Shown here: positions 1 through 64,000 of the stretch, piece after piece
How positions within the stretch are numbered: position 1 is the stretch's first letter
Layout: every line of letters begins with the position of its first letter
Assembly (NCBI RefSeq): GCF_009746125.1
Contig: NZ_CP041352.1
Span: 3,332,436 to 3,396,435 of the forward strand
Direction: 5' to 3'
DNA: 64,000 nt
Origin: Casimicrobium huifangae
Lineage (GTDB): Bacteria; Pseudomonadota; Gammaproteobacteria; Burkholderiales; Casimicrobiaceae
The notes under the pieces: generated by a model
Databases searched by the model: none
What the model was told of the DNA's origin: nothing
What the model saw: the letters and a program-made list of their open reading frames with translations, nothing else
Position numbers and translations under genes: made by a program

Positions 1-185
1 GCCGTCCCGGTCAACGTCAAGGCCCCGGCCAGCACCACCACCGACCACAGCACCGGGTTCGCCCACGGTGCCTGCTGCATGCGCGCATAGAACGCCTGTG
101 CCGAGACGTAGACAACCAGCGTCGCGGTCAGCCCGAACAGCGGCGTGGACGACAGATAAACCCAGAGCTGCACGAAGTCGGTCAT
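1..185 (-). CDS. lrgB: LrgB/CidB family membrane protein (N-terminal part)
   Basis: This is the first 61 or so residues of an LrgB-family integral membrane protein; the rest lies beyond the left edge of the window. It starts MTDFVQLWVYLSSTPLFG and has two hydrophobic stretches with the family's NPVL segment between them. Its ATG overlaps the stop of lrgA as ATGA, so the two are translationally coupled. LrgA and LrgB work as a holin/antiholin-like pair that affects murein hydrolase activity and, in several bacteria, metabolite export. Because the gene is cut, its completeness cannot be judged. Confidence 0.8.
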   Translation of the reverse strand, partial: MTDFVQLWVYLSSTPLFGLTATLVVYVSAQAFYARMQQAPWANPVLWSVVVLAGALTLTGT

Positions 186-577
186 TGCTTGCCCCCGGCA
201 TCCGTCGTCGTGGCCTCTGCTGCCACGGCGGTGTCGCCGGTGTCGCGCAGCAGCGTGCGCAGGCAGAGCGCCGTGACCGCCAGGCCAATCCAGGTTGACA
301 GCACAATCACCACGGCAAGCCGCCAGCCGTACTGGCCAAGCACGCCGAGGTGCGTCATCACACCAACGCCGACCGGGACGAATAGCAGGGAGAGGTGCGC
401 CAGCAAAAATTCGGCCACCGCTGCCACGCGCGTCTGTACCGCACTTGCGCGCAGCGCGACCAGCAGCAGCATGAGTCCGATCACCGGCCCCGGAAACGGC
501 AGCGCCAGCGCGCGGGCCAGCAGTTCGCCGCAGGTCTGCAGCACAAGAAGGATGGCAAGGCCGGCCAGTGCATTCAT
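182..577 (-). CDS. lrgA: CidA/LrgA family holin-like protein
   Basis: A 131-residue protein of the CidA/LrgA family, which is normally 110-150 residues with four membrane spans. The LPFPGPVIGLMLL segment near residues 26-38 is the family signature (typically P-x-P-G-x-V-x-G-M). Hydrophobic segments follow around 34-44, 58-75 and 84-105, and the last 25 residues are polar. It is probably a small inner-membrane protein that acts with the LrgB encoded directly downstream, whose start codon overlaps its stop. Nothing in the sequence shows whether it behaves as a holin or as a transport subunit. Confidence 0.88.
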   Translation of the reverse strand: MNALAGLAILLVLQTCGELLARALALPFPGPVIGLMLLLVALRASAVQTRVAAVAEFLLAHLSLLFVPVGVGVMTHLGVLGQYGWRLAVVIVLSTWIGLAVTALCLRTLLRDTGDTAVAAEATTTDAGGKQ

Positions 578-743
578 GACGGCAGTATCGCTGCCGGCGA
601 GGCAAAGGCCAAGCCGTCGCCCGCTACGTCTCTCGCTCGGGTAAAGCTGGCGTCTTCGGGGATCAAAATGGGCCGTCCCATCGATACGCCGGTCTGTTCA
701 GGTGATCGCCTGACCGCCAGGCCGGCGCCAACCTGCCCCTGCA

Positions 744-1373
744 CTACAAGGCGCGGATCGCGACCTTGCGGAATTTGATGATGCCACCCGGTGCGTCCTT
801 CGCGCCGTTGCCAAACTGCAGGGCGATCGGGCCGCTGGCGAACTTGCCGTCTTCAACATCCACCGTCCGCTCGCCGTTGAGCACGACGGTCAGCCGCTTG
901 CCCTTGGCAGTGATGCGGAAGGTGTTCCACTTGCCACCGGCTTTCGGCATCGGTTGTGCCACTTTCGCGATATCAACAATCGCGCCGGTGCCGTACAACG
1001 GATCGGGCCGCTGGTCGAAGATATTGACTTCGTAGGAGTTCGCCGCCGTCACCTCTTTGGTGTTCGACAGCCGCAGGAAGATGCCGCTGTTGGTGGTGTG
1101 ATCGGCCCAGAATTCGGCGTCGATCTCGAAATCGGAATAGCTGTTCTTTGAGATCAGGTAGCTCGCCACCTTGGCTTTGTCCGCCACAATCGCGCCGTCT
1201 TCAGCGCGCCAGTTGGCGTCACCAATCGGGTAGAAATTGTCCATCCCTTTGGCGCCATCGACCAGCAGCGTCCAGCCGGACGACCCCGACAGACTGGCAC
1301 AAGCGGCCAGCGCGAACGCCGCCACCAGTATTGACATCGCAGCAGCCACCCGGCGCCCGTTTGCTTGCTTCAT
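744..1373 (-). CDS. DUF1080 (3-keto-disaccharide hydrolase-type) lipoprotein
   Basis: A 209-residue lipoprotein. The start at 1373 is chosen because AAAGGAGG sits just upstream; a longer in-frame ATG at 1391 has no such site. Residues 1-25 form a type II signal peptide ending in the lipobox LAAC, with Cys25 the predicted lipidation site. Residues 35-209 match the DUF1080 fold, a concanavalin-like sandwich found in glycoside-related enzymes and binding proteins, with the usual W-x-x-x-D-G-A-I, NSGIFLR, YEVNIFDQ and GPIALQFG blocks. It probably sits on the periplasmic face of a membrane and binds or cleaves a sugar. The substrate is unknown, and the flanking genes give no sugar context. Confidence 0.85.
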   Translation of the reverse strand: MKQANGRRVAAAMSILVAAFALAACASLSGSSGWTLLVDGAKGMDNFYPIGDANWRAEDGAIVADKAKVASYLISKNSYSDFEIDAEFWADHTTNSGIFLRLSNTKEVTAANSYEVNIFDQRPDPLYGTGAIVDIAKVAQPMPKAGGKWNTFRITAKGKRLTVVLNGERTVDVEDGKFASGPIALQFGNGAKDAPGGIIKFRKVAIRAL

Positions 1374-1588
1374 AGATCCTCCTTTTTTCACTCCGGATGC
1401 GCCGATCTGGCGGCCGAGCGTTGCATTGTGCCCGCCGCACCGGGCGCGTCAAGCGCCACGACAAGAACGAGCAGGCCGGCCGCAACTCCCACGATCGACC
1501 ATACGCCGGAGCAGCCTGTCAGCGGTGGCTGGTGTCCCGTTCAAGTAAGCTCCGTGAGGACCAGCATCTGTTCTGCCCAGGAGCCCTC

Positions 1589-2290
1589 ATGAAGCTGCAA
1601 GTTCTCTTTGCCTCCGCACTGGTGACGCTCGCCGGTGGGCTCGTTGCACCGCTACCGGTGGTGGCGCAGGTTGCCCCCACCGCTGCCGAGGTCGGCCGTT
1701 ACACCGGGCTGCACGCGGCTGCCCAGCGCGGAGATGCGGCGACAATACGCCAGCTCGTGGCGGCCGGTGCCAGCCTCAACGCCCGCGAGGCCTACGGCCG
1801 CACGCCACTGCATGTCGCCACCTTCGCCCGCCAGCGCGACGCTGTGCGCGCCCTGCTCGCAGCCGGCGCCGACCCGTCGCTGCTGGAAAGTGATCGCTAT
1901 GACGCGGTGACCATCGCCGCCGTGGCTGACGACGAGGAAACGCTGCGCATCCTGCTGGCGGGCGGCGCCAGCGCCAAACTCACTACCAGCCGCTACGACG
2001 GCACTGCGCTGATCGCCGCCGCACACCTCGGCCACGACGGCGTGGTGCGGCAACTGATCGCGGCTGGCGCGCCGCTGGACCATGTAAACAACTTGAACTG
2101 GACAGCAACGATCGAGGCCATCGTCCTTGGCGACGGCGGCAAGCGTCATCAGGCGACGCTGAAAGCACTGATCGACGCCGGCGCCAGCCTGAAGCTGGCA
2201 GACCGCCAGGGTAACTCCCCGCTCGCCCTGGCGCGCGCACGAGGCTATCGGGAAATGGTCGCCATGCTGGAGGCCGCGGGAGCGAAGTAG
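1589..2290 (+). CDS. Exported ankyrin-repeat protein
   Basis: A 233-residue protein starting at ATG 1589, preceded by CAGGAG. An upstream in-frame extension to 1397 lacks signal-peptide character and was rejected. Residues 1-27 are a Sec signal peptide ending PVVAQ. About six ankyrin units follow, from residue 39 to the end, with repeated cores such as TPLHVA and LLAAGADP spaced 33-37 residues apart. The unit at about 172-208 is a few residues longer than the others. Periplasmic ankyrin proteins bind partner proteins; no partner is encoded nearby. It stands alone between two unrelated genes. Confidence 0.87.
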   Translation: MKLQVLFASALVTLAGGLVAPLPVVAQVAPTAAEVGRYTGLHAAAQRGDAATIRQLVAAGASLNAREAYGRTPLHVATFARQRDAVRALLAAGADPSLLESDRYDAVTIAAVADDEETLRILLAGGASAKLTTSRYDGTALIAAAHLGHDGVVRQLIAAGAPLDHVNNLNWTATIEAIVLGDGGKRHQATLKALIDAGASLKLADRQGNSPLALARARGYREMVAMLEAAGAK

Positions 2291-2326
2291 CCACCGCAAC
2301 CTCTCCCAAAATGGCCGACCGCAGTC

Positions 2327-2447
2327 ATCATCTTCCTGCCGAAACCCTCGTCCACATTGGGCTCGGTGGTGATTTCTGCATGATGTCGACTTTTTCAAAA
2401 AATTGCTTGTAGCCCAGTTCTGATAAGGGTTACAGCAAAAAGCTGAA
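2327..2447. repeat. TCGA-centred palindromic element, copy 1
   Basis: Centre TCGA at 2386-2389. The right arm (2411-2447) starts AGCCC and ends near AAAAAGCTGAA. The left arm, read on the other strand (2363 to 2327), starts AGCCC and ends AGATGAT. Spacers from the five-base centre (TCGAC read outward) to the arms are 20 and 21 bases. It occupies the gap between the ankyrin gene and the SDR gene. The same layout recurs at 9950, 23225 and 34622. Confidence 0.8.
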
Positions 2448-2544
2448 CGACAGTCTGCGGTCTGCTGCTCACGCCTCTGATGCGGCGCAACAAAGCGATG
2501 CGGCGGCTGGCTACACTGGCAGGTTGACTCTTCAGCAAACCACC

Positions 2545-3297
2545 ATGAATCCAGCCCATCGCCTCGAAGGCAAAGTTTCCCTGATCACCGGCGCCGCACA
2601 AGGCATCGGGCTCGCCACAGCACTCAAGTTTGCCCGCGAAGGCGCCATCGTCATCGTCTGCGACATCAAGCAGGCGGGCGTTGACGACGCGGTGCAGCAA
2701 TGCCAGGCACTCGGCGCCAAAGCGGCGGGCTACGTGCTCAACGTCACCGACCGCGCAGCGATTGATCTGGTCGTCGCCAAAGTGAAGGCGGATTTCGGCC
2801 GCATTGATGTCCTGGTCAACAACGCCGGAATCACCCAGGACGCGCGCCTGCAGAAGATGACGATCGAGCAGTTCGACCGCGTGATCGACGTCAATCTGCG
2901 CGGCGTCTTTCACTGCGCGCAGGCAGTGGCCGATGTGATGGTGGCACAAGGTTCAGGCGTGATCCTCAACGCCTCGTCCGTCGTCGGCATCTACGGCAAC
3001 TTTGGCCAGACCAACTACGCCGCCAGCAAGTTCGGCGTGATCGGCTTCACCAAAACCTGGAGCCGCGAGCTCGGCCCCAAGGGCGTGCGCGTCAACGCCG
3101 TCGCGCCGGGCTTCATTGCGACGCCGATCCTCGCCACGGTGCCGGACAAAGTTCTCGATGAAATGAAGGCACGCGTACCGCTGCACCGCCTCGGCACCGC
3201 AGAGGAAATCGCCAACGTCTACGCATTCCTCGCCAGCGACGAAGCCAGCTACATCAACGGCGCCGTGATCGAAGTGTCGGGCGGGATGTCGGTGTAG
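2545..3297 (+). CDS. fabG: SDR family oxidoreductase, FabG-like
   Basis: A 250-residue classical short-chain dehydrogenase/reductase. TGAAQGIG at residues 15-22 is the NAD(P)-binding glycine motif, NNAG is present in beta-strand 4, and the catalytic Ser (NASSVVG) and Tyr-Lys (YAASK) are in place. The closing segment [12 protein letters not shown] is typical of 3-oxoacyl-ACP reductases. ATG 2545 is preferred over an in-frame TTG 21 bases upstream because the Rossmann strand then begins at the usual distance. The gene is not next to acp or fabD/fabF, so it may reduce a CoA-linked or small ketone rather than serve core fatty-acid synthesis. Confidence 0.87.
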
Positions 3298-3416
3298 CGG
3301 AGGGCGCGGCGCCCTAGAATCAGCCGGATGCGTTCACTCGTGTACTCGCCAAACCGACGGTTACGTCGCGCCGCCGCGCGTGGTCACTCCACCGACAGCA
3401 GCCGGCAGATAGCGCC

Positions 3417-4103
3417 ATGACGCTTATCAAATCAAGACAACGCATCGCCGACCACGGCGAAGTGTTCACACCGGCGTGGATGGTGGATGCCATGCTTGAT
3501 CTGGTGAAGCACGAGACCGAGCGCATCGACTCGCGCTTTCTTGAGCCCGCCTGTGGCAGCGGCAATTTCATCGTGCGCATCCTGCAGCGCAAGCTCGCGG
3601 CGGTCGAACTCAAATACGGCAAGTCGGATTTCGAGCGCAGGCATTTTGCGCTCGCTGGGTTGATGTGCATCTACGGCGTTGAATTGCTGCCGGACAACAT
3701 TGCCGAGTGCCGCGCCAATGTGCTGGAGATCTTTGCCGACTACCTCGCCATTGACGAGGCAGACCCGTTCTACCGCGCCGCCGCATTCGTGCTCTCGCAA
3801 AACATCGTGCACGGCGACGCGCTCACCATGCGCATGCACGGTGGCGAGCCGATCACTTTTGCGGAGTGGGGCTACCTCGGCAAGGGCAAGTTCCAGCGCC
3901 GAGATTTTCGCTTTGATGTGCTCACCGGCTCATCCAAGTTCAGCGGCAGCGCGAATGACCCGCAAGGCTCCTTGTTCGCCCATCTCGGCAAGCATGAAAT
4001 CTTCACCCCGGTTCGTGAGTATCCGCCGATGACGGTCGCCGAACTTGCTGCGATGGTCGCTCCGGTCGACGCGGACGCACCGCAAATGGCCGCGCAGCCA
4101 TGA
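3417..4103 (+). CDS. SAM-dependent methylase-like subunit without NPPY
   Basis: A 228-residue protein with an N-terminal GEVFTPAWMVD segment, SAM motif I FLEPACGSGNF at residues 41-51 and a motif-II-like GVELLPDNIAECRANVL. At the place where N6-adenine methylases carry catalytic NPPY/NPPF, this protein reads FDVLTGSSKF, so the catalytic tetrapeptide is missing. It may bind SAM as a non-catalytic partner of the next gene or stabilise it. Its stop overlaps the start of the Eco57I-type methylase as ATGA, so the two are coupled. The pair and the helicase after it look like one R-M operon. Confidence 0.78.
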   Translation: MTLIKSRQRIADHGEVFTPAWMVDAMLDLVKHETERIDSRFLEPACGSGNFIVRILQRKLAAVELKYGKSDFERRHFALAGLMCIYGVELLPDNIAECRANVLEIFADYLAIDEADPFYRAAAFVLSQNIVHGDALTMRMHGGEPITFAEWGYLGKGKFQRRDFRFDVLTGSSKFSGSANDPQGSLFAHLGKHEIFTPVREYPPMTVAELAAMVAPVDADAPQMAAQP

Positions 4104-5771
4104 GCCACAACGCATCAACCCCGGTAGCGCCACAGGCCGATTTTGTGCTGCGCGGGCGCAACCCCGATGTGCTCACCTGCATCGCGAACTTGTCCAACGA
4201 CGAGGTGTTTACGCCGCCGGAGTTTGCCAACCGCATGCTCGACACGCTGGCTGAGGCGTGGGCCAAGGATCATGGCGGCAAGAGCCCGTGGGCCGACCCA
4301 ACCGTGCGCTTTCTGGATCCCTGCACCAAGTCCGGCGTGTTCCTGCGAGAGATCACGCGCCGCCTGACCGACGGGCTTGCCAACAAGATGCCGGATTTGC
4401 AGCAGCGGGTGAACCACATCCTCACGCAGCAGGTGTACGGGATTGGCATCACCCAGCTCACCAGCCTCTTGGCGCGGCGCAGCCTGTATTGCTCGAAGCA
4501 CGCCAAGGGCAAGCATTCGATTGCGAAGGGCTTTGCAAGTGATGCAGGGAATGTGTGGTTTGAGCGTACCGAGCACACGTGGCGGGATGGCAGTTGCAAG
4601 CACTGCGGTGCCAGCAAAAAGGCACTAGACCGTGGCCGCGACCGCGAATCACATGCCTACGCGTTCATTCACACCGACAACATCAAGGCGCGCGTCGCCA
4701 AGCTGTTTGGAGACGACATGCAGTTCGACGTCATCATTGGTAACCCGCCGTACCAACTCAACGATGGCGGTTATGGCACCAGCGCTGCGCCGATTTATCA
4801 GAAGTTTGTTGAGCAGGCCATTGCGCTTGAGCCACGCTATTTGTCCATGGTGATCCCGTCGCGCTGGTTCGCGGGTGGTAAGGGGCTCGATGAGTTTCGC
4901 GAGCAAATGCTTGCAGACGACCACATTCGAGCGATCCACGATTACCTAAGCGCTGCCGATGTATTCCCCGGCGTGGGCTTGAAGGGCGGTGTTTGCTTCT
5001 TCTTGCGTGAGCGCGACACTCAGGGCGATTGCGAGGTACTAACCCATTTCAAGGACTGGCCAGTTTCGGTTGCTACGCGGCCACTGCTGGAAGCCGACGC
5101 TGACGTGTTCATTCGGTTCAACGAAGGGCTATCGATACTGAAGAAGGTGATTGCCGTCGAGACGGGCACGGAGAAATCACTCGTACTACCAAATGGCAGT
5201 AAGTTCGATGAGCTTGTGAGTTCACTAAGGCCGTTTGGGTTGCGGACATTCTTCCGAGGCGCAGAGAACAAACGACGCGGCGACGTCGCGGTGCATCAAA
5301 ACGGCGGCATTGGATACATCGCACGAAGCGAGATTACGACAGGCGAAAATTTAATTGATGCATGGAAAATCTACATCGGGCGCGCAGCACCCGGCACAGG
5401 AAATCGCGACACGTATCCGCATCGCATCCTCAGCACGCCGTTCATCGGTGAACCGGGCAGCATTTGCTCTGAAACCTATTTGTGCATCGGCCCGTTCGCG
5501 AGCAAAGTCGAAGCTGAGAGCGCGCTCTCCTACCTGACGTGTCGCCTGACGCGGCTTTTGATCCTGTTGCATAAGCCGTCGCAAGACACGACGCGCAAGG
5601 TCTACACCTTCGTTCCAACGCAGACGTGGGATCGGGCATGGACGGACGCTGAGCTTTACGCCAAGTACGGGCTCTCCGCAAGCGAAATCGAATTCGTTGA
5701 GAAGATTGTGCGGCCGATGGATTTGACGAGTGACCTCCTCGGCGATGTCACGGTCGACGACGATAGCGACG

Positions 5772-5779
<8 letters not shown>
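4100..5779 (+). CDS. Eco57I-type restriction-modification N6-adenine methylase
   Basis: A 559-residue adenine methylase. It repeats the NDEVFTPPEFANRML entry segment of its neighbour, then has a variant motif I, FLDPCTKSGVF, at residues 71-81, and the catalytic NPPYQL at 215-220. Between them a Cys/His-rich stretch (SLYCSKH, then CKHCGASK around residues 130-175) may bind zinc. The C-terminal half probably recognises DNA and includes KPSQDTTRKVYTFVP. It methylates DNA to protect the host. It overlaps its upstream partner by 4 bases and the downstream helicase by 8. Confidence 0.85.
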
Positions 5780-8339
<2,560 letters not shown>

Positions 8340-8345
8340 TTCGAG

Positions 8346-8924
8346 TTACAGCAAAGCGTCGCCGTTGGTCAGCGTCAGCACCCCAAGCACGGCAAAAATC
8401 AGTGCTGCAACAATGTGCACCGGCCGCACCGGGAGTTTCTCGGCGAGCCGGTGACCGATGAACACGGCGGGCGCGTTGGCCAGCATCATGCCGAGCGTGG
8501 TGCCGGCAACGACGGCGGTGAGCGACGCATATTTGGCCGCAAGGCCGACGGTGGCGAACTGCGTCTTGTCGCCCATCTCGGCGAGGAAGAAGGCAATCAC
8601 CGTAGTGCCGAAGATGCCGAATTTGGCGCCGCTGCCGGCGTTCGCCTCATCCTCGTCAATCTTGTCCGGCACCAGCATCCACGCGGCCATCGCGATGAAG
8701 CCGAGGCCGAGGATCCAGCGCATGGCATCCGGCCCGATCAGACGCATCAGCCACGCCCCAACGGCGCCGGCGAGTGCGTGATTGACCAGTGTCGCGACCA
8801 GAATGCCCAGCACAATCGGCCACGGCTTGCGGTACTTGGCGGCGAGGATGAAGGAAAGCAGCTGCGTCTTGTCGCCAATTTCGGCGAGCGCAACGATGCC
8901 AGTGGAGATGAGAAAGGCTTCCAT
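8346..8924 (-). CDS. mneA: TMEM165/GDT1 (UPF0016) family manganese exporter
   Basis: A 192-residue membrane protein of the GDT1/TMEM165 family. The two hallmark motifs are present, EIGDKTQ near residue 14 and EMGDKTQ in the second half, each in a three-helix bundle; together they form the cation path. Bacterial members export Mn2+. The start at 8924 gives a first helix beginning MEAFLISTGIVALAEIGDKTQ. A manganese riboswitch lies in the leader (8996-9130), which independently supports Mn as substrate. No strong Shine-Dalgarno site is visible before the ATG. The symbol is given by family, not by close orthology. Confidence 0.87.
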   Translation of the reverse strand: MEAFLISTGIVALAEIGDKTQLLSFILAAKYRKPWPIVLGILVATLVNHALAGAVGAWLMRLIGPDAMRWILGLGFIAMAAWMLVPDKIDEDEANAGSGAKFGIFGTTVIAFFLAEMGDKTQFATVGLAAKYASLTAVVAGTTLGMMLANAPAVFIGHRLAEKLPVRPVHIVAALIFAVLGVLTLTNGDALL

Positions 8925-8956
8925 GTGGAGTAATCCGGCGCCAGAAGATGAACCGA

Positions 8957-8999
8957 TGACTGCACGGCATCCCCGGCGCAAGCGGAGGCTGTGCAGTCA
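8957..8999 (-). promoter_or_regulatory. Nine-bp hairpin in the Mn exporter leader (candidate expression platform)
   Basis: On the minus strand TGACTGCAC (8999-8991) and GTGCAGTCA (8965-8957) pair perfectly around a 25-base loop. The first four bases of the 5' arm, TGAC, are also the 3' side of the short closing stem of the riboswitch aptamer. The two structures are therefore mutually exclusive. No T-run follows, so it is not an ordinary intrinsic terminator. It could act through translation or Rho. Confidence 0.6.
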
Positions 9000-9130
9000 A
9001 AGGTCTTGCCAGACGCAGGGCCAGGCCCCGCTGCCGCACGCGCCATGACCGGATGGTCAAGTGTGTTGACGCGTGCCCCGCTCGTTGCGCCACGCTGGTG
9101 GCGCTGGTGGGCGGCTACTCCCCGATGACC
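8996..9130 (-). promoter_or_regulatory. yybP-ykoY manganese riboswitch
   Basis: Read on the minus strand, the conserved blocks of the yybP-ykoY family appear in order. CGGGGAGTAGCC is at about 9124-9113, GCGTCAACACACTTG follows in the middle, and GGCAAGACCTTTGAC (9010-8996) closes the aptamer. A short outer stem can form between GTCA near 9129 and TGAC at 8999-8996. This aptamer binds Mn2+ and switches on Mn exporters of the MntP and TMEM165/UPF0016 types, and it lies directly upstream of such an exporter here. The match was made by eye. Confidence 0.85.
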
Positions 9131-9182
9131 AATGCATTTTACGCCGAACCGAAAGCGCATCAGCCCGGCGCGGCTGCATTGC

Positions 9183-9713
9183 TCAGGCGTCGTAGCGGAT
9201 GCGATAGAGATTGTCAGCGCTTGCCGTCAGCACCGCGTTCTTCTGCGCGCTGCCCGGCGCGTTGATCGATTCGATCAGGCCGATCACGCTGAGCGCGACG
9301 GCGTCGATTTCGACGCGGGCGCTGCGACCCGTGGCCGGGTTGCTTACGTGCGCCACCGCGATCACGGTCGATGGTGACGATTGCGTTTCGATGCACTGCG
9401 CGGCGCAACGCGTCTGCCATTCGATGCCCTGCTCCATGCCAAGCCGCAGGGCATCGACGGACGGGCCTGCTGCGTCCACATAGGCCATGGCCAGTGCTTG
9501 CCCGCTGCTGCCGATCACACTCGCGACTTCGAGCCCGATGCGGCCGCCCAAGGCGTGCAGCAGATCACCGCTGACAGCTGGCGTAACCAGTTCATCACCC
9601 AATGCCGCAGCCATTGCGCCAGGCGCAGTGGCAAGCGCGGCAACGCTGGCGACGGCAACTCCGGCGCGCGCGCCGTTGAGCATGAAATCACGACGGGATT
9701 CAACAAAGGACAT
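9183..9713 (-). CDS. Tat-exported protein of unknown function
   Basis: A 176-residue protein. The start at 9713 is set by AAGGAG eight bases upstream; a longer reading frame to 10202 runs through low-complexity intergenic DNA and was rejected. ESRRDFMLNGARAG near the N-terminus is a twin-arginine signal (S-R-R-x-F-M), followed by a hydrophobic stretch and an AMAAA cleavage region. The mature part has two cysteines (RCAAQC) and no domain I recognise. Tat export suggests that it folds or takes up a cofactor in the cytoplasm. It is divergent from the hexaheme cytochrome gene at 10173, so a shared promoter region is possible. Confidence 0.7.
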   Translation of the reverse strand: MSFVESRRDFMLNGARAGVAVASVAALATAPGAMAAALGDELVTPAVSGDLLHALGGRIGLEVASVIGSSGQALAMAYVDAAGPSVDALRLGMEQGIEWQTRCAAQCIETQSSPSTVIAVAHVSNPATGRSARVEIDAVALSVIGLIESINAPGSAQKNAVLTASADNLYRIRYDA

Positions 9714-9868
9714 GGCGCAGCTCCTTGAGCGAAAGCGGTGGTTGCCGCAAAGAGCGTTGCGGCGGCGGGCAGGTAACGACGGGCCGATGCCGGTGGTTGA
9801 CAGACAAGTCTGCTGCCCATATCCACGGCGCGGGGCCGTCGGAGCCTTTTGCCATGGCGCTGCCAATC

Positions 9869-9892
9869 GCAATTTGGCAATTTGGCAATTTG
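9869..9892. repeat. Tandem 8-bp repeat, GCAATTTG x3
   Basis: Three perfect head-to-tail copies of GCAATTTG, followed by a partial GCC. They lie in the 460-base gap between the divergent Tat protein and cytochrome genes, about 155 bases upstream of the Tat protein start. Such short tandem arrays can vary in copy number by slippage. No function is evident. Confidence 0.85.
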
Positions 9893-9949
9893 GCCAGTTG
9901 ACCCTTTTGGCGAATTGAGCGGAAGGCCTGAACTCCCGTTTATCAGACA

Positions 9950-10070
9950 AGCAACTTTTCTCCATAAAGGCCGTTGCAAAAGGGCCAAAGACGATAAATC
10001 GCCATTGTTGACTTTTAATCGATTCCTGCACTGAGCCCTTTTCCAGTGGTCGTTTCACGAAAAAGCTGAT
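9950..10070. repeat. TCGA-centred palindromic element, copy 2
   Basis: The centre is TTGA at 10008-10011, one base off the TCGA of the other copies. The right arm 10034-10070 runs AGCCCTTTTCC to GAAAAAGCTGAT. The left arm, read on the opposite strand from 9986 to 9950, starts GGCCCTTTTGC. Spacers are 21 and 20 bases. It lies in the divergent gap between the Tat protein gene and the hexaheme cytochrome, ending about 100 bases before the latter. Confidence 0.8.
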
Positions 10071-10172
10071 GGGACGATTAGTCCACTTTGTGACGCGGTT
10101 GCTCTCGCTCGAAGTCGTGGTGACAATGCCGAGCAGCAGTCGATACCGACTCGCCGACAACCAGGGGACACC

Positions 10173-12809
10173 ATGATTGAAGTGAACGCAACACGCTGGC
10201 AACGCACATCACGGCCCCTGCGGCGATACGCGGCGGCAGTGCTGGCAAGCTGCGCCGGACTGGCGCTGGCGCAGCAACTGGCGCCTCCACCGATCCCCGC
10301 TCCCGCCAGCGCGCCGCACAATGTGATCCCCGCCGTCTGCCTGCAACCGCTGTCGGCGACCAACCTGCAAGGCGTCGCCAACTTCATCTGGTCGGCGTGC
10401 CCGCAATTGCTCAACTGGCCGCACGACAGCACACCGCGGATGACCGGGCCATCGCCCAGCGGCAAGGGCTCGGTGCACGGTTTTGTGCTCAATTACTACG
10501 CACCCTCTGTGTATGCCTGGCTCAAGGCCGGCAGGCCGGACGGCGGCATTCCGAGTGGCGCGCTGATCATCAAGCAGATGTACAACGACAACAACGGCCA
10601 GCCGGGCGCGGTGAATGGCTGGACCATCATCGTCAAGAAGAAGGACGCCTCCTATGACGGCTGGTTCTGGGGCTACGTTGATCCGCAGAAGCAGAACGGC
10701 GGCGACGGGCTTTACGGCGGCCAGTTCTACGACCCGAACTGCGTGGGTTGCCATGCGTCTGCCAGCACGCGCGAGTTGACCTTCTCTTCGCTGGTCAACA
10801 TCACCGGCAACTTTGGTGGCACCGCAATGCCGCAACGCAATGGCCTTTCCGGCGGTTCGTTGCATGCGCGGGTGATGACGCTCGCCAGCGCCACCGATGC
10901 CGCCAAAGCAACAGCCACATCGGGGGGCGCAAGCAGCCTCGTTCCCGGCGCGCCGCCGGTGATCCCCACCGACATCCCGCCGCAAAGCGCGAGCAAGGTG
11001 ATCGTCGGCGCCGCCGGGCCCACCGGCTTCGTCAGCTCCGACGTTTGCTCCGGTTGCCACGACGCCAGTAATCTCGCGTTCGGCATTCAGGCCAACATGA
11101 CCTGGCCGCAGAACCTGCCGCCGTCGAAGTTCCCGACCACGCCGCTGCGCAACTTTTCACCCTTCGGCGAATGGGGCGCGTCGATGATGGGGCTCGCCGG
11201 CCGCGACCCGGTCTTTCAGGCGCAGCGCGAATCGGAAACGCTGACCTATCCCTCGGTCGCGAAAGAAATCGACAACACCTGCTACACCTGCCACGGCGTC
11301 ATGGGCAAGCGGCAACTGCTGACCGACAAGCCGGACGCCCTCTTCACCCACGCCGACTTCATCGCCACCACTGGCCCCAACGCCACTTACGGCGCCCTCG
11401 GCCGCGACGGCATCTCCTGCCTCGCCTGCCACCGCATGACGCCCGAAGGTCTGGGTACCGAGGCGAGCTTCACCGGCAACTTCAAGGTGACGGACCCGAA
11501 GACGGTGTACGGTCCGTATCAGGACGTGGTGACCTTTCCGATGAAAAATTCGATCGGCATGACGCCCACACACGGCGCGGCGATCACCGATCCGGCGATG
11601 TGCGGCTCCTGCCACGTCGTTGAAACGGAGATCCTCGACAAGACCAAAACCTACACCCGCGAGAGTTTCTACAAGCAACCGAAATCGCACGAGCAGACCA
11701 CCTACCTCGAATGGCTGAACAGCCGCTACCAGACCAAGACGCCACCGGGGCCTGGCGCCACGCCGCAGACCTGCCAGCAGTGCCACATGCCGCGCACGAT
11801 GGATGGACAGCAGATCACCACCAGGATCGCCAACATCCAGGACAACACCTACACCGATGCACAGGGCCAGCCGTTCCCGAACACTGCGCCGGCCGCCGAC
11901 ATCACGATGAAGCCGCGCAACGAGTTTGGCCGCCACACCTTCGTCGGGGCCAACGTCTTTGTGCTGGAAATGTTCAAGCAGTTCGCGCCGCAGCTCGGTC
12001 TCACTGTCAATGATCCCAACTACGACACCAGCACCTTCAAGTTTGTGCCGGTACTTGATCTGTCGATTCAGGAAACGACGAAGCAGGTGCAAAACGCGAC
12101 TGCGAGCGTCGCCATCGTCGCCCAGCGACGCAGCGCCAGCGGCCTCGACGTGGACGTGCAGGTGGTCAACAAGACCGGTCACAAGTTTCCGTCGGGTGTC
12201 GGCTTCCGTCGTGCCTTCATCGAGTTCACTGCGATGGATGCCACTGGCAAGGTGGTCTGGTCGTCCGGACGCAGCACCGACAAGGGCGTACTGATCAACG
12301 ATCAGGGACAGACGCTCGCCACCGAGTTCAGCAAGACGCAATGGCAGCCGCACTGGCGCATCATCACCGGCAGCAATCAGGTGCAAACGTATGAGGTTCG
12401 CACCAAGGACCTGCAGGGCCTGCTCACCACCAGCTTCCTTGGCCTCGCAAAGTCGGTGAAGGACAACCGGCTGATGCCCGTCGGCTGGTCGCCAAACGGC
12501 GCCTACGCAAGCTGGACTGCCCCGATAGCAGTGCCCGCCACCGGCAGCCCCGGCTACTACAACGGCAGCGGCAGCGACCTGATCACCTATCGCATGCCAC
12601 CCGCCGTCGCCGCACAGGTGAAGACGGTGCGGGTAACGCTCAACTATCAGTCGATCCCGCCGTACTACCTGCAGGATCGCTTCACCATCGGTGGCAACAA
12701 CCCGTCTACTGCGACGCTGCGCGCGCTGGTGCAATACGTCGACTACTCGAACACGGCGGCAAAGGGATGGAAGCTGCCGGTGGCGAGCGCGGCGGTTGCC
12801 ATCCGCTAA
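10173..12809 (+). CDS. Hexaheme c-type cytochrome, exported
   Basis: An 878-residue protein with a signal peptide (positive start, hydrophobic core to about residue 35, ending ALAQQ) and AGGGGA before the ATG. Six CXXCH haem sites are visible: CVGCH at 190, CSGCH at 292, CYTCH at 370, CLACH at 416, CGSCH at 477 and CQQCH at 534. The last 250 residues have no haem site and carry a beta-rich NKTGHKFPSG-type segment that recurs at the end of large multihaem cytochromes. It probably carries or delivers electrons in the periplasm; its enzyme activity, if any, is unknown. A LigE-type ligase gene follows after 9 bases. Confidence 0.87.
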   Translation: MIEVNATRWQRTSRPLRRYAAAVLASCAGLALAQQLAPPPIPAPASAPHNVIPAVCLQPLSATNLQGVANFIWSACPQLLNWPHDSTPRMTGPSPSGKGSVHGFVLNYYAPSVYAWLKAGRPDGGIPSGALIIKQMYNDNNGQPGAVNGWTIIVKKKDASYDGWFWGYVDPQKQNGGDGLYGGQFYDPNCVGCHASASTRELTFSSLVNITGNFGGTAMPQRNGLSGGSLHARVMTLASATDAAKATATSGGASSLVPGAPPVIPTDIPPQSASKVIVGAAGPTGFVSSDVCSGCHDASNLAFGIQANMTWPQNLPPSKFPTTPLRNFSPFGEWGASMMGLAGRDPVFQAQRESETLTYPSVAKEIDNTCYTCHGVMGKRQLLTDKPDALFTHADFIATTGPNATYGALGRDGISCLACHRMTPEGLGTEASFTGNFKVTDPKTVYGPYQDVVTFPMKNSIGMTPTHGAAITDPAMCGSCHVVETEILDKTKTYTRESFYKQPKSHEQTTYLEWLNSRYQTKTPPGPGATPQTCQQCHMPRTMDGQQITTRIANIQDNTYTDAQGQPFPNTAPAADITMKPRNEFGRHTFVGANVFVLEMFKQFAPQLGLTVNDPNYDTSTFKFVPVLDLSIQETTKQVQNATASVAIVAQRRSASGLDVDVQVVNKTGHKFPSGVGFRRAFIEFTAMDATGKVVWSSGRSTDKGVLINDQGQTLATEFSKTQWQPHWRIITGSNQVQTYEVRTKDLQGLLTTSFLGLAKSVKDNRLMPVGWSPNGAYASWTAPIAVPATGSPGYYNGSGSDLITYRMPPAVAAQVKTVRVTLNYQSIPPYYLQDRFTIGGNNPSTATLRALVQYVDYSNTAAKGWKLPVASAAVAIR

Positions 12810-12818
12810 ATTCGGCGG

Positions 12819-13682
12819 ATGATCATCACCATCCGCCAACGCTGGCTTGCGGCGCTCGCCCTGTTTGCGTTCGTGCTGCCAGCGTGCAGCGCGTGGGCAA
12901 AGGAGCCCGCGCTCCTGCTCGCCAACGTGCTTGGGCCGCATGTCGATGTCACCCAGTATCTGGTCAGCGAGAAATTCGACGGCGTGCGTGCGGTGTGGGA
13001 TGGCAAGACATTGCGCTTCCGCAGTGGGCGCGACGTGCCTGCGCCGGCGTGGTGGCTGGCGAAACTGCCAGCGACGCCACTCGACGGCGAGCTGTGGCTC
13101 GCGCACGGGAAGTTTGATGAGCTTTCCGGCATCGTTCGCACCTCACCGGCCGTCGATAGCGACTGGCGGCGGGTTAACTATCTGATCTTCGAGTTACCGG
13201 ATGAAGCCGGTGCCCTGGGAACGTTTGAACAGCGCTACAGCCGTATCCGGGAGGTTGTTGCCAAGGCTCAGTGGGCTTCGCTACAAGTGGTCGAACAAAC
13301 CCGTGTGGCTGATCGCGCGGAGTTGAAGCGCCGGCTTGATCGCGTGGTGAAGGCCGGCGGTGAGGGCCTGATGCTGCATCTGGCCAATGCGCCTTATGTG
13401 ACCGGCCGCAGCGACGTACTGCTCAAGCTGAAACCACTGCTCGATACCGAAGCCACCGTCGTCCGCCACATCCCGGGCAAAGGCCGCAACGCCGGGCGGC
13501 TGGGCGCGCTGGAAGTGCGCACCCGTGACGGTATCGTGTTCCGGCTGGGCACCGGTTTCAGCGATGCGCAGCGCGACAACCCGCCGCCGGTCGGCAGCCT
13601 GGTTACCTACACCTATCGCGACGTGACGCCCAGTGGCAAGCCACGCTTCGCGAGCTTCCTTCGTGTGCGCGACGATCCCTGA
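12819..13682 (+). CDS. ligE: Periplasmic ATP-dependent DNA ligase (LigE type)
   Basis: A 287-residue minimal ATP-dependent ligase. EKFDGVRA places the nucleotidyl-accepting lysine at residue 52. LDGELW is motif III, GGEGLMLH corresponds to motif IV, and LLKLKP to motif V. A short OB domain occupies the last 80 residues. The N-terminal hydrophobic stretch up to about residue 27 (ending SAWA) is a signal peptide, as in Lig E proteins, which act outside the cytoplasm on nicked DNA and are linked to uptake or biofilm DNA. It starts 9 bases after the cytochrome gene, so the two are probably co-transcribed, an unexpected pairing. Confidence 0.87.
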   Translation: MIITIRQRWLAALALFAFVLPACSAWAKEPALLLANVLGPHVDVTQYLVSEKFDGVRAVWDGKTLRFRSGRDVPAPAWWLAKLPATPLDGELWLAHGKFDELSGIVRTSPAVDSDWRRVNYLIFELPDEAGALGTFEQRYSRIREVVAKAQWASLQVVEQTRVADRAELKRRLDRVVKAGGEGLMLHLANAPYVTGRSDVLLKLKPLLDTEATVVRHIPGKGRNAGRLGALEVRTRDGIVFRLGTGFSDAQRDNPPPVGSLVTYTYRDVTPSGKPRFASFLRVRDDP

Positions 13683-13688
13683 GCAGCG

Positions 13689-16400
13689 TCACTCCGCCGC
13701 GCAGAACGCGACGCCTTCATCTGCCCAGCCAAGTCGCGTCACCATGTCCTGATGTTGGGCGAGACTGGTCGAGAAGCGATGGTTGCCGTCATCCACGTAG
13801 CGCGGCGGCCCCTTGAAGGCGCGGTAAATCGGCGCCGTACCCGCAGGGCATTTGCCGGTGGCATCGGGTAGCACGGCGTAGCCCTCGACCCCTTCAAGAA
13901 ACGGCTTCACCGGTTGCGGCTGATTGGTCGGGTTCAGCCCGCTCAGGATCAATTGGTCGCTGGCCAGCGCCGTGAAGAAGTGGGATCCGCGGGTGCCGCC
14001 ACGCGCGACCTCGGCGAAATAATGGCGCTCCAGCGGCGACGTCCGCAAGTTCGGCGTGGCAAATACCCTGATCTCCTTGCCGGTGCGCGCCCAGGCCGGC
14101 ACCTGGTCGAGTGCAGCCTTGTCACCGTCGCGCCCGGTCAGGAAGTAGTAGTCGAGACCGGCGTGGTAGTACTCGGTCAGCGCCCGGGCGACCTTCTGGC
14201 CAGCCGGCAACACATCCAGCGCCACCGAATTGCTGTTGACCGGGCAGCCCACCGCGAGCGGGTTGTAGACGTAGACCGGCAGGCGCCCCACAAACGGCAG
14301 GCTGGCGCGGGTAAGCGTGATCTTGAGCGTGTTGGCATCGACGTACTGCGGCGTCAGCAGCACACGATTGATCGACACCCGCGTCTCTGCCGAGAAGCCA
14401 GTGCCGCTGAGCGTCAGGGTTGACGTGGCCGCATCGTCGCCAAAGTTCGACGGCGTGATGCTGGTCAGTGTGAGCGCTACGGGCACCGTATTGAAGGTCG
14501 CCACAAACTCGGGCATCACGTCGCCGATGGTCGCACCGCTAGTCAATGCACGGCCCGAGGCGATCCCCGACCAGCCGAGAAAGTTGGCGCTAGTCACCCC
14601 AACCACCGGAGCCAGCGTGGCGCTGACCGTGCTGCCGTAGCGCACGTAACTGGCGGTGTCGCTCAGCGTCATGGTTGCTGCGCAGGACGGGATAACCTGA
14701 CGATAAGTAACCCACTCCTTGTGCGCCCGTATGGTCACAGTACGCGAACCACCCGTCGGCATCGCCACTTCACCAGTCGCTGCGTTATCGAGACCGTCGA
14801 TACCGTCGATCGCATAACGGCTGGACAGGGTCAGGGGCTGTGGTGTTGACGCGGTGACGCGCCAGGTGCCTGCCGTATCACGCAACAGGCGGGGCACGAT
14901 GCCGCCGCTGGAACCACCGCCCGGCGGAGAAATGCTCGCCACCACGCCTTCGAGCTGGCCATCGGCCTGCACATCCACCGCAATGGAGTTGCCAGCGTGG
15001 AAGGCGGCGCCAATGGTGTTGTCCGGGGTTGGGAACAGCAGCAGCGATGCATCGGGGCGCACGCCGGTACCGCCGCCGAAGACATAGGCCGAGCCGCTCG
15101 CCGTGAAGTAGTTTTTGTAGCCGGGTGCAGCCACCGCACGAATATCGAAGATGCTGTATTGCGGGTAGAGATTGCTGGTGCCGCGCCACGGCGCCGCGCG
15201 GGGCGTGACCGTGACGGTGCCGCCGGTCTGCGTCGCAGCCGTGCTGCTCACTCGGGTCAGCCGCGAAAAGTTGGCAGTCAGCACGGTGGTCAAAGGAGCA
15301 CTCACCGGCGCACCGAGCGTGCCATCGCCGGCGATCACCTGCCACGTCAACAGCCGCGATGGCGCAGCGCTCGCGTCCTGGCTCCAGCGCGCGAAGCCGA
15401 ACGAAAAGTCGTTCTGCGTCTGCAGCTCGTCCGGCGCCCACAGGCGATGCACCGACCCGATCGGCCATTGAAAGGTGACCGGCGTGGTAACCCGCACGCC
15501 GTCGATGACCACATCGAGACCAGCCGGATGAGTGACCACGGTCGTGGCCATCGGCGCCGTGGCGTACAGTCGCGCGAGCGCATCAACGTCCGCCGTGGAA
15601 TAGGTAACCCGGCTGCCGACATCAATGCCGGCCGGTCGGGTTTCCATCGTGATGAGGTCGGTGTAGGCGTTGAACCCAAAGCGGCTGTAGTGCATGATCG
15701 ACGCGTAGTCGTAGCCATTCAGCGTGCGCGAATAGAAGGTCTGGTCGCTCTGCGAGCGCCACGTCGGTGGAATGCGGCTCAGCCGGGTCTCGATGAACGG
15801 CGCCGGATCAACGTCCTGCTGCACGTGCAGCAATCCCATTGCGTGCCCCATCTCGTGCAGCAACACGCCGGCCGGACAGGCTGGTTCGCCGACAATCGTC
15901 TGCCGCCCGCCAGCGCGGCCCAGCGCGCTGGCACATGAGCCGGCACCGGGTGACGCCAGATTGAACGCAACGTAGTCCGTCTCCGCTGCGCGCGGCACCC
16001 AGCGCACGATGCCGGCCAGCGCGCGGTTGGCCTCGGTGACGGCGGCAGCGATCGCGGCGTTGTCGCCCGCCTCGATGGTGTAGGGCACCTCGACAATGCC
16101 TGATGCGGCCTTGCGCCAAAGCCCCAGATCAGAGTCAACCGTCAGCGCCTTGATCGACTCTGTCACAGGAACCGTTACCCCGCCGGCGTTGGCCAATCGC
16201 TGGCGCAATGCCAGCGTGTCGGCTTTCACCCGCTCGGCACTACCAATAATGATGTCGCCTTCCACCACGGCATAGCCAGCACGCTCGACATAATTGACCC
16301 AGCGCCCGCGCCAATGCGCCTGCAATAGTTCGTCAGCGGTGGCAACACCGGTGGGCAGGATAGTCCCGATCAGTGCCGCTGCCATCAGCAGTCGCTTCAT
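13689..16400 (-). CDS. Secreted astacin-like metalloprotease with IPT/TIG and DUF5648 domains
   Basis: A 903-residue exported protein with a signal peptide at residues 1-22 and CGGAGA upstream of the ATG. The zinc site HEMGHAMGLLH at 182-192 and the Met-turn SIMHY at 234-238 identify an astacin-type (M12A) peptidase. A long beta-rich middle region follows, then an IPT/TIG-like domain (LTSITPSNFGDDAA onwards). The C-terminus resembles DUF5648, with EYYHAGLDYYFLT, APIYRAF, NHRFST and WADEGVAFCA. It converges with ligE at a 6-base gap. The substrate is unknown; it probably degrades extracellular protein. Confidence 0.87.
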   Translation of the reverse strand: MKRLLMAAALIGTILPTGVATADELLQAHWRGRWVNYVERAGYAVVEGDIIIGSAERVKADTLALRQRLANAGGVTVPVTESIKALTVDSDLGLWRKAASGIVEVPYTIEAGDNAAIAAAVTEANRALAGIVRWVPRAAETDYVAFNLASPGAGSCASALGRAGGRQTIVGEPACPAGVLLHEMGHAMGLLHVQQDVDPAPFIETRLSRIPPTWRSQSDQTFYSRTLNGYDYASIMHYSRFGFNAYTDLITMETRPAGIDVGSRVTYSTADVDALARLYATAPMATTVVTHPAGLDVVIDGVRVTTPVTFQWPIGSVHRLWAPDELQTQNDFSFGFARWSQDASAAPSRLLTWQVIAGDGTLGAPVSAPLTTVLTANFSRLTRVSSTAATQTGGTVTVTPRAAPWRGTSNLYPQYSIFDIRAVAAPGYKNYFTASGSAYVFGGGTGVRPDASLLLFPTPDNTIGAAFHAGNSIAVDVQADGQLEGVVASISPPGGGSSGGIVPRLLRDTAGTWRVTASTPQPLTLSSRYAIDGIDGLDNAATGEVAMPTGGSRTVTIRAHKEWVTYRQVIPSCAATMTLSDTASYVRYGSTVSATLAPVVGVTSANFLGWSGIASGRALTSGATIGDVMPEFVATFNTVPVALTLTSITPSNFGDDAATSTLTLSGTGFSAETRVSINRVLLTPQYVDANTLKITLTRASLPFVGRLPVYVYNPLAVGCPVNSNSVALDVLPAGQKVARALTEYYHAGLDYYFLTGRDGDKAALDQVPAWARTGKEIRVFATPNLRTSPLERHYFAEVARGGTRGSHFFTALASDQLILSGLNPTNQPQPVKPFLEGVEGYAVLPDATGKCPAGTAPIYRAFKGPPRYVDDGNHRFSTSLAQHQDMVTRLGWADEGVAFCAAE

Positions 16401-16717
16401 TCATGTCTCCGAAAGTTAAGGCGCGCCCGTAGTAGCGCAACACAGACAAGCTGCATTCTAGGAAGGGACGGCCATTCGGCGCCGCAGCTTGCAATCACCA
16501 AAGCGACTGACGGCAATCCGTGCCAATTTGTGCCATCGGGTGCAGCGCGACGTGGATGGAGCGCCACACCCGCACCGTGCTCATGATGCAGCGCAAAACA
16601 CAACACGAGTTGGCCTACCTACAATGGGCTGGAGGGAAGCACTGAGCAAGTCTCCGCATCCCCATGAGTTGAGGACTTGCCCAGCGATTCCCTGTTGGCC
16701 GCAACAAGGGAGTCGTC
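16401..16717. other. Divergent intergenic region, no gene seen
   Basis: These 317 bases separate the divergent protease and EF-G-like genes and must hold their promoters. I see no convincing RNA, repeat or coding sequence. AAGGGAG just before 16718 is the ribosome site of the EF-G-like gene. Confidence 0.5.
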
Positions 16718-18766
16718 ATGAATACAGCGAGCAGCAAGATCCGCACCGTAGCCCTGGTGGGCCACGGTGCGGCCGGCAAAACCACGCTGGCCGAGAGCCT
16801 TCTCGCGGCCAGCGGCGCCATCAACAGTCGCGGAAGCGTCGAACGCGGCAACACCCTGCTTGACTTTGACCCACTGGAAAAGGAAATCGGCCATTCACTG
16901 CAGGCGGCGATGGCCAGCTTCCAGTGGACTGGCGCCCAGGTTCACCTGATCGACACACCGGGGTACCCCGATTTCATGGGCCAGGCGATCGGGGCGCTGG
17001 CGGCCGTGGATTGCGCGCTGCTGGTGGTCAACGCGCAAACCGGGATTGAGCTGGCCACCGAGCGCATGTTCAACCTCGCGGGCGACCGTGGCTTGTGCCG
17101 CATGATCGTCATCAACAAGATCGATGCCGACAACGTGGATCTCCCGGCGCTCGTCGCCAATGTCCGCGACCGCTTCGGCAAACAGTGCCTGCTGCTCGAC
17201 TTGCCGGTACATCACGGACAAGAGGTCGTGGAGCTGCTCGGTCATGACAGCGGTGAGAGCGACTTTGCTTCCATAGCCGCCGCACACCGCGCACTGATTG
17301 ACCAAATTGTCGAGGAAGACGAAGACCTGATGGCGCGCTACCTCGAAGACGGCACCGACCCGAGCCCCGAGGCGCTGCACGAACCGTTCGAGCGCGCGCT
17401 GCGGGCGGGGCACTTGATCCCCATCCTGTTCGTCTCCGCCCGCACCGGTGCCGGCATCCCGCAGTTGCTCGATGCCATCGCGAAGCTGGCGCCGAACCCG
17501 GCCGAAGGCAATCCGCCGCCGTTCTATCGCGGCGAGCCGGGGCAACCGCATGAATCGTTCTCCGCCGTGCCCGATGACAGCAAACATGTGCTGGCGCATG
17601 TGTTTCAAGTGATCGTGGACCCCTTCATGGGCAAGCTCGGCGTGTTCCGCGTGCACCAGGGGACGGTCCGCAAGGATTCACAGCTCTTTGTGGGCAGTGG
17701 CAAGCGCGCGTTCAAGGTGGCGCATCTCTATCGCCTGCACGGCAAGGATTACGTCGAGGTACCGCAACTGGTGCCCGGTGACATTGGCGCCGTGGCCAAG
17801 GTGGAGGAGATCGAGTTCGACTGCGTGCTGCACGACTCGCACGACGAAGATCACATCCATCTGCAGGCACTGGAATTTCCGCAACCGATGCAGGGGCTCG
17901 CGGTCGAGACCAGACGCAAGGGCGACGAGCAGCGGCTGTTTGACATCCTGCACAAGCTGGAGCTGGAAGACCCGTCGTTCCGGACCGAGCGGCACCCCAC
18001 CACCAACGAGGTGGTGATTCGCGGTATCGGCGAGATGCACCTGCGCTCGAAGCTGGCCCGCATGCAACAGCAGTACAAGCTGGAACTTGACACCAGCCCG
18101 CCGCAGATCGCCTATCGCGAGACCATCACCGGCAACGCCGAGGGCCACTGCCGGCACAAAAAGCAGAGCGGCGGCGCGGGCCAGTTCGGCGAAGTGATGC
18201 TGCGCATCGAGCCGCTCCCGCGTGGCGCCGGCTTCGAGTTCGTCGATGTGGTCAAGGGCGGAGCGATCCCGAGCGTGTTCATGCCTGCCGTCGAGCGCGG
18301 CGTGCGGCAGGCGCTGGCGACGGGCGTGGTTGCCGGCTTTCCGCTGCAGGACATTCGGGTCACGGTCTACGACGGCAAGACGCATGCGGTGGACGGCAAG
18401 GAGATCGCCTTTGTCACCGCCGGCCGCAAAGCCACCATCGACGCCGTGCGCAAGGCCAGTCCGATCCTGCTGGAGCCGATGGTGACCGTCGAGGTGGTGG
18501 CGCCGGATGTATCGATGGGAGACCTGACCGGTGACCTCGCCGGGCGACGTGGCCATGTCACCGGCACCCAGACGCGGCTTGCCGGCACCGTATCCATCAG
18601 CGCGCTGGCCCCGCTGGCGGAGCTGGAGAACTACCAGGGCCGACTGAAATCGCTGACCGGTGGCAAGGGCGCTTACAGCATCGCATTCTCGCACTACGCC
18701 CAGGCGCCGGGTGCCGTGCAGCACGAACTGGCGAGCAAGTACAAGGCGGTGGACATCGACGACTGA
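16718..18766 (+). CDS. Elongation factor G-like protein (EF-G paralogue)
   Basis: A 682-residue translational GTPase. G1 is GHGAAGKT at residues 15-22, G3 is DTPG at 79-82 and G4 is NKID at 133-136. EF-G domains II to V follow, including QSGGAGQFGEVMLRIEP in domain IV and RRGHVTGTQ in domain V. It differs from canonical FusA in that the effector region lacks the usual RGITI threonine loop, and there is no str operon (rpsL, rpsG, tufA) around it. That places it with the EF-G-like paralogues found beside a true EF-G in many bacteria. Its role in translation is not established. Confidence 0.85.
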   Translation: MNTASSKIRTVALVGHGAAGKTTLAESLLAASGAINSRGSVERGNTLLDFDPLEKEIGHSLQAAMASFQWTGAQVHLIDTPGYPDFMGQAIGALAAVDCALLVVNAQTGIELATERMFNLAGDRGLCRMIVINKIDADNVDLPALVANVRDRFGKQCLLLDLPVHHGQEVVELLGHDSGESDFASIAAAHRALIDQIVEEDEDLMARYLEDGTDPSPEALHEPFERALRAGHLIPILFVSARTGAGIPQLLDAIAKLAPNPAEGNPPPFYRGEPGQPHESFSAVPDDSKHVLAHVFQVIVDPFMGKLGVFRVHQGTVRKDSQLFVGSGKRAFKVAHLYRLHGKDYVEVPQLVPGDIGAVAKVEEIEFDCVLHDSHDEDHIHLQALEFPQPMQGLAVETRRKGDEQRLFDILHKLELEDPSFRTERHPTTNEVVIRGIGEMHLRSKLARMQQQYKLELDTSPPQIAYRETITGNAEGHCRHKKQSGGAGQFGEVMLRIEPLPRGAGFEFVDVVKGGAIPSVFMPAVERGVRQALATGVVAGFPLQDIRVTVYDGKTHAVDGKEIAFVTAGRKATIDAVRKASPILLEPMVTVEVVAPDVSMGDLTGDLAGRRGHVTGTQTRLAGTVSISALAPLAELENYQGRLKSLTGGKGAYSIAFSHYAQAPGAVQHELASKYKAVDIDD

Positions 18767-18788
18767 AGCCACGTCGCGCCCCGGTCAG

Positions 18789-18826
18789 GCCCTGAAAAAT
18801 CCGTGACGGCAATGACGGGTCAGGGC
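18789..18826. terminator. Possible stem-loop after the EF-G-like gene
   Basis: GCCCTGA at 18789-18795 pairs with TCAGGGC at 18820-18826, and an inner CCGT/ACGG can extend the structure. It lies 23 bases after the EF-G-like stop and upstream of the diguanylate cyclase gene. No U-run follows, so termination is only a guess. Confidence 0.35.
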
Positions 18827-18901
18827 TAAACTCGCCCCGCATTTGCCACTGTCGATAGCGCAGCCTCTCTGCGCTACCGCAGCAACATCGGATGGAGCAG
18901 C

Positions 18902-20314
18902 GTGAATTCACCCAATCGGATCCTGCGCGACCTGGTACCTGACGGCTCGCGCGTGGCGGCTGGCGTTGTCGCGCTGCTGATCATCGTCGCTACCGTGCTG
19001 CTGCTGCCGGTCGCTGAACAACCGCTCGGCGAAGTCAAGCCGTTTCTGCCGATGTTTGCCACCACCGTGGTGATCACCGAGTACCTGACGGCGTACATGC
19101 TCTACACGCACTTCCGTTCGTCCCGCATGGCCTATCTCGCCGCACTGGCGAGCGCCTCGGTGTTTGTGGCGATCATGGCGGCGGTGCAGGTGCTCATCTT
19201 TCCGGGCGTGTTTTCGGAGACGGGCCTGCTCGGCGCCGGCGCGCAAAGCGCGGTGTGGATCTGGACGTTCTGGCACGGCGGCTATCCGTTCTTCGTGTTG
19301 CTGGCGCTGTTGCTGCTGACGCCGGCGGTGGCACGGCGCCGCGCCGGCGTCCTGTCTGGCTGGGCGCATGCCGAGCTGGCGCTTGCGGCAGGTGCCGCGA
19401 TCACGCTGGCAACATTGGCGGTTGCTGATGGTGGCCAGCTGCCGCCACTGATCGACGGCGCGGCCTACACGCGGCTGATTCACTCCCCGGCTGCGCCCGT
19501 GGTGCTGGGCATCAATGTGCTGGCGCTGCTCGCCTGTCTCGCCATCACGCGGCTGCGGGACCTGCTGAGCGCCTGGCTTGCGGTGGCGCTGCTCGCCAGC
19601 CTTGCTGATGTCGCGCTGACACTGGTCGCCGGCGCCCGCTACAGCGCCGGCTGGTACGCCGCACGCTGCCTGAGCATGGTGTCGTCGTCAGTGGTGCTGG
19701 GCGTGCTGGTGTGGCAAACGTCAAACCTCTATCGCCAGCTTGCACGTGCCCACGAAGCACTGGCGGAACGCGCGGTTCGGGATGCGCTGACCGGCGCCCA
19801 TAACCGCGGCCATTTCATCGACCAGTTTCCGCGTGACCTGCGCCGTGCCTCGCGGGAGCGCCTGCCACTGGCAGTCCTGATGGTCGATATCGATTACTTC
19901 AAGGCCTATAACGACATGTACGGCCATCAGAAGGGTGACGAGTGCCTGCGCGCCGTGGCGCACGCCATGCAGCGCGTGCTGCGCCGGCCTGGCGACTATC
20001 TGGCGCGCTACGGTGGCGAAGAGTTTGTGGTGGTGCTGCCGAACACCGATACCAGCGGCGCCCTGCATGTGGCGGCCGCTGTCCGTGAGGCAGTCGCCGC
20101 GCTGGCGATCGTCGGCGCGCAGGCTGCCGATCGCAATGTCACCATCAGTATCGGCATTGCCACCTTCAACCCCGACTTCGACACTTTTGATGCCGACGTG
20201 TTGGTACGCCGTGCCGACGATGCGCTCTATCGGGCCAAGCGTGAAGGGCGCGACCGCGCCGAGCTGTTCGACAGCAAGCGGCCGGATTTGATCACCGAGC
20301 TGCGCGATCCATAG
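18902..20314 (+). CDS. MASE4-GGDEF diguanylate cyclase
   Basis: A 470-residue membrane protein with a GTG start preceded by GGAG. Residues 1-275 form several transmembrane helices with the FWHGGYP segment typical of MASE4-type sensory domains. Residues 290-460 are a GGDEF domain with the active signature GGEEF at 371-375. R362-x-x-D365, five residues before it, forms a canonical inhibitory I-site. It should make cyclic di-GMP from two GTP and be inhibited by its product. There is no EAL domain. The signal sensed by the membrane part is unknown. Confidence 0.9.
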   Translation: MNSPNRILRDLVPDGSRVAAGVVALLIIVATVLLLPVAEQPLGEVKPFLPMFATTVVITEYLTAYMLYTHFRSSRMAYLAALASASVFVAIMAAVQVLIFPGVFSETGLLGAGAQSAVWIWTFWHGGYPFFVLLALLLLTPAVARRRAGVLSGWAHAELALAAGAAITLATLAVADGGQLPPLIDGAAYTRLIHSPAAPVVLGINVLALLACLAITRLRDLLSAWLAVALLASLADVALTLVAGARYSAGWYAARCLSMVSSSVVLGVLVWQTSNLYRQLARAHEALAERAVRDALTGAHNRGHFIDQFPRDLRRASRERLPLAVLMVDIDYFKAYNDMYGHQKGDECLRAVAHAMQRVLRRPGDYLARYGGEEFVVVLPNTDTSGALHVAAAVREAVAALAIVGAQAADRNVTISIGIATFNPDFDTFDADVLVRRADDALYRAKREGRDRAELFDSKRPDLITELRDP

Positions 20315-20394
20315 TCACCGTGCCAGCTCAATCCGGCCGGTCGTCGCCCACCCCGCCATCGGGCTGCACAGTCGGCGCATCGCGCCCCCTTTTT

Positions 20395-20925
20395 CTACGC
20401 TTCAACCTGCTGTTTCAGCGCAGCGAGCCCGGCGTCAAATTCGCGCGCCATCATCTTGTCCATATTGAGCACCGTGCTGATCAGCTTCATCAGGTAAGTA
20501 GTATTGCCCTCCATCGCCCAGCTCACGCGGGTGCCGCCGCCTTCAGGCGTCAGGGTAAACGCCACCTGATTGTCAGCAGCGAACGGCGCCTGCATCAGCA
20601 GGTGCATGTGCACATAGTCGCTGGCGCGGCTGTCAGTGATTTCCACCGAGCCAGTACCGACATCCTTATTGCCGACAAAGGCATAGCGGGCGCCAACGCC
20701 GGCGGCCGGGCCGCTGAGCTCACCACGGATGTTGGGGTCTTTCTTGACGAACGGGTTCCAGGTCAGCGATGCCGCCATATCGTTGATCAGCGGAAATATT
20801 TTCTCTGCCGGCGCATTGATCAGCAGTGAACGCTCAAAGCGGCCACGGTCCGGTTTCGAATTGACGTACAACAGGAAGGCGACGATCAGCATGCATAGCG
20901 CGACGATCCAGGGTGTCAGTGGCAT
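20395..20925 (-). CDS. Membrane-anchored SRPBCC family protein
   Basis: A 176-residue protein with an N-terminal membrane helix (residues 5-22, IVALCMLIVAFLLYV) followed by a START/Bet v1-like SRPBCC domain: SLLINAPAEKIFPLINDM, the SGPAAGVGARYAF region and the C-terminal helix LNMDKMMAREFDAGLAALK. The fold encloses a hydrophobic ligand pocket; the ligand is unknown. It is the last gene of the TetR-regulated minus-strand operon and starts 17 bases after the preceding SRPBCC gene. Confidence 0.85.
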   Translation of the reverse strand: MPLTPWIVALCMLIVAFLLYVNSKPDRGRFERSLLINAPAEKIFPLINDMAASLTWNPFVKKDPNIRGELSGPAAGVGARYAFVGNKDVGTGSVEITDSRASDYVHMHLLMQAPFAADNQVAFTLTPEGGGTRVSWAMEGNTTYLMKLISTVLNMDKMMAREFDAGLAALKQQVEA

Positions 20926-20942
20926 GTTGGGCTCCTTGCAAA

Positions 20943-21434
20943 CTACAGCGTGGCGGCCAGCGCGGCCATCTGTTCGGCGACTTTGCCCCAGCCTTCGTGG
21001 AAGCCCATCGCCTCATGAGCGGCGCTGTCCTCTGCGCTCCAGTGCAGCGCACGCGCCGTGTAGCGCGTCTTTCCGCCTTCGTCCTCGAAGGTGATGATGC
21101 CGGTGAAGAACGGTTTGCCGGACGGCACCCAGGCCGACGTATACGCGTCGGTGAACACGATCTTGCGGTTCGGGATCACTTCCAGATACACGCCACGATT
21201 GGGCATCTGGGTCCCGTCCGGCCCCTGCATCACGATGTAACTCGCACCACCGGGCCGCACATCGGTCTCGACGTGCACGGTCTTCCACGGCGGTGGTGTA
21301 AACCATTGCACCATCAGCGCCGGCTCGGTCCAGCAGCGATAGAGTTTTTCGGCAGGCACGTCGAACACTCGGGTGATCGACAGCTCGTGCGAGCCGTTCG
21401 CATCGGTAAAGCAGTTCTGGGTGTCGTCGGACAT
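20943..21434 (-). CDS. SRPBCC (AHSA1-like) family protein
   Basis: A 163-residue SRPBCC protein of the activator-of-Hsp90-like (AHSA1) subfamily: LSITRVFDVPAEKLYRCW at the N-terminus, then WFTPPPWKT, GPDGTQMPNRGVYLE, and the C-terminal helix HEGWGKVAEQMAALAA. It is the middle of three SRPBCC paralogues in one operon. Proteins of this type bind small hydrophobic molecules or act as cyclase-like enzymes; no catalytic residue can be assigned here. Confidence 0.87.
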   Translation of the reverse strand: MSDDTQNCFTDANGSHELSITRVFDVPAEKLYRCWTEPALMVQWFTPPPWKTVHVETDVRPGGASYIVMQGPDGTQMPNRGVYLEVIPNRKIVFTDAYTSAWVPSGKPFFTGIITFEDEGGKTRYTARALHWSAEDSAAHEAMGFHEGWGKVAEQMAALAATL

Positions 21435-21491
21435 GGTGGACTCCGTTTTGAAATTGGGCGTTGCAGCGGACCTGCGCGCGGCCAGATTTGT

Positions 21492-21854
21492 TCAGGCCCG
21501 GTTGACGATCTGGAAGCCGCCGAAAATCATGCGCTTGCCATCAAAGGGCATCTGGTGCTGCTCCGGCTGAAAGCGGGCATCCGTCTGCATCTTGCCCCAC
21601 GCTTCGTCGCGCACGCCGCGCGATGGCCAGGTGATCCAGCCATAAGCGATGGATTCGTCAGGCTCGCGCTTGACCGCCATGGTGAACGAGGTCAGTTTGC
21701 CCTCCGGCACATCGTCGCCCCAGCAGTCGACGACCTCGAGCGCACCGTACTCGCGGAAGATCGTGCCGAACTTCTTTGCATAGTCGATGTAGGCCTGCTT
21801 GTTCTGGTTGTTGACGGCACAGACAAAGCCGTCAACGTACGTGGAATCGGTCAT
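21492..21854 (-). CDS. DUF1428 (YbaA-like) protein
   Basis: A 120-residue protein spanning the whole DUF1428 family length. It opens YVDGFVCAVN and has the family blocks GALEVVDCWGDDVPEG, VFSWI-like IAYGWITWPSRGVRDE and MPFDGKRMIFGGF. It has a dimeric ferredoxin-like fold and an unknown function. It sits between tetR and the SRPBCC genes, and DUF1428 and AHSA1-type SRPBCC genes commonly travel together. Confidence 0.88.
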   Translation of the reverse strand: MTDSTYVDGFVCAVNNQNKQAYIDYAKKFGTIFREYGALEVVDCWGDDVPEGKLTSFTMAVKREPDESIAYGWITWPSRGVRDEAWGKMQTDARFQPEQHQMPFDGKRMIFGGFQIVNRA

Positions 21855-21900
21855 GACTGTTGTTCCTCAAATGTTGTGAACGTGCCGGTCAAAGTCGATG

Positions 21901-22557
21901 TCATTGCGCGTTGCTGGCGGCCGTGCGCAGCGTGGGTTGCTGCGCGCAGAGGCCATCCGGCGCCCCGAGCAGGGTGGCGATGTAAGTGCGCAGTTGAGCA
22001 ATGCATTGCGCGGCGATGGCAGCACTGCCCTGCGCCTTGGCAAGAATGAAGGCGCCCTGGATCACTGCCTGGGTGTAGAGCGCGACCATCTCCGGGTCCC
22101 AGTCGGCGTCGGCGGCGTACTGCGCCTTTGCCGCAGCCAGATGAACCGCCACCGTGTGTGCGTGCGACGCAATGCCGGCGTTGCAGGCATCACGCACGCG
22201 CGGATGCGTGTCGAAGGTCTCCTGCACCATGGTGCCCAGCAGACAGGTGAAATCGGGCAATTCGCCCTGCAGCAGCTCGGCGCGCAGATCGATATAGGCA
22301 AGCACGCGATCACGCGGGTCGGGCAGCGTCTGGTATGCCGACTGCGCAAACAGGCCGCCCGTCATCGTGTTCCAGTGCTCGACAGCGGCGAGAGCAAGGT
22401 CTTCCTTGCTTTTGAAGTAGTGGAAGAAGCTGCCCTTGGTCACCCCGGCTTCGGTACAAATGTCGTCAACCGTGGACGCCGAGTAACCCTTGCTGCGAAT
22501 GACATGCAATGCGGCGTCCAGCAGCCGGGAACGGACGTTGAGTGCGGCGGCGTTCAT
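21901..22557 (-). CDS. TetR/AcrR family transcriptional regulator
   Basis: A 218-residue regulator. Residues 8-60 form the DNA-binding domain (RSRLLDAALHVIRSKGYSAS, VDDICTEAGVTKGSFFHYF). The rest is a helical ligand-binding and dimerisation domain of the TetR_C type. It lies inside the operon it probably controls. The perfect palindrome at 23181-23198, in the promoter of the first gene, is the natural candidate for its operator, which would give autorepression released by an unknown ligand. Confidence 0.9.
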   Translation of the reverse strand: MNAAALNVRSRLLDAALHVIRSKGYSASTVDDICTEAGVTKGSFFHYFKSKEDLALAAVEHWNTMTGGLFAQSAYQTLPDPRDRVLAYIDLRAELLQGELPDFTCLLGTMVQETFDTHPRVRDACNAGIASHAHTVAVHLAAAKAQYAADADWDPEMVALYTQAVIQGAFILAKAQGSAAIAAQCIAQLRTYIATLLGAPDGLCAQQPTLRTAASNAQ

Positions 22558-22600
22558 GGTTGGATGCGGTGTGCGCCGGTCAGTTTGGCTATCAGCATGG

Positions 22601-23047
22601 TCAGTCGGGAATCACCGGTTCCACCAGTTGCGCCAACTGGACGAGCGACTCCTGCCAGCCGAGGTAGCACATCTCGACGGGAATCACTTCCGGAATGCCG
22701 GTCTGGACGATGTCGATCTCGGTGCCGCAAAGCACTGTCTTGAGATTGATCGTCGTTTCCATTTCACCCGGCAAACCTGGATCATCAAACTTGTCGGAGT
22801 AGCGGATGCGCGCGTCCGGCACCAGTTCACGATACTCCCCGCCAAAGGAGTGGCCCTTGCCCGACGAGAAGTTGTGGAACGACATGCGAAAGCCACCGCC
22901 AACGCGGGCGTCCAGGTGATGCACCGTGCACGTGAAGCCGAACGGCGGCAGCCACTTGACGACCGCGTCCGCGGTCAGGACGGCGCGATAGACGCGATCG
23001 GGCGTGGCCCGCAACACGCGGTGCAGGCGGACGGTTCCTGTTGCCAT
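22601..23047 (-). CDS. SRPBCC family protein, first gene of the TetR operon
   Basis: A 148-residue SRPBCC protein; the start at 23047 is fixed by GGGGAGAG upstream. Features are VRLHRVLRATPDRVYRAVL, the VVKWLPPFGF pocket edge, GGGFRMSFHNF, and the C-terminal helix WQESLVQLAQLVEP. It is the first gene of the operon SRPBCC-tetR-DUF1428-SRPBCC-SRPBCC. The function of the set is unknown; three hydrophobic-pocket proteins under one TetR suggests handling of a hydrophobic compound. Confidence 0.85.
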   Translation of the reverse strand: MATGTVRLHRVLRATPDRVYRAVLTADAVVKWLPPFGFTCTVHHLDARVGGGFRMSFHNFSSGKGHSFGGEYRELVPDARIRYSDKFDDPGLPGEMETTINLKTVLCGTEIDIVQTGIPEVIPVEMCYLGWQESLVQLAQLVEPVIPD

Positions 23048-23177
23048 GATGATCTCTCCCCTTCGACTGTCAATGATTGAGCTGACCGGCGATTGATTCG
23101 CTTCCGAGGCTTCGTCCGTCGCGTCGTCGTGCGGCCGCGGCGCACTATTTCGCGCCATCCTGCGACAACGCGTCGTC

Positions 23178-23206
23178 AGCATACCAACCAGTTGGTATAT
23201 GCGCAA
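23178..23206 (-). promoter_or_regulatory. Candidate TetR operator within the operon promoter
   Basis: ATACCAAC-CA-GTTGGTAT at 23181-23198 is an 8+2+8 perfect palindrome. On the minus strand a -35-like TTGCGC (23206-23201) and a -10-like TATGCT (23183-23178) are separated by exactly 17 bases, and the palindrome fills the spacer. This is the usual layout of a TetR-repressed promoter. It lies 131 bases before the first gene of the operon. Confidence 0.7.
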
Positions 23207-23224
23207 TAGGAAGATCCAACCGCA

Positions 23225-23346
23225 TTCAACATTTCTGCAAAAACGCCATTCAGTCAGGGCTTTGGCGATGATTTGCTTGAAAGTCGACTTTGCGAACAAT
23301 ATTGCGTCAAGCCCTTATTCAATGGCACTTATTTCGAAAAGCTGAT
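23225..23346. repeat. TCGA-centred palindromic element, copy 3
   Basis: Centre GTCGAC, with TCGA at 23284-23287. The right arm 23310-23346 reads AGCCCTTATTCAATGG to GAAAAGCTGAT. The left arm on the other strand (23261-23225) starts AGCCCTGACTGAATGG. Both spacers are 21 bases. It lies in the divergent gap between the TetR operon and iorA, about 130 bases before iorA and next to the candidate TetR operator. Confidence 0.82.
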
Positions 23347-23474
23347 ACCTACCCAAAACGAAGCCACCAGTACCCAGAGTTGTTCCCGGCGCGAATGTTT
23401 TGATTCGGATCAACCCGGCATCACTTTTGCGCGGCAGCGAGCAATAATCGCGCTTCGATCGAAAGGAGAGTGCA

Positions 23475-24017
23475 ATGGCCCGATTGAACGTGAACGGCAA
23501 GCCGCTGGAGTATTCAGCGGATGAGGGAACCCCGCTCTTGTGGGTGCTGCGTGAACAACTGGGCCTGACCGGCACCAAATATGGCTGCGGCGTCGCGCAA
23601 TGCGGCGCCTGCACGGTGCACATTGATGGAGTCGCCGTGCGCTCATGTGCCATGCCCGCCGCTGTAGTGAAGGCAACGCAAAAGATCACCACCATCGAGG
23701 GCCTGAGTCCCAATGGTTCACACCCAATCCAGAAGGCGTGGCAGGCGCTCGACGTGCCGCAGTGCGGTTTCTGCCAGTCCGGCATGATCATGGCGGCCAC
23801 TGCGCTGCTGAAAGACAAGCCGAACCCGACCGACAAGGACATCGATGACGCGATGACCAACATCTGTCGCTGCGGCACCTACAACCGCGTCCGCGCCGCG
23901 ATTCATGTCGCCGCCAAAGAGATGGCCGCTGCGAAGAGCGGCGGCAAGATGCACTCGAAAGCAGAGCTCGGCAAGACCTCGCTCAACATTGAGCACGTGG
24001 AAGGAGCCAAGGCATGA
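23475..24017 (+). CDS. iorA: (2Fe-2S) subunit of an isoquinoline 1-oxidoreductase-type molybdoenzyme
   Basis: A 180-residue iron-sulfur subunit of the xanthine oxidase family. The plant-ferredoxin-type cluster is held by C38, C43, C46 and C58, and the second cluster by C97, C100, C131 and C133 (CGFCQSGM and CRCGTYNR). AAAGGAGAG precedes the ATG. It passes electrons from the molybdenum subunit encoded next, whose start overlaps its stop by 4 bases. The C-terminal 25 residues are a lysine-rich tail. The real substrate may be another N-heterocycle or an aldehyde. Confidence 0.88.
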
Positions 24018-26239
24018 ATTCTCCCACTCGCAAATCCGCATCCACGGCCGCTGGCGCGCCCGCCCGCGTGAGCCGTCGCAACTTCCTCAAGCAGAGCGCC
24101 GGCGCCACCGGCGGTCTGGTGCTCGGCTTCCATCTGCCACTGATGGGCCAGCAGGCGCTCGCGCAGGGTGCCGCAGCAGCCACCATGCCGCCCGAGATCA
24201 ACGCCTGGGTGGTGATCCAGCCCGATGATCGCGTGGTGATCCGCATCGCCCGCTCCGAGATGGGCCAGGGCACGCTCACCGGCCTCGCGCAGCTCGTTGC
24301 CGAAGAGCTGGAATGTGACTGGGCAAAGGTCACCACCGAATACCCGACACCGGGCCAGAACCTCAAGCGCGAGCGCGTGTGGGGAGACTTCTCCACCGGC
24401 GGCAGTCGCGGCATCCGGCAATCGCACGACTATGTGCGCAAGGGCGGCGCCGCCGCACGCATGGCGCTGATGCAGGCGGCCGCCGACGGCTGGAAAGTGC
24501 CGGCTGCGGAATGCAGCGTCAGCAAGGGCGTTATCACCCACGGCCCCAGCAAACGCAGCACGACGTACGGCAAGGTTGCCGTCGCTGCGTCCAAGCTGCC
24601 GCAGCCGAAGGACATCATGCTGAAGCCGGCGAAGGACTGGAAGATCGCCGGCAAGCGCATTGCGCGCCTGGATACTGTTGACAAAACCACCGGCAAGCAG
24701 GTCTACGGCATGGACCTCAAGCTGCCCGGCATGCTCAACGCCGCGATGACCGACTGCCCGATCTTTGGCGGCAAGGTGAAGAGCTTCGACGAAGCGGCCG
24801 TGATGAAGCGCCCTGGCGTCAAGAAAGTGGTGCGCGTCGGTGACAGTGGCGTTGCCGTGATCGCCGACACCTGGTGGCGCGCCAAAACCGCGCTCGATGC
24901 GCTCAAGGTCGAATGGGACCCAGGCCCCAACGCCAAGGCCAGCAGCGAAGCGTTCGCCGAGGTGCTCAATGAAGCGCTGGAAAGCACCGACGCCGTCATC
25001 GGCAATGACGTCGGCAACGCGGTCAGCGCCATTGACAATGCGGCGCGACGCATTGAGGCGGTATACAGCTACCCGCATCAGAACCACGCTTGCATGGAGG
25101 TGATGAACGCCACCGTGAAGTGGACGTCGGAGCGCTGCGAAGTCTGGCTGCCCACGCAGAATGGCGAAGCAGCGCTGGCCGCCACGGCCGAAGCTGCAGG
25201 CCTCAAGCCCGCGCAATGCGAGGTCTACAAGATTCACCTGGGCGGCGGTTTCGGTCGTCGCGGCGCCACCGACTATGTACGCAAGGCGGTGCTGATCGCG
25301 AAGGAAATGCCGGGCGTGCCGATCAAGATGCTGTGGTCGCGCGAGGAGGACATGGCGCAAGGCCGCTTCCATCCGGTCACCCACTGCAAACTGGTTGCCG
25401 GGCTTGATGACAAGGGTGAGATTGCCGGGCTGACCATGCGCATCGCCGGTCAGTCGATCCTCGCCACGGTGAACCCGCAGATGATTCGCGACGGCAAGGA
25501 CCCGGTCGTCTTCCAGGGCCTCAATCCTCCCGGCCCTGAAGCGTCAATCGGCTACACCTTCCCGGCGCTGCGCGTGGATCACGCGATGCGCAACCCCTCG
25601 GTGCCTGCCGGCTTCTGGCGCGGCGTGAACCTGAACCAGAACACGATCTACCTCGAGTGTTTCATCGACGAGATCGCGCATGCCACCCAGCAGGACCCGC
25701 TCGCCCTGCGTCGCAAACTGATGGCAAAGAGTCCCAAGCACCTCGCAGTGCTCAATGCCGTTGCGGCGAAGATTGGCTATGACAAACCCGCGCCCGCAGG
25801 CGTCTTCCGGGGCATCGCGCAGACAATGGGCTTTGGCTCCTATGTCGCCGCGATTGCCGAAGTGTCGGTTGGCAAGGGGGGTGAACTCACCATTCACCGC
25901 ATCGTGGCCGGCACCGACTGCGGCAACGCCGTGAACCCGCAGCAGATCGAGGCACAGGTCGAGGGCTCATTCGTCTACGGCCTGTCGGCGGCGCTGTATC
26001 AGGAGTGCACCGTGAAGGACGGTCGCATCGAGCAGACCAACTTCCACAACTATCCGAGTCTGAAGATGGCGCAGATGCCGAAAGTGGAGACCGTGCTGGT
26101 GCCATCGGGTGACTTCTGGGGTGGGGTTGGTGAGCCGACCATTGCCGTAGCCGCGCCGGCTGTGCTCAACGCGATCTTCGCAGCGACCGGCAAGCGCATC
26201 CGCAACCTGCCGCTGAAGGATCAATTGAGCAAGGCCTAG
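24014..26239 (+). CDS. iorB: Tat-exported molybdopterin subunit, isoquinoline 1-oxidoreductase beta type
   Basis: A 741-residue molybdenum-binding subunit. [12 protein letters not shown] at about residues 19-30 is a twin-arginine signal, so the folded complex with IorA is probably carried to the periplasm together. Blocks typical of the family include [14 protein letters not shown], the [12 protein letters not shown] region, [13 protein letters not shown], and [21 protein letters not shown] near the end. No FAD subunit gene is present, as in other IorAB-like enzymes that hand electrons to cytochromes. The next gene is a monohaem cytochrome 36 bases downstream. Confidence 0.88.
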
Positions 26240-26275
26240 CCACTCTTGCGGTCATTCAGTGGAGTCTTGCCTGAC

Positions 26276-26746
26276 ATGACACCTGTCGCGCTTCGTCTCG
26301 GCGTGCCGATGGTGGCCGCTGCGTCACTCGCGCTGACCGGAGCGGGCGGCGCGATGGCTGCTGCTCCGGCCACTGCCGGCACCGCTACGGCTGGCGAGGA
26401 TGGACTGCTGGAGCCGCTGACAGCGACCGCTGGCAGCGCCGAACGCGGGCGCGCACTGGTGGCCCAGCGGCAGCTAAGTCAGTGCCTGCTTTGCCATCAG
26501 GCGCCGCTGGAGGTGCCGTTTCAGGGGGATATCTCGACCAACCTCGCCGGCGCTGGCGCGCGCTGGACGGCGGCGCAACTGCGTCAGCGACTGGTGAACC
26601 CGCGCCGGCAAAACCCGGCTTCCATCATGCCAGCCTATTTTGAGACCGCGCCACGGAATCGCGTCGGTGCTGCGTGGCGCGACAAGACTATCCTCGATGC
26701 ACAGCAGATCGAGGACGTGGTTGCCTGGCTGCAAACACTGCGATGA
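26276..26746 (+). CDS. soxX: SoxX-type monohaem cytochrome c
   Basis: About 156 residues from ATG 26276 (in-frame TTG codons at 26246 and 26267 are alternatives). After a signal peptide ending GGAMAAAP comes a single CLLCH haem site, then NLAGAGARWTAAQLRQRLV, IMPAYFETAPRNRV with the probable axial Met, and ILDAQQIEDVVAWLQTLR. This is the SoxX pattern. With SoxA it forms the SoxAX cytochrome that attaches sulfur substrates to the SoxY carrier in the periplasm. Its stop overlaps the next start as ATGA. Confidence 0.87.
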   Translation: MTPVALRLGVPMVAAASLALTGAGGAMAAAPATAGTATAGEDGLLEPLTATAGSAERGRALVAQRQLSQCLLCHQAPLEVPFQGDISTNLAGAGARWTAAQLRQRLVNPRRQNPASIMPAYFETAPRNRVGAAWRDKTILDAQQIEDVVAWLQTLR

Positions 26747-27195
26747 ACCGCCGCACCCTGCTCGGAGCCAGCGCCGCCGGCACGCTGCTGATCGCAATGC
26801 GGTCGCTGGCGGCAAATATTGTCGTTTCACCCATCCTCAGCGAACTCGCCCGCGCCTACGCAGGCCCTGGTGCCGCGCTACGCGAAGGGCGCGTGAAATT
26901 TGACATTACACCGCTGGTCGAAAACGGCAACAGCGTTCCCGTAGAGGTGACGGTAGACAGCCCGATGACCACCGCGCAGCACGTCACCGGTATCGCCATC
27001 TTCAACGAGAAAAATCCGCAGAACGATGTCGCCGTATTTGAACTGACGCCTCTCTGCGGGCGCGCACGTGTGGCCACGCGAATCCGCCTGGCTACGTCGC
27101 AGCAGCTGATTGCCGTGGCCAAAATGAATGACGGCAGTTGCTGGACGCACACCGTGGAAGTAATCGTCACCACCGCTTCGTGCGTGGAGGAGTAG
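26743..27195 (+). CDS. soxY: SoxY-like sulfur carrier with atypical C-terminus
   Basis: A 150-residue protein with an N-terminal twin-arginine-like signal (NRRTLLGASAAG). FDITPLVENGNSVPVEVTVDSPM, IAIFNEKNPQNDVAVFELTP and the HTVEVIVT strand match SoxY. In classical SoxY the carrier cysteine sits in a flexible GGCGG tail. Here the chain ends VTTASCVEE: the cysteine is kept but the flanking glycines are gone and two glutamates follow. It could be a working variant or a SoxY-like protein with another partner. SoxZ follows after 6 bases. Confidence 0.82.
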   Translation: MNRRTLLGASAAGTLLIAMRSLAANIVVSPILSELARAYAGPGAALREGRVKFDITPLVENGNSVPVEVTVDSPMTTAQHVTGIAIFNEKNPQNDVAVFELTPLCGRARVATRIRLATSQQLIAVAKMNDGSCWTHTVEVIVTTASCVEE

Positions 27196-27200
27196 CAGCG

Positions 27201-27572
27201 GTGGCCAGTGCACTCATCACCATGCCCAAGGCGGCCCGTGCCGGCGACGTGATAGAGGTACGCGCCCTGGTGCAGCACGCGATGGAGACAGGCTACCGCC
27301 GCTCATCGGAAGGGGCACTGCTGCCGCGCGACCTGATCCGCCGCTTCACCTGCAGTTTCGTCGAGGGCACGGGTCAGTCGGTGAGCACCAGCGACGGTTC
27401 AAGCAAGCCGGGCAGCCGTCTGGTCTTTGCTGCCACGCTGCATGCTGCCGTTGCCGCCAATCCCTATTTCGCTTTTCACTTCCGGGCGGAAAGAAGCGGC
27501 ACGCTGATTTTCATCTGGACGGGTGACAATGGTTTCGCCCACCGCGAACAGGTGAATCTGCTCGTCACGTGA
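27201..27572 (+). CDS. soxZ: SoxZ, partner of the SoxY carrier
   Basis: About 123 residues from GTG 27201, which has GGAGGAG nine bases upstream; longer in-frame starts fall inside soxY. ALITMPKAARAGDVIEVRALVQHAMETGYR is the SoxZ opening, and the C-terminal block NPYFAFHFRAERSGTLIFIWTGDNG is diagnostic. It forms the SoxYZ heterodimer with the preceding product. Its last bases overlap the GTG start of soxA. Confidence 0.88.
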   Translation: MASALITMPKAARAGDVIEVRALVQHAMETGYRRSSEGALLPRDLIRRFTCSFVEGTGQSVSTSDGSSKPGSRLVFAATLHAAVAANPYFAFHFRAERSGTLIFIWTGDNGFAHREQVNLLVT

Positions 27573-28369
27573 GGGCCTATCGTTCGCCAATGCGGCTTGC
27601 TCTCGCAATAGCGGCGCTGGTCATCGCGCTCACATCAGCCGCCGAGCCCCGCAAATCTGGCATCGACTACGCATCCGCTGCAACGCAGACGCTGCAAAAG
27701 GACGACGCGCAGAACCCCGGCATGTTGTGGGTGAAGGACGGACAGGCTCGATGGACCGAGCGCACCGGTGCTGCCAACAAGGCCTGCGCCGACTGTCACG
27801 GCGAGATCGCGAAGATGCGTGGTGTTGCAGTGCGCTATCCTGCGATGGCAGCACCTTCAGCCGCAACAGCGTCGGCAACCAGCACGCAACGCGTCATCAA
27901 CCTGGCACAGCAGATCAACCAGTGTCGCGTCGAGCGGCAACAGGCCAGCGCGTGGCCCGCAGAAAACGCGTCATTGCTGGGGCTCGAAGCGGCACTGGCG
28001 TTCGAAAGCCGCACGCTACCCATTGCGCCGCCGGTGCAGCCCTTGCTGGCAGCGGCGCAGGCGCGCGGCGAAGCGCTCTACCGCCAGCGCATAGGGCAGA
28101 TGGATCTGAGCTGTCGCGACTGCCACGACGGACTGGCTGGCAAGCGTCTGGGCGGCAACATTATTCCGCAAGGGCACCCGACCGGATATCCGATCTACCG
28201 CCTTGAATGGCAGGCAGTGGGCAGCCTGCAACGCCGTCTGCGCGGCTGCATGACAGCGGTGCGTGCCGAACCCTACCCGTACGGCAGCAGCGAACTCCTC
28301 GATCTGGAGGCTTACCTGATGAAGCGTGCGTCCGGAATGCCGCTGGAGACACCGGGGGTTCGACCCTGA
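27569..28369 (+). CDS. soxA: SoxA, dihaem cytochrome of SoxAX
   Basis: A 266-residue dihaem SoxA from GTG 27569 (ATG 27590 also possible). After the signal peptide there are two haem sites, CADCHG and CRDCHDG. GKRLGGNIIPQGHPTGYPIYRLEW and RRLRGCMTAVRAEPYPYGS follow; the cysteine in RGCMTAV is the family's catalytic and haem-ligand thiol. SoxAX oxidatively couples thiosulfate or similar sulfur compounds to SoxY. No soxB follows; the next genes are a hypothetical and a muramidase, so the hydrolase and sulfane dehydrogenase must be elsewhere or absent. Confidence 0.9.
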   Translation: MRAYRSPMRLALAIAALVIALTSAAEPRKSGIDYASAATQTLQKDDAQNPGMLWVKDGQARWTERTGAANKACADCHGEIAKMRGVAVRYPAMAAPSAATASATSTQRVINLAQQINQCRVERQQASAWPAENASLLGLEAALAFESRTLPIAPPVQPLLAAAQARGEALYRQRIGQMDLSCRDCHDGLAGKRLGGNIIPQGHPTGYPIYRLEWQAVGSLQRRLRGCMTAVRAEPYPYGSSELLDLEAYLMKRASGMPLETPGVRP

Positions 28370-28528
28370 CACTCGCGCTGCGGCCCGGTGATTTCCGTCA
28401 AGCCAGCCGACTCCCGCTGCAGGACATCGCCACTCCTTTTGCTTTGGATGTCGCTTCGGCGGGGTGAACTCCGTCTAAAGAAATTACGCGTTCGCCCGCC
28501 ATCCAAAACATCAAAGTATCACGCTGCC

Positions 28529-29086
28529 ATGAGATTTCGAGAAAAATTCTTCCATTCAGTTTGCCGCGTATTTTTCGCCGCCACAGTCACTGCGGCGTTG
28601 ACCGTCACGTCCGCCGCCGCTGCGGTCGATTCAGCAAAGCCGGCAATCCAGCTCGCGGCTGGCGAGAAGATGGCGCACAAGGTAGTCGCCGGTGCACTCG
28701 GCCCATGGCAGCAGGCAAGTGTGTGGTTGACTCAGTCGGACACGATTGATGACGGTCCGTACAGCGGCCGTGTAGCAGGCGCGGACGGCAGCGTTCACCC
28801 GTTGCCACCGCCGGACGAGCCGGAGTCAGCTTTCATGATGAAGGTACGCGCGGTGATGTTCCGAAACGTTGACCAGGATTCATCGAAAGAGCTGATCGTC
28901 CTGTTTTCGGCCGTGCGGATCGGGCCGCAGCAGACACCCTACTACGCCGCCTGCGTATACAAGTGGACCGGCACCGCCTTTGTCCGCATGACGGACGTCG
29001 AGTCCAGGCTCCGCGGCGCTCGAACCGCTGCTGACGTGACGCAGCGGCTAGCCGTGAAACCCGCCACGCGTGGGGCGGTTAAATGA
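28529..29086 (+). CDS. Exported protein of unknown function
   Basis: A 185-residue protein from ATG 28529. Residues 1-32 look like a signal peptide (positive start, long alanine-rich core ending SAAAA). The mature part has no family I recognise. FRNVDQDSSKELIVLFSA, followed by a tyrosine/tryptophan-rich strand (YYAACVYKWTGTAFVRM), looks like a beta-propeller or VCBS-like fragment. Its stop overlaps the muramidase start as ATGA, which argues that the two work together, perhaps as an immunity or chaperone partner of a wall-cutting enzyme. Confidence 0.65.
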   Translation: MRFREKFFHSVCRVFFAATVTAALTVTSAAAAVDSAKPAIQLAAGEKMAHKVVAGALGPWQQASVWLTQSDTIDDGPYSGRVAGADGSVHPLPPPDEPESAFMMKVRAVMFRNVDQDSSKELIVLFSAVRIGPQQTPYYAACVYKWTGTAFVRMTDVESRLRGARTAADVTQRLAVKPATRGAVK

Positions 29087-30057
29087 CATTCGCGGTGGGC
29101 GCCCTGTTCAGCGCTGTCGAATCGAACAACTACCGCATGCTGTGGACGATGATGCATGCGATGACTATGGACGAATTGGTGAAGGCCGGCACCGCCGTCG
29201 GACCACAGCGCCTTCGCGAACTACTGTTCCGATTTGTCGGGAAATCACGGAAGCCGTCGCAACTTGCCTCTTCTGCGCCAGCAGTGTCTTCCGCCACGGC
29301 CAACCTCGAAGCAGTCATTCCCGAGCTACTCGCAGAGGCGTTTGCTGACAAGACGTTTCTTCCGGCGTCTCGTGGCGAAGCGATAACCAGGGAAATTCGC
29401 CAGTTATTGCGGACCGTGCACAATCAGCGCGCTGCCTCGCCGCAGATCGTGCTCTATCGCGACGTGACGCATACGCTGCCCTCGCCGAATTTCTGCCCGG
29501 CGCCATTGACTGACGCAAATTTCGCTGACGTCGCAAGCCGAAATGGCATCTGCGTGGCGGCGATCAAAGCAGTGGCGCAAGTCGAATCGGGCGGCCGAAG
29601 CGGATTTGACGACCAATACCGCGCCAAGATACTTTTTGAAGCGCACCACTTTCGCAAGCACACCGCCAAAAGGTTCGACCTGAGCCACCCTCATCTTTCG
29701 TGTCGGCGGGCGTCCGCGAAGAAGTACTACTCGTGGAATCAGTACAGTCGTTTATTCGAAGCGATGGTACTCGACCCCGTCGCAGCCATCAAAGCCTGCT
29801 CGTGGGGGAAGTTTCAGGTTTTGGGCTCCAATCACAACGGTTGGCCCGATCCGGTGTCATTCGCTCGCGCGATGCAGGAATCAGAAAACAATCACCTGAA
29901 GTCGTTTGAGGCCTACTGCGTCACGAACGGGCTGATCGTGCATCTGAAAAACAAAGCATGGGCCAAGTTCGCTGAAGGCTATAACGGCAAGAACTACAAG
30001 GACTTCGACTACGACACCAAGATCGCCAAGGCATACGCGAAGTACGGCGGTACCTAA
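29083..30057 (+). CDS. N-acetylmuramidase-domain protein
   Basis: A 324-residue protein. The C-terminal 190 residues match the N-acetylmuramidase (PF11860-type) domain: VAQVESGGRSGF with the probable catalytic glutamate, AKILFEAHHFRKHT, KACSWGKFQVLG, and FAEGYNGKNY near the end. The first 130 residues are a helical region with no match I know. No signal peptide is seen, so export might rely on a phage- or secretion-system-like route or on its coupled partner upstream. It cleaves peptidoglycan glycan strands. It converges with the CinA-like gene, overlapping 4 bases. Confidence 0.83.
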   Translation: MTFAVGALFSAVESNNYRMLWTMMHAMTMDELVKAGTAVGPQRLRELLFRFVGKSRKPSQLASSAPAVSSATANLEAVIPELLAEAFADKTFLPASRGEAITREIRQLLRTVHNQRAASPQIVLYRDVTHTLPSPNFCPAPLTDANFADVASRNGICVAAIKAVAQVESGGRSGFDDQYRAKILFEAHHFRKHTAKRFDLSHPHLSCRRASAKKYYSWNQYSRLFEAMVLDPVAAIKACSWGKFQVLGSNHNGWPDPVSFARAMQESENNHLKSFEAYCVTNGLIVHLKNKAWAKFAEGYNGKNYKDFDYDTKIAKAYAKYGGT

Positions 30058-30887
30058 CGCGCCAGCTCCGGGCCAAGGGTGACATCGAGCGCGACAAGAC
30101 CAGCGCGCAACTGCATGTAAGCGGCGTCAACGACGTCCGGTGTTCCCTTCACGCCGAGGTCAATGTGCTTGCCGTACTGCGGGTGATCAACGCTTGGCAA
30201 ACTGAACACCTTCACGCCCGGATGATCGCGCTCCACCGCCTCCATCAGCGGCGTCAGTGTTGCCTCCATCGCGCCGAACACGATCACCGATTTTTCGACG
30301 TAGGCGTCACGACGATGCAGGTGCGCGTATTTCGTATCGAGCAAGCCCTCAATCATCGGCCACGCCATCACCGGGAAGCCTGGTACGAAGTGCACGTCGC
30401 CCACCGAGAAGCCTGGGATCTTGTTGTAAGGGTTCGGAATAATCTCGGCGCCGTCGGGGAACACGCCCATGTTGAGGCGATGCACATTGTCAGCACGGTC
30501 CGGCTCGTACGCCACGCCCTGCTCGCGCGCCACGTCCTGCATGCGCTCGCGGATCAGCGCCTCTGCCTGCGGGTGCAACGCAAGCGGTACGCCGAGCGCT
30601 GCAGCCGCACATTGACGCGTGTGATCGTCTGGCGTCGCGCCGATACCGCCGGTCGAGAACACAATCTCGCCAGTCTCGCGTGAACGCGCAAACGCGCGCC
30701 GCAGCGCCGCCTCAATCCTCGGCCGATCATCACCCACATACTCCGCCGTCGCCAGCGCCAGCCCCCGCGCCGATAGCAGCTCAATCACCTTCGCCAGATG
30801 CTTGTCCTGCCGCTTGCCGGAGAGGATTTCGTCGCCCACGACGATCAGGGAGAAGGTCGCTGACGACGTGTTGGGTGATGTAGACAT
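30054..30887 (-). CDS. MoCF-type (CinA N-terminal) molybdopterin-binding domain protein
   Basis: A 277-residue protein with a MoCF_biosynth fold: SLIVVGDEILSGKRQDKH at residues 13-30, FSTGGIGATPDDHT at about 78-91, and the MGVFPDGAEIIPNPYNKIPGF block of CinA-like proteins. It lacks the C-terminal nicotinamide-nucleotide amidase domain of full CinA, so it belongs to the short competence/damage-inducible protein A-like group. The function of this group is uncertain. It ends against the muramidase gene and starts 52 bases before the hsdR stop. Confidence 0.83.
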   Translation of the reverse strand: MSTSPNTSSATFSLIVVGDEILSGKRQDKHLAKVIELLSARGLALATAEYVGDDRPRIEAALRRAFARSRETGEIVFSTGGIGATPDDHTRQCAAAALGVPLALHPQAEALIRERMQDVAREQGVAYEPDRADNVHRLNMGVFPDGAEIIPNPYNKIPGFSVGDVHFVPGFPVMAWPMIEGLLDTKYAHLHRRDAYVEKSVIVFGAMEATLTPLMEAVERDHPGVKVFSLPSVDHPQYGKHIDLGVKGTPDVVDAAYMQLRAGLVALDVTLGPELAR

Positions 30888-30939
30888 AGAACAACGAGTC
30901 TTTGATTGTCAGGTGACTGTCGGTTACGGATTTCGGCAA

Positions 30940-33369
30940 CTAGCGCGCGTACAGCGCGGGCTGAAAGCCAACGAAGGCTTGGCGAACGGCGGTCACATCG
31001 CCAAGGGTGGCAAGCCCGTCACTGATCGCATCACCGAAGCGCAAACGCAGCAAGGGGACGAGTTGCCCGAGATCAAGTTCGTCTACCCCTTGTGTCTCGT
31101 ACTGATCGAGCACGAAATTGATGAAGGCCTGCTGCTTCTCGCCGAAGTCGCGCGCAACTGCCGCCCGTGCAAATTCAGCGCGCTCGGCACGCGTCTTGGG
31201 TTCTGCGGCGAACGCAATGTAAGAGAGCACATCAAACAGATCACTCTTTTCAGCGCCGATCACGCGCTGCATCTCGGCGAGTTGCTCGCGGCTAAAACCT
31301 TTTTCTGCCAGCCCATCAAGCAATTGGCGGCGGGTTTCGGGGGCGCTCCAGAGCGCGCGCAACTCATCCTCGTTGGCGAAGAATTCCGGCAGGCGACCGA
31401 ACAGCATTTCCATAAACTGCTGTGCCGACATCGGCGTGCCGTCGGCGTGCCAGAAGCTCGTGGCCATCATGTGCTGGATGTTGCGTGCCTTGCCATCAGC
31501 CAGTTTCACCCGCACCGTGCGGCGTGCCTGCGCAGCGGCATCACCAGCCTCCTCCGCCGCGCCACCTTCCGCCTCCGCTGGCCACTCAGGTTGCGGCTCT
31601 CGCACTTGATGAACCGCCGGTGGTTCTGGTGCCAGCGGCTCGCCGTCCCATTCCGGATCGTTGAAATGATGATGCGCCCGCACAAAGTCGTAGATCGTGA
31701 AGTACGCTTTGCCGTCAAACAGCCGCGTGCCGCGTCCGATGATCTGCTTAAACTCGATCATGGTGTTCACTGGTCGCATCAGCACGATGTTGCGGACGTT
31801 GCGGGCATCCACGCCCGTTGAGAGTTTTTGCGAGGTGGTCAGGATCGTCGGGATGGATTTTTCGTTGTCCTGAAAATCGCGCAAATGCTGTTCGCCGAGC
31901 GCGCCGTCGTTGGCCGTCACGCGAACGCAGTAATTCGGCTCCTTGCTGGCCTTGATCTGGTTAATCAGGTCGCGCACCACCAGCGCGTGCAGTTGCGTGG
32001 CGCAAAAGACCAGTGTTTTTTCTCGCTGGTCAATCTGCTCCATGAAGACTTTCACGCGATGCGCCTCGCGCTCCCTGATCTCGATAATGCGGTTGAAATC
32101 CTTCTCTTCGTAGCGTTTACCTGCTTCAATTTCACCCTCGATCAGCGTGTCGTCCGGCGTGTACACATAGTCGTCCAGCGTCGTTGCAATCTGCTTCACG
32201 CGAAATGGCGTGAGGAAGCCATCGTTGATGCCGTCCTTCAGCGAATACGTGTAAACCGGTTCACCGAAATATGCGTAGGTATCAACGTTGTCATCCCGCT
32301 TCGGCGTCGCCGTCAATCCGAGCTGCACAGCAGGCGAGAAGTAGTCGAGGATGCCGCGCCAGCTACTCTCGTCGTTGGCACCGCCACGATGACATTCGTC
32401 GATCACGATAAAGTCGAAGAAGTCCGGCGGGTACTCGCCGAAGTACGGCGAGCCAACGGCGGCGTCATTGGGCGTCTGAATCGCTGCGGTCACGTCATTC
32501 CCGCGCAGGCGGGAATCCAGACCGTCTGCGCTGGACTCCCGCCTGCGCGGGAGTGACGATTCCTGACCGCTCATGAATGTCTGAAAAATCGTGAAGAAGA
32601 TGCTCCCGTTCTTCGGCACCTGCCCCTTCTTGCGGATATCGTCGGGCGCGATGCGCACCAGCGCATCGTCGGCAAACGCTGAAAACGCGTTGTACGCCTG
32701 ATCGGCCAGGATGTTGCGGTCGGCGAGGAAGAGGATGCGTGGCCGGCGAGCGGGTTCGCGCGTCAGGTTCCAGCGGCTTTGAAACAGCTTCCACGCAATC
32801 TGGAACGCGATGAAGGTCTTGCCGGTACCGGTCGCGAGCGTCAGCAATATGCGTCGCTGCCCGTCCGCGATGGCCTGCAGCACACGCTCCACCGCGATGT
32901 CCTGGTAGTAGCGCCCCTGAAAGTAGCCGCCGCGATCCTCGAACGGCACCGCCGCAAAGCGATCGCGCCATGCGTCCGCTTCGGCAAAGGTCAGGTTCCA
33001 CAGCTCGTCAGGCGTCGGGAAGGCGGCGCGCTCACCCTCCTGCCCCGTGTCCATGTCGATGCCGTAAACGCCCTGCCCGTTGGTCGAGTAGGTGAAGCGC
33101 ACCGAGAGCTTGGCGGCGTAGTGCTTAGCTTGCCCCACGCCCTCCGTCAGTGGCTGATCCCACGCCTTCGCCTCCACCACCGCAAGCTTGGTGTTGCGGT
33201 AGATCAGCACGTAGTCCGCCGTCAGCGCCTTGCCGCGCCGCAGTGGCCCCTCGATGCGCCCCGGTGCAATTGCGTATTCACGCCGGATGCGGCTGCCTTC
33301 CACCACGCCCCAACCCGCTGCCGCAAGCTGCGGGTCAATGTGTTCGGCGCGAGTTTCGGCTTCGTTCAT
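30940..33369 (-). CDS. hsdR: Type I restriction enzyme R subunit (HsdR, DEAD-box)
   Basis: An 809-residue HsdR. The N-terminal nuclease domain shows ADYVLIYRNTKLAVVEAKAW, giving the D...E-A-K active site. The SF2 motor has LATGTGKTFIAFQ (Walker A), VIDECHRGG (motif II), LTATPKRDD (motif III) and IGRGTRLFDGK (motif VI). Residues about 271-292 (around SLPRRRESSADG, then DSRLRGND) come from a palindromic repeat pair inserted in frame just before the DECH box. The frame stays open, so the enzyme may be functional with an extra loop. It starts 3 bases after the fic stop and follows hsdM/hsdS on the same strand. Confidence 0.9.
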   Translation of the reverse strand: MNEAETRAEHIDPQLAAAGWGVVEGSRIRREYAIAPGRIEGPLRRGKALTADYVLIYRNTKLAVVEAKAWDQPLTEGVGQAKHYAAKLSVRFTYSTNGQGVYGIDMDTGQEGERAAFPTPDELWNLTFAEADAWRDRFAAVPFEDRGGYFQGRYYQDIAVERVLQAIADGQRRILLTLATGTGKTFIAFQIAWKLFQSRWNLTREPARRPRILFLADRNILADQAYNAFSAFADDALVRIAPDDIRKKGQVPKNGSIFFTIFQTFMSGQESSLPRRRESSADGLDSRLRGNDVTAAIQTPNDAAVGSPYFGEYPPDFFDFIVIDECHRGGANDESSWRGILDYFSPAVQLGLTATPKRDDNVDTYAYFGEPVYTYSLKDGINDGFLTPFRVKQIATTLDDYVYTPDDTLIEGEIEAGKRYEEKDFNRIIEIREREAHRVKVFMEQIDQREKTLVFCATQLHALVVRDLINQIKASKEPNYCVRVTANDGALGEQHLRDFQDNEKSIPTILTTSQKLSTGVDARNVRNIVLMRPVNTMIEFKQIIGRGTRLFDGKAYFTIYDFVRAHHHFNDPEWDGEPLAPEPPAVHQVREPQPEWPAEAEGGAAEEAGDAAAQARRTVRVKLADGKARNIQHMMATSFWHADGTPMSAQQFMEMLFGRLPEFFANEDELRALWSAPETRRQLLDGLAEKGFSREQLAEMQRVIGAEKSDLFDVLSYIAFAAEPKTRAERAEFARAAVARDFGEKQQAFINFVLDQYETQGVDELDLGQLVPLLRLRFGDAISDGLATLGDVTAVRQAFVGFQPALYAR
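32493..32558. repeat. Inverted pair of ATTCCC-N8-GGGAAT repeats inside hsdR
   Basis: A 28-base unit with core ATTCCCGCGCAGGCGGGAAT at 32493-32520 is followed after 10 bases by its inverted near-copy at 32531-32558 (core ACTCCCGCCTGCGCGGGAGT). The whole insert is 66 bases, a multiple of three, and is translated within HsdR. The ATTCCC-N8-GGGAAT layout is like the dRS3 repeats of Neisseria. Other copies are at 36029-36135 and, degenerate, at 34751-34776. Confidence 0.88.
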
Positions 33370-33372
33370 TCG

Positions 33373-34380
33373 CTACACATTCTTGAGCACATAGTGCCCA
33401 GTCTTCGCGCCGCCGACTTTTTCCACCAGGCCCGCCTCAATCAATGGTCGCAACAGGTCCATTGCACCCTGCCGGGACACGCTCAGCGCCGACCAGATTT
33501 CGTTCGGCGCCATGCTGCCGTGGTCACGCAGCAGGTGCAGCAGTTGCTCCTGTCGCGGGCGCAGCGCGAGCTTTCGCGTGGCATTGCCCTGAATCGTCTG
33601 GATGCGTAGCCACGCCCGCTCCAGCGTCGTGCGCAGTCCGGCGGCGCAATATTCCAGCCAGCCGCTCAGGTCATCGCCCGCGTGGCGCACGGCGTCCAGC
33701 TCGGCGTAGTACCGCGGCCGGTCTTCCCAATAAAACTCGTCGACCGAAAAAATGTGATGCGTATCAAATCCGCGCCGATACAGCTCCCACAGCGAAAGCG
33801 CGCGGCCCGTGCGGCCATTGCCATCTGCGAACGGATGGATTGACTCAAAACGATGATGCAGGATCGCCGAGCTCAGCACCGGCGAGAGCTTCGTCGCCGC
33901 CGTGTTCCACCACTCCAGCAGCTCGAACATCAGGCCCGACACAGCGTCCGCAGGCGGAGGCAAATAGTCCCCCACGCGCACACCCATCGTCCGGTATCGG
34001 CCCGCCTCGCCCTGATCCATCACCTCACCGGCCAGAATGCGGTGCAGCTCCAGCACATCGTCGTGACGAATCGTCTCGACAGCGGCATTTTTTTCGACAT
34101 AGCGCAGCCCGGCGAAATAATTGATCACCTCACGTTTCGGGCGCTCGCCGGAGCGCGACAGCGTGCGCCCTTCCTCAAGCGCGCGCACCTGCTCCAGCGT
34201 CAGCGGATTGCCTTCGATGGCGGTGGAGGCGTGCACGTTGCGGGTACGGGTGTCCTTCTGCAACGCAGGAATCCATGCCAGATCAACTGCGGCGCTCTGA
34301 ATGCGCTCCCGCAGCGCCGCGACCCGCTCCACCTCATTGAGCAGAGTCGCGCTGATGGTGAAACGGGGAACGTAGGCCAT
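33373..34380 (-). CDS. Fic family protein (class II, self-inhibited)
   Basis: A 335-residue Fic protein from ATG 34380. HPFADGNGRTGR at 182-193 is the complete AMPylation motif (catalytic His182). STAIEGN at 52-58 is the N-terminal inhibitory helix of class II Fic proteins, whose glutamate blocks ATP placement. The C-terminal 80 residues form a winged-helix-like segment (LRDHGSMAPNEIWSALSVSRQGAMDLLRPLIEAGLVEKVG). It should transfer AMP to a target protein's hydroxyl group. It lies between hsdS and hsdR, 3 bases before hsdR, so the two are co-transcribed. Confidence 0.9.
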   Translation of the reverse strand: MAYVPRFTISATLLNEVERVAALRERIQSAAVDLAWIPALQKDTRTRNVHASTAIEGNPLTLEQVRALEEGRTLSRSGERPKREVINYFAGLRYVEKNAAVETIRHDDVLELHRILAGEVMDQGEAGRYRTMGVRVGDYLPPPADAVSGLMFELLEWWNTAATKLSPVLSSAILHHRFESIHPFADGNGRTGRALSLWELYRRGFDTHHIFSVDEFYWEDRPRYYAELDAVRHAGDDLSGWLEYCAAGLRTTLERAWLRIQTIQGNATRKLALRPRQEQLLHLLRDHGSMAPNEIWSALSVSRQGAMDLLRPLIEAGLVEKVGGAKTGHYVLKNV

Positions 34381-34399
34381 GCGCAAAGGCTAGCCAAAC

Positions 34400-34610
34400 G
34401 TCAAGTATGAGTCAAGTTATTTGTCAAGTCACTGACACTATGTCGCAGGCGGCGACACGCCAAACACGTCAAACAAATATGTCGGCGTTTTTGCGTTTTT
34501 CCGACATGTTTCGGACTCATGTCGTTCGTGACGACATATCGGCGCAATGTGTCGCCAAAACGCTGGATTGACGACATATCGCTGGCGGCGGATGTTACCG
34601 CCAGTAACAT
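34400..34610. promoter_or_regulatory. Operator-like repeat cluster upstream of fic-hsdR
   Basis: Three direct GTCAAGT copies at 34400, 34411 and 34423 (spacing 11 and 12, one helical turn) lie just upstream of fic. Beyond them, TGTCG/CGACA occurs at least seven times in both orientations between 34441 and 34575. These include the repeated ACGACATATCG at 34531 and 34571 and the pair ATGTCG/CGACAT flanking TTCGTGA. ATGTTAC-CGCCA-GTAACAT at 34592-34610 is a further inverted repeat. No ORF fits the region, so it looks like a regulatory region for fic-hsdR. Confidence 0.55.
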
Positions 34611-34621
34611 GGATTTGACGC

Positions 34622-34743
34622 ATCAGCTTTTTTATCAAACCCTTATTCAATAAGGGCTCAGCGCTTTATTTCGGCAATTATCGACTATTGGCAAAATTAG
34701 CTGCCAAGCCCTTATCCATAGGCACTTTTACGAAAAAGCCATA
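34622..34743. repeat. TCGA-centred palindromic element, copy 4
   Basis: Centre TCGA at 34681-34684. The right arm 34707-34743 reads AGCCCTTATCCATAGG to CGAAAAAGCC. The left arm on the opposite strand (34658-34622) reads AGCCCTTATTGAATAAGG to AAAAAAGCTGAT. Both spacers are 21 bases. This is the clearest copy, as both arms keep AGCCCTTAT and AAAAAGC. It lies between the hsdS stop and the operator-like cluster before fic. Confidence 0.85.
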
Positions 34744-34750
34744 TAGTCAT

Positions 34751-34776
34751 CGTCATCCCGCGAACGGAGGAATGCG
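34751..34776. repeat. Degenerate copy of the ATTCCC-N8-GGGAAT repeat
   Basis: CGTCATCCCGCGAACG followed by GAGGAATGCG matches one unit of the repeat seen at 32493 and 36029, with one base lost and two changed. It lies just downstream of hsdS and abuts palindromic element copy 4. Confidence 0.55.
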
Positions 34777-34794
34777 AGTGTCGGCAAAGGCGCG

Positions 34795-36012
34795 TCACAG
34801 CGCCCCGCTGAACGCCTGATGCAGCAGCGACTTCTTCAATTCGTCCAGCGCGGCGAGTTTTTGCTGGTAGAGGGATTCGAGGCGTTGGGTTTCTTCGCCA
34901 AGTTCGTGGAGAGCCCCAGCAATTGCTTCCTGCTTCTTCAAAGGCGGAAACGAAAAAGAAATATTTCTCAAGTCACGAATATTGATCTGCATTAGCGCGG
35001 TACCGTAGGTTTTTTCGCGTATCTGTTCCTGAACGACAGCAGAATTCATCAGGTAAAAACCGAAGTCACGGGTCATGCGTGCCGGATCGAACCGAATCGG
35101 AACGATGCCTCGCGTTACGTTTCCGCCCACAAGTTCGGGCGCGGCCATCGAGAGCATGCCTGTGCTACCACGCACGCAGAGCAAGAGTTCGCCACCAACC
35201 AAAGTTGTTCGCTTGTAAGAATCAGCCAGTTTGGGATCAATGCGCTTAAGACCGTCAAGGTAAATAACCTTCGACGTCATATCTGTGGGTCGGACAATCG
35301 CCAAACCGTCTGCGACCTCCTCTCCCGGTTGCACGATGCCGTACGAAAGCGTGCATTCGCGGTGCGCGACACCCTCCAGCGTTGTTTCCGTCCATCCGTC
35401 ACCCCGCTGCGTGAAAACGGCTTGAAGGTGGCTTTCGAACAGGGCGCGGGCGTTTTGGAGGTTCTTTTCGGCGTTGGCTTTGGCGGTGGCGATGCCGTCA
35501 AACGCTTCGTCGAGGATGCCGGCGATTCGCTGCTGTTCGGTGAGTGGTGGTACCGGAATCGGATACGCATCAATGAACTCCTTCGCAACGCGCTTGTGAC
35601 CAACCGCACCACTCATGCGCGCTGCGCCCTCGGTGCGAAAGGTTTCGCGTGAGAGATAGTAGTAAAGCCATTCTTTGTCTAACGCCGGGCTTGGCCGTAA
35701 GACCATGTATTCGCTGGAGCCAAATCCAACGCCGTTGGTCAGATTGGCCGCAATCCCGAGTTTGCCGTTCTCAAAGCACGGCGTGATCTTCGCAAGCAAC
35801 ACATCGCCGTCGGCGAAATACGTATAGCTGCCAGCCACGTCCGCCAGCAGTCTCGTTTGTGTGGGCACGACCTGCTTCTGATCAATGCCCAAGTCTTCCA
35901 TCGGAACAAATGAAACTGAATCATTCGAAGCCAGACGCTGGCGTGCCTCCGATTTCGGCGGCTTGATCTCACAGACTTCAGACAGCGTTTTCGTTGGCCA
36001 AGCAGAACTCAC
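34795..36012 (-). CDS. hsdS: Type I restriction enzyme specificity subunit
   Basis: A 405-residue HsdS with two target-recognition domains. Each is followed by a long conserved helix: PPLTEQQRIAGILDEAFDGIATAKANAEKNLQNAR at about 155-190 and PPLKKQEAIAGALHELGEETQRLESLYQQKL at the C-terminus. The first domain opens WPTKTLSEVCEIKPPKS. It sets the two halves of the DNA target sequence for the HsdMSR complex. Its ATG overlaps the stop of the GIY-YIG gene as ATGA. The target sequence cannot be read from the protein. Confidence 0.9.
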   Translation of the reverse strand: MSSAWPTKTLSEVCEIKPPKSEARQRLASNDSVSFVPMEDLGIDQKQVVPTQTRLLADVAGSYTYFADGDVLLAKITPCFENGKLGIAANLTNGVGFGSSEYMVLRPSPALDKEWLYYYLSRETFRTEGAARMSGAVGHKRVAKEFIDAYPIPVPPLTEQQRIAGILDEAFDGIATAKANAEKNLQNARALFESHLQAVFTQRGDGWTETTLEGVAHRECTLSYGIVQPGEEVADGLAIVRPTDMTSKVIYLDGLKRIDPKLADSYKRTTLVGGELLLCVRGSTGMLSMAAPELVGGNVTRGIVPIRFDPARMTRDFGFYLMNSAVVQEQIREKTYGTALMQINIRDLRNISFSFPPLKKQEAIAGALHELGEETQRLESLYQQKLAALDELKKSLLHQAFSGAL

Positions 36013-36518
36013 GCCCCACCTCCAACCCCGTCATTCCCGCGCAGGCGGGAATCCAGTTCGTAATCCTCCGCGCAGCGCATTTCAGACGCTTCGCGTGGGG
36101 TGGGGGGCTGGATTCCCGCGTTCGCGGGAATGACGAGAGGAACGGGAGGGGTGGGCACGGCGGGAGGGACGGGAACGGCGACAGGGGCAGGAATAGCGGC
36201 AACGGTGGCAATAGTGCTTAAGGGCCACTCACCGATGATTTCTGGCCACAGGTCATTCCACTGTGGGTTCATCTTTTCGATGATGTCGAGCTTCCACTTC
36301 CGCAGCCACTTCTTCATGGCCTTTTCGCGCGAAATGGCGCTTTCCATCGTTTCGTGTTGTTCGTACCAGACGAGTAATTTGACGTCGTGGTCTTTGGTGA
36401 AACCCTCAGCAATGCCCTCGCGATGCTGCCATACGCGTTTGACCAGATCAGACGTGACGCCGATGTAGAGCGTGCCGTTGCGGCCACTCGCCATGATGTA
36501 GACCGACGGAGACTTCAC
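36009..36518 (-). CDS. GIY-YIG nuclease-like protein wedged between hsdM and hsdS
   Basis: A 169-residue protein. Residues 1-95 are a complete small GIY-YIG domain of the UPF0213/YhbQ size: VYIM at 6-9, LYIGVT at 17-22, KRVWQHRE with the conserved Arg, and SREKAMKKW with the conserved Glu near 65. Residues 98-127 are proline/alanine/valine-rich. Residues 128-164 (VIPANAGIQ to DSRLRGND) are the translation of a palindromic repeat pair (36029-36135). It overlaps hsdM and hsdS by 4 bases each, so it is translated as part of the operon. Its substrate is unknown. Confidence 0.83.
   Translation of the reverse strand: MKSPSVYIMASGRNGTLYIGVTSDLVKRVWQHREGIAEGFTKDHDVKLLVWYEQHETMESAISREKAMKKWLRKWKLDIIEKMNPQWNDLWPEIIGEWPLSTIATVAAIPAPVAVPVPPAVPTPPVPLVIPANAGIQPPTPREASEMRCAEDYELDSRLRGNDGVGGGA
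36029..36135. repeat. Inverted pair of ATTCCC-N8-GGGAAT repeats forming the end of the GIY-YIG gene
   Basis: Unit one (36029-36056, core ATTCCCGCGCAGGCGGGAAT) matches the first unit in hsdR base for base. The inverted unit lies at 36108-36135 with core ATTCCCGCGTTCGCGGGAAT. The 51 bases between include AGCGCATTTCAGACGCTTCG. The pair is translated within the GIY-YIG reading frame and ends 17 bases before the hsdS start region. Confidence 0.88.
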
Positions 36519-37966
36519 AACAACGCCCGGATCCCGGCGAGCACTTCGGCGCTCTCCGCATCCAGCGCCGCAATCTCGTCCATGATGTCCTGCGGGCGGC
36601 GATGGGTGACGGTTTCAACGGCGCTCGGGTTTTTGACCGCGAGGTCGAACGTGGTGGCGTCAATATTCCCCGCGTCCACGCTCCAGCTTTTGCCCGAATC
36701 AGCGAACGTCTTTTGCAGCGTGATGAATTCGGTGAGATCGGCGTCGTTGAGCGGGTTGGTCTTGCCCATGTTGCGGCCGGGATCGAGCTGGTAGTACCAA
36801 ACCTTTCGGGTCGGTGCGCCCTTCTCGAAAAACAGCACCACCGTCTTCACGCCGGCGCCGAGGAAGGTGCCGCCGGGGCAATCGAGCACGGTGTGCAGGT
36901 TGCAGCTTTCGAGCAATTGTTTGCGCAGGCTAACCGAGGCGTTGTCGGTGTTCGAGAGAAACGTGTTCTTGATGACGATGGCGGCGCGGCCACCGGCGCG
37001 CAACAGTTTGATGAAGTGCTGCAGGAACAGAAACGCGGTTTCGCCGGTGCGGATCGGGAAGTTTTGCTGCACTTCCTTGCGTTCCTTGCCACCGAACGGC
37101 GGGTTGGCGAGCACGATGTCGAAGCGGTCCTTCTCCTGGACGTCGGCGAGGTTTTCCGCGAGCGTGTTGGTGTGCTGGATGTTCGGCGCTTCGATGCCGT
37201 GCAGGATCATGTTCATGATCGCGATGACGTAGGCGAGAGATTTTTTCTCCTTGCCGTAGAAGGTGCGCTCCTGCAGGGTTTTCAGGTCGGCCGCTTTGGT
37301 CGCGAGCGGGCGCAGGTAGTCGAACGCCTCGCACAAAAAGCCCGCCGAGCCGCAGGCGCCGTCGTAAATCGTCTCACCAATCTTCGGCGCGGTGACCTGC
37401 ACCATCGCGCGGATCAGCGGACGCGGCGTGTAGTACTCGCCGCCGTTGCGGCCCGCGTTGCCCATGTTCTTGATTTTGGCTTCGTACAGGTGCGAAAGCT
37501 CGTGCTTTTCAGTCTGTGAGCGAAAGCGCAGCGCGTCGATCTGGTCGATGATCTCGCGCAGGTTGTAGCCGCTGGAAATCTTGTTCTTGATCTCGCCAAA
37601 AATTTCGCCGATCTTGTATTCCAGCGTGTTCGGGCCGCTGGCCTTCTGCTTGAAGCCTTGCAGGTAAGGGAACAGCGTGCGGTCAACAAACTCGCGCAGG
37701 TCGTCGCCGGTGAGCGCCTTGTTGTGGTCAAGCTTGCCGCTGGCATCCTTCGGCGCGGCCCAGGTGTCCCAGCGATAGGGCGAGGCGATGATGTGGGTGT
37801 ACTTCTTGCCTTCAAGCTCGGCCTCGGTCGCCTTGTCCTGCTCCAGGCCGTCGAGATACTTGAGGAAGAGCAGCCAGGAGGTTTGCTCGGTGTAGTCCAG
37901 CTCCGTAGTACAGCCCGCCTCTTTCCAGAGAACGTCGTCGATATTTTTGAAGGCTTGTTCGAACAT
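36515..37966 (-). CDS. hsdM: Type I restriction-modification methylase subunit
   Basis: About 483 residues from ATG 37966 (an in-frame TTG two codons upstream is less likely). The N-terminal HsdM helical domain (FEQAFKNIDDVLWKEAG) is followed by GGEYYTPRPLIRAMV, SAM motif I YDGACGSAGF near residue 205, and the catalytic motif IV ANPPFGG near 287. It methylates adenine within the target set by HsdS. It is the first gene of the locus and overlaps the GIY-YIG gene by 4 bases. No strong ribosome site is visible. Confidence 0.92.
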   Translation of the reverse strand: MFEQAFKNIDDVLWKEAGCTTELDYTEQTSWLLFLKYLDGLEQDKATEAELEGKKYTHIIASPYRWDTWAAPKDASGKLDHNKALTGDDLREFVDRTLFPYLQGFKQKASGPNTLEYKIGEIFGEIKNKISSGYNLREIIDQIDALRFRSQTEKHELSHLYEAKIKNMGNAGRNGGEYYTPRPLIRAMVQVTAPKIGETIYDGACGSAGFLCEAFDYLRPLATKAADLKTLQERTFYGKEKKSLAYVIAIMNMILHGIEAPNIQHTNTLAENLADVQEKDRFDIVLANPPFGGKERKEVQQNFPIRTGETAFLFLQHFIKLLRAGGRAAIVIKNTFLSNTDNASVSLRKQLLESCNLHTVLDCPGGTFLGAGVKTVVLFFEKGAPTRKVWYYQLDPGRNMGKTNPLNDADLTEFITLQKTFADSGKSWSVDAGNIDATTFDLAVKNPSAVETVTHRRPQDIMDEIAALDAESAEVLAGIRALL

Positions 37967-38287
37967 GGGCAAGATCAGCGTGAGTTGATTGCATTATGTC
38001 TGGCGTGCAGATCGCTGCACTTTCCACCGCCTTTCCGCAAAATTGCGCCTCTCAACAGGCACTTGACGGTTCCGCCGGGCGATTGACCCATGAACGGCTT
38101 TGTGAAGCTCGACGCGAGCGAAAAAGTGAGGTTCACCGCGAATAGGTAGCGGCAGCAGCCGTACAAGCTGATCTGCTACCGCTTTCGCGTTTTGCGAAAC
38201 CTCGTTTGCCAGGAAACGTATTCCGTTGTCGTGCCATTCTCCGTAGACTGCGCACCATCGCACTGGCACATTCCAAGGAGGCTTCTG
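37967..38287. other. Divergent intergenic region between hsdM and the Bug-type gene
   Basis: These 321 bases hold the promoters of the two divergent units. TTTCGC-GTTTT-GCGAAA at 38183-38199 is a 6+5+6 inverted repeat about 90 bases upstream of the Bug-type start. GGTAGC at 38146 pairs with GCTACC at 38175. These could be operators or small hairpins. AAGGAGG precedes 38288. No gene was seen. Confidence 0.5.
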
Positions 38288-39256
38288 ATGTCCACTGTTC
38301 TGCGAGTCCTGACTGGCCTGCTGGCGCTGGCTGCAATGCAAAACGCCATTGCCGACGACAAATATCCAAGCAAGCCCGTCACCATCATCGTGCCGCAGGC
38401 CGCCGGTGGCGCCAACGACGCCATTGCGCGAGTGATCGCACAGAAGCTCAGCGAGCAGCTCGGGCAAACCTTCATCGTGGACAACCGCCCCGGCGCGGGC
38501 GGCAATGTGGGCACCGTGGTCGCGGCCAAGGCGAAGCCCGATGGCTACACCCTGATGATCACGGCCGACAGCTCGATGGTGATCAATCCTTCGCTTTACA
38601 AGAGCACGGGGTTCGATCCGGTCAAGGACTTCCAGCCCGTCGGCACGCTGGCAACGGCGGGCTATGTGCTGGTGGCCAATCCGGCGTTCCCGGCCAAGAA
38701 CGTGGCGGAACTGATCGCGCTCGCGAAGCAGCAACCCAAAAAAATCTACATCGGCTCGGCCGGTAACGGCACGCTCAATCACCTGATCGGTGAGATGCTC
38801 GGCAAGGCCGCGGGCATTGATCTTGTGCATGTGCCGTACAAGGGGGCATCTGCTGCAGTGACCGATCTGGTCGGCGGGCAAGTGCAGGTATCGGTGCAGA
38901 GCCTGCCGTCGTCGATTTCGTTCATCAAGGCCGGCAAGATCAAGGTGCTGGGCGTCGTCAACGAGAAGCGCGTTCCCGCGCTACCCGATTCGCCAACCAT
39001 TGGCGAGACGGTGAAGGGCTTCGGCACCACGCCGTGGTACGGCATGTTTGTGCCTGCGGGCACGCCAAAGTCGATCATCCAGCAACTGAACGCCGAGATT
39101 GCCAAAGCGCTGGAGTCGAAGGACGCCATCGAACGGTTGGCGGGAGTGGGCTGCGAGCCGTTCAAGTCGTCGCCCGAGCAGTTTGCCTCGCTGGTGCGTG
39201 ACGATTTGCCGCGCTGGGCGAAGATCGTCAAGGACGCTGGCGCAACCGTGGATTGA
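38288..39256 (+). CDS. Bug/TctC family tricarboxylate-type solute-binding protein
   Basis: A 322-residue periplasmic binding protein with AAGGAGG before ATG 38288 and a signal peptide ending NAIAD. It has the Bug-family blocks YPSKPVTIIVPQAAGGANDAIAR, GQTFIVDNRPGAGGNVGT, LVHVPYKGASAAVTDLVGGQV and the closing FASLVRDDLPRWAKIVKDAG. Such proteins are very numerous in Burkholderiales and bind carboxylates or other small molecules, often without a linked transporter, as here. A CaiB-type CoA transferase follows after 16 bases, which suggests an organic-acid ligand that is then activated with CoA. Confidence 0.9.
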   Translation: MSTVLRVLTGLLALAAMQNAIADDKYPSKPVTIIVPQAAGGANDAIARVIAQKLSEQLGQTFIVDNRPGAGGNVGTVVAAKAKPDGYTLMITADSSMVINPSLYKSTGFDPVKDFQPVGTLATAGYVLVANPAFPAKNVAELIALAKQQPKKIYIGSAGNGTLNHLIGEMLGKAAGIDLVHVPYKGASAAVTDLVGGQVQVSVQSLPSSISFIKAGKIKVLGVVNEKRVPALPDSPTIGETVKGFGTTPWYGMFVPAGTPKSIIQQLNAEIAKALESKDAIERLAGVGCEPFKSSPEQFASLVRDDLPRWAKIVKDAGATVD

Positions 39257-39272
39257 CCGACGACAGCCAACC

Positions 39273-40490
39273 ATGAACGCAACGGCAAAGATGTTGGAAG
39301 GCGTGAGCGCTCTGCAGGGGCTGCGCGTCATCGAGATGGGGCAGCTCATCGCCGGGCCATTCGCGGCCAAGACACTAGGCGATTTCGGCGCTGACGTGAT
39401 CAAGATCGAAGCGCCGGGCAGTGGTGATCCGCTGCGCAACTGGCGCAAGATTCTCGACGGTACCTCGGTATGGTGGCAAGTGCAGTCGCGCAACAAGCGC
39501 TCGATTGCCATTGACCTGCGCGACGAGGAAGGCCAGGCGCTGGCGCGCCAGCTCATCGCACAGGCCGATGTGCTGATCGAGAATTTCCGCCCCGGCACGC
39601 TGGAGGGTTGGGGCATGGATTACGCCACGCTGGCGAAGGACAACCCCGGCCTCATCATGCTACGCATTTCGGGCTATGGGCAAACCGGGCCGTACCGCGA
39701 CCTGCCGGGCTTCGGCGCGATTGGTGAGGCGATGGGCGGTTTGCGTCACCTCACAGGCGAGACCGGGCGCGTGCCGGTTCGCTGCGGCATTTCCATCGGC
39801 GACACGCTGGCCGCGCTGCACGGCACCATCGGCGTGCTGACCGCGCTGTATCACCGCAAGGTCAATGGCGGCCAGGGCCAGGTAATCGACGTCGCCTTGC
39901 ATGAAGCCGTGTTCAACGTGATGGAAAGCCTGCTGCCGGAATACAGCGCGTTTGGCGAAGTGCGCGAGCCGGCCGGTTCGGCGCTGCCCGGCATCGCGCC
40001 GTCAAACGCCTATCGCTGCGCCGACGGCGTGGTGCTCATTGCTGGCAATGGTGACAGTATCTTCCGGCGATTGATGACCGCCATCGGTCGCGACGATCTG
40101 GGCAATGACCCGACGCTTGCCGACAACGCAGGACGTGTGGCGCGCGTAGTTGAGCTGGATGCTGCGATTGAGGCATGGACGCAGTCGCGCACGGTGGCAG
40201 ACGTATTGAAAGTGCTGCGCGAAGCCAAGGTCCCAGCCGGCCGCGTGTACACCGCCAAGGACATCGCCGAAGACCCGCACTATCGTGCAAGAGACATGAT
40301 CTTGAAGCAAGTCACGCGCGACGGCCACGAGATTGAGGTGCCCGGCATCGTGCCCAAGCTGTCCGCAACGCCCGGTAGCGTGCGGTCGTCCGCGCCGAGA
40401 CTGGGCGACGATACCGACGCGGTGCTCGCAGAGCTCGGCCTCGCCGCCGAGGCGATCGCCGCGCTACGGGCCAGAAATGTGGTGGCGTAG
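39273..40490 (+). CDS. CaiB/BaiF family (class III) CoA transferase
   Basis: A 405-residue class III CoA transferase. ATG 39273 gives the standard opening LQGLRVIEMGQLIAGPFAAKTLGDFGADVIKIE. Family blocks include NKRSIAIDLRDEEG, ENFRPGTLEGWGMDY, and ISGYGQTGPYRDLPGFGAIGEAMGG; the Asp in YRDLPGF is the position of the catalytic aspartate. It moves CoA between two carboxylic acids. The acceptor is not evident. It forms a two-gene unit with the Bug-type binding protein. Confidence 0.9.
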   Translation: MNATAKMLEGVSALQGLRVIEMGQLIAGPFAAKTLGDFGADVIKIEAPGSGDPLRNWRKILDGTSVWWQVQSRNKRSIAIDLRDEEGQALARQLIAQADVLIENFRPGTLEGWGMDYATLAKDNPGLIMLRISGYGQTGPYRDLPGFGAIGEAMGGLRHLTGETGRVPVRCGISIGDTLAALHGTIGVLTALYHRKVNGGQGQVIDVALHEAVFNVMESLLPEYSAFGEVREPAGSALPGIAPSNAYRCADGVVLIAGNGDSIFRRLMTAIGRDDLGNDPTLADNAGRVARVVELDAAIEAWTQSRTVADVLKVLREAKVPAGRVYTAKDIAEDPHYRARDMILKQVTRDGHEIEVPGIVPKLSATPGSVRSSAPRLGDDTDAVLAELGLAAEAIAALRARNVVA

Positions 40491-40633
40491 CCACATCACA
40501 TTGCCAGTCGGCTCGCATGTTGTGGGCGCGCGCAAGCTCGCGCATGGCGAAGAGCGCCCTCGAGTGCGCGCCTGCAGAACCTGCGACCGTCGGTATGGTA
40601 TTTCTCCCGGCACGAAGAACGAAGTAAATAGCT

Positions 40634-40915
40634 ATGCCCGATCAACCCACGCTGGCTCAGTTCCGCGCCACGATGCTCGCTGCCGGTTACGACGAAGTGC
40701 TTGAACGCGTGTGGGCGCCGGACACGGTCGTCGACACCCACACTCACCCTTTCGAAGCCAATGCCATCGTTGTGCGGGGCGAGATGTGGCTCGGCGAAAA
40801 CGGCAGCGAGCGGCGATTGCTGCCGGGCGACCGCTTTCACTTGCAGGCGCACGCGCCACACACCGAGCGCTACGGCCCGGAAGGCGCCACGTACTGGGTG
40901 GCGCGGCGAAGTTGA
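40634..40915 (+). CDS. Small cupin-domain protein
   Basis: A 93-residue single-domain cupin: THTHPFEANAIVVRGE supplies the first cupin motif with two histidines and a glutamate, and LLPGDRFHLQAHAPHTE the second motif. These residues can bind a divalent metal. No substrate can be assigned, and the gene stands alone with a 143-base gap before it. The ribosome site is weak. Confidence 0.83.
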   Translation: MPDQPTLAQFRATMLAAGYDEVLERVWAPDTVVDTHTHPFEANAIVVRGEMWLGENGSERRLLPGDRFHLQAHAPHTERYGPEGATYWVARRS

Positions 40916-40948
40916 CAGCAGCGCAGTGCCGCCAGCGAACAATTAACC

Positions 40949-42364
40949 CTATGCGGCCAGCAGCTTCGGAATATTCGCCGCCGCCGCCAAGCTGCCGGCG
41001 CGCAGTTGGCCGAGCAGCGCGACCTTGTCGGTGTCGGTGGGGGCAACCGCTGCCACCAGTCGGCTGAAGGCATCGAGGCGGATAGTACGAATCCAGTTGC
41101 GCAGCCCCTTGTCCTGCGACCACGCGAACTGGTTGGCAAGATTGAGCTGTTGCGTGTGGACGTAGTCTCCAAGGCCCCCGACCAACGGCACCGGCTGGCA
41201 CAGCGCGTTCTTCTGTGCGTCATCAGCGTAGTGCGCTTCGACATAGGCCACCAGCGCGGTGCTGAAGCTCACCAATGGCGCACGTACCAGTTGCGGCACG
41301 ATCTTGCCCGGCTGAAAGATCGGCTCGGTGGTGCGCAGCACATCGAGGGCTGAGGCGGTGCAGTCAATGTAAAGCGTGTTCATTGGCATCGTCTCGGTGC
41401 CGCTGGCGAAGTTGAGCCCCTGTGCATCCACCGCCTGCACGCGCCCTTTGCGAATGATGTGCGGGATGCGGCGGAGCTGCGCCAGTTCGCCCTCGGAGAT
41501 GGTGGCGAAGTGGCACATGCGGGGCATTACCTGCGGATCAAGCCGCAGCATCTGTCCCGCCGCTTCGAGTCGCAGAAAGAGATCGTCCACGTTGCTCGCC
41601 TCGGCCAGCGCCTGCAGTTGCCGCACCGCGCCGCCGATGGCCTCGTCAAAGAACTCCGGGCCGTTCTGCGTGGTGACGCGATTGACGATCCACGAATCAC
41701 GCGGCATCACCCACGAAATCTGCTCTGGCGGTACGCCCTGATCAAGCAGCCAGACACCGGTGTCCATGCCCGTCTTGCCAGCGCCGACGATGCAGTAGTG
41801 ATCGGGTCGCGCTGCGCCGTCGCGTGCGGGCAGCCAGAGGCGCGCCAGCCCGGTGGGCGTGCCGACACGCACGCCCGGCGCGACCTTGAAGGGTGGCGCT
41901 TCGGTCGCCGGCACGCGCGGGCTGAAGCGCGTGGCGTCCACCACCTTGCGGCGAATGGTCAACGGCGTTTCTGCGCCACTCAATAACGAGACGATACGGT
42001 TGCCATCAACGAATCGGCTCATTGGTCGATAGACGACCCGTCCGCTCGGTAGCAGCTGCTCCTCCATCACCCGCTGGAAGTACGCGGTGACCTGGGTACC
42101 GGTCGCCATTTCGTACATGCCTGCATTGACGCCCGACGCGTACTTGCGCCCAGTGCCGAGCTCCAGCGAATTGACGCCGTAGAACGACGACGGCTGATGC
42201 AGCGCAACGAAAGGATAGGCATCGTTCCAGTGACCGCCCACCTGTGAGCGCAGGTCAACGATCGTGATGTGCGTATCCGGCGACTCGGTCAGCAGCGTGT
42301 CGGCAAAGGCAAGGCCAGCGGCACCGGCGCCGATGATGAGGTAATCGGTTTCCAGTTTAGACAT
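40949..42364 (-). CDS. FAD/NAD(P)-binding oxidoreductase
   Basis: A 471-residue flavoprotein. DYLIIGAGAAGLAFADTLL at residues 7-25 is the FAD-binding GxGxxG Rossmann motif. GGHWNDAYPFVALHQPSSFYGVNS resembles the flavin-monooxygenase-like region, and CIVGAGKTGMDTGVWLL at about 192-208 is a second dinucleotide-binding site. An N-hydroxylating or Baeyer-Villiger-type monooxygenase is possible, but I cannot confirm the fingerprint. It lies downstream of, and codirectional with, the photolyase-like and aminotransferase genes. Confidence 0.8.
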   Translation of the reverse strand: MSKLETDYLIIGAGAAGLAFADTLLTESPDTHITIVDLRSQVGGHWNDAYPFVALHQPSSFYGVNSLELGTGRKYASGVNAGMYEMATGTQVTAYFQRVMEEQLLPSGRVVYRPMSRFVDGNRIVSLLSGAETPLTIRRKVVDATRFSPRVPATEAPPFKVAPGVRVGTPTGLARLWLPARDGAARPDHYCIVGAGKTGMDTGVWLLDQGVPPEQISWVMPRDSWIVNRVTTQNGPEFFDEAIGGAVRQLQALAEASNVDDLFLRLEAAGQMLRLDPQVMPRMCHFATISEGELAQLRRIPHIIRKGRVQAVDAQGLNFASGTETMPMNTLYIDCTASALDVLRTTEPIFQPGKIVPQLVRAPLVSFSTALVAYVEAHYADDAQKNALCQPVPLVGGLGDYVHTQQLNLANQFAWSQDKGLRNWIRTIRLDAFSRLVAAVAPTDTDKVALLGQLRAGSLAAAANIPKLLAA

Positions 42365-42472
42365 GGCGCGGCGTGCGATGTGGCGGAAATTGGCGGTACG
42401 GGCAGTCTATCCATGCCTGCGGTCTGACACAACGCGACCGTGGGTTCAAGCAGACACGAGCCAACGCAAGGG

Positions 42473-43687
42473 TCAGAACAACGCCTGCTGCGCCGGTGTC
42501 GCTGCATCGGCAAACCCGGACAGGCGGGAGAACCACGCCGAAAACGACTGACAGTGCCGTGCTGGCTCAACAAACGGGCGCTGCGGGTAGGGCAGCCCAA
42601 GGGCGTCGGCCAGCCAGGGCAGATGCGGGTCAGCCCAGCCGTGGACGCTGCGCGCGGCGGCCAGCGCGGCGACCAGCTCGTGACCTGCGGCTATCCAGCA
42701 CACACCGGTGATTGCCTGCGCGCGCTGCATCACCCATTGCCATCGCTGCTCCGACCATGGCCAGCGTTGATGAAAGTCCAGATCGAAAATGGCCACTGGC
42801 AGCACACCGTCCGGCGGATCCGCCAGCGACCACGGATGCACCAGCCAGACGTCGCGCCCTGCAATGGCGTCTGGCACTGGCACGGAGACGCCCGCATGCG
42901 CGGGCGGTGCTGGATGCACGAGCGGCGCGACAACGGTAGTGTGATCGCCAGACGCCGTTACGGTAAGCACCGGCGACCGCGCAAGGCGATCGAGCGTGGC
43001 GTAGTCCGTATCAATCACGCTGCTCGAACTATGCCATGACGGCGGCGCGTAGCGCGCCACGTTCTCTGCATTGAACAGATAGGGCTTGCGGCTGGCGGTG
43101 CCAGCGATCCACTGCCAGGAAAGGTGGTTGCTGGCGAGGTCGCCGTCGAGCAGATGGGCGTACATCCAGTCCGCCCCCGCGCGCCAGTGGATCTTGCGCA
43201 GATGCACCACGTAGCTCGCCAGCCACATACGGGCGTGATTGTGCAGGTAGCCGTCACGGTAAAGCGCTCGCACTGCCTGATCAATCACCGGCACGCCGGT
43301 GGCGCCGGACACGATGTCCCTCGGCAACTCGCGGCTATACACAGCGTCTGGCAGCGGCCCCTCGTGCAAGCTGGTGAAGATGCCGTCGCCCACGTGTCGC
43401 CAGACATGGTGAAAGTAGGCCCGCCAGCCGAGCTCCTGCATCAGTTTGTCGCGCAGTTGAAGCCCGTGCTGCGCGCGCAGCGTACTCACCACCGCGTGCA
43501 AGGGCAGCAGACCGTGCGTGATGTAGGGTGAGAGCCCGGTCACCGCGCCATCTAGCGCGTTGCGGGTACGTGCGTAGTCGTGCGGTCGAACCGCCCTCAG
43601 GCGTGCATCTGCGGCGGCAGGCGCGGGCGGGAACAGTTCTGAACTCATGGCCGCTGCGAAGTCATCTGCACTGGACGATGCCAACAT
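42473..43687 (-). CDS. Photolyase/cryptochrome FAD-domain protein with unusual domain order
   Basis: A 404-residue protein. Residues about 20-240 carry the photolyase FAD-binding domain: SPYITHGLLPLH, MQELGWRAYFHHVWRH, DQAVRALYRDGYLHNHARMWLASY and the WQWIAGTASRKPYLFN region. Canonical photolyases have the alpha/beta antenna domain first; here the FAD domain begins near the N-terminus and an alpha/beta-like segment (DVWLVHPWS, LPVAIFDLDF) follows it. This may be a rearranged photolyase or a cryptochrome-like sensor. It starts 15 bases after the class V aminotransferase stop. Confidence 0.78.
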   Translation of the reverse strand: MLASSSADDFAAAMSSELFPPAPAAADARLRAVRPHDYARTRNALDGAVTGLSPYITHGLLPLHAVVSTLRAQHGLQLRDKLMQELGWRAYFHHVWRHVGDGIFTSLHEGPLPDAVYSRELPRDIVSGATGVPVIDQAVRALYRDGYLHNHARMWLASYVVHLRKIHWRAGADWMYAHLLDGDLASNHLSWQWIAGTASRKPYLFNAENVARYAPPSWHSSSSVIDTDYATLDRLARSPVLTVTASGDHTTVVAPLVHPAPPAHAGVSVPVPDAIAGRDVWLVHPWSLADPPDGVLPVAIFDLDFHQRWPWSEQRWQWVMQRAQAITGVCWIAAGHELVAALAAARSVHGWADPHLPWLADALGLPYPQRPFVEPARHCQSFSAWFSRLSGFADAATPAQQALF

Positions 43688-43701
43688 CCGCCAGCACCCC
43701 G

Positions 43702-44862
43702 CTACCGGGCAAGCGCCGGGGAATCCAGCAAGGCCGCAATATCGCGCTCGGTGTTGTAGCCCTGCACGGCCACGCGTACGTACACCTGACCGCGATGGGT
43801 GGTGACTGGTACTTCGACGCGGCTTTCGTCATACAGGCGACGGCGCAGTGCGTCGGCATCCTGCCTGGGGACCGGGATGACCACCATCTGCGCCCAGTCG
43901 TCGTCCTGCGCGATGGGTGCCAGGCCAAAGCGCTGGGTCAGCGCGTCCAGTGCTTGGCGCGCGAGCGCATGCGAGCGCTGCTGCACCGCCAGCCACCGGT
44001 GCCGCGCCTGAAAGTCGATCGCCGCCGGTACCGTGAGCCATGAGGCGATATCGCGCGTGCCCTGCCACTGCATGCGGCGCTCCAGCGTGCTGCGGCCAAG
44101 ATAAGCGTCAAAACCGGAGTGACCACCGGTGCCCTCGGCATACCCCCAGCTGGTGACCAGTGCGTCAAGCCGTGCGTGATGCTCCGGCCGCGCGTGCAGG
44201 AAGCCTGAGCCTTTCGGCGCACACATCCACTTGTGACAATTGCCGACGTAGAAGTCCGCAGCCACGGCATCAATGTTGAGCGCGATCTGCCCCGGTGCGT
44301 GAGCGCCGTCAATCAGCGTCAGGATGCCACGGGCACGTGCTGCAGCACAAAGCTCGGCCACTGGCAGGATCAGCGCCGTGGTGGAGGTGATGTGGCTGAC
44401 GAAAATCACCCGTGTGCGCTCAGTCACCGCCGCCATCACCCGCGCCACTACTTCGTCGCGCCGATACGGCAACGGGATTTCGACGCGCCGGTAGGTGGCT
44501 CCGGCGCGCTCACACACGCGCTGCCAGGTGGCGTCGCAGGCGCCGTATTCGAGATCGGTAGTCAACACCTCGTCGCCAGCGCTCAGATCAAGCGACTGCA
44601 CCACCGTGTTGACGCCGGTGGTGGCATTGGGCACGAAGACCAGATCGTCCGCCCGCGCCCCAAGAAACGCCCCAAGCCTCTCGCGCGCCTCCCGCAACAG
44701 GCCCGCCGAACGACGCCCCAGAAACTGCACGGGGTTGCGCTCCATCTCAAGCTGCCAGCGCTGCTGCGCGTCAAACACCTCGCGCGGGCAGGCACCAAAG
44801 CTGCCGTGGTTCAGGAAAACAGTGTCTGGGTCGAGGAGAAAAAGTTCGCGCATGCGGAGCAT
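43702..44862 (-). CDS. Class V aminotransferase (isopenicillin N epimerase-like)
   Basis: About 386 residues from ATG 44862; further in-frame starts exist up to 44928 and at 44853. DPDTVFLNHGSFGACP near the N-terminus is typical of isopenicillin-N-epimerase-like class V enzymes. FVPNATTGVN binds the PLP phosphate, DGAHAPGQIALN holds the PLP-interacting Asp-x-x-His, and GNCHKWMCAPKG contains the Schiff-base lysine. Relatives are epimerases, desulfurases or lyases, so the reaction is open. It heads a three-gene minus-strand run with the photolyase-like and FAD genes. Confidence 0.85.
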   Translation of the reverse strand: MLRMRELFLLDPDTVFLNHGSFGACPREVFDAQQRWQLEMERNPVQFLGRRSAGLLREARERLGAFLGARADDLVFVPNATTGVNTVVQSLDLSAGDEVLTTDLEYGACDATWQRVCERAGATYRRVEIPLPYRRDEVVARVMAAVTERTRVIFVSHITSTTALILPVAELCAAARARGILTLIDGAHAPGQIALNIDAVAADFYVGNCHKWMCAPKGSGFLHARPEHHARLDALVTSWGYAEGTGGHSGFDAYLGRSTLERRMQWQGTRDIASWLTVPAAIDFQARHRWLAVQQRSHALARQALDALTQRFGLAPIAQDDDWAQMVVIPVPRQDADALRRRLYDESRVEVPVTTHRGQVYVRVAVQGYNTERDIAALLDSPALAR

Positions 44863-44940
44863 TGGACGGAGTCGATGGGTGTGGCACGCAGACCGCAGGA
44901 ATCTCCGTGTCAGCTCAATCGTAGCCAAACCCCGTGCGAC

Positions 44941-44968
44941 ATAAAAAAAGCCAGCGAACGCTGGCTTT
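44941..44968 (-). terminator. Intrinsic terminator of the RRM protein gene
   Basis: AAAGCCAGCG-AA-CGCTGGCTTT (44947-44968) is a perfect 10-bp stem. On the minus strand it is followed by seven T's. It lies 24 bases after the RRM gene stop. On the plus strand the trailing CTTTTT is shorter but could also serve. Confidence 0.88.
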
Positions 44969-44992
44969 CTTTTTCCGACGCTCAGTCAGGCA

Positions 44993-45295
44993 TCAATAGC
45001 TGCTGCGACGGGCATCACTGTAACCACCGCTGCGCGGAGGACGCGACTCCATCGGACGCGCAATGTTCACATTGACGTCGCGGCCGCCCAGGCTCTTGCC
45101 GTTCATGCCACGGACAGCGGCCTCGGCCTCCTGACTGCTCGACATCTCGACAAAGCCGAAGCCCTTGGAACGGCCCGTTTCACGTTCGATGATGACCTTG
45201 GCAGATTGCACCTGGCCGAAGGACGAGAATTGTTCTTGCAGATCGCTGTCCTGAATCGAGTAAGACAGGTTGCCGACGAATAGTTTGTTGCTCAT
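44993..45295 (-). CDS. RRM-domain RNA-binding protein
   Basis: A 100-residue protein; ATG 45295 is preceded by GAAAGG. One RRM domain fills residues 1-80: RNP2 is KLFVGNLSYS and RNP1 is KGFGFVEM. A short arginine/glycine/serine tail (SRPPRSGGYSDARRSSY) follows. Such single-RRM proteins bind RNA and are often cold-induced. The gene is 68 bases downstream of infA on the same strand and ends at a strong terminator. Confidence 0.92.
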   Translation of the reverse strand: MSNKLFVGNLSYSIQDSDLQEQFSSFGQVQSAKVIIERETGRSKGFGFVEMSSSQEAEAAVRGMNGKSLGGRDVNVNIARPMESRPPRSGGYSDARRSSY

Positions 45296-45363
45296 TGTGG
45301 AGCCTTTCAGAGAGAGCGCACCGCGATTGGCAGCACGCGGGTTAAACACGGAAGTAAATGGAT

Positions 45364-45633
45364 TCAGCGCCTGCGCTGAAACGCAGCGGCGCCGGCCGCA
45401 CGTGGCTGGCGGTTTTCGATGTGCCGGAAAGTGATACGCGCCTTCGACAGGTCGTAGGGTGACATTTCCAGCGTGACGTTGTCGCCGGCCAGAATGCGGA
45501 TGCGATGCTGGCGCATCTTGCCGCAGGTGTACGCGATCACCTTGTGGCCGTTGTCCAGCGTCACGCGGTAACGGGTATCGGGCAGCATTTCGTCCACCTT
45601 GCCCTGCATCTCGATCAGTTCTTCTTTGGCCAT
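45364..45633 (-). CDS. infA: Translation initiation factor IF-1
   Basis: An 89-residue IF-1 with AGGAGG before the ATG. The OB fold reads [35 protein letters not shown], then [28 protein letters not shown] basic C-terminal tail (QRRR) is longer than the 72-residue E. coli protein, as in the second IF-1 type of beta-proteobacteria. It binds the 30S A site. There are no ribosomal-protein genes around it, so this may be a second infA copy. Confidence 0.93.
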
Positions 45634-45654
45634 GAAACCTCCTGGGGTTAAGGG

Positions 45655-45933
45655 TTACGCCATTGACGCGGGGTTGAGCAGCCAGTAACGGCCTTGCACT
45701 GCGGCATACATCAGCGCGCTCTCCCGGGATTGGAACGCCGGCTCAAAGGCGTGGATGCGGTCATGGGCCTGACGGCCCCGTCCGGTGCGGATCGCGAGCA
45801 GTGCGGTGTGATGATTGGCGCCGTGCGAACGGCTCAATGGGGTGATCCGGAGCTCGCCGACGGCGAACGGATGAGTGGCAGTAGCAAATGACATCAAGAC
45901 AGTGCGGTTCCTGCGCGCAAGGCGCGGTTTCAT
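45655..45933 (-). CDS. Small conserved-looking protein of unknown function upstream of infA
   Basis: A 92-residue protein, 21 bases upstream of infA on the same strand, so probably in one unit. An internal ATG at 45891 (MSFATATHPFAVGELRITPLS) is an alternative start. It is rich in His, Arg and Ala, with a C-terminal QGRYWLLNPASMA. I recognise no family. Its place before infA and an RRM gene suggests a role in translation or cold response, but that is inference from position only. Confidence 0.55.
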   Translation of the reverse strand: MKPRLARRNRTVLMSFATATHPFAVGELRITPLSRSHGANHHTALLAIRTGRGRQAHDRIHAFEPAFQSRESALMYAAVQGRYWLLNPASMA

Positions 45934-46360
45934 GCCGTCGCCTAACGTGACGCAGCATGGACGCTAACGATCATGAAAGATCGCGGGAGTGAGGCTTGCC
46001 TGGGGAGAAGTCAGACCACTGTGAAGGACACACAGCGACGCGGTGTGCAGCGGGGGTGTGCGGCCTCAAAGTGCCGCAACCGGTTTCGAACCTGCTTGCA
46101 GTAAGGGAAAGCGGAATTGCTGCAAGAGTTGCATGATACCTCTTTGCGACGCTTTACACCAATCTGGTTGGCGGGCTGCGATCCGTAACCAACAGGACGT
46201 AGTCGCTAAATTGATGTCCTTCATAGGGAGTACGCGGCTTGGCAACAGGGGGCGGCAGGCTGGTTGGCGGCCGCGTCGAATGGCGTGTGGGATACTGGAG
46301 GCGATCTCACTCTTCGGCCCCCCAGAAACAGCTACCGCTCGTTACCGCCGATTCAAACTG
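45934..46360. other. Divergent intergenic region upstream of the infA cluster and MFS gene
   Basis: These 427 bases contain no gene I can support. An in-frame extension of the MFS gene (to 46043) crosses it but lacks membrane character. The length could allow a long, structured leader for the infA unit. No known riboswitch consensus is visible. Confidence 0.45.
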
Positions 46361-47542
46361 ATGACACAACGCTGGCGCCAGAGACTCCACCCCGATGTTC
46401 TCAAGCTCGGCGTGGTGAGTTTCCTGACCGATGTCAGTTCCGAGATGATCTTCGCGGTGTTCGCCGTCTTCTTCACGACGGTGGCCGGTGCGTCAAGTGC
46501 GTTGCTGGGCTTGATCGAGGGGCTGGCTGACTTCTCTGCCTCATCGCTGAACTACCTCGCCGGATGGCTGTCGGATCGCAGCGGTCGGCGCAAGTGGTTC
46601 GCAACCCTGGGCTACGCCTTCTCCACTGTGGCAAAGCTCATCCTGCTGGTGTCGTCGTCTATCGTGGGCCTCAGCATCTTTCGTGTCATCGAGCGTTTGG
46701 GCAAGGGCTTTCGCGGTCCGCCCCGTGATGCATGGCTGGCATCCCTCTCGGACAAAGAGTCACGGGGCTTTGCATTTGGCGTGCACAAGGCTCTCGACAA
46801 GACCGGCGCAGTAATCGGACCGCTCGTGGCCTATGCGCTGCTGTCCTGGCTGGGGGAGTCGGCCAGCACATACGCCACGCTGTTCCTGGTCGCCTTCGTG
46901 CCTGCTGTCATCAGCGTTCTGGTGCTCACATGCATTCCTGACCGGCCGGGAGTCGTTCATGAGCGTGAGGGCGTGCGGCGAAACTGGCAGCAACTCTCAC
47001 TGGCCTTCAAGCGCTTCCTGTTGCCGAGCGCAGTCTTTGCGCTCGCGTACTTCAGCCTTGGCTTCATTCTGCTCAAAGCTCACACCGTGGGATTTGGCAT
47101 GACCGAGACCGTACTGTTGTATGCGCTGTTCAACACCACCTGCGTGATTGCTGCTCCATGGGTCGGCTGGCTGGGTGATCGCATCGGGCGCACCCGCATC
47201 GTCCTGCTGGGCTATTCAATGTATGCAGGCCTCACTCTGTGGCTGGTGTTTGCCAACAGCCGCTGGGAGATCGCTGTCGTGTTCGCCATCTACGGCATCT
47301 TCTACGCCATCGACGAATCACAGAGCAAGGCCTTCATCGCCGACCTTGAGCCAGAGCGGCGCGCCACGGCGGTGGGCGTCTACAACTTTGTCGTTGGCGT
47401 GATGTACCTGCCCGCATCCCTGATTGCAGGGGCCCTGTGGGCCGTCGCACCGAGCGCTGCCTTTGCTGCATCGACGGTAATGTCAGTCGCCGCGATAGGA
47501 ATGTTCCTGCTGATGGTACCCAGGCAAGCGCCACTGGCCTGA
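46361..47542 (+). CDS. MFS transporter
   Basis: A 393-residue major facilitator with 12 predicted helices, from ATG 46361. VSFLTDVSSEMIFAVFAVFF is the first helix, GWLSDRSGRRKWFATLGY the loop 2-3 signature, and WLGDRIGRTRIVLLGYSMYAGL the repeat in the second half. FFRVIERLGKGFRGPPRDAWLA-type wording (here IFRVIERLGKGFRGPPRDA) identifies a subgroup common in proteobacteria with unknown substrate. It stands alone between the infA unit and the tRNA remnant. Confidence 0.87.
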   Translation: MTQRWRQRLHPDVLKLGVVSFLTDVSSEMIFAVFAVFFTTVAGASSALLGLIEGLADFSASSLNYLAGWLSDRSGRRKWFATLGYAFSTVAKLILLVSSSIVGLSIFRVIERLGKGFRGPPRDAWLASLSDKESRGFAFGVHKALDKTGAVIGPLVAYALLSWLGESASTYATLFLVAFVPAVISVLVLTCIPDRPGVVHEREGVRRNWQQLSLAFKRFLLPSAVFALAYFSLGFILLKAHTVGFGMTETVLLYALFNTTCVIAAPWVGWLGDRIGRTRIVLLGYSMYAGLTLWLVFANSRWEIAVVFAIYGIFYAIDESQSKAFIADLEPERRATAVGVYNFVVGVMYLPASLIAGALWAVAPSAAFAASTVMSVAAIGMFLLMVPRQAPLA

Positions 47543-47908
47543 TGACCACGCGGGGGTTCCCCGTGCAGGTTCACTGAAATCAAGTCTCCATAACGACACC
47601 GGATTGATGCGGACGCTCAAAGACAGCTCTCAGGTACTCATGTCTGCAGTTGCTGTCGGCCGAGCACCGTCCGCTGCTTTGTATTCCGCACTTTGTCTAT
47701 CCTGGGTGGCGACAGACACAGGAATTGCGAACCACAACCGACCGCCTCTAAACCCGCGCCAGAAAGGAAGGCGCTGTGGAGAACGCTGGCGCGACCACTA
47801 GAGAAAACGGAGAACAGAGAGGCGTCGTCGGGGGCAATAATGGCAACTTCGCGGGGGTGGCGCTCGCGAGGCCATGTCCTCAATCGGCGCCAACACCGGG
47901 GGAACGCG
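47543..47908. other. Intergenic region between the MFS gene and the tRNA-site terminator
   Basis: About 366 bases with no gene, repeat or RNA that I can support. It is the chromosomal flank of the tRNA remnant. Confidence 0.45.
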
Positions 47909-47940
47909 CAAAAAAATCCCAACCGATAAGGGTTGGGATT
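47909..47940 (-). terminator. Intrinsic terminator downstream of the tRNA 3' remnant
   Basis: On the minus strand AATCCCAACC (47940-47931) pairs with GGTTGGGATT (47924-47915) and is followed by seven T's. It begins 7 bases after the CCA of the tRNA remnant, exactly where a tRNA transcript would end. It has no other upstream gene on this strand, which supports the remnant being the tail of a real tRNA gene. Confidence 0.85.
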
Positions 47941-47947
47941 CTGGTAT

Positions 47948-47970
47948 TGGTGGACCCGGCGTCAATTGAA
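47948..47970 (-). other. tRNA 3'-end remnant, candidate island attachment site
   Basis: Read on the minus strand from 47970 to 47948 it gives a T-loop TTCAATT, the 3' side of a T-stem GACGC, the acceptor 3' strand CGGGTCC, a discriminator A, and CCA. The bases upstream of the T-loop (CACGCTT) do not pair with GACGC, and no anticodon arm is present. So only the tRNA 3' end remains. This is the usual product of integration of a genomic island or phage into a tRNA gene. The tRNA identity cannot be read. Confidence 0.75.
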
Positions 47971-48116
47971 AAGCGTGCGTTACCTATTGATTCGATTTGC
48001 TTTTTTCAAAAACTGAGAAATCGATAGGCACAAAAGTCGACACAGGGACAAATCGTGTGCACTAACTGCAACACTATGCAACCATCTGTTGCGCAATATC
48101 GCGCTATGATCTGTAT

Positions 48117-48506
48117 ATGGCTCCGACACCCATCGACGCTCTCGGCAACGGCAGTTCACTGGCGCATGTGCTCCAGCGTCTGTTCCGGGAAAAGCCTTTT
48201 TACGCGCCTGGCGCTCGGTCCGGTCTCAAAGTCTTGGGCGTATTTTTCACCCTTGCACTTCTGCTTATGGTGTTTGCCAGTATCGGCGTTGCAGTTTCCG
48301 AAGACACTGGAATTGGCACCATGGCGCAGCATGCTACTGCCTGGTATTTGGCGCTGACATTTCTCGCTCTCTTATCCATCATCGTGATTCACTTCTCGTT
48401 GATGAAGTCCTGTGGCGTTCTGAAAGTATCGATCGCCAAGGAAATTGTTCACCTCCGTGACGGCATAACCTCGGCAGTGCTGCCGCGTCCGCCGACTGCC
48501 CGCTAG
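48117..48506 (+). CDS. Small membrane protein of unknown function
   Basis: A 129-residue protein with two clear transmembrane helices, about 38-60 (LKVLGVFFTLALLLMVFASIGVAV) and 76-96. Its N-terminal 35 residues are polar and its C-terminus has a mixed-charge helix (KVSIAKEIVHLRDG). No family was recognised. It is the first gene inside the putative island. Confidence 0.55.
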   Translation: MAPTPIDALGNGSSLAHVLQRLFREKPFYAPGARSGLKVLGVFFTLALLLMVFASIGVAVSEDTGIGTMAQHATAWYLALTFLALLSIIVIHFSLMKSCGVLKVSIAKEIVHLRDGITSAVLPRPPTAR

Positions 48507-48526
48507 GGGCCGCGCTTCGCGCCCCT
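48505..48526 (+). terminator. GC-rich stem-loop after the small membrane protein
   Basis: AGGGGC at 48505-48510 pairs with GCCCCT at 48521-48526, extended by an inner GCG/CGC around CTT. It begins at the stop codon. The nearest T-run (TTTTTTT, near 48548) is more than 20 bases downstream, so termination is uncertain. Confidence 0.4.
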
Positions 48527-48594
48527 CCTCTCCCGAAGCATCAGTCTTTTTTTGAAAACTGAACGCGCTCTCCGGCGCGTCGAGAGGTACATGC

Positions 48595-48861
48595 ATGACT
48601 CCGTCCCTTTTATCCGGCTTGGCCGGCCGGGAGCTAGTAACTCCAATTCGCATTGTCAATACCGCGCCGCGAAATCGCTCGTTGGTTTACGTTAGCCAAG
48701 CAGAAATATCCAGTCTCGTAGGTGTTGACCGTGCGACGATTTTTCGCTGGCGTAAGCAGTTCAGTGACTTTCCGGCAGCGATTCGGGTTGGTCGAACACT
48801 TCGGTTCAACTTGGTCGAATTCGAGACATGGATGGTCGCACATCGCGAGGCGGCAAGGTGA
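48595..48861 (+). CDS. AlpA/excisionase-like helix-turn-helix protein
   Basis: An 88-residue protein. LVYVSQAEISSLVGVDRATIFRWRKQFSDFPAAIRVGRTLRFNLVEFETWM is the compact winged HTH of AlpA/MerR-type phage regulators and excisionases: a first helix with VSQAEISSLVGVDRATIFRW, then the wing ending in the LRF-N-x-x-E-F-x-x-WM block. In integrative elements these proteins control integrase genes or excision. The following gene starts inside its last bases (GTGA overlap). Confidence 0.83.
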   Translation: MTPSLLSGLAGRELVTPIRIVNTAPRNRSLVYVSQAEISSLVGVDRATIFRWRKQFSDFPAAIRVGRTLRFNLVEFETWMVAHREAAR

Positions 48862-49874
48862 GGCAACGCTCAGACAAAGTGCTGGTGGGAGGGCAAACAA
48901 TCGCGTTATCGCCGATTCTGGCGCGCGCGGTTGGCTTGGAGGAGGCGCTAGTGCTCCAGCAACTATTTTTTCGCATGCGTTGCGCCAATTCAGACCCGCA
49001 GCGTAGGTGGATCTGCGTGGCGCACCAAGGACGCACTTATGTCGGCTGGAACGATATCGGTCGCCAAGAGGACTTGTTGCTGAGTAAGTACCCATACAGG
49101 CGCGTCTTTAACAACCTTCGTAAGCTTGGCGTCGTACACGATGCCCAACACCTGGAACAGCCGTTCGATCAACGAATATTCCTGTCAATCAATTTCGTTC
49201 GCCTAAGAACGATTTGTCCTGAATGTGCCATCTCGATGGGTGAAAAAAACGACATGGAAGTTCGCACAACCGATCTTTCGAAGCAGCATGACCACTCACT
49301 ATCACTAGGTAATAGAGATCGAGAACAAGAAAGAGAGCTTAGAGTCAGTCCCTCTCTCGACAAACTAATTTCCGAAGTGGCTGCGCTTGCGGGCACCGGG
49401 CCAAGGGACAATGGACTGCGCGACAAGAAGTGCGTTGAACGCATCCGTCAAATGATCGAATCGGGTGTTGTCGGCGCGGAGGACTTGGAGACCATTGTTC
49501 GGTCACCGCATACCAAATTCCCGAGCGAAGTCGAGGAGGCGCTTCTACGACGGGTGAAAGCCATGAACGAATGTTTACAGGCGGTCGCCCGCGCTGAGCT
49601 GTCTGCAACGGAGCAACTCGACAAACAGCGCGCAGCGGAGCTGGAGAAGAAGCAATCAGACCAAGCAAAGCAGTTCCTCGCATTCTGTCCGGATCACACG
49701 CTTCAGCTAATCGTCGACGAGATCCGCCAATTAAACGTCGCCCCGGCGCTCGTATCACGAGCTATTGCGGCTGTCACGGCACGCGGAGTCGGTCACGTTC
49801 CCGCAAGTACTTTAGTCATGCGTGTATTGACATCGCGGCTGACTGACCACACCCACTCGCCGCTTCAGCAGTAA
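48858..49874 (+). CDS. Replication-initiator-like winged-helix protein
   Basis: About 338 residues from GTG 48858, which has GAGGCGG upstream and overlaps the previous stop (ATG 48828 is a longer alternative). GLEEALVLQQLFFRMRC, then YVGWNDIGRQEDLLLSKYPYRRVFNNLRKLGVV, is the winged-helix pattern of phage and plasmid replication-initiation proteins. The C-terminal half is charged and helical (LDKQRAAELEKKQSDQAKQF). It may start replication of the excised element. No exact family could be named. Confidence 0.65.
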   Translation: MRQRSDKVLVGGQTIALSPILARAVGLEEALVLQQLFFRMRCANSDPQRRWICVAHQGRTYVGWNDIGRQEDLLLSKYPYRRVFNNLRKLGVVHDAQHLEQPFDQRIFLSINFVRLRTICPECAISMGEKNDMEVRTTDLSKQHDHSLSLGNRDREQERELRVSPSLDKLISEVAALAGTGPRDNGLRDKKCVERIRQMIESGVVGAEDLETIVRSPHTKFPSEVEEALLRRVKAMNECLQAVARAELSATEQLDKQRAAELEKKQSDQAKQFLAFCPDHTLQLIVDEIRQLNVAPALVSRAIAAVTARGVGHVPASTLVMRVLTSRLTDHTHSPLQQ

Positions 49875-50426
49875 AGGTAGACGGGCTTAGGCAGCACGCA
49901 ATATCTGTCTGCGCGCTCGCAACCGATTCAATTCTAGTTTGCCGGTCTCGTCACAGCTAGGGTAACTTCTATGTGGCGCAAATCGCTTTGGCACCGAGAT
50001 CTTTGGCGCTAGTGCGTGTGGCTATTGAGTTGCGGCGATTGAGCCATTTTTAGTACCTGACGTGGACTATCGTTTCTTGCGCAGGTGTCCGCCTTCCCGC
50101 AACGTGTAACGCGATTTATGGCTGCGTCCAAATGCCGTCGTTTTGTCTGGCTTCGAGACCAATGCGCCGAGACTTTGTGGCGCTCTTTGTGGCGCAAAAC
50201 TGCGGCACAAAATGCTAACCACTGATGCTTGCAGCTTGCATCTTGCTGCAAGCTGCGTGCTGCTAGCTGCAGTGGATGCACAAAGTAGGCATTGTTTCGA
50301 ACAGCAATCACTGCATTGACTACATGCCGGTTTTGTATGGGGCTATATCAATAGAATAAGCATGCGCGCAAAAAGCGGCTCAATCGACTGAAAACGCTCG
50401 TTTCTCCTGCAGCAAGCTGCAAGAAG
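49875..50426. repeat. Intergenic region with TGCAGC-rich repeats left of the IS
   Basis: About 550 bases with no gene seen. From 50227 to 50272 the words GCTTGCAGC, GCATCTTGC, TGCAAGCTGC and AGCTGCAG follow one another, and CTGCAGCAAGCTGC recurs at 50408-50421. The same words continue right of the IS at 51881-51947, so the IS sits within a repeat-rich region. They could be iteron-like sites for the nearby replication protein, but no fixed spacing was found. Confidence 0.55.
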
Positions 50427-50508
50427 TGGCCCCACATTTCAAGACAGCAGGATAAGTGGAAACTCGGATAGCAAATGACGCGGCGGAAGCCGCGAGAAAG
50501 ACTATTCG

Positions 50509-50838
50509 ATGTCAACGAAGAAGAGCAGCGCAATTCGGCGCCAGCGGCGCAAGCTCACACCGGAATTCAAAGCCAGGGTTGCCCTGGCAGCGCTGCGGGA
50601 GGACGCAACGACAGCCGAGTTGGTGGCACGTTTTGACGTTCACGCCAACCAGATCAGCGAATGGAAGAAGCTATTGCTGGAGCGCGCCACACTCGCCTTT
50701 GGCGGGAGCACGACGCTGGCCGCTGGCGACGACGAAGCGCTCGTCAAGGCCCAGACCAAGATTGGGCAACAAGCCTTGGAGATTGATTTTTTAGAACGCG
50801 CGCTCACCAAGGTCGGATTGCTGAGCGCCGGGAAATGA
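50509..50838 (+). CDS. IS3-family transposase OrfA
   Basis: A 109-residue OrfA. The basic HTH reads [51 protein letters not shown], followed by a leucine-zipper-like helix ([23 protein letters not shown]). It binds the IS ends and, fused to OrfB by a frameshift, forms the active transposase. Its stop overlaps the OrfB start. Confidence 0.92.
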
Positions 50839-51719
50839 TCGACCGGACGCACAAACTATCGCTGACGCGGCAGGCCACGCTGGTTGGCATCAGCCGCTCG
50901 GCGGTGTACTACCAGGCCGTGGCGGTCTCCGAGCGCGATCTGGCGCTGATGCGGCGCATCGATGAGCTGCATCTGGAGCAGCCGTTCTGGGGCTCGCGGG
51001 GCCTCTTGCGCATGCTCAGGCGCGACGCATCGATCAAGCCCTGGATCGAGCAACAACCCTTGGGGCGCAAGCACGTCGCCACCCTCATGCGGCGCATGGG
51101 GATTGAGGCGCAGTGTCCAAAGCCCGGCACCAGCAAGCGAGGGCGTGGCCCCCGGCACAAGGTGTTCCCCTACCTGCTCGGCAGCATCAACTTCGAACAG
51201 ATGGACGCCAACACGGTCTGGGCGCTCGACACCACCTACATCCCGATGCGTCACGGCTTCGCCTACCTCACCGCCGTGATCGACGTGGCCAGCCGCCGAG
51301 TGCTCGCGCACAAGCTCTGCACCACGCTGGAGGCGTATCACGCCGTCGAGATCGTCGAGCAGGCGATCCATCGCTTCGGTACGCCCGAGATCGTCAACAC
51401 CGATCAGGGCAGCCAGTTCACCGCGCTCAAATTCGTTGAGGCGATCACGACGCGCAACATCAAGCTATCGATGGACGGTAGGGGGGCGTGGCGCGACAAC
51501 GTCTTCGTCGAACGCTTCTGGCGAACAATCAAATACGAGCGCATCTACAAGCGTGCCTACGATACGGTGAGCCAGGCACGCGCCGACGTGGCTGAGTACA
51601 TCGACTGGTACAACGAGCAGCGACCGCACACTTCCAACGAAATGGAGCAGACGCCGAAACAAGCCTACGACAATTCACGGGAGAAACTGGCGGCACGGAG
51701 CTTGAAGGCGGCTGCGTAG
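50835..51719 (+). CDS. IS3-family transposase OrfB (DDE)
   Basis: A 294-residue integrase-type OrfB. The catalytic triad is in place: Asp in [10 protein letters not shown], Asp in [10 protein letters not shown], and Glu in [15 protein letters not shown]. The upstream HTH_21-like region reads [13 protein letters not shown] and [22 protein letters not shown]. No stop or frameshift interrupts it, so the element may still be mobile. Confidence 0.93.
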
Positions 51720-51743
51720 AATGAAGCGAACCGGCGTGCTCCG

Positions 51744-51808
51744 CGTTACCCACGGCGCGCGCGAAACGTGCTCTATACGACGAGTTTTCGCGCGCGCCGT
51801 GGATAACG
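51744..51808. other. Long perfect-like stem-loop inside the IS
   Basis: CGTTACCCACGGCGCGCGCG at 51744 onward pairs with its inverted copy ending at 51808 (written CGCGCGCGCCGTGGATAACG), a stem of about 23 bp with one mismatch around a 19-base loop. It lies 25 bases after the orfB stop, between orfB and the right inverted repeat. It may block transcripts entering or leaving the IS. Confidence 0.8.
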
Positions 51809-51880
51809 CTACGCTCTCAACCCACCCTCCGAGTTCCACTTATCTTTCGGGGTTTGTTGTCTTGACGAATGGGGCCACTT

Positions 51881-51947
51881 CTGCATGCTGCAAGCTGCAT
51901 GCTTCTTGCAGCATGCATCGTGCATCTTGCAGCTTGCATCAAAATGC
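51881..51947. repeat. TGCAGC-rich repeats right of the IS
   Basis: CTGCATGCTGCAAGCTGCATGC is followed by CTTGCAGCATGC, then TGCATCTTGCAGCTTGCATC. The words are the same as on the left side of the IS (50227-50272, 50408-50421), which suggests that the IS entered an existing array or grew with it. Confidence 0.55.
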
Positions 51948-52067
51948 CGAGGGCGCTTGCAGTTTTTCAGGTAGCCAATATCTGCCAGATGTGCGGCCAC
52001 CTGCGCAAATTTGTGGCTGATAGTTAACGGCCGACTTCTACTGCAACCGGATCGTTACAGTTGCTCC

Positions 52068-52946
52068 CTAGACGCGTTCCACCACCATATGGAATGGTCC
52101 TATGTTGACAGGCCGGGCATTCAGCCTATCGAGCGACCGTCGTTCCTTCAGGGCGCTGGATCCGTCGGACTTAGTTTCGCGCAATTCAACGTCAATCGTC
52201 GTGCCCACGCCGGCCAAAAGCAACGTTAAAGCGGGCATTGGTCGCGTCAGTTCGACAAACGACAGCCTGGTCGACGTCGGACTCAGAATGGGCATCAGAC
52301 TCTTGGCCGAACCATAGGCAACGGGATTGTGATGCAACAGGTATCGACACACGTTGCCGTCCATATCAATCATGAAGTAGCGCGAACTACCCTTGTCATC
52401 GGAATAGGGTATTTGGATTAGTGCAAAGGTATCGCCTGTTTTCAGCTCAATCGCCTCCGCAAGCTGCAGCGCGGCGGGCCGAAACGATAGGGTGTAGGGG
52501 CGTGTCGCATTGACTTGCAGTTCCAGTGTCGATTGTCCCTCTGGCAGCTTAGCGCGTAGCTCTTTCACAGAACGCTCCAGACGAGCAATCGGTTCACCGA
52601 CAGCAATTGTTTTGCTCAATCCAACGGCAGGAATTATTTGTGGCGCTGGTTGTTCAACTGCCCACCGATTCGACGGGATCGTCCGTGTCGCACGTGCCTC
52701 GATGGTCTTCACGTCGTAGCGATCAAACGCGTCTCCCCCACCTCGAAGCACGCCCGCTACAAGGAATTTCGACAGCGTGCTCTCTTTCGGCGCATCGGGA
52801 TTGTCGCCTCCACGCGGGGAGATGAACTTGATGTCGACCAAAGCCTCGCAGCTTGCGTAGGTTGTTGACCCACCCAGTTCCAGCGCAAGTACAGCCGAAA
52901 TACCAAGAACAAATGTGGATACAGATGCATTGAATTTAATCATCAT
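52068..52946 (-). CDS. Exported protein of unknown function
   Basis: About 292 residues from ATG 52946 (longer in-frame starts exist). Residues 1-30 are a signal peptide ending TTYASC. The mature chain shows FISPRGGDNPDAPKESTLSKFLVAGVLRGGGDAFDRYDVKTIEA, a KLPEGQSTLELQVNATRPYTLSF strand, and SRYFMIDMDGNVCRYLLH, which recall DUF4384-type or surface proteins. None is certain. It is divergent from an XRE regulator, with 54 bases between the starts. Confidence 0.6.
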   Translation of the reverse strand: MMIKFNASVSTFVLGISAVLALELGGSTTYASCEALVDIKFISPRGGDNPDAPKESTLSKFLVAGVLRGGGDAFDRYDVKTIEARATRTIPSNRWAVEQPAPQIIPAVGLSKTIAVGEPIARLERSVKELRAKLPEGQSTLELQVNATRPYTLSFRPAALQLAEAIELKTGDTFALIQIPYSDDKGSSRYFMIDMDGNVCRYLLHHNPVAYGSAKSLMPILSPTSTRLSFVELTRPMPALTLLLAGVGTTIDVELRETKSDGSSALKERRSLDRLNARPVNIGPFHMVVERV

Positions 52947-53000
52947 AAAAGTATTACATAAACCGTGGCTCAAGAAAACCATTGTTGCGAGCCTTGAGGG

Positions 53001-53297
53001 ATGGCATCAGCCCCCTCTATCTCGAAACCAAAGGTTCAACGCGGCCGACCTAAAGGAACAAAGACGTTTGACGCGCCAACCGCTATCGCTTTTGGCGCGG
53101 TGATACGACGGAGGCGTCTCGCCCTTGGAATTGCTCAGGAGCAGCTCGCGCTGCTTTCCAGTACGGACCGAAGCTTTGTCGGGAAAGTTGAGCGCGGAGA
53201 GAACCAGCCGAGCTTGGTTCTGATCCTGCGGTTGGCCAAGGCACTTGAGTGCTCCGGAGCAGACTTGGTAGCTGATGTCGAGACAATGTTGACCTGA
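53001..53297 (+). CDS. XRE family helix-turn-helix regulator
   Basis: A 98-residue protein. Residues 1-25 are basic with an AT-hook-like RGRPKGTKT. Residues 32-90 are an XRE domain (AVIRRRRLALGIAQEQLALLSSTDRSFVGKVERGENQPSLVLILRLAKALEC). It probably regulates itself and the divergent exported protein through the 54-base gap. Confidence 0.88.
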   Translation: MASAPSISKPKVQRGRPKGTKTFDAPTAIAFGAVIRRRRLALGIAQEQLALLSSTDRSFVGKVERGENQPSLVLILRLAKALECSGADLVADVETMLT

Positions 53298-53549
53298 ATA
53301 TCATCCCGTCCACTGTACCGTTGTATATGTAGAAAGCACTGGCCCAGCCTGTAGGCGTAAGCTCTCTTTTGAACTAGTAATCGGTATCGTCGGGCAGACT
53401 CTCATCAATCTCAAGAAAAAAACAAGCAGCGATCAAATTGCTTACTCTTGAATCCCCTTGTTTTCAATTGTTATCAATCATCAATTCGCATGGTTTGCCA
53501 ATGGCGCGGGTTTCTACTTGCGCCGAGAAACAGCTACACTGACCACTCA

Positions 53550-53978
53550 ATGCGGTCGTGCATGATTGACGTGTCACCAAGAAGCAGCTTTAGCCGTACC
53601 CTCTGCCAACTCCTGATCGGAGCGATTTTGTTCGCCCAGATGGCAGTTGCGGCCTATGCGTGCCCGAACTTGGCGACAGGCGATGCGAATACCGTGGCAG
53701 CGACTGCCAGCGCCGAATCGATGCCCGCTGATTGCGACCAGATGGCAGGGACACTAGGCCCAGCCGTGTCCAACCTCTGTTCTGCCCACTGCCACAACCA
53801 CGAGCAAAGCTCGGACCACGCTGATGCCCCAGCATTACCTCCTGCGCTGTTTACCGCGCTGTACTGGCTAGCCACTCCTGCGCTCGCCGAGCCTCTGACC
53901 CAGCCCTCTGAAACCAGCGTTCTCCACGCTGCACTCCCCCCGCCGCACGCCATCCTGCACTGCTGCTTCCGCATTTAG
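53550..53978 (+). CDS. Exported Cys/His-rich protein at the head of the Cus operon
   Basis: A 142-residue protein from ATG 53550. Residues 1-32 are a signal peptide (SFSRTLCQLLIGAILFAQMAVAAYAC). LCSAHCHNHEQSSDHAD at about 85-101 and a final HCCFRI are rich in metal-binding residues. The pattern fits the small copper-associated proteins that precede CusC-type genes in beta-proteobacteria. It may capture periplasmic copper or silver. The TolC-like gene follows after 145 bases. Confidence 0.65.
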   Translation: MRSCMIDVSPRSSFSRTLCQLLIGAILFAQMAVAAYACPNLATGDANTVAATASAESMPADCDQMAGTLGPAVSNLCSAHCHNHEQSSDHADAPALPPALFTALYWLATPALAEPLTQPSETSVLHAALPPPHAILHCCFRI

Positions 53979-54123
53979 CAATCACGACGACTTCGCGCTG
54001 ACCGCCTGAACGGTGGTCTTGCCGCGTTCGTCGCGCTCGCCGCTTTCACGTCTTGCATGCTTTGCACGCATTGACGCGTCACGGCGCAGCGCACTGGCTT
54101 CACTGCTTGTTGTCTGGATTCAT

Positions 54124-55458
54124 ATGTTTCACCCCATTCTTCGTGGCGCGCGTAGCAGAGCTACCCTGCCTGCCGCGTGCGCACTACTTCTCTCGTTTGC
54201 CCTCTCATCGGGCATCGCCTTTGCCCAATCGGCACCACCCGGATCGCTTTCACTTGAGTCTGCACTGAAGATTGCGCAGGCACGCTCCTCGCTCCTAGTC
54301 GCACAGGACAGTGCAGCCACCGCATCGCGCGAAATGGCCGTCTCCGCAGGACAGTTGCCTGACCCGACGCTCAAACTTGGCATCAACAATCTGCCCGTAA
54401 CCAGCTCGGATCGGTTCAGTCTGTCGCGGGACTTTATGACCATGCGTTCGGTCGGTGTGATGCAGGAATTCACACGTAGCGACAAACGCGAAGCGCGATC
54501 AGTGCGCTTTGAAAGTGAAGCGCAGGTCGCGTATGCAACTCGAATCGTGACCATCGCCAACCTGCAACGAGAAACTGCCATGGCCTGGCTTGAGCGCTAT
54601 TACAGCGAACGCATGCGCGAAGTGCTGATCCAGCAACGCGACGAAGCGAAGCTACAAATTGAAGCAGCCGACACCACCTATCGCACCGGAAAGGGCGCTC
54701 AAGCGGATGTCTTTGCCGCTCGCTCCGCCGTCGCGCAAATCGAAGACCGCATCGCACAGGCCGACCGGCAGGTACTGGCTGCCAGCACCAAACTGGCACG
54801 CTGGATTGGCGAGGCCGCCACTCAGCCGCTGGATCGTCTGCCCTTGATGGACAGGCCCGGCGTGGAGTTGACGCAACTGGACACCGTGGTCGCGCATCAC
54901 CCGCAAATTGCGGTACTCAAACGGCAGGAAGATGTCGCGCAGGCCGATGTGGCCATCGCTCAAACCAACAAGCGCGCTGACTGGAGCGCCGAGCTGATGT
55001 TCAGCCAGCGCGGCTCCGCATTCTCCAACATGATTTCGATCAATCTGTCGGTGCCGCTGCAATGGGATCAGAAGCACCGGCAGGATCGCGAACTCGCCGC
55101 CAAATTGGCGCTGGTCGAGCAGGCCCGCGCGCAAACCGAAGAGATGACGCGGGAACACGCCGCAGACATTCGCGGCATGGTCATCGAATGGCAAAGCAAT
55201 CGTGAACGCCTGACGCGGCATGACAGCGCGCTGATCCCTCTCGCCAGCGAGCGCACTCGCGCGGCACTCGCTGCCTATCGCGGCGGCGCAGGCAGCTTGA
55301 CTATGGTGCTCGAAGCACGACGTGGCGAGATTGATGCGCGCATGGAGCGCCTGCGCCTGGCGATGGATACCGCGCGCTTGTGGGCGCAGCTCAACTACCT
55401 CAATCCTGAAGGACATGGCAACACCTCAACGTCTGCCACTGGTCGGAGCGCACCATGA
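54124..55458 (+). CDS. cusC: Outer-membrane TolC-family channel of the Cus efflux pump
   Basis: A 444-residue protein with a signal peptide ending GIAFAQ. The OEP fold follows: SLESALKIAQARSSLLV near the N-terminus, long helices (YYSERMREVLIQQRDEAKLQIEAADTTYRTGKGAQADVFAARSAVAQIED) and a second TolC repeat ending RLRLAMDTARLWAQLNYL. It forms the outer exit of the RND pump. Its stop overlaps cusB as ATGA. ATG 54124 is chosen because the upstream in-frame stretch lacks signal-peptide order. Confidence 0.88.
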   Translation: MFHPILRGARSRATLPAACALLLSFALSSGIAFAQSAPPGSLSLESALKIAQARSSLLVAQDSAATASREMAVSAGQLPDPTLKLGINNLPVTSSDRFSLSRDFMTMRSVGVMQEFTRSDKREARSVRFESEAQVAYATRIVTIANLQRETAMAWLERYYSERMREVLIQQRDEAKLQIEAADTTYRTGKGAQADVFAARSAVAQIEDRIAQADRQVLAASTKLARWIGEAATQPLDRLPLMDRPGVELTQLDTVVAHHPQIAVLKRQEDVAQADVAIAQTNKRADWSAELMFSQRGSAFSNMISINLSVPLQWDQKHRQDRELAAKLALVEQARAQTEEMTREHAADIRGMVIEWQSNRERLTRHDSALIPLASERTRAALAAYRGGAGSLTMVLEARRGEIDARMERLRLAMDTARLWAQLNYLNPEGHGNTSTSATGRSAP

Positions 55459-57107
55459 GCCTTAAAACGACCCTCTCAATCGTCGCCGTGATCGCGGTCG
55501 TCAGTGCCGCCAGCTACGGCCTGTATCAACTGGGCATGCACCGGGGTATGGGCATGACGGGTGGTACTTCCGAAACCGGTGCGAGCGGCGCGACCAACAC
55601 CGACAGCGGCCCGCAAAGCATCGCCCAGGGCGAAGCGGCTACCAAACGACACATCACGGCTGGCATCAAAGCCGGTGACGTCGATCCCGAAACTGGCAAA
55701 AAAATCCTTTACTACCACGACCCCATGGTGCCGGGAAACAAGTTCGACAAGCCCGCCAAGTCCCCCTTCATGGACATGATGCTGGTGCCGGTTTATACCG
55801 ATGGCGACACGGATCAGAGCAAAGTTACGGTCAGCTCGCGCATCCAGCAGAATCTCGGTGTGCGCACGGCTCCGGTGGTGCAGGGCATGCTCTCGCCGCA
55901 GGTGTCTGCCGTCGGCAGCATCGCCTATAACGAACGCGACCAAGTGATCGTACAGGCGCGTGCGACGGGCTACGTCGAGCGTCTCTATGTGCGTGCCACG
56001 CTGGATCGCGTTGCCAAAGGTCAGGCGCTGGCCGAACTCTATGTGCCCGACTGGATTGCGGCACAGGAGGAGTTTCTGTCCGTGCGTCGCATGCAGGGCA
56101 CCGATCTCGCCTCTCTTGTGGACGGCGCGCGCCAGCGCATGCGGCAGGTGGGTATGAGTGAGGCGCAGATTCGCCTTGTGGAGACGACCGGTATCACGCA
56201 ACCGCGTGTCATCTTGACTTCACCACAACATGGCGTCGTCGTCGAACTGCTCGCACGCGAAGGCATGACCGTGATGTCTGGTGCGACGCTGTTCCGCATC
56301 AATGGCTTGGGCACCGTTTGGGCCAATGCGGAAGTGCCGGAGACGCAGGCGGCGTTGCTGCGCCCCGGTGCGAAAGTGTCTGCCAGGAGCCCCGCAGTGC
56401 CGGGCACGACTTTCGAGGGCAAGGTGCAGGCGATCCTGCCCGAGGTGAACGCGGCCACCCGCACCATCAAGGCCCGACTCGAACTCGCCAACCCCGGCGC
56501 GCGCCTGGTGCCCGGCATGTTCGTCACCATGCAATTGACCGACAACCGCGCAGAAAAGTCGCTCCTGATTCCGACCGAAGCCGTGATCCAGACTGGGAAG
56601 CGCACCGTAGTGATGCTGGCTGAAGACAACGGCAAGTTCAGCCCCGTCGAGGTCGAAGCAGGCATCGAAAGCGACAACCAGACCGAGATCAAACGCGGCC
56701 TGAAACTCGGCCAGCGCGTCGTCGTGTCCTCGCAATTCCTGATTGATTCGGAAGCGAGCTTGAAGGGGGTTGAAGCGCGCCTCAACGACGCCCCCAAACC
56801 CATCGTAGCCAACACCGCCAAACGGCATCAGGGCGAAGCGAAAGTTGAAGCCATCACCCGCGATGCCATCACGCTGTCGCACGATCCGATCCCGTCGATC
56901 AAGTGGCCGTCGATGACCATGGATTTCAAGCCACCGGAGAAGGGGTTGCCGCGTAACGTTCAGGCGGGGGATCGCGTGAGCTTCGAGTTCTATGAGGCGG
57001 CCGAAGGAATTCCGCAAATCACGATCATCACACCGATGGCTCCAGAGGTTAAAGCCGCACCGTCCGTCCCCGCCGCCCCAGCGGCCAAAGCCGGAAAAAA
57101 GCCATGA
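55455..57107 (+). CDS. cusB: RND periplasmic adaptor CusB with HMBD and CusF-like domains
   Basis: A 550-residue adaptor. An N-terminal membrane anchor (residues 1-25) is followed by a heavy-metal-binding domain ([19 protein letters not shown] to MLVPVY, about 90-117). Then comes the adaptor core with its lipoyl/barrel segments ([25 protein letters not shown]-like [15 protein letters not shown]). A C-terminal domain ([28 protein letters not shown]) is CusF-like, with the Trp-x-x-Met-x-Met copper/silver site. It links CusA to the outer channel and can deliver metal. It overlaps both neighbours by 4 bases. Confidence 0.9.
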
Positions 57108-60100
57108 TTGCCAGGCTGATTCGCTGGTCCATCGTCAACCGCTTTCTCGTGCTGCTGGCCACGGTGATGGTCAGCGCTTGGGGTGTCTATTCTGTCCTCA
57201 AAACACCGCTTGATGCACTACCCGATCTGTCAGACGTACAGGTGATCATCCGCACCACGTTTCCCGGTCAGGCACCGCGCATTGTGGAAAACCAGATCAC
57301 CTATCCGCTGACCGCGACCATGCTCTCGGTGCCCGGTGCCAAGACGGTGCGCGGCTATTCGTTCTTCGGCGACTCGTTCGTTTACGTGCTGTTCGAGGAT
57401 GGCACCGACTTGTACTGGGCACGATCCCGGGTGCTGGAATATCTCAATCAGGTGCAGTCGCGATTGCCACCTTCCGCCAAGGCCACGCTTGGGCCGGACG
57501 CCACGGGCGTCGGCTGGATTTATCAGTATTCGCTGGTAGATCGCACCGGGACGCAGGACGCGTCGCAACTGCGCGCCTTGCAGGACTGGTTTCTCAAATA
57601 CGAATTGAAGACGGTGCCAAACGTGGCGGAGGTAGCCGCAGTTGGCGGCATGGTTCGGCAATATCAAATCGTGCTCGATCCCGACAAACTGGCGGCGTAC
57701 GGAATCTCGCACACCAAAGTTGTCAGCGCGATCCAGCGCGCCAATCAGGAAGCGGGGGGCTCGGTGCTGGAACTGGGTGAGGCCGAATACATGGTGCGCG
57801 CCTCGGGCTATCTGCAATCGCTGGACGACTTTCGCAAAGTGCCGTTGACGACCACCGATGCGGGCGTCTCCGTACGACTCGGCGACGTGGCGCGCGTGCA
57901 AGTCGGGCCGGAAATGCGCCGTGGCATTGGTGAACTGGACGGAGATGGTGAGGCGACCGGCGGCGTCATCGTGCTGCGCTCCGGGAAGAACGCACTGGAA
58001 ACCATCGCAGCGGTCAAGGTGAAGCTTGCGCAATTGCAGGCGAGTTTGCCAAAAGGCGTGGAGATTGTGCCCGTCTACGACCGCTCCGGGCTGATCAAGC
58101 GTGCTGTCGACAACCTGGGCTTCAAACTGCTGGAAGAGTTTCTGGTGGTCGCCGTGGTGTGCTTCATCTTCCTGTTTCACCTGCGCTCGGCCATTGTGGC
58201 CATCGTGTCGCTGCCGCTCGGCATTCTGGCGGCCTTCATCGTGATGCATTACCAAGGCGTCAACGCCAACATCATGTCGCTCGGCGGCATTGCCATTGCC
58301 ATTGGGGCGATGGTGGATGCGGCGGTGGTGATGATCGAAAACGCCCACAAACATCTGGAGCACTGGAACCATGCGCATCCGGGCGAAACACTCGACGGAG
58401 AGGCGCGATGGCAAGTGATTGGTGATTCAGCGGCGGAGGTCGGTCCCGCGCTGTTCTTCTCACTCTTGATCATCACGCTTTCGTTCGTGCCGGTATTCAC
58501 GCTGGAGGCACAGGAGGGTCGTCTGTTCGCGCCGCTCGCCTTCACTAAGACCTACGCGATGGCGGCCGCCGCCGGACTCTCGGTCACGCTGATCCCGGTA
58601 CTCATGGGCTACCTGATACGGGGCCGCATCCCTGACGAAAAGACCAATCCGCTCAATCGCCTGCTGATTGCGATGTATCGTCCGCTGCTCGACTACGTTC
58701 TCGCTTGGCCGAAGCTCACACTGGCCTTCGCTGCGGTAATTCTGGGCTTGAGCGTTTGGCCATTGCAGCACATCGGTGGCGAGTTCATGCCACGGCTGGA
58801 TGAGGGTGACATTCTGTACATGCCCTCGGCGTTGCCGGGGCTGTCTGCGGGCAAGGCGGCAGAACTGTTGCAGCAGACGGATCGCTTGATCAAAACCGTG
58901 CCCGAAGTGCTCAGTGTCTACGGCAAAGCGGGTCGCGCCGAGACGGCGACCGATCCTGCGCCGATGGAAATGTTTGAGACGACGATTCAGTTCAAGCCGC
59001 GCGATCAATGGCGTCCCGGCATGACGCAGGACAAGTTGGTCGATGAGCTGGATCGCATCGTCAAGGTGCCAGGACTGGCCAACATCTGGGTACCGCCGAT
59101 CCGTAACCGCATCGACATGCTGGCCACCGGCATCAAAAGTCCGGTCGGCGTCAAAGTGGCGGGTACCGACCTCGCGGTGATTGATCGTATCACGGGCGAC
59201 ATTGAGCGTGCACTGAAAGACGTGCCCGGTGTCAGTAGCGCGCTGGCGGAACGGCTCACCGGGGGCCGCTACGTTGACGTGAACATTCGTCGTGATGACG
59301 CGGCCCGCTTCGGCATGAATATCGCCGACGTACAGTCGGTCATCACTGCTGCGGTCGGTGGTGACAACATTGGCGAGACGGTGGAGGGGCTGCAACGTTT
59401 CCCGATCAGCGTGCGCTATCCACGCGAAATTCGTGATTCGCTGGAGAAGATTCGCAAGCTGCCGATTGTCAGCGAACGCGGTGCACGGCTGGTGCTCTCG
59501 GACGTTGCCGACATTCGCGTGACCGACGGCCCGCCGATGCTGCGCAGCGAGAACGCGCGGCTGTCGGGTTGGGTGTATGTGGATATTCGGGGCCGCGACC
59601 TGCGCTCGGCCGTCCAGGACATGCAGAAGATCGTTTCCGAAAAGGTCATTCTGCCAGCGGGCTATTCGGTGTCGTGGTCGGGGCAGTTTGAGTTTCTGGA
59701 GCGCGCCACCGCCAAGCTCAAGGTGGTGGTGCCGTTTACGTTGCTGATCATTCTGGTGCTCTTGTATCTGACCTTCAAACGCATGGATGAGGCGGTGCTG
59801 ATCATGGCGACTTTGCCGTTCGCGTTGGTCGGTGGCATCTGGTTGCTCTATCTGCTCGACTACAACCTGTCGGTGGCCGGTGCGGTGGGCTTCATCGCCC
59901 TGGCGGCGGTGTCGGCCGAGTTTGGCGTGATCATGCTGCTGTATCTCAAGCATGCGTGGGATGAGCGCGTTGCGCAAGGCAAGACGGGCAATGAGGATTT
60001 GCTCGATGCGATTCGTGAAGGAGCGGTGCTGAGGGTGCGTCCGAAAGCGATGACGGTTGCCGTCATTCTGGCGGGCTTGTTCCCGATCATGTGGGGCAGC

Positions 60101-60277
60101 GGCACCGGCTCGGAGGTCATGCAACGCATCGCCGCACCGATGGTGGGCGGCATGATCACCGCGCCGCTGCTGTCAATGTTTGTGGTGCCTGCGGTTTATC
60201 TGTTGATGCGGAGGAGGCGTGAGCCTCCACGAACTAGCCTCGCGCCCGAAACCGTTCCCGCATCAGCATCGACATGA
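57104..60277 (+). CDS. cusA: Heavy-metal RND permease CusA
   Basis: A 1057-residue HME-RND permease with two sets of six helices. [45 protein letters not shown] (in helix 4, with the charged relay residues), [24 protein letters not shown] and [19 protein letters not shown] are CusA signatures. The wording is closer to CusA than to CzcA. It uses the proton gradient to pump Cu(I)/Ag(I) from the periplasm through the channel. It starts inside the end of cusB. Confidence 0.92.
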
Positions 60278-60339
60278 ACCCATTACGTTTGGCCGGGCGT
60301 CCATCACGCTCATTCTCAAGTTCAACAAAAGGTATTCCC

Positions 60340-60675
60340 ATGAAACTGAAAAATATTGCTCCAGTGCTGATGGTGCTGCTCACGTCCACCGCCTTTATCG
60401 CGATCACGTACGCGGCGGATGCTCCGAAAGCAGCCGACAAATCGGGAAGCACCGTCGTCTCACATACCGCGATTGGTGTGGTCAAGAAGGTGGACGCTAA
60501 ATCGGGCTCGGTAACCCTGTTCCACGAACCGGTCAAGAGTCTCGACTGGCCGTCAATGACGATGGGTTTCAAGGTCAAGAATCCGGCTTTGTTCGAGAAG
60601 CTGACGGAAGGCAGGAAAGTCGAATTCGTGTTTACACAACAGGGTCGCGACTACGTTGTTGAATCGGTGAAATAG
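60340..60675 (+). CDS. cusF: Periplasmic copper/silver chaperone CusF
   Basis: A 111-residue protein with AAAGG before the ATG and a signal peptide ending TYAADAP. VKKVDAKSGSVTLFHEPVKSLDWPSMTMGFKV contains the CusF site: His, Trp and two Met. It hands Cu(I)/Ag(I) to CusB. It closely repeats the C-terminal domain of the cusB product in this operon. It lies 62 bases after cusA. Confidence 0.9.
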   Translation: MKLKNIAPVLMVLLTSTAFIAITYAADAPKAADKSGSTVVSHTAIGVVKKVDAKSGSVTLFHEPVKSLDWPSMTMGFKVKNPALFEKLTEGRKVEFVFTQQGRDYVVESVK

Positions 60676-60733
60676 CGCAGAGCGTATGGCGATTGCGCAC
60701 GTTTGACGAATCACACAAACACGGAGACTCGGC

Positions 60734-61696
60734 ATGTTCGATGACTCAAAACACCTATCAGCACGACGCCGACAATGCCTGATTTTTGGCTGTCTACTGA
60801 CACTCGCGTTAGCCGGATGCGCAACTGCGCGTGTTGACCGATCAGCGGCAATACCAGAGCCGCGTACTGGTGCGGTACGGCCATTTGATGCGAAGCGCCC
60901 AGTAGTGGCGCTCGTCCTCTCCGGGGGCTCTGCGCGCGGCTTCGCACATATCGGCGTGATTCGCGTGCTTGAGCAAATGGGCATCGAGCCCGACCTGATC
61001 GTCGGCACCAGCGCGGGCAGCATCGTGGGGGCGGGCTATGCGGCGGGCCTGAGTGCGGATCAGCTTCAGGCGGCTGCGGCCCGTTCTAACGCATCGATAC
61101 TCATGGACTTCACGCTACCGCATCTCGGGCAACCCATCATTCGCGGCGATCTGGGGCTTGTTCGCGGCGAACGGTTGCAGCAATTTGTAGAAGAACTCGT
61201 ATCGCGCCGTCCCATAGAGGTGTTGCCGCGACGCTTGGCACTCGTCGCGACCGACATGCAAACGGGCAAACCGACATCGTTTACGCACGGGAATGTCGGG
61301 TTGGCCGTCCGTGCATCCTCATCGGTGCCTGGATTGCTGGTGCCGCCACAAATCGCCGGAAAACTCTACATTGACGGCCAGGTCAGCAGTCCACTGCCTG
61401 TCGCAGCGGCACGTTCGCTCGGTGCGGACATAGTGATCGCGGTGGACGCGACCTACCCATCGCAGCATGCGAATATCTCCAGTTTGCCGGATGTCATGTT
61501 TCAATCGTTCATGATTGCCTGTCAACGCATCAAGGAGAGTGAACTACTGTCGGCGGACTTGGTCATTCAGCCGAAGATAGAAACCACCGGGCAACTCGGA
61601 TTCAAAGATCGGGATTGGTTGATAACCGCAGGGGAATCAGCCACTCAGGAGGTAAGCGGGGATTTGCGACGATTGACGACACGCTCGAAACCCTGA
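60734..61696 (+). CDS. Patatin-like phospholipase lipoprotein
   Basis: A 320-residue protein with a lipoprotein signal (LTLALAGC, lipidation at Cys28) and a patatin fold. The oxyanion motif is SGGSARGFAHIGV, the nucleophile elbow GTSAG, and the catalytic Asp is in IDGQVSSPLP, so Ser and Asp are present. It probably hydrolyses acyl lipids at the membrane. Such a gene beside metal efflux genes has been seen in other islands, but no functional link is known. Confidence 0.88.
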   Translation: MFDDSKHLSARRRQCLIFGCLLTLALAGCATARVDRSAAIPEPRTGAVRPFDAKRPVVALVLSGGSARGFAHIGVIRVLEQMGIEPDLIVGTSAGSIVGAGYAAGLSADQLQAAAARSNASILMDFTLPHLGQPIIRGDLGLVRGERLQQFVEELVSRRPIEVLPRRLALVATDMQTGKPTSFTHGNVGLAVRASSSVPGLLVPPQIAGKLYIDGQVSSPLPVAAARSLGADIVIAVDATYPSQHANISSLPDVMFQSFMIACQRIKESELLSADLVIQPKIETTGQLGFKDRDWLITAGESATQEVSGDLRRLTTRSKP

Positions 61697-61725
61697 CATT
61701 GCGGTGTGATGACGAGTAGCGCGCT

Positions 61726-62448
61726 TCAAATAAACATCTCAACGATCAACAACACCAGAAACCCCACAAAAAACGTCGCGCACAACCAAGGGCTTTCCGG
61801 CCCTTCATGCGCTTCGACCATCAGCTCTTCAACAACAAGGTACAGCAGTGCCGCGATGCCGAACGACAGCACCACGTCTATCGTCGAGCTAGACGCGCCA
61901 CTCAACACGACAGCCCCCAATCCCGCGCCCAATAGCAGTAGCCCGCCCAGCCCCGCTGTTATCAGCGCGATCATTGGGCGCGTTGCTCCGCCGCCGCTTA
62001 ATGCCGCCGACGCCGACACGCCGAGAAACAATACCTCCAGGGTCAACGCAATGGTCAGCAGCAGTCCCTGCTTTTCTCCGGCGGCGAAGCCGACACCGAT
62101 TAAGAGCCCATCAAGCGCGATGTCCACACCGAGCGCTATGAGGAGTGTCGTCGGCAATCCGGTTGTGACCGTATCTGCACCCTCTGATTTTTTCTCGGTG
62201 AATGCTTTAAGTAAAAGCATCACCACGACGCCCAGCGCAAAGCCGCCTATTGTTTGCAGCGGTAACCGGCGATGCATGACTTCGGGTAGCAACTCGGTTG
62301 CGAGTGCAGCGAAGACCACACCCGCAGCAAAATGCTGCACGGCACTGCGCATCGCCGCACCGGGTGGCCGCAGCGACGACAGAATACCTCCTGCAACTAC
62401 GGCTACAACCGGAATGGCTGCATAACTCAGGACATTCAGTAGTGGCAT
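61726..62448 (-). CDS. ZIP family metal transporter
   Basis: A 240-residue ZIP protein with eight hydrophobic segments. Helix 4-like VQHFAAGVVFAALATELLPEV carries the His and Glu metal site (HFAAG), and GVDIALDGLLIGVGFA the second. ZIP proteins bring divalent metals such as Zn2+ into the cytoplasm. It converges with the patatin gene. In an efflux island an importer is unexpected and may balance zinc or act on another metal. Confidence 0.87.
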   Translation of the reverse strand: MPLLNVLSYAAIPVVAVVAGGILSSLRPPGAAMRSAVQHFAAGVVFAALATELLPEVMHRRLPLQTIGGFALGVVVMLLLKAFTEKKSEGADTVTTGLPTTLLIALGVDIALDGLLIGVGFAAGEKQGLLLTIALTLEVLFLGVSASAALSGGGATRPMIALITAGLGGLLLLGAGLGAVVLSGASSSTIDVVLSFGIAALLYLVVEELMVEAHEGPESPWLCATFFVGFLVLLIVEMFI

Positions 62449-62532
62449 TTTGTGAAGAGTGTAGCGATAGTTACAAAGGCAACCTGAAGCGGTACCGCCG
62501 GGCGGCTGTTACTCAAAACGCACTCTATTCGC

Positions 62533-62925
62533 TCATTTGATGGCGAAACGTACCGTGCTGGGCTTTCGGCCTTCGAGCGTAATTTCTGCAACCGCTTTGG
62601 TGCCAGCGCTCAGGTTGAATTTGCCATTCGCCTCCATGCGGCTGTCACCTGCGGGCATCAGTTCGACCTCCGTCTTGTCGGCTCCCGTCAATAGCGTGAT
62701 CTTGCCTTTCGCGCCCTTCGTCATCATCGGTTTGCCATGGTCACTGAAGTGCACGGTGATCAGGTCTGGCTTGGCGACCAGCTCGGCGTCGAACGCTTTG
62801 CCTTCGGCCACGATGCCGCCGTGCTTCGGCGAGTGATCGTGGTTGCCTGCGGCGAAGGCGGCGGGTGTAATTGCGACGCCCAGCGTCAATGCCGCCAGTG
62901 TGATCAGTCGGGTTGTATGTTTCAT
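62533..62925 (-). CDS. Small periplasmic protein with a His-rich N-terminus
   Basis: A 130-residue protein with GAAAGGAAAC before ATG 62925. The signal peptide ends AAFAAG and the mature chain opens NHDHSPKHGGIVAEG, a His-rich metal-binding stretch. A beta-rich domain follows (AELVAKPDLITVHFSDHGKP, then KFNLSAGTKAVAEITLEGRKPSTV), similar to small proteins found in CzcCBA/Cus-like clusters. It is 29 bases downstream of the cut-off RND gene, so it belongs to that operon. Confidence 0.72.
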   Translation of the reverse strand: MKHTTRLITLAALTLGVAITPAAFAAGNHDHSPKHGGIVAEGKAFDAELVAKPDLITVHFSDHGKPMMTKGAKGKITLLTGADKTEVELMPAGDSRMEANGKFNLSAGTKAVAEITLEGRKPSTVRFAIK

Positions 62926-62954
62926 GATGTTTCCTTTCTTCGTGGGCAAAAAAA

Positions 62955-64000
62955 CTAGAGTGCTTCGGAATCGCTGTCCGCTACAAGGCGTTCAGCGGAC
63001 TGACGACCAAACAGCCAGAACATCGCGGGAGTCAAAAAAGTGTCGAGCAGCGTCGAGCTGATGAGGCCCGAGAAGATGACCACCGCCACCGGATGCAAAA
63101 TTTCGGTGCCCGGTTGCTCAGCTTCAAACAACAGCGGAGCCAGTGCGAACGCAGTGACAAGCGCCGTCATCAGTACCGGAGCCAGCCGCTCCAGCGAGCC
63201 GCGCACGATCATCTTCTGATCAAACGCCTCATTCTCGAAACGCATCAGGTTGATGTAATGGCTGACCTTCAGGATGCCGTTCCTCACCGAGATGCCCGCC
63301 AGGGTGATGAAGCCAATCAGCGCCGCAATCGACAGTGGCTGCCCTGAAAGCCACAGTCCAAGCGCCGCGCCGACTAGCGCCAGCGGAATGTTGGCCATGA
63401 TGAGCAGCGCCAGCGTCGAGCTTTTATAACGGCTGTAGAGCACGACGAACATCAGGATCAGCGACACGATGGACAGCAGGCCGACCAGACGCGACGCCTC
63501 CTCCTGCGCCTGAAACTGGCCACCGAGCGTGACGAAATAGCCCTCCGGCAACTTCGATTCGTTGACCACTTTGCGGATGTCGGCTACGACCTCGGACAGC
63601 GCGCGCCCCTGTGCGTTCGCCGAAAGGACGATGCGGCGTTTGCCATCGTCGCGACTGATCTGGTTCGGGCCGTCGCTGTCTTCAATCGTCGCGATTTTTG
63701 ATAGCGGAATGCGTCCCGTCGGCGTCTCGATCAGGATATTGCCCAAACCTTCCATCGTGCGCGCTGACTCGGGCAGTTTGACAACCAGCGCAAAACGACG
63801 ACCGCCTTCCACGATCTGCACAATCTTTTCGCCTTCAACCAGACTTTGCAGCGTGGCGAGCACTTGCGGCGTCGGCACGCCATAGCGCGCGGCAGCTGCG
63901 TAATCAACGCGTACCTTGATCTGCGGTGCCAGCACCTGTTTTTCAATCGCAAGATCGGCGAGTCCCGGAATGGCAGCAAGCTTTGCGCGCAACACATCCG
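62955..64000 (-). CDS. Heavy-metal RND permease, C-terminal part
   Basis: About 348 residues from the C-terminal half of an HME-RND permease; the start lies right of the window. VLAPQIKVRVDYAAAARYGVP and ISRDDGKRRIVLSANAQGR belong to the second porter domain. The final six helices include IANIPLALVGAALGLWLSG-type wording and FITLAGISVRNGILKVSHYINLM. It is a second pump, on the strand opposite cusCBA and clearly different from the CusA in this window. Its metal is unknown. Confidence 0.87.
   Translation of the reverse strand, partial: DVLRAKLAAIPGLADLAIEKQVLAPQIKVRVDYAAAARYGVPTPQVLATLQSLVEGEKIVQIVEGGRRFALVVKLPESARTMEGLGNILIETPTGRIPLSKIATIEDSDGPNQISRDDGKRRIVLSANAQGRALSEVVADIRKVVNESKLPEGYFVTLGGQFQAQEEASRLVGLLSIVSLILMFVVLYSRYKSSTLALLIMANIPLALVGAALGLWLSGQPLSIAALIGFITLAGISVRNGILKVSHYINLMRFENEAFDQKMIVRGSLERLAPVLMTALVTAFALAPLLFEAEQPGTEILHPVAVVIFSGLISSTLLDTFLTPAMFWLFGRQSAERLVADSDSEAL

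Follow-up and report, generated by a model that had tools for sequence, protein, structure and literature searches.

A family of 122-bp palindromic chromosomal elements in one Burkholderiales genus, kept in place across species

Bacterial chromosomes carry several kinds of small intergenic palindromes and organizing sites. Repetitive extragenic palindromes (REPs) and the BIMEs built from them are intergenic, reach high copy number and have a proposed role in chromosome topology; REPs are short hairpins usually tied to a RAYT (TnpA-REP) gene, and BIME-2 repeats of Escherichia coli are enriched for gyrase cleavage (PMC6379681). ERIC/IRU (127 bp) and other small MITE-like repeats such as Correia, RUP and YPAL are imperfect palindromes of about 100-170 bp that lie mostly between genes (PMC2229807). 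The E. coli gyrase motif spans about 130 bp, is symmetric about a 4-bp cleavage site and shows 10.75-bp G/C phasing in its flanks (PMC6379681), and gyrase has been found to bind a short palindrome (PMC12393610). parS, matS and similar sites are multi-copy chromosomal sites for an organizing protein; they are 13-16 bp long, few and regional. Here we describe a family of 122-bp dyad-symmetric elements that in the stretches examined recur about every 5 to 12 kb, and that we suggest are most likely sites of an unidentified architectural protein.

The elements in the window and in the host genome

The window analyzed is a 64,000-base stretch of Casimicrobium huifangae, positions 3,332,436-3,396,435 of a single 4,465,898-base contig (the host genome, G000). 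A sequence-only reading had described four copies of a palindromic element in it, with a central TYGA, spacers of 20-21 bases and 37-base arms. Direct reading and comparison of half against half confirmed that observation: all four copies carry a central TCGA (TTGA in one copy) at a dyad, spacers of about 20 bp and two outward arms of about 37 bp. The features are as follows.

2327-2447, no strand assigned: element copy 1, intergenic between genes at 1397-2290 (+) and 2524-3297 (+)
9950-10070, no strand assigned: element copy 2 (centre TTGA), intergenic, upstream of the gene called at 10239-12809 (+)
23225-23346, no strand assigned: element copy 3, intergenic; an element lies at the matching place in locus L165 (one flank aligned)
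34622-34743, no strand assigned: element copy 4 (122-bp dyad), between a Fic-domain gene (33373-34386, -) and a type I restriction specificity gene (34795-36012, -)
34627-34630 (+): outer box CTTT of copy 4 (alignment columns 114-117, strand reversed)
34654-34657 (+): inner arm box GGGC of copy 4, 27 bp from the outer box and 27 bp from the centre
34681-34684, no strand assigned: central TCGA (the dyad) of copy 4
34708-34711 (+): inner arm box GCCC of copy 4
34735-34738 (+): outer box AAAG of copy 4

The copies are far beyond chance, with profile E-values in a 464-kb stretch of 2.8e-22, 5.1e-21, 2e-20 and 4.8e-26 for copies 1 to 4, although the profile was built with these copies in it. Blastn with copy 4 alone gave 44 matches at E<=10. 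The 30 loci fetched, one of them copy 4 itself, each hold an element, only half of one in L022, which was left out of the alignment. A profile seeded on a manually entered consensus matched all 29 other loci, several only in part, and with the trained profile all but L022 match nearly full length. A sequence-only profile of 32 copies (R1) gave at least 150 strand matches in the host genome, all at E<=2.1e-15, with many places matching on both strands. Reversed-sequence controls gave 0 hits. Two contiguous host stretches of 464 kb and 400 kb hold 38 and 31 elements (69 in 864 kb), about one per 12.5 kb, from which we extrapolate some 350 per genome. The earlier count of four is thus an undercount. 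A plasmid search with copy 4 and its surroundings gave matches only outside the element (query 291-396, window 34790-34895).

Copy 4 lies inside a type I restriction locus (30940-37972; R, S and M genes) with a Fic-domain gene and a GIY-YIG gene in between, and genomes G001 and G015 of the genus have an element there too. REP-like inverted repeats CGTCATTCCCGCG...GGCGGGAATCCAG at 32490-32558 and 36029-36138 belong to a different repeat family. From 34744 the window holds no further element. This begins a 44-kb element-free gap that runs to about 79 kb in the host stretch and contains an integrase-core transposase gene (50835-51719) and a Cus-type metal efflux operon (54013-60277), possibly acquired DNA. 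The transposase gene is surrounded by 28-bp inverted repeats, 82% complementary, at 50422-50449 and 51855-51882, and 51805-51882 also matches locus L156 of assembly JAFEDD twice at 87%. Short direct repeats of TGCTGCAAGCTGC type lie near the same transposase at 50223-50271 and 51886-51913. The second host stretch has gaps of 36 and 31 kb.

Geometry, genus range and a second consensus

In 46 distinct host copies the information peaks are symmetric, with CTTT at columns 6-9, GGGC at 33-36, TCGA at 60-63, GCCC at 87-90 and AAAG at 114-117, a 27-bp period, plus AAA/TTT at 16-18 and 105-107. Columns 47-49 and their mirror are 95-99% A or T, with only mild preference between the two. Projected lengths are 122 (31 copies), 121 (13) and 120 (2), and in 120 loci of other genomes 125 of 135 elements project to exactly 122 bp. 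The claim that geometry is kept better than sequence was confirmed without a model. GGGC to GCCC at exactly 54 bp is the top distance in G000 (59 against a mean of 27.9) and in G006, another species of the genus (29 against 5.9). In G011, a third genus genome, 54 only ties with two other distances for the top (20 against 12.0), but with TYRA required at the centre it is the top there too (16 against 4.0), whereas 57 kb of genus member G002 showed no peak. A generic dyad test on whole sequence was swamped by local repeats. In intergenic DNA the top 5-mer dyads were GGGCT at 53 in both G000 stretches, CTTTT at 49 in G011, and TGGGC at 55 and GGGCG at 53 in G006, all distances of this element, and 200 kb of a sister genus (G017) had nothing comparable.

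The arms do not co-vary, indicating a DNA dyad and not an RNA hairpin. RNAalifold on 32 copies found 0 consensus pairs. For the full dyad 59.9% of cells pair against 61.3% after shuffling partners, with 489 of 500 shuffles at least as high, and the small palindrome inside each arm shows no covariation either (58.2% against 57.6%, 148 of 500). Left and right halves of one copy are 51.4% alike and those of different copies 53.2%. Single copies do fold better than shuffles (mean z -2.7, 31 of 46 below -2), as expected of any palindromic consensus. Within the window, Rfam at gathering score matched only a manganese riboswitch (yybP-ykoY, RF00080) at 8929-9135 (-), upstream of the gene at 8346-8981 (-) and away from the elements, and no Rfam family matched the elements in four loci (L001, L025, L030 and L017) up to E=1.

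R1 matched 16 of 17 genomes of the genus (G000-G016) and 0 of 43 other relatives. In an even draw of 399 genomes of the order, with stricter filters, it matched 5 of the 6 genus members listed and 0 of 393 others. A scan of the 20-base box code over a collection of 84,980 species gave at least 120 stretches, all from seven MAG assemblies labelled Burkholderiales, Betaproteobacteria or Proteobacteria, and further carriers are not excluded. One of these loci, L151, has no profile match. Assemblies JAPUER, JAFEDD, JANXNO, JANXNI and JANXUB correspond to G011, G013, G005, G015 and G001.

The host profile found almost nothing in 400 kb of G006, which at first suggested absence. The model-free distance count and a profile built for G006 showed this to be insensitivity, as the latter found 74 elements in the same 400 kb (L272-L291), with 0 hits in the reversed control. 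Elements are therefore about twice as dense in G006 as in the host, and G006 has a lower G+C content (55% against 62.5%). G006 writes GGGCGA and TATCGA where G000 writes GGGCT and GTCGAC, on the same 27-bp frame. A model built from the G006 profile (R2) matched 15 of 17 genus genomes and one order relative at E=0.0084, about what chance gives over 43 genomes at that limit. G016, in the same genus, is negative by both models, so the system is dispensable or has changed there; its first ten contigs are too short to use.

Conserved places, spacing and setting

Flanks of 100 host elements were projected on other species, giving 86 rows, 42 with and 44 without an element within 700 bp by the G000 profile. 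Rows include overlapping loci, many subject loci had been chosen for holding an element, and 29 of the 42 have both flanks aligned. Of the 44 misses 39 are G006 or G002, where that profile is insensitive, leaving 41 rows with and 5 without an element when these two genomes are excluded. With G006's own profile, 15 of 22 testable host places carry an element, against 14% for random positions, and seven have none. At 36 orthologous pairs (pairs without a full element on both sides and repeated pairs were dropped), identity is 82.8% at 40 constrained columns (81.5% for non-orthologous pairs) and 30.9% at 34 unconstrained columns (29.6%); 21 of the 36 pairs have equal length and all are within 2 bp. 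The free positions have thus been overwritten while boxes and spacing persist at the same place, indicating purifying selection on a 122-bp geometry. Empty sites in relatives and compensating changes had been set beforehand as expected support; no clean empty sites were seen, and compensating changes were not supported. Only three G000/G006 places had both flanks aligned, with length differences of 64, -79 and -21 bp, so that none was a clean 122-bp empty site, and at one G006 had a diverged element.

Copies repel each other in the host and in G006, and only weakly in G011. Gaps between neighbours have a CV of 0.55 in each host stretch, against 0.95 and 0.91 for random intergenic placement (0 of 4000 and p=0.0005), with 0 and 1 gaps under 4 kb against 10.0 and 7.4 expected (1 against 17.4 in total). 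In G006 the CV is 0.60 against 0.91 (0 of 4000), with 5 gaps under 2 kb against 19.9. In G011 the evenness is weak (CV 0.74 against 0.91, p=0.14; gaps under 4 kb 2 against 6.3, p=0.011; with its own profile 30 elements and CV 0.71). The null uses intergenic gaps from our own gene calls.

Of 208 copies from several species, mostly in loci chosen for an element, 94 lie between tandem, 65 between convergent and 34 between divergent genes, 12 at locus edges and 3 in genes. The median distance to flanking gene 3' ends is 27 bp and to 5' ends 99 bp. In unbiased host stretches convergent gaps of at least 100 bp are favoured (18 of 45 against 48 of 269 others, Fisher p=0.0015), but not in G011 (3 of 12 against 23 of 96); in G006 the counts are 15 of 27 against 39 of 120. 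None of 96 element midpoints in the G000 and G011 stretches falls inside a called gene, whereas 12 of 74 do in G006; these, and the 3 of 208 above, may be gene-caller errors or false hits.

There is no sign of recent mobility. Mean pair identity of the 46 host copies is 54.5%, with a maximum of 68.0%. We found no consistent flanking duplication at k = 2-6, 8 and 9 and boundary offsets of -4 to +4 (best case 3 of 46 against 0.7 expected, at one of 63 settings), although old duplications could have decayed. Among 109 half-site hits in the 864 kb of host stretches, read also for a parent element with the same terminal repeats and a transposase, 0 were solitary, and viral contigs gave 0 exact code matches.

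Possible roles and comparison with known systems

We propose, with a probability of roughly 0.6, that each element is a DNA site for a dyad-symmetric complex of a sequence-specific DNA-binding protein, or a small set of them. In this view subunits would contact boxes at about -54, -27, 0, +27 and +54 bp from the dyad, with A/T-only contacts at +/-13.5 bp, and would fold or bend the DNA into one particle. Such particles would mark the chromosome about every 5 kb (G006) to 12 kb (G000), between genes and often near gene 3' ends, so that promoters and reading frames are spared. Our analyses establish the family and its geometry, the lack of RNA covariation, purifying selection, the conserved places, over-even spacing in G000 and G006, the shifted consensus of G006 and, within the sample, the limitation to one genus. 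That a protein binds, that it is oligomeric and bends DNA, and that its role is architectural (an anchor or barrier for chromosome loops or supercoil domains) rather than local gene control are inferences. Because the consensus has shifted across a whole species while places stayed, a trans-acting protein that co-evolved with its sites is the simplest account. However, we identified no binding protein, and no architectural protein is known to have so long a base-specific site. Genes around three element clusters, inspected by eye as possible pointers to an autoregulated reader gene, were ordinary. The interpretation in the sequence-only reading is partly supported: many more copies with the same spacing exist and a reader molecule is the best explanation, but an RNA reader is not supported. 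No named element with this plan turned up in Rfam or in the literature searched, which mostly excludes subscription journals and preprints.

Of the alternatives, ancient non-autonomous transposable elements of MITE type and gyrase sites are both unlikely, but less so than the rest. Small palindromic intergenic repeats of 100-200 bp are a known kind (PMC2229807), the copies are many and limited to one clade, and repulsion could reflect target immunity during spread of elements now mostly immobile. However, the low copy identity, the lack of consistent duplications, of solitary arms in the 864 kb of host stretches and of exact code matches in viral contigs, and the persistence of conserved columns at places where free columns are saturated argue against this; neutral fossils would not show the last. 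Gyrase was the leading known candidate for a reader, as sequence-encoded loading sites for an enzyme that wraps about 130 bp around a 4-bp cleavage centre near gene ends would be a counterpart of BIME-2. Length, dyad, 4-bp centre, nearness to gene 3' ends and, in G000, the preference for convergent gaps fit. Over the whole element A/T content shows a period near 10, most clearly in G006 (peak 10.0 in G006; 9.75 is a second peak after 8.0 in G000), but this period appears only when the centre is included. Moreover, no gene exceeded the Gram-negative ParC cut-off in 17 of 17 genus genomes and in 6 of 7 other genomes of the family (G020 has one; G022 is incomplete), against 12 of 16 with one in other families of the order; topoisomerase IV may have been lost, leaving gyrase as the only type IIA topoisomerase, but this is shared with element-free relatives. 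Against gyrase, the flank period beyond about 17 bp from the centre is about 7.5 in G000 and G011, and power at 10.5 is below the null (2.7 and 1.9 against 6.4 and 6.5; G006 4.7 against 6.3). This analysis left out G000 and G011 copies not exactly 122 bp long and G006 copies with fewer than 7 of 8 letters of GGGC/GCCC (41 of 74 kept, so that the G006 inner boxes are high by construction). Estimated information of 54-91 bits (sets of 12-41 copies) is far above a degenerate motif. Gyrase is near-universal while the sites are limited to one genus in the sample, and GyrA looks ordinary in the part of the alignment inspected, in which a wrong long frame represents G011, G020, G023 and G036; element-free G016 has the same kind.

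Operators of one very large regulon of a transcription factor appear very unlikely. The conserved consensus and places and the shifted consensus of G006 would fit, but 65 of 193 classified copies lie between convergent genes with no gene start on either side, and even spacing is not expected of operators. An RNA-level bidirectional terminator, mRNA stabilizer or attenuator is the least likely, despite the folding of single copies and their nearness to gene ends, given the absence of covariation, of consensus pairs and of Rfam matches at the elements in the window and in four loci, and the 34 of 193 copies in divergent gaps. A RAYT transposase as reader was also rejected. Y1_Tnp genes occur in 15 of 17 genus genomes but are absent from element-bearing G008 and from G016; in 11 regions around such genes the two profiles, insensitive in some species, placed no element nearer than about 1.3 kb to the gene; and 10 usable proteins, with the G011 frame wrongly picked, form at least three groups, different in different species.

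We tentatively speculate, at less than even odds, that the genus has its own chromosome-wide ruler, in which hundreds of sites, spaced more evenly than chance and kept in place by selection, each fold into one nucleosome-sized particle with an unknown genus-specific protein and set the size of chromosome loops or supercoil domains. Protein and sites would have drifted together, so that related species read different spellings of the same geometry at the same places. How bacterial chromosomes are divided into such domains is unsettled, and no bacterium is known to us in which fixed, evenly spaced, sequence-defined sites do it. An array of conserved sites every 5-12 kb would make the question testable by removing or moving single sites. 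It also gives a clean natural case of many sites apparently co-evolving with a reader, with the bait sequence in hand to fish the reader out.

The elements share with REP/BIME an intergenic position, high copy number, palindromic form and a proposed role in chromosome topology, but form one 122-bp dyad of fixed geometry without hairpin covariation and without a consistent RAYT partner. They resemble ERIC/IRU and other MITE-like repeats in length, imperfect symmetry and mostly intergenic location, but lack consistent target duplications and near-identical copies and keep their places across species with selection on geometry. Like the E. coli gyrase motif they are symmetric about a 4-bp centre and of similar length, but that motif is degenerate with phased flanks, whereas here the boxes are base-specific and the flank phasing was not found. 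Compared with parS and matS, which are short, few and regional, the elements are 122 bp long and present in both long host stretches sampled.
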